A stretch of 31,695 bases of DNA from a virus. This document shows positions 1 to 31,695 of the stretch, one piece after another. The stretch lies in the IMG/VR virus record IMGVR_UViG_3300032053_000323, positions 1 to 31,695 of that record; one strand, 5' to 3'. The position numbers were made by a program, and so were the translations under genes. Under the pieces are notes generated by a model. It ran no database searches and had not been told where the DNA came from. It saw only the letters and a list, made by a program, of their open reading frames with translations. Each line of letters opens with the position of its first letter. Within the stretch, counting starts at the first letter, position 1.

Positions 1-38
1 CGCCGAAAGGATTGAGGGTTCGATTCCCTCCATGTGCA
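1..38 (+). tRNA. tRNA-Leu-like, 3' part only (cut by window start)
   Basis: Only the 3' half is present. A perfect T-arm (GAGGG, loop TTCGATT, CCCTC at 14-30) is followed by the 3' acceptor strand CATGTGC (31-37) and discriminator A38. The bases before the T-arm resemble the variable arm of the complete tRNA-Leu(CAG) at 3903, and the acceptor strands are nearly identical, so a leucine isoacceptor is likely. The anticodon lies outside the window. CCA is not encoded (CCC follows). Confidence 0.75.
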
Positions 39-39
39 C

Positions 40-142
40 CCACGAGTAACGAATATACGCGGCCAATGATCTTAAAAGTGCAGGCGAGACCCCTGCGATG
101 ATGCAGTTTGTCATGATCGTAGCAGGTAGAAAGTGAAAGTGG
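40..142 (+). ncRNA. inter-tRNA structured RNA element A (loop-E-like module)
   Basis: A terminal stem CCAC (40-43) / GTGG (139-142) encloses GAGTAAC (44-50) and AAGTGAAA (131-138). AGTA against GAA fits a bulged-G module, followed by the AC/GU step (49-50 with 133-134). Further in, ATGATC (66-71) pairs with GATCGT (115-120, one wobble). AAAAGT follows, then a GCAGG/CCTGC hairpin (80-96). The same flanking motifs occur in four other spacers with different stem sequences. The element starts 2 nt after the upstream tRNA and ends 5 nt before the next. The structure was drawn by eye and the function is unknown. Confidence 0.7.
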
Positions 143-147
143 ACATT

Positions 148-222
148 CCCCTCGTCCCGATGGATTTCGGGCACTTCTCTACGAAAGAAGTTGTTGCAGT
201 TCGATTCTGCACGAGGGGGCCA
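148..222 (+). tRNA. tRNA-Arg(ACG)
   Basis: The acceptor stem pairs CCCCTCG (148-154) with CGAGGGG (212-218). The D-stem is CCCGA/TCGGG. The anticodon stem CTTCT/AGAAG holds the loop CTACGAA (179-185), giving anticodon ACG, which after deamination to inosine would read CGU/CGC/CGA. The T-arm is TGCAG-TTCGATT-CTGCA. CCA (220-222) is encoded, and its CA is shared with the stem of the following RNA element. Confidence 0.9.
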
Positions 223-320
223 GCGAGTAACTGTTGCAAAAGAGATTAAAAGTAGACACGTGCGCATGGAGCTGTGGTGCGGTCCCGCGATAAGCGTAAT
301 CTTCGTGAAAGTGAAAGCTG
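221..320 (+). ncRNA. inter-tRNA structured RNA element B (loop-E-like module)
   Basis: The stem CAGC (221-224, including the CA of the tRNA CCA end) pairs with GCTG (317-320). Directly inside are GAGTAAC (225-231) and AAGTGAAA (309-316), as in element A. A second helix, AGATTA (243-248) / TAATCT (297-302), sits where element A has its inner helix and is followed by the same AAAAGT. A and B therefore form a larger subclass. Both helices differ in sequence from those of A but stay paired, which supports the fold. Confidence 0.7.
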
Positions 321-322
321 AA

Positions 323-341
323 GTGAGGGAACAACCCTCAC
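323..341 (+). other. perfect hairpin in a tRNA 5' leader
   Basis: GTGAGGG, loop AACAA, CCCTCAC form a perfect 7-bp stem. It lies between RNA element B and tRNA-Arg(UCG), ending 4 nt before the tRNA acceptor. No T-run follows, so it is not a standard intrinsic terminator. A role in spacing or processing the tRNA precursor is possible. Confidence 0.6.
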
Positions 342-345
342 CCAT

Positions 346-418
346 CTCCTCGTAATTCAGTGGTCAGAATGCCTGTCTTCGAAACAGGACGCCGCAGGTT
401 CGAATCCCGCCGAGGAGA
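346..418 (+). tRNA. tRNA-Arg(UCG)
   Basis: The acceptor is CTCCTCG (346-352) / CGAGGAG (411-417), with U8 at 353 and discriminator A418. The D-stem is ATTC/GAAT. The anticodon stem CCTGT/ACAGG encloses CTTCGAA, anticodon TCG, for CGA codons. The T-stem has one A-C mismatch. CCA is not encoded. The 3' acceptor strand GAGGAG lies 5 nt before the GTG start of the next gene and can serve as its ribosome binding site. Confidence 0.92.
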
Positions 419-422
419 CTAG

Positions 423-950
423 GTGTATAATAACAGCATGTATAACAGCGCAATGATTACGACTCCTGAGACTGTCGGAAACATCTTTGAAGCACATCGA
501 AACAGGCATGGAAATACTGTGCCTCTCGTCGCAACTTCTGGGGGATGCGATCCGTTGCATGTAGGCCACGTTCGCTGCATCGGTGGAGCGTCAATGCTAA
601 AAGGCAAGGACGGACTCCTCGTCGTCATCGTCAATGGAGATGGCTTCCTAAAAAGAAAAAAGGGTTACGCCTTCATGGAACTTCAGGAACGAATGGAACT
701 CATCGCATCGATCAGAGGGATCGATTATGTCGTCCCGTGGGATGATGGAACACAGTTCGTCTCAGGTGCGATTGAGATCATGAAACCGAACATCTTCGCA
801 AAAGGTGGAGATAGGTCGATGGCTGAAAATGTCCCAGAATACGAATGCTGTGTGAAGAACGCTTGTGCAGTCGTCTTTGGGATCGGCGGGACAGAAAAAG
901 TTCGTTCGAGTTCAGAGTTGATCGCTATGTACCAGCGACCTCTGAAATGA
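423..950 (+). CDS. cytidylyltransferase-like nucleotidyltransferase
   Basis: This 175-residue protein has the signatures of the HxGH nucleotidyltransferase family, which includes glycerol-3-phosphate cytidylyltransferase and the adenylyltransferase half of HldE/RfaE. The first motif is DPLHVGH at residues 43-49, followed by GYAFM-x-L-x-ERMELI (81-94), KGGDR (127-131) and a final RSSSEL (161-166) in place of the usual ISTT/RSSS motif. Such enzymes join a sugar or alcohol phosphate to CTP or ATP; the substrate cannot be told from sequence. I keep the GTG start at 423 because GAGGAG in the upstream tRNA acceptor lies 5 nt away. ATG codons at 438 and 453 lack a ribosome binding site. The position in a tRNA cluster gives no hint of pathway. 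Confidence 0.85.
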   Translation: MYNNSMYNSAMITTPETVGNIFEAHRNRHGNTVPLVATSGGCDPLHVGHVRCIGGASMLKGKDGLLVVIVNGDGFLKRKKGYAFMELQERMELIASIRGIDYVVPWDDGTQFVSGAIEIMKPNIFAKGGDRSMAENVPEYECCVKNACAVVFGIGGTEKVRSSSELIAMYQRPLK

Positions 951-966
951 TATATTTAAAATGTAT

Positions 967-1051
967 GGGCGGATGCTGGAATTTGGTAGACAACGAAGAT
1001 TTAGATTCTTCGGAGAGCAATCTCGTAGGGGTTCGAGTCCCCTTTCGCCCA
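967..1051 (+). tRNA. tRNA-Leu(UAG)
   Basis: The acceptor is GGGCGGA (967-973) / TTCGCCC (1044-1050). The anticodon stem GAAGA/TCTTC holds TTTAGAT, anticodon TAG at 1002-1004, for CUN codons. A class II variable arm (GAGA-GCAA-TCTC) is present, as expected for leucine. The T-arm is AGGGG-TTCGAGT-CCCCT. Discriminator A1051; CCA is not encoded. Confidence 0.92.
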
Positions 1052-1058
1052 CAACGGC

Positions 1059-1115
1059 CGCGTGAGACAAGTAACAGACTGTATCCTTCAAGGTTATAAG
1101 TGAAAGTGCGACGCG
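1059..1115 (+). ncRNA. inter-tRNA structured RNA element C (short form)
   Basis: The invariant AAGTAAC (1069-1075) and AAGTGAAA (1098-1105) lie between tRNA-Leu(UAG) and tRNA-Met. The flanking helix has CA/TG next to the motif (1067-1068 with 1106-1107), a 3x3 internal loop, then CGCGT (1059-1063) / ACGCG (1111-1115). It is the least regular of the five helices. The interior is only about 22 nt, with a CCTT/AAGG mini-helix. Confidence 0.6.
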
Positions 1116-1122
1116 ATCTTAT

Positions 1123-1194
1123 GCCTGTAAAGCCAAATGGCTCGGCGACTGTCTCATACGCAGTTTTAAGTGAGTTCGATTCTCACTGCAGGCA
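1123..1194 (+). tRNA. tRNA-Met(CAU), or tRNA-Ile2
   Basis: The acceptor is GCCTGTA (1123-1129) / TGCAGGC (1187-1193), discriminator A1194. The D-stem is GCC/GGC. The anticodon stem ACTGT/GCAGT holds CTCATAC, anticodon CAT. The T-stem GTGAG/CTCAC is perfect. Position 8 is A rather than T. Elongator Met and lysidine-modified Ile(AUA) cannot be told apart by anticodon; a separate tRNA-Ile(UAU) at 10822 makes Met more likely. CCA is not encoded. Confidence 0.88.
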
Positions 1195-1226
1195 CAAATG
1201 AAATGATGCAAGGAACGTAAGAAGTC

Positions 1227-1526
1227 ATGTGGGCAACAAAATACATCGAACAACTTCAGAACGGTGAAACGATCAAGTTCAGGCCGCACGGAAATTCCAT
1301 GCAACCTAGGATCGAATCAGGACAGCTTGTCACTGTCGTGCCGGTCAATCGAGAAGTGATCATCGGTGATGTTGTCTTGTGTAAGGTCGATGGTCAACAA
1401 TGGCTTCATCTTGTGACAACAATTGGTTCAGACGGACGCTTTCAGATTTCTAACAACAAAGGACACATCAATGGGTGGACCATGCTAAAGAACATCTTTG
1501 GCGTCGTCACCATAGTGGAACCGTGA
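1227..1526 (+). CDS. S24/S26-like mini serine peptidase fold protein
   Basis: The 99-residue protein resembles the catalytic core shared by LexA/S24 and signal-peptidase/S26 enzymes. HGNSMQPRI (21-29) matches the SGxSMxPxI nucleophile box with Ser24. GDVVLCKVDG (47-56) matches the GDxVxxxxxG strand. WLHLV (59-63) is where S24 and bacterial S26 enzymes place a catalytic Lys; a His there is typical of archaeal/ER-type signal peptidases (Ser-His type). SNNKG (75-79) resembles the late GDNN box. There is no transmembrane segment or DNA-binding domain, so neither a membrane signal peptidase nor a LexA repressor is expected. It could cleave a phage or host protein or be inactive. Its stop overlaps the start of the next gene (TGATG), so the two are coupled. 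Confidence 0.6.
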   Translation: MWATKYIEQLQNGETIKFRPHGNSMQPRIESGQLVTVVPVNREVIIGDVVLCKVDGQQWLHLVTTIGSDGRFQISNNKGHINGWTMLKNIFGVVTIVEP

Positions 1527-1960
1527 TGAAATTTTTCGTATACAGCAGATATGCAATCGAAGCGATCCAACCGCACGATGTGCCGCACATCATTGTTTCA
1601 ATCAGCACGCCGCCTGATGAGGAAGCGAACATCAGAATGAATGACAAGACGTTGGGCATCTTGCGACTGTGGTTCTTCGACAGGGACACGCCAACGGGCG
1701 AGGCATCTAAAGATCTCGAATCATTCTTGTTCATGCCAACGCATGCAGACCAGATCTTAGACCTTGTCGCAGCGCATCCCACAGCAGAACACTTTATCGT
1801 GCACTGTGATGCTGGCATCAGTAGATCGTCAGCAATTGCTGCTGCGATTTCAAAGATCACGTGTGGTGATGACAGCGAATACTTTCATGGCTGTCGTTAC
1901 CACCCAAACAGGCGTGTCTACAGGGGAATACTTGAAGCACACGCAAGGAGAACAGAGTAA
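1526..1960 (+). CDS. dual-specificity/tyrosine phosphatase-like protein
   Basis: The 144-residue protein carries the cysteine-phosphatase P-loop HCDAGISRS (93-101), fitting HCxxGxxRS with nucleophile Cys94 and phosphate-binding Arg100. Asp52 or Asp54 in FFDRD could be the general acid. Small phosphatases of this kind remove phosphate from proteins or nucleotide-type substrates. The start is set at ATG 1526, overlapping the previous stop; a longer frame from 1475 would run far into the upstream gene. Its stop overlaps the next start (TAATG), so 1227, 1526 and 1960 form a tightly coupled trio ahead of the release factor. The substrate is unknown. Confidence 0.75.
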   Translation: MKFFVYSRYAIEAIQPHDVPHIIVSISTPPDEEANIRMNDKTLGILRLWFFDRDTPTGEASKDLESFLFMPTHADQILDLVAAHPTAEHFIVHCDAGISRSSAIAAAISKITCGDDSEYFHGCRYHPNRRVYRGILEAHARRTE

Positions 1961-2626
1961 TGGAAACTGTCATCATAGAGATCAGGGCCGCAGAAGGCGG
2001 CGAGGACGCAAAATTGCTCGTCATTGACCAGCTTCGTGCCTATGTGAAGGCCGCGGAGCGGAGGTTTCTTTGAAACTGAGCTGTTAGACGAAAGGCCTGG
2101 ACTCGTTTCAGTGTCATTTTCTGGCGCTGGTTCGAAAGAACTGTTCTCGATGGAGGGCGGCGGTCATCGATGGCAGCGCGTTCCTCCCACTGAAAAACGT
2201 GGTAGGATGCAAACGTCGACAGTGACAGTCGCTGTCCTAGATCCGGATCAGATCGTCGGTCAGGCGCTCGATCCAAAAGACGTCCAAATTGAGACGATCA
2301 GGGGATCAGGTCCTGGTGGGCAAAAACGCAATAAGACAGAGAGCTGTGTCGTTGCAACACATGTTCCAACAGGCCTCACTGTCAAGATCGACATGCGTTC
2401 GCAGTTCCAGAGCAAAGCAATGGCAATGAAGGTGCTCGCTGGTCGATTGTACAACGCCGAGAGCGAACGTTTGCAGGCTGCAAAAGATGCCGTCAGGAAA
2501 AATCAAGTCGGCAGCGGAATGAGGGGCGATAAGATTCGCACTTATAGGTCGCAAGACAATCAAGTGACAGACCATCGAACAGGTCAGAAATTCAACCTCA
2601 GTAAATGGTTGAAGGGTGAATGGTGA
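1960..2626 (+). CDS. RF1-type peptide chain release factor without domain 1, expressed by +1 frameshift
   Basis: The first frame starts at ATG 1960 (AAGGAG 9 nt upstream) and runs 37 codons to a UGA at 2071-2073. A +1 shift there opens the frame that continues to 2626, giving 221 residues. The joined protein aligns with release factor domains 2-4. It opens with an IEIRAAEGGEDA box near residues 6-17 (RF1 has LEIRAGTGGDEA). Next comes GGHRWQRVPPTEKRGR, whose PPT (75-77) sits exactly where RF1 has its PxT stop-codon tripeptide and RF2 has SPF. Then GPGGQ (117-121) is the hydrolysis motif, and an RTY...VTDHR segment is near the end. The roughly 100 N-terminal residues of bacterial RF1 (domain 1) are absent. 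PxT implies reading UAA/UAG. The shift site copies prfB. PrfH is also short, but lacks PxT. A sequencing error is possible but unlikely given the context. Confidence 0.88.
2060..2073 (+). promoter_or_regulatory. programmed +1 ribosomal frameshift site, prfB type
   Basis: GGAGG (2060-2064), three nucleotides TTT, then CTT TGA. In E. coli prfB an AGGGGG Shine-Dalgarno-like stretch lies at the same 3-nt distance before CTT TGA. Peptidyl-tRNA-Leu slips from CTT to TTT and decoding resumes at GAA 2072. The base after UGA is A, not the C of prfB. Slippage should rise when UGA is read slowly, that is when RF2 is scarce. Confidence 0.88.
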
Positions 2627-2659
2627 TACAAACCGTTAGCGACGGTGTAAAGTTGGTCG

Positions 2660-3226
2660 ATGTCGATCCTAATAAAGCTATTTGCACTGTCATTGTCGTT
2701 CATGAGCATGCTCGGAATTTCAATACCATTGCTAACACCCATAAATGCACATGTGAAACATGAAGTTGTTGAGACACCTCTCACTGAGATTCAGTTGATG
2801 AGAGTTTTGAAAGATTCACACATAATCGTGTTTGGGAATGAACCATCGGATCATCGCCTCACGATGGCATGGGCTCAGGTTGCATTTGAAAATGGCCGCG
2901 GAGCATTGACGGTCAATCACAACATCGGAAATACATGGATGGGACCTGATGCTCCATACTATGTCGTTGGTGGGAATCAAAAGTATCGTTCATTCGCTAC
3001 CTTCGAAGAGGGTGCAAAGGCATATTGGATCACTATCAAGAGTTGTGGGCCGGCAACAAGGGCGTTCGAATGGGGTTCTGCGAAGGTGGCAGCTGAAGCG
3101 CTCAAGGCGTGCAATTATTATGATGCTGACATTGATGCATATGCCGCGGCCATGGGTTCACTGTATTACAATGCAAAAAAGTTGCTTCCTGAACTGAATG
3201 GAGGAAAAGATGGCGGAAGTTATTGA
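2660..3226 (+). CDS. secreted glucosaminidase/lysozyme-like enzyme
   Basis: The 188-residue protein has a signal peptide or N-terminal anchor (hydrophobic residues 3-25). AWAQVAFENGRG (70-81) then resembles the catalytic helix of lysozyme-fold glucosaminidases, with Glu77 as probable acid. HNIGN (87-91) and YRSFAT (109-114) match the NxxN.xGI and YxSF boxes of GH73 (FlgJ-like) enzymes. It probably cleaves peptidoglycan in the periplasm or outside the cell and could be an export-type (SAR-like) endolysin. No holin is recognised next to it. The ribosome binding site is weak. The end overlaps the start of the NADAR gene by 17 nt. Confidence 0.7.
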   Translation: MSILIKLFALSLSFMSMLGISIPLLTPINAHVKHEVVETPLTEIQLMRVLKDSHIIVFGNEPSDHRLTMAWAQVAFENGRGALTVNHNIGNTWMGPDAPYYVVGGNQKYRSFATFEEGAKAYWITIKSCGPATRAFEWGSAKVAAEALKACNYYDADIDAYAAAMGSLYYNAKKLLPELNGGKDGGSY

Positions 3227-3677
3227 CAGATTTGTGGGTGAGTTTTCATTCCTTTCAAACTTTCATCCCTCTACAATTGTCGTGAGCGGGAAATTCTACC
3301 CTAGCGTTGAACATGCATACCAAGCGATGAAGACGTTCGATGCTACAACACACGAGACGATCAGAAAAGCAAAGACACCCGGCGAAGCAAAAAAATTGGG
3401 CCGATGTGTCACATTGAGACCAGATTGGGAACATGTAAAAATTGATCTGATGCGTTCACTCGTCAAGAAAAAGTTCGAAAATCCACTTCTTCGTGAGATG
3501 TTGCTTGCGACAGAAGACGTTCCACTCGTCGAAGGGAACAATTGGAACGATTGTTTTTATGGCGTTTGTCGTGGAAAAGGCACTAATTGGCTCGGCAAGA
3601 TCCTTATTGAAGTTCGCAATGAAATTAGGGCCGAAGTCGCCGCCGAGAGTGTAATTGACGACAAATTTGTGATATGA
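3210..3677 (+). CDS. NADAR (YbiA/DUF1768) family protein
   Basis: The 155-residue protein matches the NADAR family along its length: FLSNF (14-18), YPSVEHAYQAMK (30-41), PGEAKKLGR (57-65), W73, M81, KKFENP (87-92), LLAT (98-101), LVEGNNWND (106-114), then GTNWLGKILIEVR near the end. Family members act on ADP-ribose-like or riboflavin-pathway N-glycosides; some remove ADP-ribose from guanine and so counter DarT1-type toxins. A counter-defence role in a phage is reasonable but inferred. I place the start at ATG 3210, 5 nt after GGAGG, rather than the in-frame ATG at 3198. Confidence 0.88.
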   Translation: MAEVIDRFVGEFSFLSNFHPSTIVVSGKFYPSVEHAYQAMKTFDATTHETIRKAKTPGEAKKLGRCVTLRPDWEHVKIDLMRSLVKKKFENPLLREMLLATEDVPLVEGNNWNDCFYGVCRGKGTNWLGKILIEVRNEIRAEVAAESVIDDKFVI

Positions 3678-3684
3678 TGGTATC

Positions 3685-3888
3685 ATGAAGACGATCGCTA
3701 TCGCTATTTTCTTGGCAATCTCTTTCTCGGGGAATTCGCAGACGATTGCTTCGCCTCTCGATTGTGAAAGCATTCACGATCCCGATGCGCGGAACTATTG
3801 TCGGGCGATCTCGAAACACGATAAGAGTTACTGTTCTTTCATCAAGTCACATGATCTCCGAGCTCGATGTCGAGCTGAGGTAAAGTGA
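3685..3888 (+). CDS. small secreted cysteine-repeat protein
   Basis: The 67-residue protein begins with a clear signal peptide (MKTIAIAIFLAISFSG). The mature part holds two copies of one unit, C-x2-I-x3-D-x-R-x2-CRA: CESIHDPDARNYCRA and CSFIKSHDLRARCRA. The four cysteines could form two disulfides in the periplasm or outside the cell. I do not recognise a family with known function. It starts 7 nt after the NADAR gene and precedes tRNA-Leu(CAG). Confidence 0.7.
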   Translation: MKTIAIAIFLAISFSGNSQTIASPLDCESIHDPDARNYCRAISKHDKSYCSFIKSHDLRARCRAEVK

Positions 3889-3902
3889 ATAGTTATCGAT
3901 AT

Positions 3903-3987
3903 GCACATGTGGCGGAACTGGTATACGCATACGCCTCAGAAGCGTACGCCGTGAGGATTGAGGGTTCGACTCCCTTCGTGTGCACCA
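3903..3987 (+). tRNA. tRNA-Leu(CAG)
   Basis: The acceptor is GCACATG (3903-3909) / CGTGTGC (3977-3983). The anticodon stem TACGC/GCGTA encloses CTCAGAA, anticodon CAG for CUG. A class II variable arm is present. Discriminator A3984, CCA encoded at 3985-3987. The last A is also the first base of the next RNA element's stem. Confidence 0.93.
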
Positions 3988-4052
3988 TGCTACAAGTAAC
4001 TCTGACCCGTACGTCAGAAATTCAGCAAATAACGCGTAAGTGAAAATAGCAT
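3987..4052 (+). ncRNA. inter-tRNA structured RNA element D (short form)
   Basis: ATGCTA (3987-3992) pairs perfectly with TAGCAT (4047-4052). Inside are CAAGTAAC (3993-4000) and AAGTGAAAA (4038-4046), with the AC/GU step and AGTA/GAA pairing of the other copies. An interior hairpin CTGAC/GTCAG lies at 4002-4016. The element runs from the CCA end of tRNA-Leu(CAG) to 2 nt before tRNA-Arg(CCU). This is one of the two best-paired copies. Confidence 0.78.
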
Positions 4053-4054
4053 AT

Positions 4055-4136
4055 CTCCTCGTAGTCTAGCGGACAAGGCACCACTTTCCTAAAGTGACGA
4101 CGAAAGTCATCGCAGGTTCGATTCCTGCCGAGGAGA
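4055..4136 (+). tRNA. tRNA-Arg(CCU) with an extra variable arm
   Basis: The acceptor is CTCCTCG (4055-4061) / CGAGGAG (4129-4135), discriminator A4136. The anticodon stem CACT/AGTG (with a C-A mismatch at its base) holds TTCCTAA, anticodon CCT for AGG. The T-arm is GCAGG-TTCGATT-CCTGC. The variable region is 15 nt and contains GAC-GAAA-GTC, a small hairpin; class I arginine tRNAs normally have 4-5 nt here. Acceptor and T-arm are nearly the same as in tRNA-Arg(UCG), so it looks like a paralogue with an inserted arm. Confidence 0.82.
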
Positions 4137-4145
4137 CTAAAGAAA

Positions 4146-4511
4146 ATGTGTTCTCATGACCATAAGCGATTTATGTTCACAATTGACACAGATGAAGAAG
4201 ATCAATTTACAGTCGACTTATACGACGCTGAAGAACACATCGGTTATGTGAACGTCGTCAGAGCACGAGTTCGTGTCTGTAAAGGCAGCACTTACATTTG
4301 GGAAACGCACTCTCGTCTCAATGAAAAATATCACAAGACGGGATTAGGAATTTGCATGTATGCTGAGGCAATCAGACATGCAAAAAAGAGTGGTTATACG
4401 ATCACGTCATCGCGGGCGCCGAGCGCGCAAGCCCAGCGCCTCTGGACGTCAAAGACGCTAAATTCGATGTTTTCAATCATACGTTTTCACTTTCGCTGGT
4501 GGGTAAAATGA
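4146..4511 (+). CDS. GNAT-like acetyltransferase domain protein
   Basis: The 121-residue protein has a segment typical of small phage GNAT-fold proteins. WETHSRLNEKYHKTGLGICMYAEAIRHAKKSGY contains a YxxxGLGxxMY acetyl-CoA-loop-like stretch (about residues 62-73) followed by a helix, then a region rich in S and A before LW. The first half is beta-rich. The acceptor is unknown. The ATG lies 10 nt after the GGAG of the tRNA-Arg(CCU) acceptor, which may act as its ribosome binding site. The stop overlaps the next start (ATGA). Confidence 0.6.
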   Translation: MCSHDHKRFMFTIDTDEEDQFTVDLYDAEEHIGYVNVVRARVRVCKGSTYIWETHSRLNEKYHKTGLGICMYAEAIRHAKKSGYTITSSRAPSAQAQRLWTSKTLNSMFSIIRFHFRWWVK

Positions 4512-4891
4512 AAATTCTAGTGACTGGCGATAGAAATTGGGATGACTATAACATCGTCGCTGAAGCACTTAGTGCGTTGCCACCCGGAACGATCATCGTG
4601 CACGGTGCTTGTCGTGGTGCTGATGTCATTTGCGCAGAAACAGCAAAAGAACTTGGATTCATCGTTCGATCATATCCTGCTGATTGGAAGCGTTTCGGTC
4701 GGGCGGCGGGCCCGGTCAGAAATAAGCAGATGCTCACTGAAGAAAACTTGTCTCATGAACCTATCAATTTCGTCTATGCGTTTCACAATGATCTCAAAAA
4801 TTCTCGTGGGACAAAGAATATGCTCAAGCAAGCAGAATCTTGCGGCGTTCGCTATCGACTTTTCTCATCTCCTCGTAGCATAACTGAATAA
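4508..4891 (+). CDS. SLOG/DUF2493 (YspA-like) nucleotide-binding protein
   Basis: The 127-residue protein begins MKILVTGDRNWDD and has HGACRGAD (32-39) and PADW-x-RFGRAAGPVRN (57-71), the three hallmark boxes of the DUF2493/YspA branch of the SLOG Rossmann-like superfamily. These proteins are thought to bind nucleotides or nucleotide-derived ligands; the activity is not settled. ATG 4508 overlaps the previous stop; an in-frame GTG at 4499 would only add three residues. Its last 23 nt lie inside the tRNA-Arg(CCG) gene. Confidence 0.85.
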   Translation: MKILVTGDRNWDDYNIVAEALSALPPGTIIVHGACRGADVICAETAKELGFIVRSYPADWKRFGRAAGPVRNKQMLTEENLSHEPINFVYAFHNDLKNSRGTKNMLKQAESCGVRYRLFSSPRSITE

Positions 4892-4945
4892 CGCATCCGC
4901 CTCCGACGCGGACGATTGTGAGTTTGAATCTCACCGAGGAGACCA
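4869..4945 (+). tRNA. tRNA-Arg(CCG), overlapping the upstream CDS
   Basis: The acceptor is CTCCTCG (4869-4875) / CGAGGAG (4935-4941). The anticodon stem TCCGC/GCGGA encloses CTCCGAC, anticodon CCG for CGG. Discriminator A4942 and encoded CCA (4943-4945). The D-arm is irregular and lacks the usual GG. The first 23 nt are also the last codons of the SLOG gene, so tRNA excision from a joint transcript would truncate that mRNA. Confidence 0.88.
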
Positions 4946-4959
4946 ACTGTGTAATCTTG

Positions 4960-4975
4960 ATACCTGACAAGGTAT
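4960..4975 (+). other. hairpin between tRNA-Arg(CCG) and the lipoprotein gene
   Basis: ATACCT, loop GACA, AGGTAT form a perfect 6-bp hairpin 15 nt after the tRNA. It is followed by AGTAAAATT, not a T-run, so termination is doubtful. It may stabilise the 5' end of the downstream mRNA. Confidence 0.45.
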
Positions 4976-4997
4976 AGTAAAATTCAGAGGCGAAATA

Positions 4998-6062
4998 ATG
5001 GTCAAGCGTATTGGTGTTCTAACGAGTCTTATCGTGTTGAGTTCAACGTTGATTGCATGTGGATCTGATCACGGAATCGATCCCGGTTGGGAAAATGACG
5101 TGGGAGCCGATGTCGCTCGTGACTCTGGTCGTGATAGTGGGCGAGATTCCAGAATGACAAGCGTTGACTCTGGTCCTGCGTGCATTCAAAACGACGACAA
5201 GTGGCAACAAGGCGCAGGGTGCGGTGAAATCGCGGCGCCGATCCTATACCACAGTGGTGAGGTGATGAAAAATGGTGCAAACGTTTATTTTGTCTGGTAT
5301 GGTGACTGGAAGGATAGCTCCATCCCAACAATTCTCGAAGATCTCGCAAAAAACATTGGAAACACCCCTTACTACAATATCAACAAAGGATATTTCGAAA
5401 ATTCCTCTATTGAAGTAACCGGGAATGCTGGCGGATTTCCTGTCTATGTCTCTGGGCGCGTCACATTGATCAGAAGTATCACTGTGGGATACACTCATGG
5501 AAAAAATCTATCAGATGAAGATGTGAAGGCAATTGTTGATGACTCAATTAACAGTGGCGAACTTCCGTTTGATTGGGACGGAACATACTTCGTAATGGGT
5601 TCGAAGAAAGTTCAGCAGCATAGTGGTGGTTACACATTTTGTGGCAGTTATTGTGGCTGGCACGATCATGGAAAATTGATGTATCGTGGAGATCCTGAAC
5701 GTGTGATTGATCTCAAATACTCATTTGTTGGAAATCCCGACCAGTGTCTTCGTGATTGCACCATTTATAGTAATGAACGTGCACATGGAATTGAAGTGAG
5801 TCCAAATGGTGATTGGGCGGCTGATAGCATGGCGTCAGTCTGGGCTCATGAATTGAGTGAAATGGTGACTGATCCGTATCTTACGGCATGGTGGGATTCA
5901 TATGGTTGGCAGAATGCTGACAAGTGTGCATGGACATTCGGACAAACGTATTGCGCCGCGAACGGCGCCATGGCGAATGTCAAGATCGGCGATCGAGACT
6001 ATCTCCTTCAACGCAATTGGGTAAATGACCCTGTGTGCGGTCGATGTGACATGAAACCGTGA
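4998..6062 (+). CDS. EXORDIUM/phosphate-induced-1-like lipoprotein
   Basis: The 354-residue protein has a lipoprotein signal with lipobox LIAC (Cys21), then an Asp/Ser/Gly/Arg-rich linker (about 34-60). The rest resembles the plant EXORDIUM (phosphate-induced protein 1) family. GDW...P near 103-110 is followed by a YY.I...Y segment, FCGSYCGWHDHG (214-225), YSFVGNPDQC (241-250) and SPNGDWAADSMASVWAHELSEMVTDP..TAWW. ADKCAW follows. HELSE (284-288) recalls a metal site, but no enzyme activity is established for the family. The linker resembles those of Myxococcota lipoproteins, suggesting acquisition from a host. It probably sits on the membrane or cell surface and may alter the envelope or exclude other phages; that role is inferred. 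Confidence 0.8.
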   Translation: MVKRIGVLTSLIVLSSTLIACGSDHGIDPGWENDVGADVARDSGRDSGRDSRMTSVDSGPACIQNDDKWQQGAGCGEIAAPILYHSGEVMKNGANVYFVWYGDWKDSSIPTILEDLAKNIGNTPYYNINKGYFENSSIEVTGNAGGFPVYVSGRVTLIRSITVGYTHGKNLSDEDVKAIVDDSINSGELPFDWDGTYFVMGSKKVQQHSGGYTFCGSYCGWHDHGKLMYRGDPERVIDLKYSFVGNPDQCLRDCTIYSNERAHGIEVSPNGDWAADSMASVWAHELSEMVTDPYLTAWWDSYGWQNADKCAWTFGQTYCAANGAMANVKIGDRDYLLQRNWVNDPVCGRCDMKP

Positions 6063-6247
6063 TGAAATCGTTTTTTCTAATCATATGTTTGATATCATCA
6101 GGTTGTTTCCTGAGGTGGGATGTCCCAAAGACACCTCGTCGAGATCCTTGCACAGGTGCAGTGTCTGAGACCTACGTATACATGGCAACCTGTGAAACGC
6201 CTCAAGTCATTCAAATTCGTCCTCATCATTGGCATGATCATTATTGA
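6062..6247 (+). CDS. small putative lipoprotein
   Basis: The 61-residue protein starts at ATG 6062, overlapping the stop of the EXORDIUM-like gene (TGATG). The N-terminus MKSFFLIICLISSGC is a short lipoprotein signal with lipobox SSGC. The mature part has two more cysteines and a His-rich tail (HHWHDHY), which might bind metal. No family is recognised. Coupling to the larger lipoprotein suggests they are made and exported together. Confidence 0.65.
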   Translation: MKSFFLIICLISSGCFLRWDVPKTPRRDPCTGAVSETYVYMATCETPQVIQIRPHHWHDHY

Positions 6248-6386
6248 ATTGTCATGCATTGTGATTAAAATTGACGGAACCGTCCCACCAGGAGTGTATA
6301 TCGAGTCAAAATGGGATTATCCTAGTACTACCAAAGGCAATGACGCCGGAGGAAATGAGTCGGATCAACGTGAAACGTTGAAGTGA
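6234..6386 (+). CDS. hypothetical 50-residue protein
   Basis: An ATG at 6234 inside the end of the small lipoprotein gene opens a frame to TGA 6384-6386. The product begins with a hydrophobic stretch (MIIIELSCIVIKI) and ends in a polar tail. It fills the space before the next gene, and overlapping starts are common here, but no ribosome binding site or homology is seen. It may not be expressed. Confidence 0.4.
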   Translation: MIIIELSCIVIKIDGTVPPGVYIESKWDYPSTTKGNDAGGNESDQRETLK

Positions 6387-6396
6387 AGGCAATATC

Positions 6397-6741
6397 ATGG
6401 TTGGACTAACCAGAGGTCGAAAAGAGAATAACGTGCGGCGCTACCCGGGCAAGGGCGGGAGCAAGCACAATCCTGTGCGCATCGAAGAGCGATGCAAGGA
6501 AGCGAAGGAGCGCCTTGAGGCATGGCAGAAGATGTCGCCTCAAGATCAGCTTGCAACGCTTGATCGCAGGTGCGGAAGCGGAAAAGGCGCTGCAAAGCAG
6601 CGTGCTCGAATCGCAGCAAGGATCAAAAGTCCCAATGCGAAGGTTGCAGTCGTCGAGCAACCCGTACAGAGCGCAGAGCACAAGCAGAAGGCCAAGGAGC
6701 GTCGTGAGCTGAACAGAAAAGCTCGACATCAGTTCGAGTAA
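6397..6741 (+). CDS. small basic hypothetical phage protein
   Basis: The 114-residue, strongly basic protein has RRYPGKGGSKHN near its start and SPQDQLATLDRRCGSGKGAAKQRARI in the middle, a stretch that recurs in small phage proteins of unknown function. Helical, charged segments follow (EHKQKAKERRELNRKARHQFE). The charge suggests RNA or DNA binding; this is inference. GAAGG lies about 8 nt before the start. Confidence 0.65.
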   Translation: MVGLTRGRKENNVRRYPGKGGSKHNPVRIEERCKEAKERLEAWQKMSPQDQLATLDRRCGSGKGAAKQRARIAARIKSPNAKVAVVEQPVQSAEHKQKAKERRELNRKARHQFE

Positions 6742-6763
6742 GCGAGGACATGGATACTTAAAT

Positions 6764-6782
6764 CTGTACCGTCATGGTACAG
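6764..6782 (+). other. perfect hairpin in the tRNA-Val(GAC) leader
   Basis: CTGTACC, loop GTCAT, GGTACAG form a 7-bp perfect stem ending 4 nt before the tRNA acceptor, the same placement as the hairpin at 323-341 before tRNA-Arg(UCG). No T-run follows. Confidence 0.55.
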
Positions 6783-6786
6783 GTGA

Positions 6787-6859
6787 CAGAGATGAGTGAG
6801 CTGGTGAACACGCTTGTATGACATGCAAGTATCGAAGGGTTCGATCCCCTTATCTCTGA
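6787..6859 (+). tRNA. tRNA-Val(GAC)
   Basis: The acceptor is CAGAGAT (6787-6793) / ATCTCTG (6852-6858). The anticodon stem CTTGT/GCAAG encloses ATGACAT, anticodon GAC. The T-arm is AAGGG-TTCGATC-CCCTT. Position 8 is G rather than T and the D-stem has only three pairs. Discriminator A6859; CCA is not encoded. Confidence 0.87.
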
Positions 6860-6889
6860 CAAGAATGAAAATAGAAGTGAGGTCAAGCA

Positions 6890-7294
6890 ATGTCATCAGA
6901 ACCAATGCCATCAGAACCAAAGATGGTCATCGTCGTCCGCCGCGACTTAAACATGAGGAAGGGAAAAGTTGCTGCGCAAGTAGCGCATGCATCGATGAAG
7001 TTTCTCATTGATAACAATGAGTCAGAACGCGGAGACGAAGTCATCGTCAAGCTGTCAAATGCTGAAGCGATGTGGCTCTCGGGATCATTCACAAAGATCG
7101 TCGTGTCTGTCGATTCAGAAGACAAACTAAAAGACCTCATGCTACAGGCACAATTGAGCGACATTGAGGTGCACCCGATTGTCGATGCCGGAAGAACGGA
7201 ATTCAACGGAGTGCCAACATTGACATGTGCAGCGTTCGGCCCGTGCGATGCAGACCTCCTAGATGAAATTACAGGTGACTTGAAACTGATGTGA
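6890..7294 (+). CDS. Pth2-type peptidyl-tRNA hydrolase
   Basis: The 134-residue protein matches the archaeal/eukaryotic Pth2 family: KMVIVVRRDLNMRKGKVAAQVAHAS (11-35) is the hallmark N-terminal strand and helix, and residues 85-120 hold the C-terminal HPIVDAGRTEF and TCAAFGP boxes. Pth2 cleaves the ester bond of peptidyl-tRNA released from stalled ribosomes and recycles the tRNA. It is unrelated in fold to bacterial Pth1. The first 11 residues, with a repeated SEPMPSEP stretch, precede the domain, so Met12 could be an alternative start. It lies between valine tRNAs. With the release factor and RNA ligases it points to upkeep of the tRNA pool. Confidence 0.92.
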   Translation: MSSEPMPSEPKMVIVVRRDLNMRKGKVAAQVAHASMKFLIDNNESERGDEVIVKLSNAEAMWLSGSFTKIVVSVDSEDKLKDLMLQAQLSDIEVHPIVDAGRTEFNGVPTLTCAAFGPCDADLLDEITGDLKLM

Positions 7295-7302
7295 TGAAAG
7301 AT

Positions 7303-7373
7303 GGCCGATTGGTGTAATGGTAGCGCGATCCCCCTACACGGGATAAGCGTGGGTTCGATTCCCTCATTGGCTA
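7303..7373 (+). tRNA. tRNA-Val(UAC)
   Basis: The acceptor is GGCCGAT (7303-7309) / ATTGGCT (7366-7372), with two G-U pairs. The anticodon stem ATCCC/GGGAT encloses CCTACAC, anticodon TAC. Position 33 is C instead of the near-universal U. The T-stem has one T-T mismatch. Discriminator A7373; no CCA. It ends 5 nt before the next tRNA. Confidence 0.85.
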
Positions 7374-7378
7374 CAAAT

Positions 7379-7463
7379 GGAAACATACTCAAGTGGTTTA
7401 CGAGACCCGATTGCTAATCGGGCGGGTGTAAGAGCCCCGGAGGTTCGAATCCTCCTGTTTCCG
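7379..7463 (+). tRNA. tRNA-Ser(GCU)
   Basis: The acceptor is GGAAACA (7379-7385) / TGTTTCC (7456-7462). The anticodon stem CCCGA/TCGGG encloses TTGCTAA, anticodon GCT for AGU/AGC. A long class II variable arm and discriminator G7463 fit serine identity. CCA is not fully encoded. Confidence 0.93.
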
Positions 7464-7479
7464 CAAAAAGAATAATTTA

Positions 7480-7725
7480 GTGTTAACGCTCCTAACATAT
7501 CTTGGTGTGATGTACGTTCTTTGGTTATGCTTGTGCGGAGCATTGTTTGTTCACTACAACAACTGGGGTTGGAAGAAGGACGAATCGGGTGACAAGTTGT
7601 TGATCATAGCATACCTCCCGTACTATCCTTTCGCTTGGACATACCTGAACACAAAAGATTTGCTCGAATTTATTGGTGAAGCGCTCGGCGCGCCGGATGA
7701 GGATCTCGGAACATGGTTGAAATGA
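7480..7725 (+). CDS. small membrane protein
   Basis: The 81-residue protein starts at GTG 7480. It opens with one strongly hydrophobic segment (about 2-26), followed by a polar loop (NNWGWKKDESGDK) and a second, weaker aromatic stretch (LLIIAYLPYYPFAWTYL). An acidic amphipathic tail closes it. One or two membrane passes are likely. No family is recognised. A holin-type size is possible but not supported further. Its end overlaps the next gene. Confidence 0.6.
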   Translation: MLTLLTYLGVMYVLWLCLCGALFVHYNNWGWKKDESGDKLLIIAYLPYYPFAWTYLNTKDLLEFIGEALGAPDEDLGTWLK

Positions 7726-7934
7726 AGTGTCCGAATTGTCAAGCTCAGATCACGATGTATGAAGCACCGTATTTGGGTCCATCTCCCAACGACGGATGGC
7801 CATGTTTGTTCTGTCAACAAATGGTCTGCATGTACTGTTACACAGACCACACGTATGATAAGCATCCCGAGAAATATGGCATAAAATCAGACGGTGGAAA
7901 CAGCAAGAGGAAAAAGAAGAGACACCAGAAGTGA
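7713..7934 (+). CDS. small zinc-ribbon protein
   Basis: The 73-residue protein contains MKCPNCQAQ, CLFCQQ and CMYC, that is three CxxC knuckles enough to bind zinc, plus His residues in the following TDHTYDKH stretch, then a very basic tail (KRKKKRHQK). ATG 7713 is chosen because GAGGA lies 9 nt upstream; ATG 7722 is an alternative. The basic tail suggests nucleic acid contact; the function is unknown. Confidence 0.65.
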   Translation: MVEMKCPNCQAQITMYEAPYLGPSPNDGWPCLFCQQMVCMYCYTDHTYDKHPEKYGIKSDGGNSKRKKKRHQK

Positions 7935-7956
7935 CCTGAGGGACCGTCACGAGCAC

Positions 7957-7982
7957 GGAAGATTGGCCGAGTGGCTTAAGAT
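7957..7982 (+). pseudogene. 5' fragment of a serine-type tRNA
   Basis: GGAAGATTGGCCGAGTGGCT, continuing TAAGAT, is a canonical acceptor strand, U8 and D-arm of a class II serine tRNA. It is followed at once by GGAAGGT, which pairs better with the 3' acceptor at 8064-8070. The fragment either is a relic of a second tRNA or supplies the true 5' end of a tRNA with a 26-nt insertion. Confidence 0.55.
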
Positions 7983-8071
7983 GGAAGGTTTGGAACATTG
8001 GAAAGTCAGACAGTTTCGAAAACTGTTGTGTGTTTTAAAACATACTGGGCGTTCGACTCGCTCACCTTCCG
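7983..8071 (+). tRNA. tRNA-Ser(CGA)
   Basis: The acceptor GGAAGGT (7983-7989) / ACCTTCC (8064-8070) is perfect. The anticodon stem ACAGT/ACTGT encloses TTCGAAA, anticodon CGA for UCG. The long variable arm pairs GTGTGT (8028-8033) with ACATAC (8040-8045, one G-U). The T-arm has loop TTCGACT. Discriminator G8071 fits serine. The D-arm inside these limits is poor (two pairs), while a good serine D-arm lies just upstream at 7964-7980, so the 5' end is uncertain. Confidence 0.75.
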
Positions 8072-8093
8072 CTGAAGAAGAATACGTAATATC

Positions 8094-8291
8094 ATGTGCT
8101 ACATGTGCTTAAAGAATAATCCGTTCGATGCTAGCGATAATTCGTCAACGCCTCAATACAAGCGAACGAGGGCGTTGGAATTGAAACGCTTGATCAAAGA
8201 ATTCGAAGACTTTGAAAATAAGTGTGTTAATACCGTTGAAGCGATCGAAGCCTTGAAAGAGGAACAGTACAGATTATCTCGAGACCTGTGA
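8094..8291 (+). CDS. hypothetical small protein
   Basis: The 65-residue protein starts MCYMCLKNN and is otherwise mostly helical and charged (YKRTRALELKRLIKEFEDFENK, then VEAIEALKEEQYRL), suggesting a coiled coil. It ends 1 nt before the convergent glycosyltransferase gene. No family is recognised. The lack of a clear ribosome binding site keeps confidence moderate. Confidence 0.5.
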   Translation: MCYMCLKNNPFDASDNSSTPQYKRTRALELKRLIKEFEDFENKCVNTVEAIEALKEEQYRLSRDL

Positions 8292-8292
8292 A

Positions 8293-9072
8293 TTACAAGA
8301 CAGTCTTGAATCTCTCGCCGACGATGAGCGCCTGACTGTCATGATGAAATCTCGTAGGTGTGTTCAACCTCGCATAAAATTGTTCACGTAATGCGTCGCC
8401 AGTCTCAGCATGGTATGCATTTTGGTTCGTATATGTTCGTGTTCGTTGCTGGTGCCGTGCCTGGCACCTGTCAAAGTCCATGTAGTGTGTATCGATAAGA
8501 ACACAACCCGTTGATGGAACTTTTCTGTACATCTTATCAACATAGTGATAACCACGTTGAAATTGGGGCGGTGACTTGAATATGAGCGTGTTATCCCATT
8601 TCGGGATACGAATCCAGTTCTTCCTTTGCGAAAGCCACAGTTTATCGAGCTCAATTGCGGGTTCAGAGTTTAGGTCTTGGATCAATCCCCAGCCCTCAAA
8701 TGTTACGTTCAATTCTTGTGGTGTTGAAAGAAATTTCTCGTACATTTGTTGCATGCCATGAGGATAGATGATGGGATCAGCGATCAAAAAATCATCTGCC
8801 TCAACGAATGTGACACACTTGTACGATTGTAGCAACGTTGCAATACGAACGCCTACGATGGGTGCAAGTGAATTTGCTCCGCTATTTTGACCCAATCCTG
8901 TGAGTTTTTCAACGTGCATACTCGGGTCGATAGAATCGAGAGATCCATCTGTTGAACCATCATCAATGATGTAAAAATCTTCAGGCGCAAATAATTTTAG
9001 ATAATAAGTGAACCATTGAGGAAGTATCGCACCTTCGTCGCGCACAGTTGTGATGATGCACTTATCTTTCAT
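8293..9072 (-). CDS. glycosyltransferase, GT2/GT92-like (GT-A fold)
   Basis: The 259-residue protein opens CIITTVRDEGAILPQWFTYYL, typical of the glycosyltransferase 2_4/DUF23 group. YIIDDGSTDGS (34-44) is the nucleotide-sugar binding box and EADDF (91-95) sits at the metal-binding DxD position. It probably moves a sugar from a nucleotide sugar to an unknown acceptor such as the host surface, the virion or DNA. It is the only minus-strand gene among the tRNAs, has its own transcript direction, and may have been inserted separately. Confidence 0.85.
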   Translation of the reverse strand: MKDKCIITTVRDEGAILPQWFTYYLKLFAPEDFYIIDDGSTDGSLDSIDPSMHVEKLTGLGQNSGANSLAPIVGVRIATLLQSYKCVTFVEADDFLIADPIIYPHGMQQMYEKFLSTPQELNVTFEGWGLIQDLNSEPAIELDKLWLSQRKNWIRIPKWDNTLIFKSPPQFQRGYHYVDKMYRKVPSTGCVLIDTHYMDFDRCQARHQQRTRTYTNQNAYHAETGDALREQFYARLNTPTRFHHDSQALIVGERFKTVL

Positions 9073-9100
9073 GGACTAAATAGCTTCGCATCAGTGATTT

Positions 9101-9187
9101 GGAAGGGTGGCTGAGAGGTCTAAGGCACCGCGTTGGAAACGCGAAGGATCGTCATTGATCCCGCAGGTTCAAATCCTGTTCCTTCCC
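9101..9187 (+). tRNA. tRNA-Ser(GGA)
   Basis: The acceptor is GGAAGGG (9101-9107) / TCCTTCC (9180-9186). The anticodon loop TTGGAAA gives anticodon GGA (stem CGCG/CGCG plus a mismatch at its base). The class II variable arm pairs GGATC with GATCC. The discriminator would be C9187, unusual because serine tRNAs normally carry G; CCA is not encoded. Confidence 0.87.
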
Positions 9188-9193
9188 CGAGTG

Positions 9194-9229
9194 TACTATC
9201 GTGTGAGAGATGGTATAGTTAAGATAGTA
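9194..9229 (+). other. stem-loop between tRNA-Ser(GGA) and tRNA-Gly(GCC)
   Basis: TACTATC (9194-9200) pairs perfectly with GATAGTA (9223-9229) around a 22-nt loop, ending 2 nt before the next tRNA. Part of the loop can pair differently (ACTAT/ATAGT). It lacks the GUGAAA strand of the five loop-E-like elements, so I do not count it with them. Confidence 0.45.
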
Positions 9230-9231
9230 AC

Positions 9232-9306
9232 GCAGATGTAATTCAGTGGTAGAATGCAACGTTGCCAACGTTGACGTCGAGGGTTCGAACCCCTCCATCT
9301 GCTCCA
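9232..9306 (+). tRNA. tRNA-Gly(GCC)
   Basis: The acceptor is GCAGATG (9232-9238) / CATCTGC (9296-9302). The anticodon stem CAACG/CGTTG encloses TTGCCAA, anticodon GCC. Discriminator T9303 is a glycine identity base. CCA is encoded at 9304-9306, and its last two bases form part of the stem of RNA element E. Confidence 0.93.
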
Positions 9307-9390
9307 CGTCACCAGTAACTAGTAAGTGTTGATTTTCTAAATTGACACAATTTGAATAAGTTGAACTATGTTGAAGGTGAAAGTGACGTG
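9305..9390 (+). ncRNA. inter-tRNA structured RNA element E (short form)
   Basis: CACGTCAC (9305-9312) pairs perfectly over 8 bp with GTGACGTG (9383-9390). Directly inside are CAGTAAC (9313-9319) and AAGGTGAAA (9374-9382), giving AGTA/GAA and AC/GU as in the other copies. The interior is AT-rich and contains GTGT/ACAC pairing. The element spans from the CCA of tRNA-Gly(GCC) to 4 nt before tRNA-Gly(UCC). With element D it gives the clearest evidence for the conserved fold. Confidence 0.8.
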
Positions 9391-9394
9391 ATTT

Positions 9395-9475
9395 GCGAAC
9401 ATGGCCCAAAGGTACGGCACTAGTTTTCCAAACTAACGGAGAAATCCATTGTAAGTTCGAGTCTTACTGTTCGCT
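9395..9475 (+). tRNA. tRNA-Gly(UCC) with an extra variable arm
   Basis: The acceptor is GCGAACA (9395-9401) / TGTTCGC (9468-9474), discriminator T9475. G1-C72, C2-G71 and U73 fit glycine. The anticodon stem TAGT/ACTA (C-A mismatch at its base) encloses TTTCCAA, anticodon TCC. The T-arm GTAAG-TTCGAGT-CTTAC is perfect. The variable region is 14 nt and contains GGA-GAAA-TCC, like the inserted hairpin in tRNA-Arg(CCU). CCA is not encoded. Confidence 0.82.
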
Positions 9476-9574
9476 CTGATAAACATAAAATTGATGATGC
9501 AATTAAACGAAACAACGTTACGTTGATTATACTTGAAACTCTTAAAACTATTACAGAGTTCACATTAGAAAATC

Positions 9575-9886
9575 ATGTCGTCAGAAAAGAAACAAATTCG
9601 GCAGCAATTTAGGGATGCCGTGTTTCATCGTGATGGAAATGTGTGTCGAGTATGCAGAGCAGGAAGCTATGCCCTTGATGCTCATCATATCACTGATAGA
9701 CACTTGATGCCCAATGAAGGCTATGTCAAAGAAAATGGCATCAGCCTATGCCCTACGTGCCATGAAAAGGCAGAAGTGTTTCATAACACAGGCGTCGCTT
9801 TGCCACATTGGGAACCCGAAAATTTGTACGTGATGATCGAATCTTCATACGAAGAAGCGATTGAAGCATCAAAGAGGCTCAAGTGA
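9575..9886 (+). CDS. HNH endonuclease
   Basis: The 103-residue protein is a compact HNH nuclease: zinc knuckle CRVC (24-27), catalytic DAHHIT (35-40), Asn54 in ENGISLCPTCH (53-63) with the second CxxC, then HEKAE. The preceding FRDAVFHRDGNVC is typical of the McrA/5-methylcytosine-specific-like branch. There is no DNA-specificity domain. It may be a free-standing homing nuclease or a nuclease used in DNA processing or host DNA breakdown. It is followed by two overlapping genes. Confidence 0.9.
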   Translation: MSSEKKQIRQQFRDAVFHRDGNVCRVCRAGSYALDAHHITDRHLMPNEGYVKENGISLCPTCHEKAEVFHNTGVALPHWEPENLYVMIESSYEEAIEASKRLK

Positions 9887-10056
9887 AGAAAAATAAGCGA
9901 CGAAAGATGACACAAGAGCAGGTTGATGCAATCAACAGGAGACGTGACCTCACAGAAGGAACGAACCTGAGCTTCGAACATCCACACAAGCGATTGAAAC
10001 TCGATGAAAATGGAAGACCCATAGAGGTCGACGTGATCACCGACATGAGATGGTAA
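9883..10056 (+). CDS. hypothetical 57-residue basic protein
   Basis: A frame opens at GTG 9883, overlapping the HNH stop (GTGA), and runs to TAA 10054-10056, which overlaps the start of the RNA ligase gene. The start could also be ATG 9907. The product is basic at the N-terminus (KKNKRRKMTQEQ) and ends FEHPHKRLKLDENGRP followed by a short acidic segment. Position and double overlap argue that it is real; the function is unknown. Confidence 0.65.
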   Translation: MKKNKRRKMTQEQVDAINRRRDLTEGTNLSFEHPHKRLKLDENGRPIEVDVITDMRW

Positions 10057-10796
10057 AGAAAGAACGTAAGTTGTCAGAGTATACTGAAGAGCGTGAACAC
10101 AAACGATCTTTGCGAGGCAGCAGAGAAAATGCGTATGACAAAGAACATGGAAATGTCCATGAAGTCGAGAACATCGTGAAACACTATCCATCAATTTCAT
10201 ATGCAACTGAATGTCCGGTGCCCATTATTGCATTCGATAAGCTCGATGGAAGCAATATCCGTGCAGAATGGTCGAACAAAAAGGGTTGGTACAAACTCGG
10301 CACTCGAAAGAGATTGGTCGACGAGACTGATCAATTGTTCGGCCGGGTTCCTGAATTGCTTACAAGTGGAATGGGGGATGCATTGAGTGAGGCCCTTCAT
10401 GAGGCAGGATATGACCGTGCAATGTGCTTCTTTGAACTACACGGAATGTCGTCTTTTGCAGGCATGCACGATCCAAAAGATCCGACGTTAAAATTGACAC
10501 TCTTTGACGTTGCACCCTTCAAACAAGGGATTCTCGAACCAGAGAAGTTCATTGAATTATTCGGTCATCTCGACGTTCCGGCGATCTTGTACCGCGGCGA
10601 AATCAATGAGGAATTCATCGAACAAATTCGTTCAAGCACCCTTCAGGGCATGACGTTCGAAGGCGTCGTCTGCAAAGGAAAGAACAACAAGAAGACAAAG
10701 ATGCCGATCATGTTCAAGCAAAAGAGCCGTGCCTGGCTCGATAAATTGCATGAATATTGCGGCGACAATGCTGAACTATTTAGAACATTGAGGTGA
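10050..10796 (+). CDS. RNA ligase, Rnl2-like
   Basis: The 248-residue protein has the nucleotidyltransferase motifs of ATP-dependent RNA ligases. Motif I is KLDGSN (64-69, AMP-accepting Lys64), followed by GTRKR (84-88), FFELHG (127-132; motif IIIa region), FEGVVCKG (203-210; motif IV) and FKQKSRAWL (222-230; motif V). The C-terminal domain is short, as in small Rnl2/DRB0094-type ligases. These enzymes seal 3'-OH/5'-phosphate breaks in RNA, often cleaved tRNAs. The N-terminus is highly charged. Placed among tRNAs beside an HNH gene, a role in tRNA repair is likely but inferred. Confidence 0.88.
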   Translation: MVKKERKLSEYTEEREHKRSLRGSRENAYDKEHGNVHEVENIVKHYPSISYATECPVPIIAFDKLDGSNIRAEWSNKKGWYKLGTRKRLVDETDQLFGRVPELLTSGMGDALSEALHEAGYDRAMCFFELHGMSSFAGMHDPKDPTLKLTLFDVAPFKQGILEPEKFIELFGHLDVPAILYRGEINEEFIEQIRSSTLQGMTFEGVVCKGKNNKKTKMPIMFKQKSRAWLDKLHEYCGDNAELFRTLR

Positions 10797-10821
10797 GGTG
10801 TTTGTATAGTTCTATATGCAT

Positions 10822-10892
10822 CCGCTCGTGGATCTGGTTGATCCAGAAGTGCTTATAACGCTTCGAGCCTGGTTCGATTCCAGGCGGGCGGA
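10822..10892 (+). tRNA. tRNA-Ile(UAU)
   Basis: The acceptor is CCGCTCG (10822-10828) / CGGGCGG (10885-10891), U8 at 10829, discriminator A10892. The D-stem is GGAT/ATCC. The anticodon stem AAGTG/CGCTT encloses CTTATAA, anticodon TAT for AUA. The T-arm is GCCTGG/CCAGGC around TTCGATT. Ile(UAU) is rare in bacteria, which mostly read AUA with lysidine-modified CAU, so this supplies an independent AUA reader. Confidence 0.9.
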
Positions 10893-10926
10893 CTCAAATG
10901 ATGTATAACTTCACTAAGAGCTGAAT

Positions 10927-11355
10927 GTGAAAAAGATAAGCATCAAGTTGCAGTCTGGATCGCTGGGACATACGTTCATGCTATTCGCAGATCCGGAGAC
11001 ATTATATGTTTGGTTGAAGAGCAGTTCTGATCACGATGATGTCCCGTCAACAAAACTCGAATTGGGCCCCGGCGAGTTCATAGAAGCAGAATGGCGCGGA
11101 TGTGAGTATGTGTATGAGGACAACGGAAACATTCTCAAGTTGAACCTCATTAGATTGGCAAAAGCATCACCAACTCAGAATGCATCTGGTGTGTTGGCGA
11201 ACATCGCCTACGGTTGGGTGACTGACGACATCATTCCCATGATAGATTACTCAGACTCTGACATCGTTATCAGACGCCTGACGTCACAAGGAGAGATGAA
11301 ACTCGATCTTCCTGCGATGTTCCAGGACGATGAAACAGAGCCAGAATCACTTTGA
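10927..11355 (+). CDS. hypothetical protein
   Basis: The 142-residue protein starts at GTG 10927 (AAGAG 8 nt upstream). It is soluble, beta-rich in the first half and acidic at the C-terminus (FQDDETEPESL). It has no motif I recognise. It is the last plus-strand gene before the convergent HAD gene, with which it overlaps by 9 nt. Confidence 0.65.
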   Translation: MKKISIKLQSGSLGHTFMLFADPETLYVWLKSSSDHDDVPSTKLELGPGEFIEAEWRGCEYVYEDNGNILKLNLIRLAKASPTQNASGVLANIAYGWVTDDIIPMIDYSDSDIVIRRLTSQGEMKLDLPAMFQDDETEPESL

Positions 11356-11973
11356 AATAGCGCGGTGCACGATGTGCCGTGCAATGATCTTCACGTTTGG
11401 ATGCTTTGCCTGAAGGCGTTTGACTGCTGCAACGTGTTTTGAAGAGTCATCAAAGAATTCAATGACGTCCAGACCGTCACTGACGATCTTCCTGTCGATC
11501 CAATCGGCTTTTGCTTGTGGATTTGCATCATTGAGTGCAATGACTTCAACATCAGGATAACCTGCATCATCGAGGAATTGTCTAATCGGCTCTGCGATGC
11601 TGCGGGCAGTCAAGATGACAAGACCCGCCGGACCGTGTTTTGAATATACGCTATCGAGTATCTTTCCCGTCCATTTGATCGCGCGTGGATTGATCAGTTT
11701 CTGAAAGTCTGTGTAATCAAATTTGTCGCCCTCTTTGGGTTTATACATCGCAAACTCGCCGGGTGTGAGAGCAAATTCTTCACCTTGGGCATCAGTGACG
11801 TACACCATCGAATCAGTCTTCACCAACGTGTCATCAAAGTCAAATATGCGAAGTTTTTTCGAACCCATTGCCTCGAGGACGAGCTCCTTGATGTACTTCT
11901 TGAGGAGTTTAGCCTTGAACTGCATAGTTGATCGTACAACTTGTGCGTGCAGTGTATTGTACAACTTCACCAT
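11347..11973 (-). CDS. HAD-superfamily phosphatase
   Basis: The product is 208 residues from ATG 11973; a longer frame to 11997 would need TTG, and ATG at 11925 or 11865 are alternatives. Motif I is RIFDFDDTL (42-50, Asp45/Asp47), motif II LTARS (121-125), motif III Lys155 in AKADW and motif IV FFDDS (173-177). HAD enzymes transfer phosphate through the first Asp. The 3'-phosphatase half of T4 polynucleotide kinase is a HAD enzyme. Because an Rnl1-like ligase diverges from this gene only 24 nt away, a job in healing RNA ends is plausible but unproven. No kinase domain is present. The 20 residues before motif I form a basic amphipathic helix (KAKLLKKYIKELVLEAMG). Confidence 0.8.
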   Translation of the reverse strand: MVKLYNTLHAQVVRSTMQFKAKLLKKYIKELVLEAMGSKKLRIFDFDDTLVKTDSMVYVTDAQGEEFALTPGEFAMYKPKEGDKFDYTDFQKLINPRAIKWTGKILDSVYSKHGPAGLVILTARSIAEPIRQFLDDAGYPDVEVIALNDANPQAKADWIDRKIVSDGLDVIEFFDDSSKHVAAVKRLQAKHPNVKIIARHIVHRAISK

Positions 11974-11997
11974 GGTATATTCATATCTAGGTACCAA

Positions 11998-13263
11998 ATG
12001 GAACTCATTGTCAAGGACTATCTGAAGTCACACACTCTTCGTGAACTCGAAGAAGAGCATGGTGTCAATTCACGACCGAATTTGGCGATGGATAAGGTAT
12101 CATTAAATTATGATATGATCACAGTCAAAAATGATGATGCCCTTGCGGCACAGTGTCGTGGCCTTGTGATCAGGATTGATCCCGCGTTGACGAAGAAAAT
12201 GCTCCACGACGTTGAAAAACAAATTGACGTTCCCAAGGCACGCTGGCGAGACAGAGTGATCGGCGACATTGAAGTGCTCGCTTGGCCAATGAATCGCTTC
12301 TTCAATCACGGTGACTCATTCGGTGCTGTCATTGATTGGTCAGATCCCGGGCTTCGTGTTTACGAGAAGCTCGATGGAACGATGATCGTTGCATATTGGG
12401 ACCCACTGTACATGCGATGGTTTACGGCGACGCGATCGGTCCCTGAAGCCGACTTGCCGATCAACAAAGACAGCATGGAATTGGGTTCGACGACCTTTTC
12501 TGACTTGTTTTTTCAGGCACTTCGCGCTACTCGTGAGGCGAACTCAGGTGTTTCGATCGACTGGGCTGTCGCTGGCATTGACAAAATTGTTCATCTGAAC
12601 AAGGAACTGACGTATGTTTTTGAATTGACGACGCCTTACAACCGCGTTGTCGTCAAGTACGATGAACCAAGGGTGACTCTCTTGGCTGCACGTCACACGC
12701 TTTCAGGCAAAGAAATTGCAATCGAAACGCTTCGCCTCGAACACGTTCAACGCCCGAAGACTTGGCCTTTGCGCAGTGCTTCTGCAATCGATGCATTTGT
12801 CAATGCGGCTGATCCTGCACAGCTTGAAGGTGCTGTGGTCGTTGATTCTCACTTCAATCGCCTCAAAGTGAAAAACAAGGCATGGGTCCTATCATCGAAG
12901 GCAAAGGACATGGTCACAACCTCTCGCAGGTCTGCACTCGAATCGATCATCCTTGGAACGATCGATGACGTGTATCCTCTCATCGCAAAAGATATCGCAG
13001 AGATGCTTCAGAAGATGGCGTCTGACTTTAGCGAATACATCGTGAAAGTTGACAAAAACTTCATCGAATGGAGGAACCTCGCAAACGGTTCACGCAAAGA
13101 GTTCGCCATGAAAGTCATGGACTCGGGCGACTGGACGGCGCCGTATTTCAACTTGTGGGAGAATCGTGCTGAATCAGCTTCACAGTGGATTCAAAACATG
13201 GCAAAGGCCAACAAATTGTCCACGACGTCACTCGACACTATCCTCAAAAAGATTGGGCAGTAG
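11998..13263 (+). CDS. RNA ligase, T4 Rnl1-like
   Basis: The 421-residue protein has YEKLDGTM (122-129) as motif I with Lys124, YVFELTTPYNRVV (206-218) as motif III/IIIa, LEGAVVV (276-282) as motif IV and KVKNKAW (290-296) as motif V. A C-terminal helical domain follows, as in the T4 Rnl1 family (374 residues in T4). CRGLVIR near residue 53 is also typical. T4 Rnl1 reseals tRNA cut in the anticodon loop by host nucleases. ATG 11998 is preferred over 11941, which would overlap the divergent HAD gene. The window therefore encodes two distinct RNA ligases. Confidence 0.88.
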   Translation: MELIVKDYLKSHTLRELEEEHGVNSRPNLAMDKVSLNYDMITVKNDDALAAQCRGLVIRIDPALTKKMLHDVEKQIDVPKARWRDRVIGDIEVLAWPMNRFFNHGDSFGAVIDWSDPGLRVYEKLDGTMIVAYWDPLYMRWFTATRSVPEADLPINKDSMELGSTTFSDLFFQALRATREANSGVSIDWAVAGIDKIVHLNKELTYVFELTTPYNRVVVKYDEPRVTLLAARHTLSGKEIAIETLRLEHVQRPKTWPLRSASAIDAFVNAADPAQLEGAVVVDSHFNRLKVKNKAWVLSSKAKDMVTTSRRSALESIILGTIDDVYPLIAKDIAEMLQKMASDFSEYIVKVDKNFIEWRNLANGSRKEFAMKVMDSGDWTAPYFNLWENRAESASQWIQNMAKANKLSTTSLDTILKKIGQ

Positions 13264-13384
13264 CACTAACGTTCATGGCACGGGTTATTCTGTGGGCCTC
13301 ACAGGGTCCTGTGTCCATGTCTCCATGCCTTTGTTATAGTGAGATCACAACTTAGGACCGATAGTTACAAATGGAGGCGGCATC

Positions 13385-13552
13385 ATGATGATCGTAGTCG
13401 ATATCCTTGGGGACGATGAAGATGTGAAGATCGTGGATGAAGTGGCCGACGAAGAGAAAGAAGCTCAGGCAGCGAAGATCGCTGCTTGGAAGCGAGAGAT
13501 CTTGGAACGTGACAACCAAACGCAAGTTGTGCCCGTCGTCACACCAGGTTAG
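13385..13552 (+). CDS. hypothetical 55-residue acidic protein
   Basis: ATG 13385 follows GGAGG by 7 nt, one of the best ribosome binding sites in the window. The frame runs to TAG 13550-13552. The product is acidic and helical ([21 protein letters not shown]), ending in a Val/Pro tail. It overlaps the 3' end of the convergent fibre gene by 4 nt. The 120 bases upstream are noncoding, contain a CTGTG/CACAG hairpin and TATAGT at 13335-13340, and could hold its promoter. No family is recognised. Confidence 0.65.
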
Positions 13553-15978
13553 GGATCGGGCAATCCGATTCCTTGCTTGTATTGTGTACGTAGGTAAGCT
13601 GCACTTCTGACAACGCTATCTACCCTGACATCATCGATTTGGCCGTCAAAGAATTGGGTGCTAGTGTGTAGTCCACCTAGATCCCACGGTCCATGAGTTC
13701 CAAAATCGAGCGTTCCTGCTACGTTGGTTGTCGATGCTAGTGTTCCGTTGATGTAGAACATTCCATTATTTCCATCGTAAGTGAACGCTAAAAGCGTCCA
13801 TGCATTCAACGGAATCTTGTAAATTCCCGTGATTGAAGGTTGATTGAGTGCCGCACCCACTGTGAAAGCGGGTGTCCATGCACCATCAGTTGTGTTATTG
13901 CTGAGTGAAAAATATAGCGATGTGAATGGGGTCGTCCACGTGGCGTCGTTCCTGTATCTCTTGTTGATGATCACCGCGCCGGCAGTATACGAACGCACCC
14001 AGACCCAACAACTCATTGTGCACGCAGACGTGCTTGGTTCCACGCTAGAATTTCCAGATGTCAATGATTGTGCAGCACCAAAGCTAACACAACTTGAAAA
14101 TATTCCTGTGAAATCTGGTGTTGCTGATGCGACGCCTGCGGACAATGTCGGCCCGCCTGCCGCAGCATCATTGCCATACACAATCGTCGTATTGTCAAGT
14201 TTCCACCAAATGGTGCCATTTGCGTCTGTGGCTGTTATTCGAGGACCAATGACTCCAGTCACCCCAGTCGCACCATTGGGTCCTGTTGGTCCAGTCGCTC
14301 CTGTGACACCATTCGGACCAATTGCGCCCGTGGGTCCTGTGACACCGGTCACTCCATTGGGCCCAACATTTCCCTGTGGTCCTGTCGGACCAGTCGCTCC
14401 AGTGACACCCGTGAATCCTGCTATTCCCGCGGGCGTGACATCTTTAGGTGATGTGACAGTAGATGTTGGAATTGCGTTTGAAGCATATCCCAAGTTGACC
14501 AAGATGACTGAAATCGCATCAGGCTTTGATGTCACAGAATAATACCCGCCAGTTGCAATGTAGATCGTTTGTCCAGCAACCATCCATGTTGAATTTGTCA
14601 CTGAAACAGTGACTGATGCTCCTGCATTTGGTTGAGTGTAACTTGCTGTTGTTGTTGTGAATGCATTTACGCCCGCGGGACCTGTGGGCCCTGTTGAACC
14701 TGTATTTCCAATCGGTCCAGTGGGACCTGTTGCACCGGTCACTCCATTTGGTCCTATGGGCCCAGTCGGACCTGTCGCTCCTGTTACTCCATTTGGTCCA
14801 ATATTTCCTTGAGGTCCCGTCGATCCAGTGACTCCCGTAACACCATTTGGTCCTATAGGTCCTGTCGGCCCTGTCGCTCCTGTCACGCCGTTAGGTCCGA
14901 CATTTCCCTGAGGCCCAGTTGGTCCCGATGCTCCCGTCGCTCCTGTGACACCATTTGGACCAATATTTCCCTGTGGTCCTGTCGGACCAGTCGCTCCTGT
15001 GACACCATTTGGACCAATATTTCCCTGTGGTCCTGTCGGACCAGTCGCTCCTGTGACACCATTTGGACCAATATTTCCCTGTGGTCCTGTCGGACCAGTC
15101 GCTCCTGTGACACCATTTGGACCAATTGCGCCCGTGGGTCCTGTGACACCGGTCACGCCGTTAGGTCCGACATTTCCCTGTGGTCCTGTCGGACCAGTCG
15201 CTCCTGTAAAACCTGTTGGTCCGTTTGGTCCTGTTGCACCGGTCACTCCATTTGGTCCTATGGGTCCTGTCGGCCCTGTCGGCCCTGTCGCTCCTGCCGG
15301 ACCAGTAGCACCGGTAACTCCCGTAGGTCCAGGTGTTCCTGTAGGACCCGCAGGACCAGTTGCGCCTGTCACCCCATTTGCGCCCGCGGGCCCTGTGACA
15401 CCAGTCACGCCTGTCGATCCTGCTGCACCTGCAGGACCAGTTGCCCCGGTAACACCCGGTGGGCCAACTCCTCCCGTCACACCCGTCACACCAGCTGCAC
15501 CAGCGACGCCGCCAGCAGATGTAAAAAGTGTTCGCCATGTACCGCTAAGCCAATATACGCTAATGCTACCAAAATCATCAGTGATCGTTTTTGTTGATAG
15601 TGTGTCTATCAACGAATACGAAGTGATGTCAATCGGTCTGGTCGCAGCTGTGCCTGATCCGTCCTTTATGACGACAACTTGTCCATCGCGAGGTGTCGCA
15701 GGAAGATAGACGGTTATTCTTGCTGTCCCGAGAGTTGAATCTGCAATGATGCCAACAACTGTGTCATCAACAGAAATTTTGACTGTGCCTGAATTTGAGT
15801 TTTTTGCAATGTATTCCGTAGTGTTAAGTGACAAACGACCAAGTAGTTGAAGTTCTGACGGACTTCCCTTCACACCTATTTGAACATCACCTGGAAGCGC
15901 AACACGCGTGGCTTTGCCCGTGCTTGGATCTTTGATGAATACAAAGAACTGTTTATCAGTGTCTGTCTTAGTCGACAT
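13549..15978 (-). CDS. collagen-like tail fibre with C-terminal lectin-like domain
   Basis: The 809-residue protein has a small N-terminal domain (about 1-160, probably virion attachment). About 300 residues of Gly-X-Y triplets follow, mostly [11 protein letters not shown] and [11 protein letters not shown] roughly 80-residue non-collagen insert ([20 protein letters not shown] onward) comes next, then a second Gly-X-Y block. The C-terminal domain of about 220 residues resembles LamG/ConA-like lectin folds ([32 protein letters not shown]). Collagen-like stalks with a sugar-binding tip are common in phage receptor-binding fibres. It is the last gene of the minus-strand virion operon. Confidence 0.85.
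14947..15125. repeat. 54-bp tandem repeat in the fibre gene
   Basis: Three consecutive identical 54-bp units (14947-15000, 15001-15054, 15055-15108) and a partial fourth encode 18-residue blocks of six Gly-X-Y triplets. Related but diverged copies lie on both sides. Near-identity at the DNA level points to recent expansion or recombination. Confidence 0.85.
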
Positions 15979-16003
15979 GTGCAGTCATAAATAGCCGCAA
16001 CTG

Positions 16004-19000
16004 TCAGAGGGTGACGTTACCTAGTGCATCAGTTGTGATAGAAATCAAACTTGCGTTGAGTGCTGCTACGTTAATTGCTGGCCTGTTTGTTGAAATTCCA
16101 TCAACATATGGAACAGAGGATGTTACTTCAAAGCTCAAGTTTTGTGACCATGTATTCTCAGGCTTTGTAAGCTTTCCCGTAAAATCAACAAATTTTACAA
16201 TGACGGGTGATTGTTGGAGGCCCGGTTTTCCGTCACTATCAGCATCAGATGTGTAATATTTTGTGAACAGTCTTTGTTCAAGCATGTCGCGTAATTGACC
16301 GAATCTATCACGCCTATACGTACACTTACTATATGCAGGCAGTCCACTATACACTCCGTATTTCCATCCTCTAATGATGGGTGCCAGGCCCCAGACATTG
16401 GCTTTAGGCGCATTCAGTGATGGTGTCCATGCATATGAATGGAAATCACAATTGTGATTGCTGCCAAGTGTGATACCTGATTCATGCACAGTGCCGGTGA
16501 ATTGCATGTTATTGACATCGCCAAATCCATACATTGCTTTTGTGATATCAACGGCGTTCGCAGAACCAGTGATTGCAAAACCACCCGGGAATGTGTCACG
16601 TATGTTTATGTCACAACCAATTCTATATCCGTATTTGGCGTCAGTTGCTCCAAAGAAATTGATGCCGGGTGCATCTACTAATCCTGAAAATACGAAGAAA
16701 AATCCGCTGACGGGAACTGGCACGATGGGCGTCGTTATGTTTGACTGTCCATCATACTGATAATCTACAATGAATGATTTTTCAATTGATGTCTGACGTG
16801 GAACAGCGGAATATCGAGGCTCGAACGGATATGCTTTTGCCCAATTTTTGTTTGAAAAGAGGTTCGTTATTAATGGGTCATCAAAGAAAATCCAACCGAC
16901 GTCAGATGACGTAACAGAATCTAACGAACCTGGCCATCCTGTTCCTTTAGTTACCCTGAATATGCCCGTTCCATCAGCATTGAAACAACTGTTGATTGAT
17001 GGCATCATTGAATCATAGAAGCGTTCACTTAGTGATGACACTTGAACAGTTCGCTGACCACCAACGAGTTCATACCATGGTTGTGATCTGAACGCAAGTG
17101 ATGGATTTGTTTGAGCTTCATAACTCGTTGGAGCTTGACTTGGCATTGCCTGTACTCTAGAACGTAATTTGCTAAAGACGCGGCCGCGAGAACCCGTTAC
17201 GAAGATCGGTAGGCCTGCCGCGTCTTTGCTGACTGTTAACATTGATCCTGTTATGAAATCATCATTCATCGATCCGAAGTATGTTCCTCTGTAGTTGACA
17301 TCGAATTGATCAAGAACAGGATCGCTGCCAACAAAAATTTCGTGTACTGCATCAGACGCTAGAGGCTGATTCATTGTGTCATGAAATTCAGAATTTCCTC
17401 GCAACAAGCTACCATACAACGTGATATTGATCGTGCCCGTCGCGATTGAAATATCATGGCCAACAGTCTGACCAACGCTTGATGAGAAGTGTTTGAACCC
17501 ACCAGCAGTTCCAGAAGCCATAAACAAATGAGGTCGAGTCTTTGCAATTCCCAATACTAGTTTGTCACCTGGGAATACCAGGTATGGTGATGGGACGCTG
17601 CTTCCCAACGGGATTGTTCCACATGCAATGTAATCGGTTCCCGTTGTCAATGCTTCTTGCATTTGTGTAGGAAGTTGTGAAAAACTTGAAGACACGTAGA
17701 ATGGATTTTTGACAGTCCCAAATCTTAACACGTTTTGAGATGTAATGAATTCTTTTCCATACAGACTTCGTCCAGAAGGCTCAAATCCAGTTTGTGCTCT
17801 TCCCATTGCATCAATGTATGCTATGTCAATGAGTGTATTGATTCCTGATGTTTGTGTTGTTCGTGGAACAATTGTTGGAGATGTCAACAATTGTGTTATC
17901 AAGTCCCTTTGAGGAGGAGGAGAAGAACCCCCAATTTGTGTGTATTTTAACGTGACACCGTTCGATATCGCCGCCTCCATCTGAATCTTCACAGAACCAG
18001 TGAAATTGAATCCTACAATTGATGAACTAACAGGTGTTATGATTGCAGATGGTGTTGCTAATGATAGAAATCCCCGAGGTCGAAGTTGAAAAACTGTTCC
18101 GATAAGCGGATTGTCCCATGTTGCATATTGTGGAAAATTACTAAGAACAACATCAGAAAAATTATCACGTGAATGAGTAATCGTGCCTGTCATGATGATG
18201 TCACGATAGTATCCAGTTTCATTCGTAATCTGATTCATCAATGTGACGGTTATACCAGGTCCACCAACGTCAACTGATGCGTTCGCAGTAATTTCTAAAA
18301 ATGATTCAGTGATATCTTGAAACCAACCATCACCAGCATTCATAGGAATTTCAACAACAGCTTTTTCAATCAAAAATGGTTGTGTTATAGGCAATATGAT
18401 GCATTGATCATTGCTTGCGTCATAATCAGCATTTTTTGTGACGCTCTTTGGATAGTTGTCAGTCAATGCCTCAGTTTCATTGATCTGTGTGTATTCACGA
18501 CCCATGTTTGCGTTTGTTTGAAGCGATACACCCACGGGTCCACTTCCACTGACAATTGCAGATCCCCAAGCAGTAAATCCACGGGCTGTTTCAATGACCT
18601 CTTTGAATAACGTTCCTGCTTCATAGATCGCATTTCCAAAATCAGATTTTCCAGTTGTAGTTGCGGCATCATGTGTTACAGGAATGTTCTGAAACTGTCC
18701 AATGGTTTTATTGTAGTAAAAAATGCTTGATGTTAACGCTAGTGTTTGTGTTGAAAGTTTTACAGGAAATGATAATCTAATTTGTGTTTTCGACTTCAAC
18801 GCAGAAGTAAGACCGGGTCCCACGTCATTGACTAACGTTCCAGATGCAAAAAATGTCCCAGAGTCTTGTTCAGGTTGCGAAACTTCATTGAACGGTTTCA
18901 TTCGTTCAGTTTGTGGCGTTACAATCAAAGAATCGACAGCAGATTTGACTATGCTTGCAGTGAGTTCAAAGTCACCTGTAAACATGTCTTGTCTTGACAC

Positions 19001-20134
19001 GATACCCGCCTCTGAGTCAGCATAGAATCGTGGGAGCGTCGATGGATAATTTACGCCTATGACGTTGCTAACAAATGCCACTGACTTTCTATCGTCATAT
19101 GCTGACAAATATGTTCCAAGACGATCATCGCCTGTCCTTGCAACGAGAGGCATGCTAATAGTCGAATCAGAATCTCTTAGTGAACCCCGCGGTAACACCT
19201 TGCGGCGAGCGGGTGGAGGCATAAACGTAAAGATTGTACCTGCAGAATTCAGTCCGGGCCAGTGTTGATCTGGTTTTAGATTACATGAGTACGCTGCAGT
19301 TGCCCATGTGTTCGTATCAGTGTATCCTGTGCTATATTCAACACCGCCGTGTCTGTATTGTTGACGTTCAATGTCTCTGTATCCTAATCCCAAAGACAAG
19401 TCGCGGAATCGATTGGTTCCAGTTGGCATGAAAATGCCAATCACAGCGTGTTCTGAAGTTGAGGAAAAAATGAGACCATTTTTGGGTCCATATCTGAACT
19501 CAATCCACCCATTTTCATACAAAACAACTTCATATCGTATGACTGATGATGCAAATGCTCCTGCAGATGTGATTGAACTCCAACGGACTATCGTACGTCT
19601 GCCGCGAGGAGAGCGCACGTCATAAAAGTACTTGACGCCATAATCAATCAAGCTAAATTCTACAGGTGGTGCCTCGAGGCCTTGCTGAATCCGAAGGATT
19701 CGTGCTGCCGTCATCGCTCCACCGAGATCTGTCAAGTTATTCGTTACGTTGATCTGATCATCAAACCACGGTGCAAGCAATACGGGCTTTCCAATGAACG
19801 TTGATTTCACTGCTGAATTTGTGAAGTTATTTCCGCCCGTTATGATGTCAGCAACTGCAAATGTTCCTGTAGATGGGTCTACAAGAGCAATCCATCCGCT
19901 CGTCGCGGCGACGAATGATTTGTATGTGATTCCATCAAAGCTAAAATCGAACCCAAGAGGAATTTGACCACTTACTGCCTCTAGCGTGTACCCATCACCG
20001 ACAGTTCCCGGAACTTTCGTGAACATAGTTGTTGGAATGTCAGTCAGACCGACTTCTGACGAAGTTATCCTTGTGAAGATGTACTCTTCGAACCGTCGTT
20101 GTGGTTGTTTTCGTTTTGACGTTGGCGTTGGCAT
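16004..20134 (-). CDS. very large virion protein (tail-associated)
   Basis: The 1376-residue protein lies between other virion genes and shares the style of phage baseplate-periphery or fibre proteins: Ser/Thr/Gly-rich, beta-rich, few cysteines. Residues 30-300 contain a module with GFDFSFDGITYKSFVAATSGWIAL and a later ENGWIEFRYGP, resembling the beta-sandwich repeated in cell-surface proteins. The middle holds long beta segments and the C-terminus (about 1340-1376) is short and Asn/Ala-rich. I do not recognise a named family. Its start overlaps the upstream stop (ATGA). Confidence 0.7.
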   Translation of the reverse strand: MPTPTSKRKQPQRRFEEYIFTRITSSEVGLTDIPTTMFTKVPGTVGDGYTLEAVSGQIPLGFDFSFDGITYKSFVAATSGWIALVDPSTGTFAVADIITGGNNFTNSAVKSTFIGKPVLLAPWFDDQINVTNNLTDLGGAMTAARILRIQQGLEAPPVEFSLIDYGVKYFYDVRSPRGRRTIVRWSSITSAGAFASSVIRYEVVLYENGWIEFRYGPKNGLIFSSTSEHAVIGIFMPTGTNRFRDLSLGLGYRDIERQQYRHGGVEYSTGYTDTNTWATAAYSCNLKPDQHWPGLNSAGTIFTFMPPPARRKVLPRGSLRDSDSTISMPLVARTGDDRLGTYLSAYDDRKSVAFVSNVIGVNYPSTLPRFYADSEAGIVSRQDMFTGDFELTASIVKSAVDSLIVTPQTERMKPFNEVSQPEQDSGTFFASGTLVNDVGPGLTSALKSKTQIRLSFPVKLSTQTLALTSSIFYYNKTIGQFQNIPVTHDAATTTGKSDFGNAIYEAGTLFKEVIETARGFTAWGSAIVSGSGPVGVSLQTNANMGREYTQINETEALTDNYPKSVTKNADYDASNDQCIILPITQPFLIEKAVVEIPMNAGDGWFQDITESFLEITANASVDVGGPGITVTLMNQITNETGYYRDIIMTGTITHSRDNFSDVVLSNFPQYATWDNPLIGTVFQLRPRGFLSLATPSAIITPVSSSIVGFNFTGSVKIQMEAAISNGVTLKYTQIGGSSPPPQRDLITQLLTSPTIVPRTTQTSGINTLIDIAYIDAMGRAQTGFEPSGRSLYGKEFITSQNVLRFGTVKNPFYVSSSFSQLPTQMQEALTTGTDYIACGTIPLGSSVPSPYLVFPGDKLVLGIAKTRPHLFMASGTAGGFKHFSSSVGQTVGHDISIATGTINITLYGSLLRGNSEFHDTMNQPLASDAVHEIFVGSDPVLDQFDVNYRGTYFGSMNDDFITGSMLTVSKDAAGLPIFVTGSRGRVFSKLRSRVQAMPSQAPTSYEAQTNPSLAFRSQPWYELVGGQRTVQVSSLSERFYDSMMPSINSCFNADGTGIFRVTKGTGWPGSLDSVTSSDVGWIFFDDPLITNLFSNKNWAKAYPFEPRYSAVPRQTSIEKSFIVDYQYDGQSNITTPIVPVPVSGFFFVFSGLVDAPGINFFGATDAKYGYRIGCDINIRDTFPGGFAITGSANAVDITKAMYGFGDVNNMQFTGTVHESGITLGSNHNCDFHSYAWTPSLNAPKANVWGLAPIIRGWKYGVYSGLPAYSKCTYRRDRFGQLRDMLEQRLFTKYYTSDADSDGKPGLQQSPVIVKFVDFTGKLTKPENTWSQNLSFEVTSSVPYVDGISTNRPAINVAALNASLISITTDALGNVTL

Positions 20135-21000
20135 CAGTAGGTCATTCCCCCGAAGGCGATCGAATCTGTTCCTATTGCGATGTTGTTATTGTAATCCCAC
20201 CCACAGGCTGATGAACGTTGAGCAAAAGAAACATAATTGTCAGTTGAACCAGACATCAAACTAAGTGCTCCATCCATGTCGGTGCCCCGTGAAGATGTGA
20301 GCGCAACATTCCTTGGGTACCTAGCATCGACGAATGGGTCAAGGCTTGATTGTTTTAGCGTAAAGAACCCAGCATATGGAATTGCAGATCCTGATAGCAT
20401 ATCAACCATGTCGAGATACCAGAATTGATGGTTCACTGAATCCCACCTGTCGACAGTCAAAATTCTATCAGATGATGAAACGGGATCAGCATTTCCAGCC
20501 ATCAGTGATCCATGAACTGCATGTGACTCGAATGGCGCTTCAATGCTAAAGAATGATGCAACCGCTCTGATTGTCAAGGGTTCTATGACACCATCAAATA
20601 AGTAATTTTCAAGTTGATCTGCATCTCCTGTGATGATTGGAAATGTGAATGTGTATTGTAGTTGAGCCCCAGTTTCAAGTTGTGATTGTCCACTGACATA
20701 ATGAACGGGGTTGAAATAATCGATCTCAGCGAATGCTGCTTCCTGCCGAAAGTTTCGATCCATTCCGTACCGGTTTCGGTGCAAAACATGGCCAGGTTCA
20801 CCGGCAGAAATTTTGACAGCACCTGCATCGAAGTACTTTTGTTGAGTCAGTTCAATGCCTTGTCTATAACCATCAATGAGCGACGTATCAATGCTCGATG
20901 TGTTGACAGCCTGAACAGGCTTGATGACAACCGTTGGTCCTTCATCAAAAAATGATGGCTCGAGGTGATGCTGATTTCTGTAGAAGTCAAGTGTAGACAT
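20134..21000 (-). CDS. virion structural protein
   Basis: The 288-residue protein starts MSTLDFYRNQHHLEPSFFDEG. The middle holds a beta-rich region (QLQYTFTFPIITGDADQLENYLFDG) and the end has SSACGWDYNNNIAIGTDSIAFGGMTY. No family is recognised; it is called structural only because it is coupled on both sides (3 nt downstream of one virion gene, 4-nt overlap with the next). It may be an adaptor between the two giant proteins. Confidence 0.6.
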   Translation of the reverse strand: MSTLDFYRNQHHLEPSFFDEGPTVVIKPVQAVNTSSIDTSLIDGYRQGIELTQQKYFDAGAVKISAGEPGHVLHRNRYGMDRNFRQEAAFAEIDYFNPVHYVSGQSQLETGAQLQYTFTFPIITGDADQLENYLFDGVIEPLTIRAVASFFSIEAPFESHAVHGSLMAGNADPVSSSDRILTVDRWDSVNHQFWYLDMVDMLSGSAIPYAGFFTLKQSSLDPFVDARYPRNVALTSSRGTDMDGALSLMSGSTDNYVSFAQRSSACGWDYNNNIAIGTDSIAFGGMTY

Positions 21001-21003
21001 CGA

Positions 21004-24000
21004 TTAATATTTCCGGAGGACACCGACGATTTGTTGTAGAAGCAACACGTCTGTTATGCGATTTCGTTCAGATTCACTCAAATATGCCTCACTTACGGCA
21101 TACTCCATCTTGTGACGCTCGAGCATGTGTGATTCTATCACAAAATTTGTGCCCTTGAATCGCGTCTTTCTTGGCACAAGTTGTTCAATGAATGTTCCAA
21201 TTGACATGTCAAACCACTTGAAGAATTCAAAGAAGTCCTTGAAGTTCAATTTTTCACTGATCCGATTGAAGTACACTTGACGTAGCCTGTAGAGGTCAGG
21301 ATAGTCCGGCGAAAATAACAACTCTGGACTTCCTATCGCGTTATCGATTGCATCAAACGTTGAGAACAACGTGACTATGTCTCTGTTCAATGCATCGACA
21401 AGTGAGAACTCAATTGACAATCGTGTGTCATCTGTCGGTTGTTCACTCTTCACAAGTTCATACACTGGGGCAGCAGATGCCCAAGGCGTTTCATCAATCA
21501 GATCTTGATTCTGGAACGATCGTACGCGGATCTTCTCGTTCGTCGAGGCTTCATCAAAATTTGGTGACAGATAACTGTAGTCGAAAATTTCTCCTACAAG
21601 ACAATTCTTGTCGATTGGAAAACCTGTTCCTGCTACGTGGTTCAAATTGAGAGAGAAATCAAGGAATGATATGCTTCCCAGCGGGCCCAAGCTCGCAGTG
21701 CCATTTGCGAGGCGAATGGGTTGCTTTGTGAATGTATCAAGCCTCACACGTTCAAATGAACCAGAGCGAGTCTTTACGAAATTGTAGTTGACAAGAGGAT
21801 CTTCAACTCCAAGTGATTTGTAGTTTCGTACATGTTCACGCCATTCAGTCGTTGTCAAGGCTTTCGACCAGACACGTAGGTTCGATAGCCAGCCATTGAA
21901 TGTCGTCAATCTCGACCCACCGGGTGCTGTGAAAGAATTATTCAAAAATAGAAAGCCTGTTCCAGCACCTGAATTGATCGATTGATTTTGTCCAGCTACG
22001 ATGAACGTGCCCGATGCATTCCCTGTGGAATCTAAGTGTCTAAAAACGTTCAATTCTCCTGCTTGTCCTGATGTTTCAAGGAAGAATGATGATGTTGTCT
22101 TGAAGAACGTGACCCGACCGTCATTTTCTGAAGCTAGTCTAAGAAAGTACGATGACGAAACAACAGACCCGATAGAATCATTTCGTTCACAGCCAAAAGA
22201 AACGTTCCATCTTGATCCATCGAATAAGCCAGGCGCTAGCATATCGAGTGACATTGAAAGGATTGGTGACGATCCTGTGTTTCCTGGGCGGATGTATAGA
22301 AGCAACTTTGGCGAAATGGATGATGAAACAGCTAACAGGTTCGCGACGAGGCCCGTTGTACCTGACATGGAACCAGTCGTACACAAGCGGACAAGACTTT
22401 GCGTGACGTTTGTCATTGCACGAATGTTGACAGGCGTATACTTCACGATCGTTTCAACCGTCCAAGATCCTGACGTTATGAGTCCATCACTACTGTTATT
22501 AGAAATTCCATTCGGCGGATACTGAAGTTGTTGAACAAACGTTCCAGCGATCGTTGGAACGCCTGGCTCGACGCGTGAAGATGACAAGTATGGTGAAATT
22601 GCCAATGACGATGTTTGAAATTCCAACATCACATTTGGTTCACGCTTTGTCTCTCGTGAAAATGACAATTGCCTTGTTGTGGGCCCGCCAAACTCTCTGA
22701 TCCTCATGCTATTTTCTGGGTCAATGCCAACTGCACGAAGGAACGATTTGATGCTGTGTTGTGTTCCCTTTGATTTTAAAACGTCATGAATATTGATCAA
22801 GACTCGACGCAAGAGTTCATTTTGAACATGTTTGAGTGAGAATACATTCGTCGCAATGTCTTGTCCGATATTCTCGGCATTGATGTACTGGTCGATGGAC
22901 GAGTTGTTGAACATCGGTGGTAGGTGAAATCCGTACTGCTTCACGAGATCATACAAAAAGTTATCAGGAATCGTGTCAGTTTTGTCGTAATCAACGTATC
23001 TCAGAGAACTAAATGCATCGAGATACAATTTCATCTCATCAAAGAAGCGCGCCCAAATGTACAAGAATGACAGGATGATCTGAGTGCTCCCCATCTGCCC
23101 CTGACCGGGAATCCCATTTCCCGCGTACAATTGGCCCGCATTTCCTTCAGGTTCTTTGAATCCATCCTGCACTGCGCCTTCTAGAAGGTAGTGTTGTGGA
23201 ATAAGCTTCGTAATCAAGTTTGGATTTGCCTGATCATATAGTGTTGCTGACGACAACAAATCTGTGTTCAATGCTATCACTGGCGCATATGCTGGGAACA
23301 AAACAGTGGTTGTTTCGGGTAGTTCATAGATCATTGGGTTCAACGAGTCTGTTGCAGCATTCTGCCTCAAGGATGTTGTAAACGCATTGATTAATGCATG
23401 CAATGAGTTACCTGAACTGTCGAGTACGATAGAGTTGACTGAATCTGTTGCGTTCGTTGAAATTGAAGCTGGTTCATTGAACCGATAATAGAGCTTCAAT
23501 TCAGGCGTTGCATATATTGCCTTTCGGGCAAATAGTTGTTGTTGGAGTGCGCTACGGGTCGAATGAAAGACCCTAAATTCATCGATGCTTCCGCTGAATG
23601 TTTGAGTTGGAAGAACGGTAGTTGTTCCAAGCGACAGTAGCGTTCCACTTCCTATCACAAAATCTGATGCATCAATGCCTAGTTCACCGATTGCATACTT
23701 GCTTTGCGATGCGTCAACTTGCTGTGAATCGAGAAAGAATTGAAGGAAGTGTACGCCAAGTTCTCGATTTAATGTCACCGTAATGTGATTGAATGCACCT
23801 TTTGTGAGAAGTGTACTTGTCGTTATTGCATTGCTTCCTGAGACGACGCTGAACCTTGCTTCACAAGTCGTTGTTGAAATAGTCGGAACGATATACATCG
23901 AGAAGCCTGCTGCGCTGCCAGATAGTTTTTGAAACAGGACTTGAGTTCCAACGGTTGCAATCGATGGCACGAAGACTTGAGCCTCAATTGTTAGCGAGGC

Positions 24001-24504
24001 ATCATCTTTTGGGTTCAGGATTGATTCACCAGTTTTGTTCTTTGAAATTTCTGGGTACAGTGCGCCTGCAGCGTCCTTGACTTTGATCCACGTTCCTTTC
24101 GTTCCGTCAGTGTCTTCACCAACAACGGTGCCAGAAAATAGCAATTGGCCCCTGTATCGTGGAAATTGATCGAAGACCCACCTGTCGAACCCCGTGAGCT
24201 TCTCAAAGAATGCTTCAACTTCAGACTTGGTACCATCAAACGGATATCCGTTGATTATTTGGTCAAATGCAAGATTTGCTTTTGCCTCAGCTGATGAAAA
24301 AAACACATGGTTCTGGAAGGTCGACCAGTCTGTATTCAACTGTTGCGTTGATTTTAGTGGTGCACCCAAAGGATCATAGATGAATGATGACGTGCTCTTG
24401 ATGTTAGTGTCAGAAATTTCACTGAACGTAAGCTGCAACGGTCTGCTGTCTTGCAACGCAGCTTTCAAGAATGAAGGAATGTACGGTGATGTTTTTATCG
24501 TCAC
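21004..24504 (-). CDS. large virion protein with two LamG-like domains
   Basis: The 1166-residue protein contains two LamG/ConA-like jelly-roll regions. One is at about 140-345 (SLTIEAQVFV, FNHITVTLNRELGVHFLQFFLDS, SGSIDEFRVFHSTRS). The other is at about 665-920 (SWTVETIVKY, FNGWLSNLRVWSKALTTTEW). Between them is a region with ILSFLYIWARFFDEMKLYLDAF and NELLRRVLINIHDVLKSKGTQHSIKSFLRAVGIDP, a helix pattern seen in phage baseplate/tail proteins of large myoviruses. The C-terminal part is helical (FKDFFEFFKWFDMSIGTFIEQLVP). It is probably a baseplate-peripheral protein with glycan-binding modules. Confidence 0.75.
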   Translation of the reverse strand: MTIKTSPYIPSFLKAALQDSRPLQLTFSEISDTNIKSTSSFIYDPLGAPLKSTQQLNTDWSTFQNHVFFSSAEAKANLAFDQIINGYPFDGTKSEVEAFFEKLTGFDRWVFDQFPRYRGQLLFSGTVVGEDTDGTKGTWIKVKDAAGALYPEISKNKTGESILNPKDDASLTIEAQVFVPSIATVGTQVLFQKLSGSAAGFSMYIVPTISTTTCEARFSVVSGSNAITTSTLLTKGAFNHITVTLNRELGVHFLQFFLDSQQVDASQSKYAIGELGIDASDFVIGSGTLLSLGTTTVLPTQTFSGSIDEFRVFHSTRSALQQQLFARKAIYATPELKLYYRFNEPASISTNATDSVNSIVLDSSGNSLHALINAFTTSLRQNAATDSLNPMIYELPETTTVLFPAYAPVIALNTDLLSSATLYDQANPNLITKLIPQHYLLEGAVQDGFKEPEGNAGQLYAGNGIPGQGQMGSTQIILSFLYIWARFFDEMKLYLDAFSSLRYVDYDKTDTIPDNFLYDLVKQYGFHLPPMFNNSSIDQYINAENIGQDIATNVFSLKHVQNELLRRVLINIHDVLKSKGTQHSIKSFLRAVGIDPENSMRIREFGGPTTRQLSFSRETKREPNVMLEFQTSSLAISPYLSSSRVEPGVPTIAGTFVQQLQYPPNGISNNSSDGLITSGSWTVETIVKYTPVNIRAMTNVTQSLVRLCTTGSMSGTTGLVANLLAVSSSISPKLLLYIRPGNTGSSPILSMSLDMLAPGLFDGSRWNVSFGCERNDSIGSVVSSSYFLRLASENDGRVTFFKTTSSFFLETSGQAGELNVFRHLDSTGNASGTFIVAGQNQSINSGAGTGFLFLNNSFTAPGGSRLTTFNGWLSNLRVWSKALTTTEWREHVRNYKSLGVEDPLVNYNFVKTRSGSFERVRLDTFTKQPIRLANGTASLGPLGSISFLDFSLNLNHVAGTGFPIDKNCLVGEIFDYSYLSPNFDEASTNEKIRVRSFQNQDLIDETPWASAAPVYELVKSEQPTDDTRLSIEFSLVDALNRDIVTLFSTFDAIDNAIGSPELLFSPDYPDLYRLRQVYFNRISEKLNFKDFFEFFKWFDMSIGTFIEQLVPRKTRFKGTNFVIESHMLERHKMEYAVSEAYLSESERNRITDVLLLQQIVGVLRKY

Positions 24505-26015
24505 TGGAGATCACTTATCCTGAACACAGGCGATGCTGCAAGGTATCGTTGTGTGTTATTTCCCGTCACTAGTAGCACATCTATGACGTATGATCGTTCG
24601 TGCGTCAAATTTGACATATCGAGCTTGAAGAACATTCCAGAGACGTCAGATGACACTTTTGTCGAATTTCCAACGATGTCGAATGGAATGACCATTTCGT
24701 TCGTTGACGTATCACGAACTCCATAATACACGTCTCTGATCGTAAGACCGGGAAGTTGAAATGGAGTTCTCTTGAATATGATTGTTGGTGACGATTGGTC
24801 GAATATGTTTACTCTCAACACTGTTTCTTCGTCTGAACGGTGGATGTCATGAAGACCGAGCACTGAAACAACAAATGTTTTTGGATCGATTGACGTTGAG
24901 GTTCGTGAGGGCCATGTGACAGTGAGAGCACTTCCAGTGAGGAACGTGACACTTCCGTCAAGTGAACCCCAGATCGGCGTAAATTTGACCGAGCCAGATT
25001 GTGCAAGTTTTGTAGCAACAGTCGAATCTGTTGAGGAAACGATGACAGATGCTGAATAAATTCCTGCGATGGGGATTGTCCATGCCTTATGCTGCGATCC
25101 TGTGAATACGAGATTATACCAACCGCCCGAAATCTCAGTTGCGAGCTTTAGAATTAGTGAATTTGAACCTGTGATTTGTGTCAATGATGAACCAGATGTG
25201 ATATTTGCTGGTGCATTTCTCACATAATTGTACAAAAACAGGTAACCCGTGTTGTCAAACACAATGCTTTGTGCGTCATCAGTCACAGAATCATCAAATT
25301 TGACGACTAGACGTGGATGTTTGTCTTCATTGAATGCAGTTCGAGAACCAAACCTTTTCACGAAATATGTGTGAGTGTCTTCTTCGATCGTTGTATCAAA
25401 TGAAATTCTGAACCCGCTGTCAGGAATCACTCCAGCTAAAGTAGATGAGATCATTGGCGTTACGTCTACGTCAAGGTCCTCTTCACCCGTGGTAAAGAAT
25501 TGCGATGCTTTAAGACTCGAGGTAAATGCTGAACCTGTGATGTAGTCACACGCATTGACAGCTAGACCACCAAGAGCACACCCAGACAACAACCAAGCTC
25601 CACCTGCTCGCGAGCTCGAAAGAAAGTTACACACGTCATGGTCTGAATAATAGACGACATCTTTTCCCAAACCTTCATCGAATGAACGTGAAAGAGGATA
25701 GACCATTGCAGTGAAACCTACTGGTGTTGGTTGCCCACCGTACACATCTCGCAGTTGTAGTTTACACTTGAATGTGGGACTTGTGATATCGATCTTTCCT
25801 TGATTGACTAAAGACCTTAGTGGCGCAAGATCAAAGTGAACAAAGAGTCTTGATAACTCTGTAAGTGCAGTGCTTCCACTTATGGTGATACCGTACAACT
25901 TGAACATGTCAAGTGATCCCGCCGCACCGAGGCTTGATGTTAGGCTCCTGCGACCGTTAATGAAACGATCTGTTATGTACGTGTCCTTATCAGCACGAAG
26001 AATTTTGAACATCAA
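24501..26015 (-). CDS. virion protein with DNRLRE-like beta domain
   Basis: The 504-residue protein begins MFKILRADKDTYITDRFING, with a following LFVHFDL, the pattern of DNRLRE-type beta-sandwich domains. A second part includes FVKRFGSRTAFNEDKHPRLVVKFDD (around 215-240), frequent in tail proteins next to gp6. Later beta repeats include SGSVKFTPIWGSLDGSVTFL. Its position directly after gp6 is that of T4 baseplate wedge gp7, but no sequence likeness to gp7 is seen. It overlaps both neighbours by 4 nt. Confidence 0.7.
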   Translation of the reverse strand: MMFKILRADKDTYITDRFINGRRSLTSSLGAAGSLDMFKLYGITISGSTALTELSRLFVHFDLAPLRSLVNQGKIDITSPTFKCKLQLRDVYGGQPTPVGFTAMVYPLSRSFDEGLGKDVVYYSDHDVCNFLSSSRAGGAWLLSGCALGGLAVNACDYITGSAFTSSLKASQFFTTGEEDLDVDVTPMISSTLAGVIPDSGFRISFDTTIEEDTHTYFVKRFGSRTAFNEDKHPRLVVKFDDSVTDDAQSIVFDNTGYLFLYNYVRNAPANITSGSSLTQITGSNSLILKLATEISGGWYNLVFTGSQHKAWTIPIAGIYSASVIVSSTDSTVATKLAQSGSVKFTPIWGSLDGSVTFLTGSALTVTWPSRTSTSIDPKTFVVSVLGLHDIHRSDEETVLRVNIFDQSSPTIIFKRTPFQLPGLTIRDVYYGVRDTSTNEMVIPFDIVGNSTKVSSDVSGMFFKLDMSNLTHERSYVIDVLLVTGNNTQRYLAASPVFRISDLQ

Positions 26016-27856
26016 ACAACGGCCTTTCCCACGATGTCGACCTCAGGAAATCGCACTTCGAAGATCCCACCTGGAGGTGGGAAGATGATCCCCTGTTTTG
26101 TATTGCTTCCAACATCGAACGTCAATGAACTATAGTCCCTGTTTGCAACTTTTCCTGAGATGCTATTGAATAGAACTCGATCGACTGAGATGATGCCCTG
26201 AACTGTAAATATTGTGTTTACGACGTCTGATGTCACGATCGGTTGATCGATATGAAAGTTCTTAATATCAAATTGTGTTTGCAATTTTGTCAAGACGTTC
26301 TGAAGTACGATGCTTCGGTTCAATGATGGATCAACGACGACCTCAAATGTCAATGTCAGGTTTATGATATTTGCATCGAGAATGTCGATCGCATCAGATA
26401 TCATTCTGTATGGATTGAGGAACACAGATAGGTTCTGTTTCAACGTATCAGGTGACGTTATCAATTTCTGTTCAGGAGTACGGGACACTATGAATAGTTG
26501 TGTCGCCAATGGATTGTTTGGATTCGATCTGATCGCTGCCCTAAAGACACGGCCAAAATTCGATGGAATGCTATAGATTCTCGCGAGCAAGTCTTCTCTT
26601 GTGACAATGCGTTCTTGTGAATTTCTGATCGATGGAATCAGCGCTATCAATTCATCAGATGTCGGAGCATCTTCTCCACCAGATGCTTGTTTCTTATTTG
26701 AAACCTCAATTGTTCCCTTCACGTTAGCAGCGATTGCAGGTGATGGATTCCCAGGAAAGAAGACCTTCAACATGCTTGTCGTTTTGATGTTTGTTGGTGG
26801 AACATTGTGATTTAGTCCCCCTCCATATCGATACGTTACGCTCAACGTTGTGCCAGTTGCAGCTACACCGAGTGTCTTTGTTTGTAGAAGTTGTTCTGGG
26901 TTGACAGATATTCTCGAAAATGTTCTTGCATATGGGAAAGAAATTGCAAAATCAGAAGGATCAGGGATCACATCATCATCAAGAGTGTTTGCACTTCCAC
27001 CACCAAACGTGAGTATCGTTTTTCTTGAAGCAAGATCTCCAACGGCTGTGAATCTGTACGGTGCTGGGATTACCTTTATCGCATCTCGAACAAGAGTGTT
27101 GTCCTTTGCTGTATTTAGAACGTTCTTGTATACAACGTCATGTGTCAATGAATTGACGCGATAATAGATGTTTCCAAATGCATCAGTGATATTGACGATG
27201 TCTGTGACATTTGCGTTTGAGAGCGTGATCTTTCTAAACGGTGTGAATGTACTATCGATTGAGATGTTTTCAGTCACTTCAGTTCCTGAGACGCATAGTC
27301 CGTCAGACGCCATGATGAATGAGGCGGGCGCGCCCGAGGCGGACTTCGTACCGACCCTAATCTCAGCAACATATGTTCCATCTGAACGCTTCTTGTTGAA
27401 ATCAACGTCTTCCATGAGGATGAAACTAGTTCCATTGTCGGCAGCAAAGATGCATCCTGCTTGCACAATTGGGATCGCATCTGTTGACGGTCCTATTACG
27501 TTATTGACCATTGCGGCGGGAACCTGAACAAAGATCGTTTCATTCACAACAGCGGGGGAAGCACCAACAATCTCAATTCCAGACGTCCGAAGAGCGCGCT
27601 CGATGTTGACGGTTTCAACTGCTGTCTCTGGGCTTAGTTCGGCATATTGATGATCGAGATAGAACGACATGTTGTCGCCGACATATGCAGCAAAATCTAA
27701 AAAGAGTCCTCCCAAGGACGCATCAGAAAAATCCTTGATCCGATCGGGATAATAGAGGCGTGCGTATTCGAGCAGTGACGCCCGCAGTGAATCAAAGTCG
27801 CGACCGAGGTATTTCCTCTCGCGCACATTCTTTAGATCATCACGTTTGAGACTCAT
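26012..27856 (-). CDS. gp6: baseplate wedge protein, T4 gp6-like (Baseplate_J)
   Basis: The 614-residue protein starts RKYLGRDFDSLRASLLEYARLYYPDRIKDFSDASLGGLFLDFAAYVGDNMSFYLDHQYAE, shown here only as the recognisable gp6 pattern F-x-S-L+...L...P..+.DF...D.G..+++L.AY+.D...+Y+D. This N-terminal region and the later SIRNSQERIVTREDLLARIYSIP are typical of large-myovirus gp6. T4 gp6 forms the wedge ring that triggers sheath contraction. Length is close to T4 gp6 (660). It lies 51 nt after gp25, the order also seen in T4-like baseplate clusters. Confidence 0.9.
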   Translation of the reverse strand: MSLKRDDLKNVRERKYLGRDFDSLRASLLEYARLYYPDRIKDFSDASLGGLFLDFAAYVGDNMSFYLDHQYAELSPETAVETVNIERALRTSGIEIVGASPAVVNETIFVQVPAAMVNNVIGPSTDAIPIVQAGCIFAADNGTSFILMEDVDFNKKRSDGTYVAEIRVGTKSASGAPASFIMASDGLCVSGTEVTENISIDSTFTPFRKITLSNANVTDIVNITDAFGNIYYRVNSLTHDVVYKNVLNTAKDNTLVRDAIKVIPAPYRFTAVGDLASRKTILTFGGGSANTLDDDVIPDPSDFAISFPYARTFSRISVNPEQLLQTKTLGVAATGTTLSVTYRYGGGLNHNVPPTNIKTTSMLKVFFPGNPSPAIAANVKGTIEVSNKKQASGGEDAPTSDELIALIPSIRNSQERIVTREDLLARIYSIPSNFGRVFRAAIRSNPNNPLATQLFIVSRTPEQKLITSPDTLKQNLSVFLNPYRMISDAIDILDANIINLTLTFEVVVDPSLNRSIVLQNVLTKLQTQFDIKNFHIDQPIVTSDVVNTIFTVQGIISVDRVLFNSISGKVANRDYSSLTFDVGSNTKQGIIFPPPGGIFEVRFPEVDIVGKAVV

Positions 27857-27907
27857 TATTCACCCGCTGCAGTTAAGTATCGTAACCTATGAGATGGCAG
27901 ACTGCAA

Positions 27908-28381
27908 TCACATAGCATATAGCACTAACTCTAAGGCGCGCGATTTCACGTTTAGCGCTATTACACTATACGTCACCGTGACCCGAATGATAGCGGTGTT
28001 CTTGTTGTCTGTGTGATCAGTGACTGAAATGAAATCTTCGAGGCTGACATAGGGCATCCATCGACTGACTGCTGAACTGATTCGTTCGATCGTTTTTGAA
28101 TCAAAATCATCAAGCGACACAAGATCTGACATCAATGGGCGTAAGTTTGCGCCAAAATCATATGATCCGAGGCGCTCACCCCAATTTGTCATCAAGAGGT
28201 TTCTTAAGTTGTCATGCACTTGATCTGTTAGACTAGAGTGCATGGCAAGAATTTCTGCCTGCTCACCATATCCCAAGCGTAACGGTGTTTTGATTCCAAT
28301 CGGAACAACAGCAGACGTCAATTGTTCGACTAGTTTTTGCTCTTGCGTCTTGCCGGCGCTCTTGAAACTATATAATCCCAT
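27908..28381 (-). CDS. gp25: baseplate wedge protein, gp25-like (GPW/gp25)
   Basis: The 157-residue protein has the GPW/gp25 core: ILAMHSSLTDQVHDNLRNLLMTNWGERLGSYDFG (EPR-like box: NWGERLG with G..G) and L..D followed by a C-terminal beta strand pair (NTAIIRVTVTYSVIA). gp25 joins wedge and sheath and starts sheath assembly. T4 gp25 is 132 residues; the extra length here is at the N-terminus. It follows the Pro/Leu-rich gene by 17 nt. Confidence 0.9.
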   Translation of the reverse strand: MGLYSFKSAGKTQEQKLVEQLTSAVVPIGIKTPLRLGYGEQAEILAMHSSLTDQVHDNLRNLLMTNWGERLGSYDFGANLRPLMSDLVSLDDFDSKTIERISSAVSRWMPYVSLEDFISVTDHTDNKNTAIIRVTVTYSVIALNVKSRALELVLYAM

Positions 28382-28398
28382 GTTAACATAAGTATGTG

Positions 28399-29328
28399 TT
28401 AGATCAGTCCCGTCAACTTAGCAACGCTCTTTGAAATATTGCCAGATCCCACGATGAGTCCTACGATATCGGTGCACACCATTGCAACGACGTTCTTAAG
28501 CCAAATCATCAATGATGCCATCAACAATCTTGGGACTGTCAACAACATCCCAAGTGCAGTTAAGAGGTCGATCAATAGGTCTAGTGCTAAGCTGAGTACC
28601 TTTTTGGGAAGCCCAGGAAGATCTAGGATAAGTCCCAATGCTGGGGGCAATACAAGTTTCTTGAGTAAGTCAAACGGTAACTTGAGTAACCCAACGACCA
28701 TGTCAATAAGTATGAGAGGCGGTAACGCAGGCATCACTATTCCTGGGATCGGCGGCGGAAGCAAGTCTGGTAGTTTTGGTGGGATCGCTGGTAATGGGAT
28801 TGACGGGGGCTTTAGTTCGATCTTGAGGTCAGCTAACTTGAGCATGAGCTTTGGGACTGGCATCTTCAATTTTGCGGCAAGTTCTGGTGGTGTGAATGGA
28901 AGATCTAAGTCGATTCCAAATGGGCCCGAAACGTCAAAAATTGGGAATAGGGGTGTGCTGCCTGCCATGTCTAATGCCGTTGCTGTTCCACCAAAGAGCG
29001 TGTCAACAAACACAGTGTGCCACATCATTGATTTTTCTTTGTCAAGCAATTGTTCTGACATCAATGCTGCAAATGGGTCTGGATCAAACCAAAATAGCGA
29101 TTCTTTGTGAAGCGTTGTCACATTGACAATCGGCGGTCCTGCTATCGGAGGTAGTGGCACGATGGATGAAAATACCTTAGTTGATGATGATCCGCCATGG
29201 CCGACAGAATTTCCTGTGACCAAGAGTGCTAAAACCTCTGCGACAAATTTGTCTCGTGAGGGTTTTGCAACTTTCCCGTCCTCTAAAACGCCAGCAGACG
29301 TAAGTACCTTATCATAAGGTGAACCCAT
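28399..29328 (-). CDS. Pro/Leu-rich hydrophobic virion-module protein
   Basis: The 309-residue protein has a soluble N-terminal part (1-130) with SSIVPLPPIAGPPIVN, then a proline-rich segment (about 150-205: PSIPLPAIPPKLPDLLPPPI and similar). The C-terminal third consists of long hydrophobic stretches (LLKLPFDLLKKLVLPPALGLIL, VLSLALDLLIDLLTALGMLL, split by Pro and Lys). It lies between the spike-like and gp25 genes. No family is recognised. It might line the tail lumen or insert in the host membrane during injection; this is inference. Confidence 0.6.
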   Translation of the reverse strand: MGSPYDKVLTSAGVLEDGKVAKPSRDKFVAEVLALLVTGNSVGHGGSSSTKVFSSIVPLPPIAGPPIVNVTTLHKESLFWFDPDPFAALMSEQLLDKEKSMMWHTVFVDTLFGGTATALDMAGSTPLFPIFDVSGPFGIDLDLPFTPPELAAKLKMPVPKLMLKLADLKIELKPPSIPLPAIPPKLPDLLPPPIPGIVMPALPPLILIDMVVGLLKLPFDLLKKLVLPPALGLILDLPGLPKKVLSLALDLLIDLLTALGMLLTVPRLLMASLMIWLKNVVAMVCTDIVGLIVGSGNISKSVAKLTGLI

Positions 29329-29380
29329 TAGACGTTTGCTTTTCGAAGGTTACGAAGGTATGTTTTTCCGCTTTTAAAAA

Positions 29381-30841
29381 TCACTTAATTAGTACCTTAC
29401 GCGCAAATGTGCCATTTAATCCGTCTGCTGCACCTTGAACGCCGCCCCACGTATCGATGATTGGTTGAGCAATTACTTGGCCGCCGGCACCCATATTGTT
29501 GACTTTTGTGCACATGATGGCCATGTTCGCGTCCTCGCCACCCAATTTAATGACGCTCAACTTTGCAGGCGTGAGAATTATCTCTCCGTTGGTCTTTATG
29601 ATGATTGATGCACACGTTGCAGCAGACGCATCAACGTCTAAGACGTTTCCATCTGCATCTGTTTCTTTAGCACCCGTAACAAGAATGACAATGTCTTTGC
29701 GAGCGATGAATCTGATCTTGTCAGATTTTACGACGATCGCGCCGAAGCCATCAACACCATCTTTGACTGCACTTTTTGTGTGAATTTCTACGACGTCAGC
29801 GATCTCAAAATTCTTGTCGGGAAGCGTGTGTTGAGAGATCAACACACGACTTCGATCGTTCTTGAAGTCTGGATCACCTTCGGTGTTCGATACGTCTTTA
29901 TGTGCCTTAGCTAATTCTTTCTTACCGATTGAATTTGTTACAGTTTTTCCTAGTGTCTTGTCTGTCTGCCCGCGACCAGCGACGAGATCTATTGAGCCTG
30001 ATCCGTCACTTGGATCGTCTTCATCGGGCAAAGATGGCACTTTACCCTTTTTTGCATCGTCGCTGTATTTCGCAACAGGACCTACGCGGTCTCGGCCGAC
30101 AGATATGAGTGCATTGTTTGTACCTTCAAGGACAAACTCCCCAGGACGTTTTCTGTAGCGCGGAACAGCTTCATACTTCATCAGCTTTCCAGCGTCAGTG
30201 TCCTTCATTAACGTTTCATATGCCTTGTCATCTCCTGGTAATGTTGCTGACTCTGGCTCTGTGTAACGTTCTCCATCTTTTGTTGCTGCACGACCATTTC
30301 TGAATTCGTACTTGGGATCATCTTTTCCTTCATACACATCCTTTATTCCTGGGTGGAATGATGGGTCATATGCACGAGGTGAATGAACGTGATTTACGTC
30401 CTCAACAAATCCAGGCTCTGTGATTCGACAAAACCAATAACCTAAATCTGTTTGAATGCTTCCAGGGGCTTCAAACATTACCCAAATGTGTTCGCCAGGC
30501 TGACATGGAAGTGCCAAGTTGGGTGGGAAGAATGGAAACAGAAACATAGGAGATTCTGTTGCAGATGACGTTGCATCTAGCACCCGCCGAGCGATCACTG
30601 TATTTCGTGGCAATACTTTGGCAAATTGCATGTTTGCAACACCAATTGTATGTTCCCAATATGACAACTTCTTTTCATCAACAGACGTCGGATCGAACAC
30701 AGTGTCGAGTATGACGAATCGATAAAAATGTGGAAGATCAGCCTTTGTACCGTGGCTATATGTGGCACGCGTTCGAAGTACTTCTTCTCCGCGGCCTTCT
30801 GCAACGAATCTATCAATTTTCTCGTATGGGTTTCCGCTCAT
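29381..30841 (-). CDS. baseplate hub/spike protein, gp5-like
   Basis: The 486-residue protein has an OB-fold-like N-terminal region around 100-140 (LALPCQPGEHIWVMFE, GYWFCRITEP), as in gp5/VgrG hub proteins, then a long linker rich in Asp/Lys/Gly (about 170-300). The C-terminal part has beta strands (IVVKSDKIRFIARKDIVILV, IIIKTNGEIILTPAKLSVIKLGG) suited to a trimeric beta-helix needle. No gp5 lysozyme domain is visible. Position next to gp25 and gp6 supports the call. Its start overlaps the upstream gene by 4 nt. Confidence 0.65.
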   Translation of the reverse strand: MSGNPYEKIDRFVAEGRGEEVLRTRATYSHGTKADLPHFYRFVILDTVFDPTSVDEKKLSYWEHTIGVANMQFAKVLPRNTVIARRVLDATSSATESPMFLFPFFPPNLALPCQPGEHIWVMFEAPGSIQTDLGYWFCRITEPGFVEDVNHVHSPRAYDPSFHPGIKDVYEGKDDPKYEFRNGRAATKDGERYTEPESATLPGDDKAYETLMKDTDAGKLMKYEAVPRYRKRPGEFVLEGTNNALISVGRDRVGPVAKYSDDAKKGKVPSLPDEDDPSDGSGSIDLVAGRGQTDKTLGKTVTNSIGKKELAKAHKDVSNTEGDPDFKNDRSRVLISQHTLPDKNFEIADVVEIHTKSAVKDGVDGFGAIVVKSDKIRFIARKDIVILVTGAKETDADGNVLDVDASAATCASIIIKTNGEIILTPAKLSVIKLGGEDANMAIMCTKVNNMGAGGQVIAQPIIDTWGGVQGAADGLNGTFARKVLIK

Positions 30842-31221
30842 CTATGATTTATCTTACGAAACATCTCCTCAGAATCTATCTCGTCTGTACCCCGTTCAGC
30901 TTTAGCTATTAGCTCAGCTAACTTGATGAGCTGATCATTTGCTTTGCTCATTCTCTCGATGTAAGTAGAAATGGTCTTTCCGTGAACGGCATGTTCAGTG
31001 CTCTTGTTCTCAACGATCTTCACCAGTCGAGCGAACATAACATATGCATTCTGTCGATCCGAGATAGCATTTTCGTAGATCTCTTTCCAAAGTTGCCTCT
31101 TTTTGTCATCGAGTGACTCAATGTTTTTTAGCAACTCACCAAAATCACGAAGACGTTCGTCAACGTTGCGTTCAGTGACCTCTACGATTCCAGGCCCGAT
31201 ATCTTCTTCTTCGTCAGCCAT
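30838..31221 (-). CDS. small helical protein of the virion module
   Basis: The 127-residue protein is acidic at the start (MADEEEDIGPGIVEVTE) and otherwise almost all helix with heptad-like spacing (RLRDFGELLKNIESLDDKKRQLWKEIYENA; ANDQLIKLAELIAKAER). It could be a chaperone, tail-assembly or small-terminase-like protein; none of these is supported by a motif. It overlaps the genes on both sides (4 and 8 nt), so it is translated with them. Confidence 0.65.
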   Translation of the reverse strand: MADEEEDIGPGIVEVTERNVDERLRDFGELLKNIESLDDKKRQLWKEIYENAISDRQNAYVMFARLVKIVENKSTEHAVHGKTISTYIERMSKANDQLIKLAELIAKAERGTDEIDSEEMFRKINHR

Positions 31222-31695
31222 TGTTCACCTCAAAAGTGTTTCGTTTTTTCATTTCTCTTTGTATGGCTTTTTCACGCATCAACTGTTTGCTAGCTTCACT
31301 TCGCTTTGTTCCAAAGTTCGGATTATTTTGTCCCAATTTACCAAACATGCCATTTCCTACACCTGAACGATTGATGGACACCTTTTTTCTCGTTGACTCT
31401 TTGACGAATTTACGTTTGTCTTTAACGTGATCAAAACATAATTTTCTGATGATTGCTTCTTCAACAAATGACAATTTAATGTCTGAGTATGTCTTTCCAG
31501 AGAGAATCCTGCTTATTGAACTTTGTGTGATATTAAATTGCTTTGTTAGTTCGCGTTGTGATGTACCAGTCAAGTAAGCTCGTTTTAGACAAAGCACTTC
31601 TTCGTGTGTTAGTTTTGCACTCGGGCTATTCGATCCACGGTGGCCAATTCGTTGTGCAAGAGATGGTTTGTAGCCAGACGTTCCATCACCCCCAG
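31214..31695 (-). CDS. homing-endonuclease-like protein with HTH and NUMOD3, 5'-truncated
   Basis: The frame is open to the window edge, so the N-terminus is missing. The visible 160 residues have SAKLTHEEVLCLKRAYLTG followed by TSQRELTKQFNITQSSISRI and LSGKTYSDI, a helix-turn-helix common at the C-terminus of HNH homing nucleases. GMFGKLGQNNPNFGTKRSEASKQL follows and fits NUMOD3 repeats (GMFGK...SE..K). A catalytic HNH or GIY-YIG domain would lie outside the window. A start at GTG 31597 would cut the HTH region and is unlikely. It overlaps the next gene by 8 nt, unusual for a mobile nuclease. Confidence 0.7.
   Translation of the reverse strand, partial: GGDGTSGYKPSLAQRIGHRGSNSPSAKLTHEEVLCLKRAYLTGTSQRELTKQFNITQSSISRILSGKTYSDIKLSFVEEAIIRKLCFDHVKDKRKFVKESTRKKVSINRSGVGNGMFGKLGQNNPNFGTKRSEASKQLMREKAIQREMKKRNTFEVNNG

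What the first reader, a model, noticed from the sequence alone, without database searches (positions are those of the whole stretch)
40..9390. Repeated structured RNA in five tRNA spacers: covarying stem around AGUAAC ... GUGAAA
At 40-142, 221-320, 1059-1115, 3987-4052 and 9305-9390 the same layout appears: stem strand, (N)AGUAAC, variable interior, (R)GUGAAA, complementary strand. The stem sequences differ completely (CCAC/GTGG, CAGC/GCTG, CGCGT..CA/TG..ACGCG, ATGCTA/TAGCAT, CACGTCAC/GTGACGTG) yet stay paired, which is covariation within one genome. AGUA opposite GAA fits a bulged-G (loop E/sarcin-ricin) module, closed by AC/GU in all five. I know no named RNA family with this pattern. It could guide processing of the polycistronic tRNA precursor, protect 3' ends, bind a phage protein, or be an independent ncRNA.
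Basis: partly seen in the sequence, partly recalled or inferred. Interest (0 to 1): 0.93.

Follow-up and report, generated by a model that had tools for sequence, protein, structure and literature searches.

The report
Capped RNA spacers in phage tRNA arrays
In the tRNA gene clusters of a group of large uncultured phages, the gaps between tRNAs fold into a previously undescribed RNA: a helix that starts at the end of one tRNA, carries a conserved S-shaped (loop E) knot, and often encloses a tRNA-shaped domain that can no longer work as a tRNA.

Summary
All five copies are at the stated places. The same element occurs in at least 16 other IMG/VR phage contigs, always in tRNA arrays. Across 50 copies the outer stem covaries strongly (95 double changes against 42 by shuffling; only the correct register pairs). 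An A just before RGUGAA, not used in the search, is conserved in 49 of 50. AGUA/GAA is the textbook loop E (S-turn) pair of strands, closed by AC/GU plus a covarying third pair.

In others it is a plain hairpin. The outer stem starts at position 75-77 of the upstream tRNA whatever its length, and usually ends 2-11 nt before the next tRNA, so the spacer is folded end to end.

It matches no Rfam family and is neither YrlA nor a theta ribozyme by the features tested. Most likely it is tRNA-operon punctuation recognised through the S-turn and released by tRNA processing; a trans-acting tRNA-mimic RNA is the main rival. Structure and family are shown; function is inferred.

The parts
40..142 (+). 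copy 1 of the element: stem CCAC 40-43 / GTGG 139-142; core AGTAAC 45-50 and GTGAAA 133-138; 81-nt interior without a recognisable tRNA
   Evidence: upstream tRNA-Leu-like 3' half 1-39, next tRNA-Arg(acg) at 148
221..320 (+). copy 2: stem CAGC 221-224 / GCTG 317-320; core AGTAAC 226-231 and GTGAAA 311-316
   Evidence: stem starts at tRNA position 75 of tRNA-Arg(acg)
1059..1115 (+). copy 3: stem CGCGT 1059-1063 + CA 1068-1069 / TG 1107-1108 + ACGCG 1111-1115; core AGTAAC 1070-1075 and GTGAAA 1100-1105; 23-nt hairpin interior
   Evidence: between tRNA-Leu(tag) and tRNA-Met(cat)
3987..4052 (+). copy 4: stem ATGCTA 3987-3992 / TAGCAT 4047-4052; core AGTAAC 3995-4000 and GTGAAA 4040-4045; hairpin interior
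   Evidence: stem starts at tRNA position 76 of tRNA-Leu(cag), 2-nt leader to tRNA-Arg(cct)
9305..9390 (+). copy 5: 8-bp stem CACGTCAC 9305-9312 / GTGACGTG 9383-9390; core AGTAAC 9314-9319 and GGTGAA 9376-9381
   Evidence: stem starts at tRNA position 75 of tRNA-Gly(gcc), 4-nt leader to tRNA-Gly(tcc)
148..222 (+). tRNA-Arg(acg), flanks copies 1 and 2
   Evidence: ARAGORN
346..419 (+). tRNA-Arg(tcg), downstream of copy 2
   Evidence: ARAGORN
967..1052 (+). tRNA-Leu(tag), upstream of copy 3
   Evidence: ARAGORN
1123..1195 (+). tRNA-Met(cat), downstream of copy 3
   Evidence: ARAGORN
3903..3987 (+). tRNA-Leu(cag), upstream of copy 4
   Evidence: ARAGORN
4055..4137 (+). tRNA-Arg(cct), downstream of copy 4
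   Evidence: ARAGORN
9232..9306 (+). tRNA-Gly(gcc), upstream of copy 5
   Evidence: ARAGORN
9395..9476 (+). tRNA-Gly(tcc), downstream of copy 5
   Evidence: ARAGORN

Best explanation
The element is a structured spacer RNA of polycistronic phage tRNA transcripts. Its outer helix begins where the upstream tRNA ends (after N73-C74/C75) and stops a few, often A/U-rich, bases before the downstream tRNA, so the whole spacer is folded away. An S-turn (AGUA/GAA) above that helix is the constant mark; what lies above it (degenerate tRNA, tRNA-like domain or hairpin) is largely free to vary. I propose that an as yet unidentified host or phage factor recognises the S-turn helix and either directs or protects the cut at the upstream tRNA's 3' end, while RNase P cuts at the downstream tRNA's 5' end and so releases the element as a separate RNA of about 50-130 nt. 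Shown: the fold by covariation, its position at both tRNA borders, the varying interior. Inferred: transcription as one precursor, the binding factor, the release.
For: Outer stem real and covarying. Core plus an unselected A immediately 5' of RGUGAA in 49/50. 26 of 28 stems of at least 3 bp start at tRNA position 75-77 although stem length runs from 3 to 8 bp, and 24 of 27 leave a downstream leader of 2-11 nt. Strong strand bias: AGTAAC..RGTGAA pairs 110 on the tRNA strand, 3 on the other (part of the excess comes from the way the regions were chosen). At Gly-Gly array sites in different phages the interior is unrelated in sequence while the cap stays. Spacers without the core also tend to have paired ends (6.11 against 5.37 +/- 0.09), so end-to-end folding is a theme of these arrays, although some of those are unrecognised tRNAs.
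Against: No binding factor was found: Ro60/TROVE absent in the clear carriers, L25 and RNase III domains absent in 13 records (host copies would be available). A pure punctuation role does not explain why tRNA-like interiors keep a normal T loop (18/21) and D arm. Most tRNA pairs in the arrays have no element between them (41 of 131 spacers of 30-177 nt hold the core).
Confidence: 0.45

Rival explanations
1. Trans-acting tRNA mimic: the RNA is made for its own sake, a tRNA-shaped domain locked onto an S-turn helix that a protein binds, in the manner of bacterial Y RNAs, acting on tRNA-binding enzymes of the host or phage.
For: A consensus fold computed without guidance gives outer stem + S-turn + D, anticodon and T arms, 17 of 21 pairs with compensatory changes. 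Mimics keep the T loop (18/21) but often lose U33 (9/21 keep it, against 474/542 free tRNAs) and acceptor positions 1-3 (0.48/0.38/0.52 paired against about 0.98), as expected for a tRNA shape no longer used for decoding.
Against: About a third of copies, and none of the five in this window, have no recognisable or only doubtful tRNA domain (the window copies gave no cloverleaf fit). The exact abutment to both tRNAs is not needed for a trans role.
Confidence: 0.27
2. Relic: capped tRNA genes that decayed; the cap only silences a defective tRNA and the interior shrinks with time.
For: A full series from near-normal tRNAs (Thr, Lys, Gln, Val inside the cap in L013/L009) to degenerate ones to hairpins.
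Against: Core and stem stay conserved after the tRNA is gone, and stems covary; a pure relic would lose them.
Confidence: 0.13
3. Self-cleaving ribozyme that cuts at the tRNA 3' end, as proposed for theta ribozymes.
For: Position immediately at the tRNA 3' end, as for theta ribozymes (PMC10879173).
Against: Distance from the conserved core to the tRNA end varies with stem length; only one short internal loop is conserved; no HDV or other ribozyme family matches the five copies even at E up to 5.
Confidence: 0.07
4. Chance or alignment artefact.
For: The hexamers are short and were used as search seeds, so their invariance is by construction.
Against: Off-register and permuted controls, strand control, unselected conserved A, boundary at position 75-77.
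Confidence: 0.02

Closest known systems
Bacterial Y RNAs, YrlA (Rfam RF02553) with Ro60/TROVE
   Same: tRNA-like domain closed by a terminal stem that carries a conserved motif
   Different: YrlA's tRNA mimic is in permuted order (T, anticodon-like, D) with another stem motif; the element runs D-anticodon-T, has AGUAACY/RGUGAAM, scores below the YrlA cut-off and sits in phages without TROVE
Theta ribozymes (HDV-like, next to phage tRNAs; PMC10879173)
   Same: phage RNA element directly at tRNA 3' ends
   Different: no HDV-type match, no fixed distance from core to tRNA end, a simple helix with an internal S-turn
Loop E / S-turn (bulged-G, sarcin-ricin) module, e.g. T-box specifier loop and Stem II
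   Same: opposing AGUA and GAA strands in an internal loop (PMC4695836)
   Different: a module, not a family; no T-box match, no evidence of a specifier codon or of a leader for an amino-acid gene
Intercistronic processing stems of rRNA and tRNA operons (from general knowledge)
   Same: leader and trailer of the enclosed RNA pair to form a stem
   Different: here with a conserved S-turn, enclosing decayed tRNAs or hairpins and fitted to the flanking tRNAs

Membership tests
YrlA / bacterial Y RNA | score at or above the Rfam RF02553 cut-off | tested here: not met
   no record above 69 bits; weak scores also in 13 of 14 control genomes
YrlA / bacterial Y RNA | permuted tRNA-like module (T arm before D arm) | tested here: not met
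   element order D, anticodon, T; YrlA consensus
YrlA / bacterial Y RNA | Ro60 (TROVE) protein partner in the same genome | tested here: not met
   1 of 19 records, and that one (L100) is a doubtful carrier; a host Ro60 is not excluded
Theta / HDV-like ribozyme | HDV-like nested pseudoknot starting at the cleavage site | tested here: not met
   no HDV family match at E up to 5 on window 1-9500; core-to-end distance varies
Theta / HDV-like ribozyme | self-cleavage in vitro | not testable with these tools
   needs a transcript assay
Loop E / S-turn module | AGUA opposite GAA in an internal loop flanked by helices on both sides | tested here: met
   helix 67.6% paired outside and 97.3% inside; motif definition from PMC4695836
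Loop E / S-turn module | three-dimensional S-turn geometry | not testable with these tools
   needs probing or a structure
T-box riboswitch | match to the T-box family model | tested here: not met
   no T-box match at E up to 5
functional tRNA (enclosed domain) | 7-bp acceptor stem | tested here: not met
   positions 1-3 paired in 38-52% against about 98% in free tRNAs
functional tRNA (enclosed domain) | U33 in the anticodon loop | tested here: not met
   9 of 21 against 474 of 542; a minority of copies look normal

The most novel reading that the evidence does not exclude
A new class of phage RNA: tRNA-shaped, non-decoding RNAs locked by an S-turn cap and cut out of tRNA operons, bound by a dedicated protein, in phages that in several cases also encode their own RNase P RNA, so that these viruses carry their own tRNA maturation system with RNA products of unknown purpose.
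Probability: 0.3. Interest if true: 0.92.

Novelty: categorically new. Interest (0 to 1): 0.8.

Why it matters
Phage tRNA arrays are usually read as lists of tRNA genes with empty spacers. Here many spacers are structured end to end, carry a recurrent RNA module and harbour tRNA-like RNAs that tRNA finders miss or call as tRNAs. This makes questions of how phages mature long tRNA precursors, and what becomes of decayed tRNAs, testable. It also means tRNA counts and anticodon lists of such phages may include RNAs that cannot decode.

Tried and rejected
YrlA/Ro60 was my first identification and failed. Bacillus phages (phiNIT1 and relatives) matched the pattern, but in relatives neither the GUGAAA strand nor the outer stem is kept, so I dropped them. 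Xanthomonas phage XacN1 and nine other large named or deposited phages showed no excess of the pattern over its reversed control, and XacN1's array spacers lack it. Candidate partners tested and absent: TROVE, RNase III domain, ribosomal L25. A full covariance model was not built, because interiors vary from 23 to over 100 nt; the family was instead tested on a compact alignment (A1) and on 11 tRNA-like copies (A2). The literature search covered open-licence PMC papers only, so an earlier description elsewhere is possible.

Full report
What was checked. The window is a complete IMG/VR record of 31,695 bases, a linear phage fragment, with 15 tRNAs on one strand. The five copies are at the stated coordinates and have the stated stems, AGUAAC and GUGAAA. 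The pattern is far above shuffled expectation. Rfam gives only tRNAs and weak tRNA-like or unrelated hits in this part, none on the copies, even at E up to 5.

Family. Scans of viral contigs with tRNA-anchored patterns, followed by filters on position, core and stem, gave 41 distinct stringent copies; counting loci of one contig together, these lie in 17 contigs including the window, many of them 100-390 kb. By the way they were chosen all lie next to tRNAs; untethered copies were not sought. Many other pattern hits are chance, among them one protein-coding family and the Bacillus phages. Contexts recur between phages, such as Cys(gca)-element-Thr(ggt) and Gly(tcc)-element-Gly(ccc). The large terminase of one carrier (L091's contig) is related to T4-superfamily proteins at about 41% identity or less, with no close named relative. 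The element was not found in ten named or deposited large phages.

Statistics of the stem. In 48 copies selected by position and core only, never by pairing, four-base flanks pair with their true partner in diagonal registers (z 7.3 to 11.8) and not in others; permuted partners are the null. In a 50-row alignment that adds the window copies (A1), 78.8% of pair cells are standard, double changes are 95 against 41.8 +/- 5.0, and sliding by one to three columns drops pairing to 19-34%. The hexamers are search seeds, so their invariance proves nothing; but the base just 5' of RGUGAA, which was free, is A in 49 of 50, and the pair Y7-R' varies as CG 33, UG 7, UA 6. GGUAAC variants occur with good stems.

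Anatomy. From outside in: outer stem of 3-8 bp, one or two unpaired bases, AGUA opposite GAA (with A or C following), A-U, C-G and Y-R pairs, then a free interior. Interiors fall into hairpin types of about 23-64 nt and mostly tRNA-sized types of 65-110 nt. A simple cloverleaf fit shows D, anticodon and T arms in 21 of the large ones; against 542 free tRNAs from the same arrays, acceptor pairs 1-3 are largely lost and U33 is kept in only 9 of 21, whereas the T loop is kept in 18 of 21. RNAalifold on 11 of them, without any imposed structure, returned outer stem, inner three pairs, D arm, anticodon arm and T arm, with compensatory changes in 17 of 21 pairs; 3' of the T arm the consensus reads G-N-A-R-GUGAA. 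A few enclosed domains look like near-normal Thr, Lys, Gln and Val tRNAs. The five copies of this window gave no cloverleaf fit.

Borders. In 26 of 28 copies with a stem of at least 3 bp, the 5' strand begins at position 75-77 of the upstream tRNA, whatever the stem length; the 3' strand usually ends 2-11 bases before the next tRNA. The spacer is thus folded from tRNA to tRNA. This argues for a role tied to the tRNA ends, and against a ribozyme whose active site lies at a fixed distance from its cut.

Mechanism. Shown: structure by covariation, placement, free interior. Inferred: that RNase P processing of the downstream tRNA and 3' processing of the upstream tRNA release the element; that the S-turn is read by a factor; that this serves operon punctuation. 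Main rival: a trans-acting tRNA mimic similar in outline to Y RNAs. The loop E identification rests on the strand sequences AGUA and GAA, which PMC4695836 gives as the T-box loop E/S-turn motif, not on a structure.

Novelty. Not YrlA (order of arms, motif, score and absence of TROVE all differ), not a theta ribozyme, not a T-box. I found no description in the open papers searched. I rate the RNA family as new, while its function may prove to be a processing signal of a more ordinary kind.

By the way. Several carriers encode full-length bacterial class A RNase P RNA within the tRNA array (224-277 bits in four phages), and one encodes a 207-nt version at 118 bits that lacks much of the model but keeps catalytic core motifs. 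None was found in the ten comparison phages, and I found no report of it.

Noticed in passing
L307 (G002:11028-11385 -), L308 (G005:95514-95861 -), L309 (G008:85287-85640 -), L306 (G014:39985-40339 -): Phage-encoded class A RNase P RNA (224-277 bits) inside the tRNA arrays of carriers of the element; not found in ten other large phages.
   Followed up: partly
L310:1501-1707 (G004:82201-82407 +): A 207-nt phage RNase P RNA, 118.5 bits, with long stretches of the Rfam model missing but GAGGAAAGU, ACAGAA and neighbouring core motifs kept.
   Followed up: partly
window 1960-2626: Release-factor-like gene (PCRF and RF-1 domains) that seems split between two frames at GGAGGTTTCTTTGA, which resembles the programmed +1 frameshift site of bacterial prfB.
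   Followed up: partly
L157 and L154 (Trp to Gln spacers, about 100-110 nt): Another closed tRNA-like spacer RNA with a long closing stem, a T arm and a shared GAGGAAAG stretch but without the AGUAAC/GUGAA core.
   Followed up: no
L138:2688-3094 and L138:1501-1605: A GOLLD RNA (326 bits) and a sub-threshold full-length YrlA-like RNA (41.5 bits) near each other in one tRNA-rich phage contig.
   Followed up: no
L171:9588-9780 and homologues L296-L299: A strongly conserved stretch downstream of tRNA-Asp in Bacillus phages (Nitunavirus, Grisebachstrassevirus, Jeonjuvirus), with only small hypothetical ORFs annotated; function unknown.
   Followed up: no
window 6890-7294, 10050-10796, 11941-13263: Peptidyl-tRNA hydrolase PTH2 (above Pfam cut-off), an RNA-ligase-like protein (below Pfam cut-off) and a T4 RNA ligase 1-like protein, in or beside the tRNA array.
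   Followed up: no

Follow-up and report, generated by a model that had tools for sequence, protein, structure and literature searches.

What might a phage gain from a protein of the EXORDIUM family? EXORDIUM proteins promote plant cell expansion, and an earlier note on the DNA analysed here had read one of its genes as encoding an EXORDIUM-like lipoprotein. This stretch, hereafter the window, is a 31,695-bp IMG/VR virus record, a fragment of a tRNA-rich, contractile-tailed phage. Its tail-fibre and baseplate wedge genes (the latter phrog_261 at 27908–28378 and phrog_219 at 26012–27853) lie between 13.5 and 31 kb on the opposite strand; together with the nature of the record they uphold the view that the gene is phage-encoded. 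DNA similarity to the window was found in none of 50,697 deposited phage records, and its protein gave only a chance-level match to the same records (E=0.6).

Is the family assignment sound? In an HMMER search the Pfam profile Phi_1 (PF04674) matched residues 84–318 of the window's protein with 79.2 bits (E=4.3e-22), well above the curated gathering cut-off of 25 bits. The family has no match in any of 14 control genomes, so this one is not due to chance. It covers profile positions 3–232, that is 230 of the 276; C-terminal of it, the protein can be aligned with bacterial homologues as far as C350. The protein also bears an export signal, and Arabidopsis EXO, a member of the EXORDIUM/PHI-1 family, is exported (PMC2661892). 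We conclude that the protein belongs to the EXORDIUM family, as had been claimed.

The lipoprotein gene and its neighbours

The features of the window are as follows.

2660–3226, + strand: exported protein, weak match to glucosaminidase (Pfam, only E=0.05; 47% identical homologue in contig L135, same order)
4869–4945, + strand: tRNA-Arg (CCG), upstream flank of the Phi_1 gene (ARAGORN, Rfam)
4986–4990, + strand: Shine-Dalgarno-like AGAGG, 7 nt 5' of the ATG (sequence)
4998–6062, + strand: EXORDIUM/Phi_1-family (PF04674) lipoprotein gene, 354 aa, ORF intact
4998–5060, + strand: type II signal peptide, residues 1–21, lipobox LIA-C, C21 the predicted lipidated Cys (sequence, lipobox scan)
5061–5237, + strand: disordered linker, residues 22–80, first part Asp/Ser/Gly/Arg-rich (AF2 pLDDT, composition)
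5238–6050, + strand: Phi_1 domain, residues 81–351, predicted metzincin-like fold (Pfam; alignment with 83 bacterial homologues; Foldseek of a bacterial homologue's model)
5640–5663, + strand: C215xxxC219GWH222, two half-cystines and an invariant His, a possible metal ligand (alignment of 86 sequences)
5769–5801, + strand: insertion between C254 and P269-N-G, common to the lipoprotein phage homologues (alignment)
5847–5876, + strand: HELSEMVTDP, with H284, E285, E288 and D292 on or just past helix 273–291 (alignment; helix from DSSP)
6062–6247, + strand: second small lipoprotein, 61 aa (lipobox ISSGC; orthologue in L135)
6787–6860, + strand: tRNA-Val (GAC), downstream flank of the Phi_1 gene (ARAGORN)
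6890–7294, + strand: PTH2 peptidyl-tRNA hydrolase (PF01981 E=2.1e-30; 71% identical in L135)

The signal sequence (MVKR...LSSTLIA-C21) has a KR n-region, a hydrophobic h-region and the lipobox L18-I19-A20-C21, as expected of substrates of Lgt and LspA. Export and lipidation are well supported by these signals, from which we infer an envelope function. The linker that follows contains 8 Asp in 39 residues and is mostly disordered by prediction, with an AF2 pLDDT below 50 at residues 23–44 and 46–76. The HELSE motif occupies residues 284–288 (nt 5847–5861). Lipoprotein character, Asp/Ser/Gly/Arg-rich linker and HELSE motif had all been noticed beforehand, and all three hold.

The gene does lie between tRNA genes: ARAGORN places 15 of them in the region around it, tRNA-Arg(CCG) and tRNA-Val(GAC) being its flanks. 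The former overlaps the 3' end of an upstream SLOG-family ORF (4499–4891). The coupling to a second small lipoprotein is also confirmed. The stop codon of the Phi_1 gene (TGA, 6060–6062) and the ATG at 6062, the better start for the small lipoprotein, overlap as TGATG, and an orthologue occupies the same place in L135 (7020–7202), with 47% identity over 49 aa (E=3e-16). Because it is conserved there, we regard the small lipoprotein as a real gene. Elsewhere in the window, 2111–2626 encodes a 171-aa protein with a release-factor GGQ domain and only the end of a PCRF domain; its N-terminal half is not evident upstream.

Relatives in phages and bacteria

Does the gene recur in other phages? First scans of viral DNA, with the single protein and with a three-row alignment, gave no locus. 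A broader profile and DNA patterns brought to light at least six further virus contigs with a Phi_1 gene (L085, L086/L087, L094 and L135–L137). The most informative comparison is with L135, a 27-kb contig having 30 tRNA genes in 12.6 kb, with which the window has a common gene order: exported glucosaminidase-like protein, NADAR, Phi_1 lipoprotein, small lipoprotein, 115-aa gene, PTH2, HNH and RNA ligase. The possibility that the window is a chimeric contig was rejected on the ground of this shared order. The two Phi_1 proteins are 44% identical and the glucosaminidase-like proteins 47%, like the small lipoproteins over their 49 aa, whereas NADAR, PTH2, HNH and RNA ligase are 62–71% identical. 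Of these neighbouring proteins, most intracellular ones have diverged more slowly than the exported ones; the 115-aa gene product (45%) is an exception. A kept gene order with so low an identity of Phi_1 is as expected of a host-facing protein.

The Phi_1 copy of L085 (9.6 kb) is intact. In the related L086 (130 kb) and L087 (25 kb) the gene ends just before HELSE, identically in both contigs:

L086:7638–9262 and L087:9818–11442: cut-off Phi_1 gene, then an HNH gene on the other strand and tRNA-Ala genes

The missing remainder was not found anywhere in the 130-kb contig. The presumed active part can, it appears, be lost. L094 sits on a contig of 472,749 bp, beyond the jumbo-phage threshold (>200 kb), the window being a 31.7-kb fragment. 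Dozens of proteins are common to the 472,749-bp and 130-kb contigs, and the Phi_1 neighbours that they share are CYTH-like, GIY-YIG-like and HNH-type ORFs (named by eye).

These contigs hold other genes of note. L085 encodes an exported alkaline-phosphatase-superfamily protein (1504–2493; PF01676, E=1.1e-8). Near its cut-off Phi_1 gene, L086 encodes a predicted lipoprotein of 606 aa that has c-type haem motifs and matches a RoxA-like cytochrome (3500–5320; PF21419, E=1.7e-16); the contig also holds a complete bacterial-type RNase P RNA (13079–13408; RF00010, 257 bits, E=1.1e-82). A tRNA-His guanylyltransferase is encoded on the 472-kb contig (L105:3744–4505; phrog_4717, E=2e-39).

Two forms of the protein occur. 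A lipobox was found by scan in the window, L086 and L094, and by sequence in L135; L085, with its unusual LTWC-AYG, escaped the scan. The Asp-rich linker recurs in L085, L086 and L094. Between C254 and PN, all five lipoprotein-type phage copies have 14 or 18 residues, against 6–9 in 81 bacterial copies. PF04674 matches L135–L137 well. L136, which also has UvsX, single-strand binding protein and terminase genes, and L137 encode a non-lipoprotein version; because it has an ordinary signal peptide and, in L136, no insertion, it points to a separate uptake. More distant still are proteins with HELAEMLTDP in L140 (3630–4493) and L142 (2970–3833), which have no signal peptide and no Pfam match, and HExxE..DP proteins in L138 (no PF04674 match) and L141 (559 aa, PF04674 E=2e-13).

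How is the family distributed in bacteria? The earlier description, mainly plants and some bacteria, understated the latter. One degenerate-pattern scan of genome contigs yielded 267 bacterial stretches, of which the best 80 were retained; these were picked by similarity to the phage protein and are not an unbiased census. They belong to Pseudomonadota, Acidobacteriota, Myxococcota, Verrucomicrobiota, Actinomycetota and Armatimonadota, many being soil MAGs, and bacterial Phi_1 proteins reach 52% identity with the phage protein over aligned columns. A 2009 paper had reported only one bacterial EXORDIUM homologue (PMC2661892).

The signal peptide of most bacterial copies is of the ordinary kind. 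Among the best 80 of 267, a simple lipobox scan was positive for 8 of 10 from Myxococcota and for 4 of 70 from the other named phyla (Acidobacteriota 1/29, Pseudomonadota 2/33, Verrucomicrobiota 1/4, Actinomycetota 0/3, Armatimonadota 0/1), and several of these four calls look false. Two Gemmatirosa plasmid copies were also positive. This lipobox frequency hints at Myxococcota as a possible host or donor. Of 117 sampled Myxococcota genomes, 5 match a phage-based profile. The hope of finding the donor by phylogeny was disappointed. The window, L085 and L086 group together (100/93) and L094 falls elsewhere on a very long branch; a single clade of all four is neither rejected nor shown (p-AU 0.49). 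The phage rows are long branches, and the tree resolved no donor phylum.

The neighbours differ too. An exported DUF4440/SnoaL-like gene lies near Phi_1, mostly directly downstream, in 28 of the 33 Pseudomonadota loci among the best 80 of 267, and beside it in four Acidobacteriota loci (bacterial loci L011–L084). Neither the 10 Myxococcota loci nor the phage DNA that was searched showed this gene. Its product is a possible functional partner of Phi_1.

Conserved residues and predicted fold

Which parts of the domain are held constant? We aligned 86 bacterial and phage sequences (5 phage and 81 bacterial in the comparison of the insertion). H222, D276, H284, E285, D292, W298, D308, C310 and W312 are invariant in all 86. 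E288, and with it HExxE, is present in 85, and the motif is kept in all full-length phage copies; phage and bacterial proteins have the same invariant residues and cysteines. At position 305 the window alone has Gln and the other 85 have Glu. C215 and C250 occur together in 76 sequences and are missing together from 10, never one alone, while C219/C254 and C310/C350 are invariant. Disulphides in a protein that is exported would give such a pattern, and three (C215/C250, C219/C254 and C310/C350) are likely.

Where does the motif lie in the predicted fold? AF2 modelled the window's protein with pLDDT 78.8 and pTM 0.80, most of the domain exceeding 90, and a Mizugakiibacter homologue (L008) with pLDDT 92.2 and pTM 0.89. 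The best Foldseek match of the latter model in the PDB is a venom metalloprotease (3k7n, E=4.9e-4, probability 1.00). All 50 matches listed are venom metalloproteases, ADAM, ADAMTS, TACE, fragilysin or InhA-type metalloproteases, or the inactive relative ADAM22; the window's own model ranks the same kind of proteins, more weakly. TM-scores are 0.3–0.5 (about 0.4), and among the matches listed only one has E<0.001. Since the TM-scores are so modest, the predicted likeness to metzincins is a fold-level resemblance, not close kinship. By sequence, the window's protein matched nothing in the PDB, none of 83 family members gave a Pfam metallopeptidase match, and a BFVD fold search returned nothing meaningful.

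HELSE lies on the long helix 273–291 (DSSP) of the predicted fold. Zincins carry HExxH on the corresponding long helix, and adamalysin/ADAM-type metzincins, the best structural neighbours, likewise have a long helix bearing HE. That HELSE might prove to sit in a metal site stood up in part: the helix and the nearest solved structures favour it, while the motif is HExxE rather than HExxH. Phi_1 proteins have HExxExxTDP instead of HExxHxxGxxH. Because the second zinc His is Glu in HELSEMVTDP and TDP replaces the Gly turn, we do not class the domain as a metzincin; on the model, it may work like one.

A hydrolase or a binding protein?

What, then, might the lipoprotein do? We know of no biochemical activity recorded for any EXORDIUM/Phi_1 member. 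Our tentative preference, which we hold with some reserve, is for a hydrolase, probably metal-dependent, that is made during infection and anchored in the envelope. Exported and lipidated on Cys21, the protein would be held in the host envelope by its flexible, Asp-rich tether, and its folded part would be a disulphide-stabilised EXORDIUM-family domain of metzincin-like fold. H284, E288 and a third ligand would bind a metal, with E285 as the general base of a peptidase-like enzyme whose target may be an envelope or extracellular protein. The surface of the infected cell would be altered, for instance by removal of a receptor, so that superinfecting phages are blocked. The small lipoprotein encoded just downstream is a probable partner.

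Metal-dependent hydrolysis is proposed because H284, E285 and D292 are invariant, E288 is nearly so, and the predicted fold is metzincin-like. The same place in related viruses and a protease-like predicted shape suggest that the virus acts on the infected cell's surface. The benefit, whether receptor removal with superinfection exclusion or some other surface change, is a guess by analogy with phage lipoproteins already known. Against a hydrolase count HExxE in place of HExxHxxGxxH, the modest TM-scores, the Q305 of the window and the loss of HELSE in L086/L087.

The main rival, quite possible in our judgement, is a binding protein or pseudoenzyme on a metzincin-like scaffold, masking a receptor or binding a surface ligand without cleavage; HExxE would then be structural or would hold a structural metal, such as calcium. 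The family-wide HExxE (85 of the 86 aligned) and the presence of ADAM22 among the listed structural matches fit such a protein, as does the precedent of phage lipoproteins such as T5 Llp, which act by receptor blocking. Like Llp, the window's protein is phage-encoded and, by prediction, envelope-anchored; it differs from Llp in being much larger, with a conserved putative catalytic domain. What tells against mere binding is the constancy of H284, E285 and D292, and nearly that of E288, in sequences that otherwise vary widely; a scaffold would not normally need so much constraint.

Could the gene be a passenger from a bacterial host, serving the phage only briefly or not at all? Soil bacteria commonly have homologues and the gene is cut off in L086/L087, yet L135 keeps the same gene order and the same small lipoprotein partner, several divergent phages have copies sharing the insertion, and all full-length copies retain the motif; we think it unlikely. 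We give a little less credence to a lysis or spanin accessory pair, in which the large and small lipoproteins would act, when infection ends, on the outer membrane, close to the exported glucosaminidase-like protein. The tight coupling to an Rz1-sized lipoprotein and that nearby protein's weak glucosaminidase match, all conserved in L135, would suit it; but spanins are not known to have a 270-aa Phi_1 domain, the bacterial homologues are ordinary exported proteins, and the tRNA region is no known lysis cassette. A distant relationship to microbial transglutaminase, highly improbable, was rejected: profile A2 matches 1iu4/3iu0 over 45 positions (E=0.04–0.05) and PF09017 matches 8 of 83 homologues (best E=7e-4), but the catalytic Cys-Asp-His triad is not kept, Phe314 standing where MTG has its catalytic His, the family's conserved cysteines behave as disulphide pairs, and no transglutaminase is among the 50 structural matches listed.

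How does the phage protein, read as a hydrolase, relate to the plant family? It is a lipoprotein where plant EXORDIUM is apoplastic, and it keeps HExxE..TDP; to our knowledge plant EXO proteins have no such residues at that place, and plants may hold a metal-free form. PF04674 is a family already known. We found no report of EXORDIUM in phages or as a metallopeptidase in literature covered in part (few subscription journals). A bolder proposal, which we consider doubtful, is that the EXORDIUM/Phi_1 family is metzincin-like, a kinship so far unrecognised, and has its metal site at HExxE; phages would have taken it up more than once, its membrane-tethered form serving as a surface protease in infection and plant EXORDIUM being its metal-free descendant. 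If true, this would give a long-unexplained plant growth protein a structural ancestry. With its envelope tether, invariant HE and D and metzincin-like predicted fold, the phage protein offers a testable activity for the whole family, and the Phi_1 lipoprotein is a candidate means by which large phages change the cell surface of the soil bacteria that they infect.
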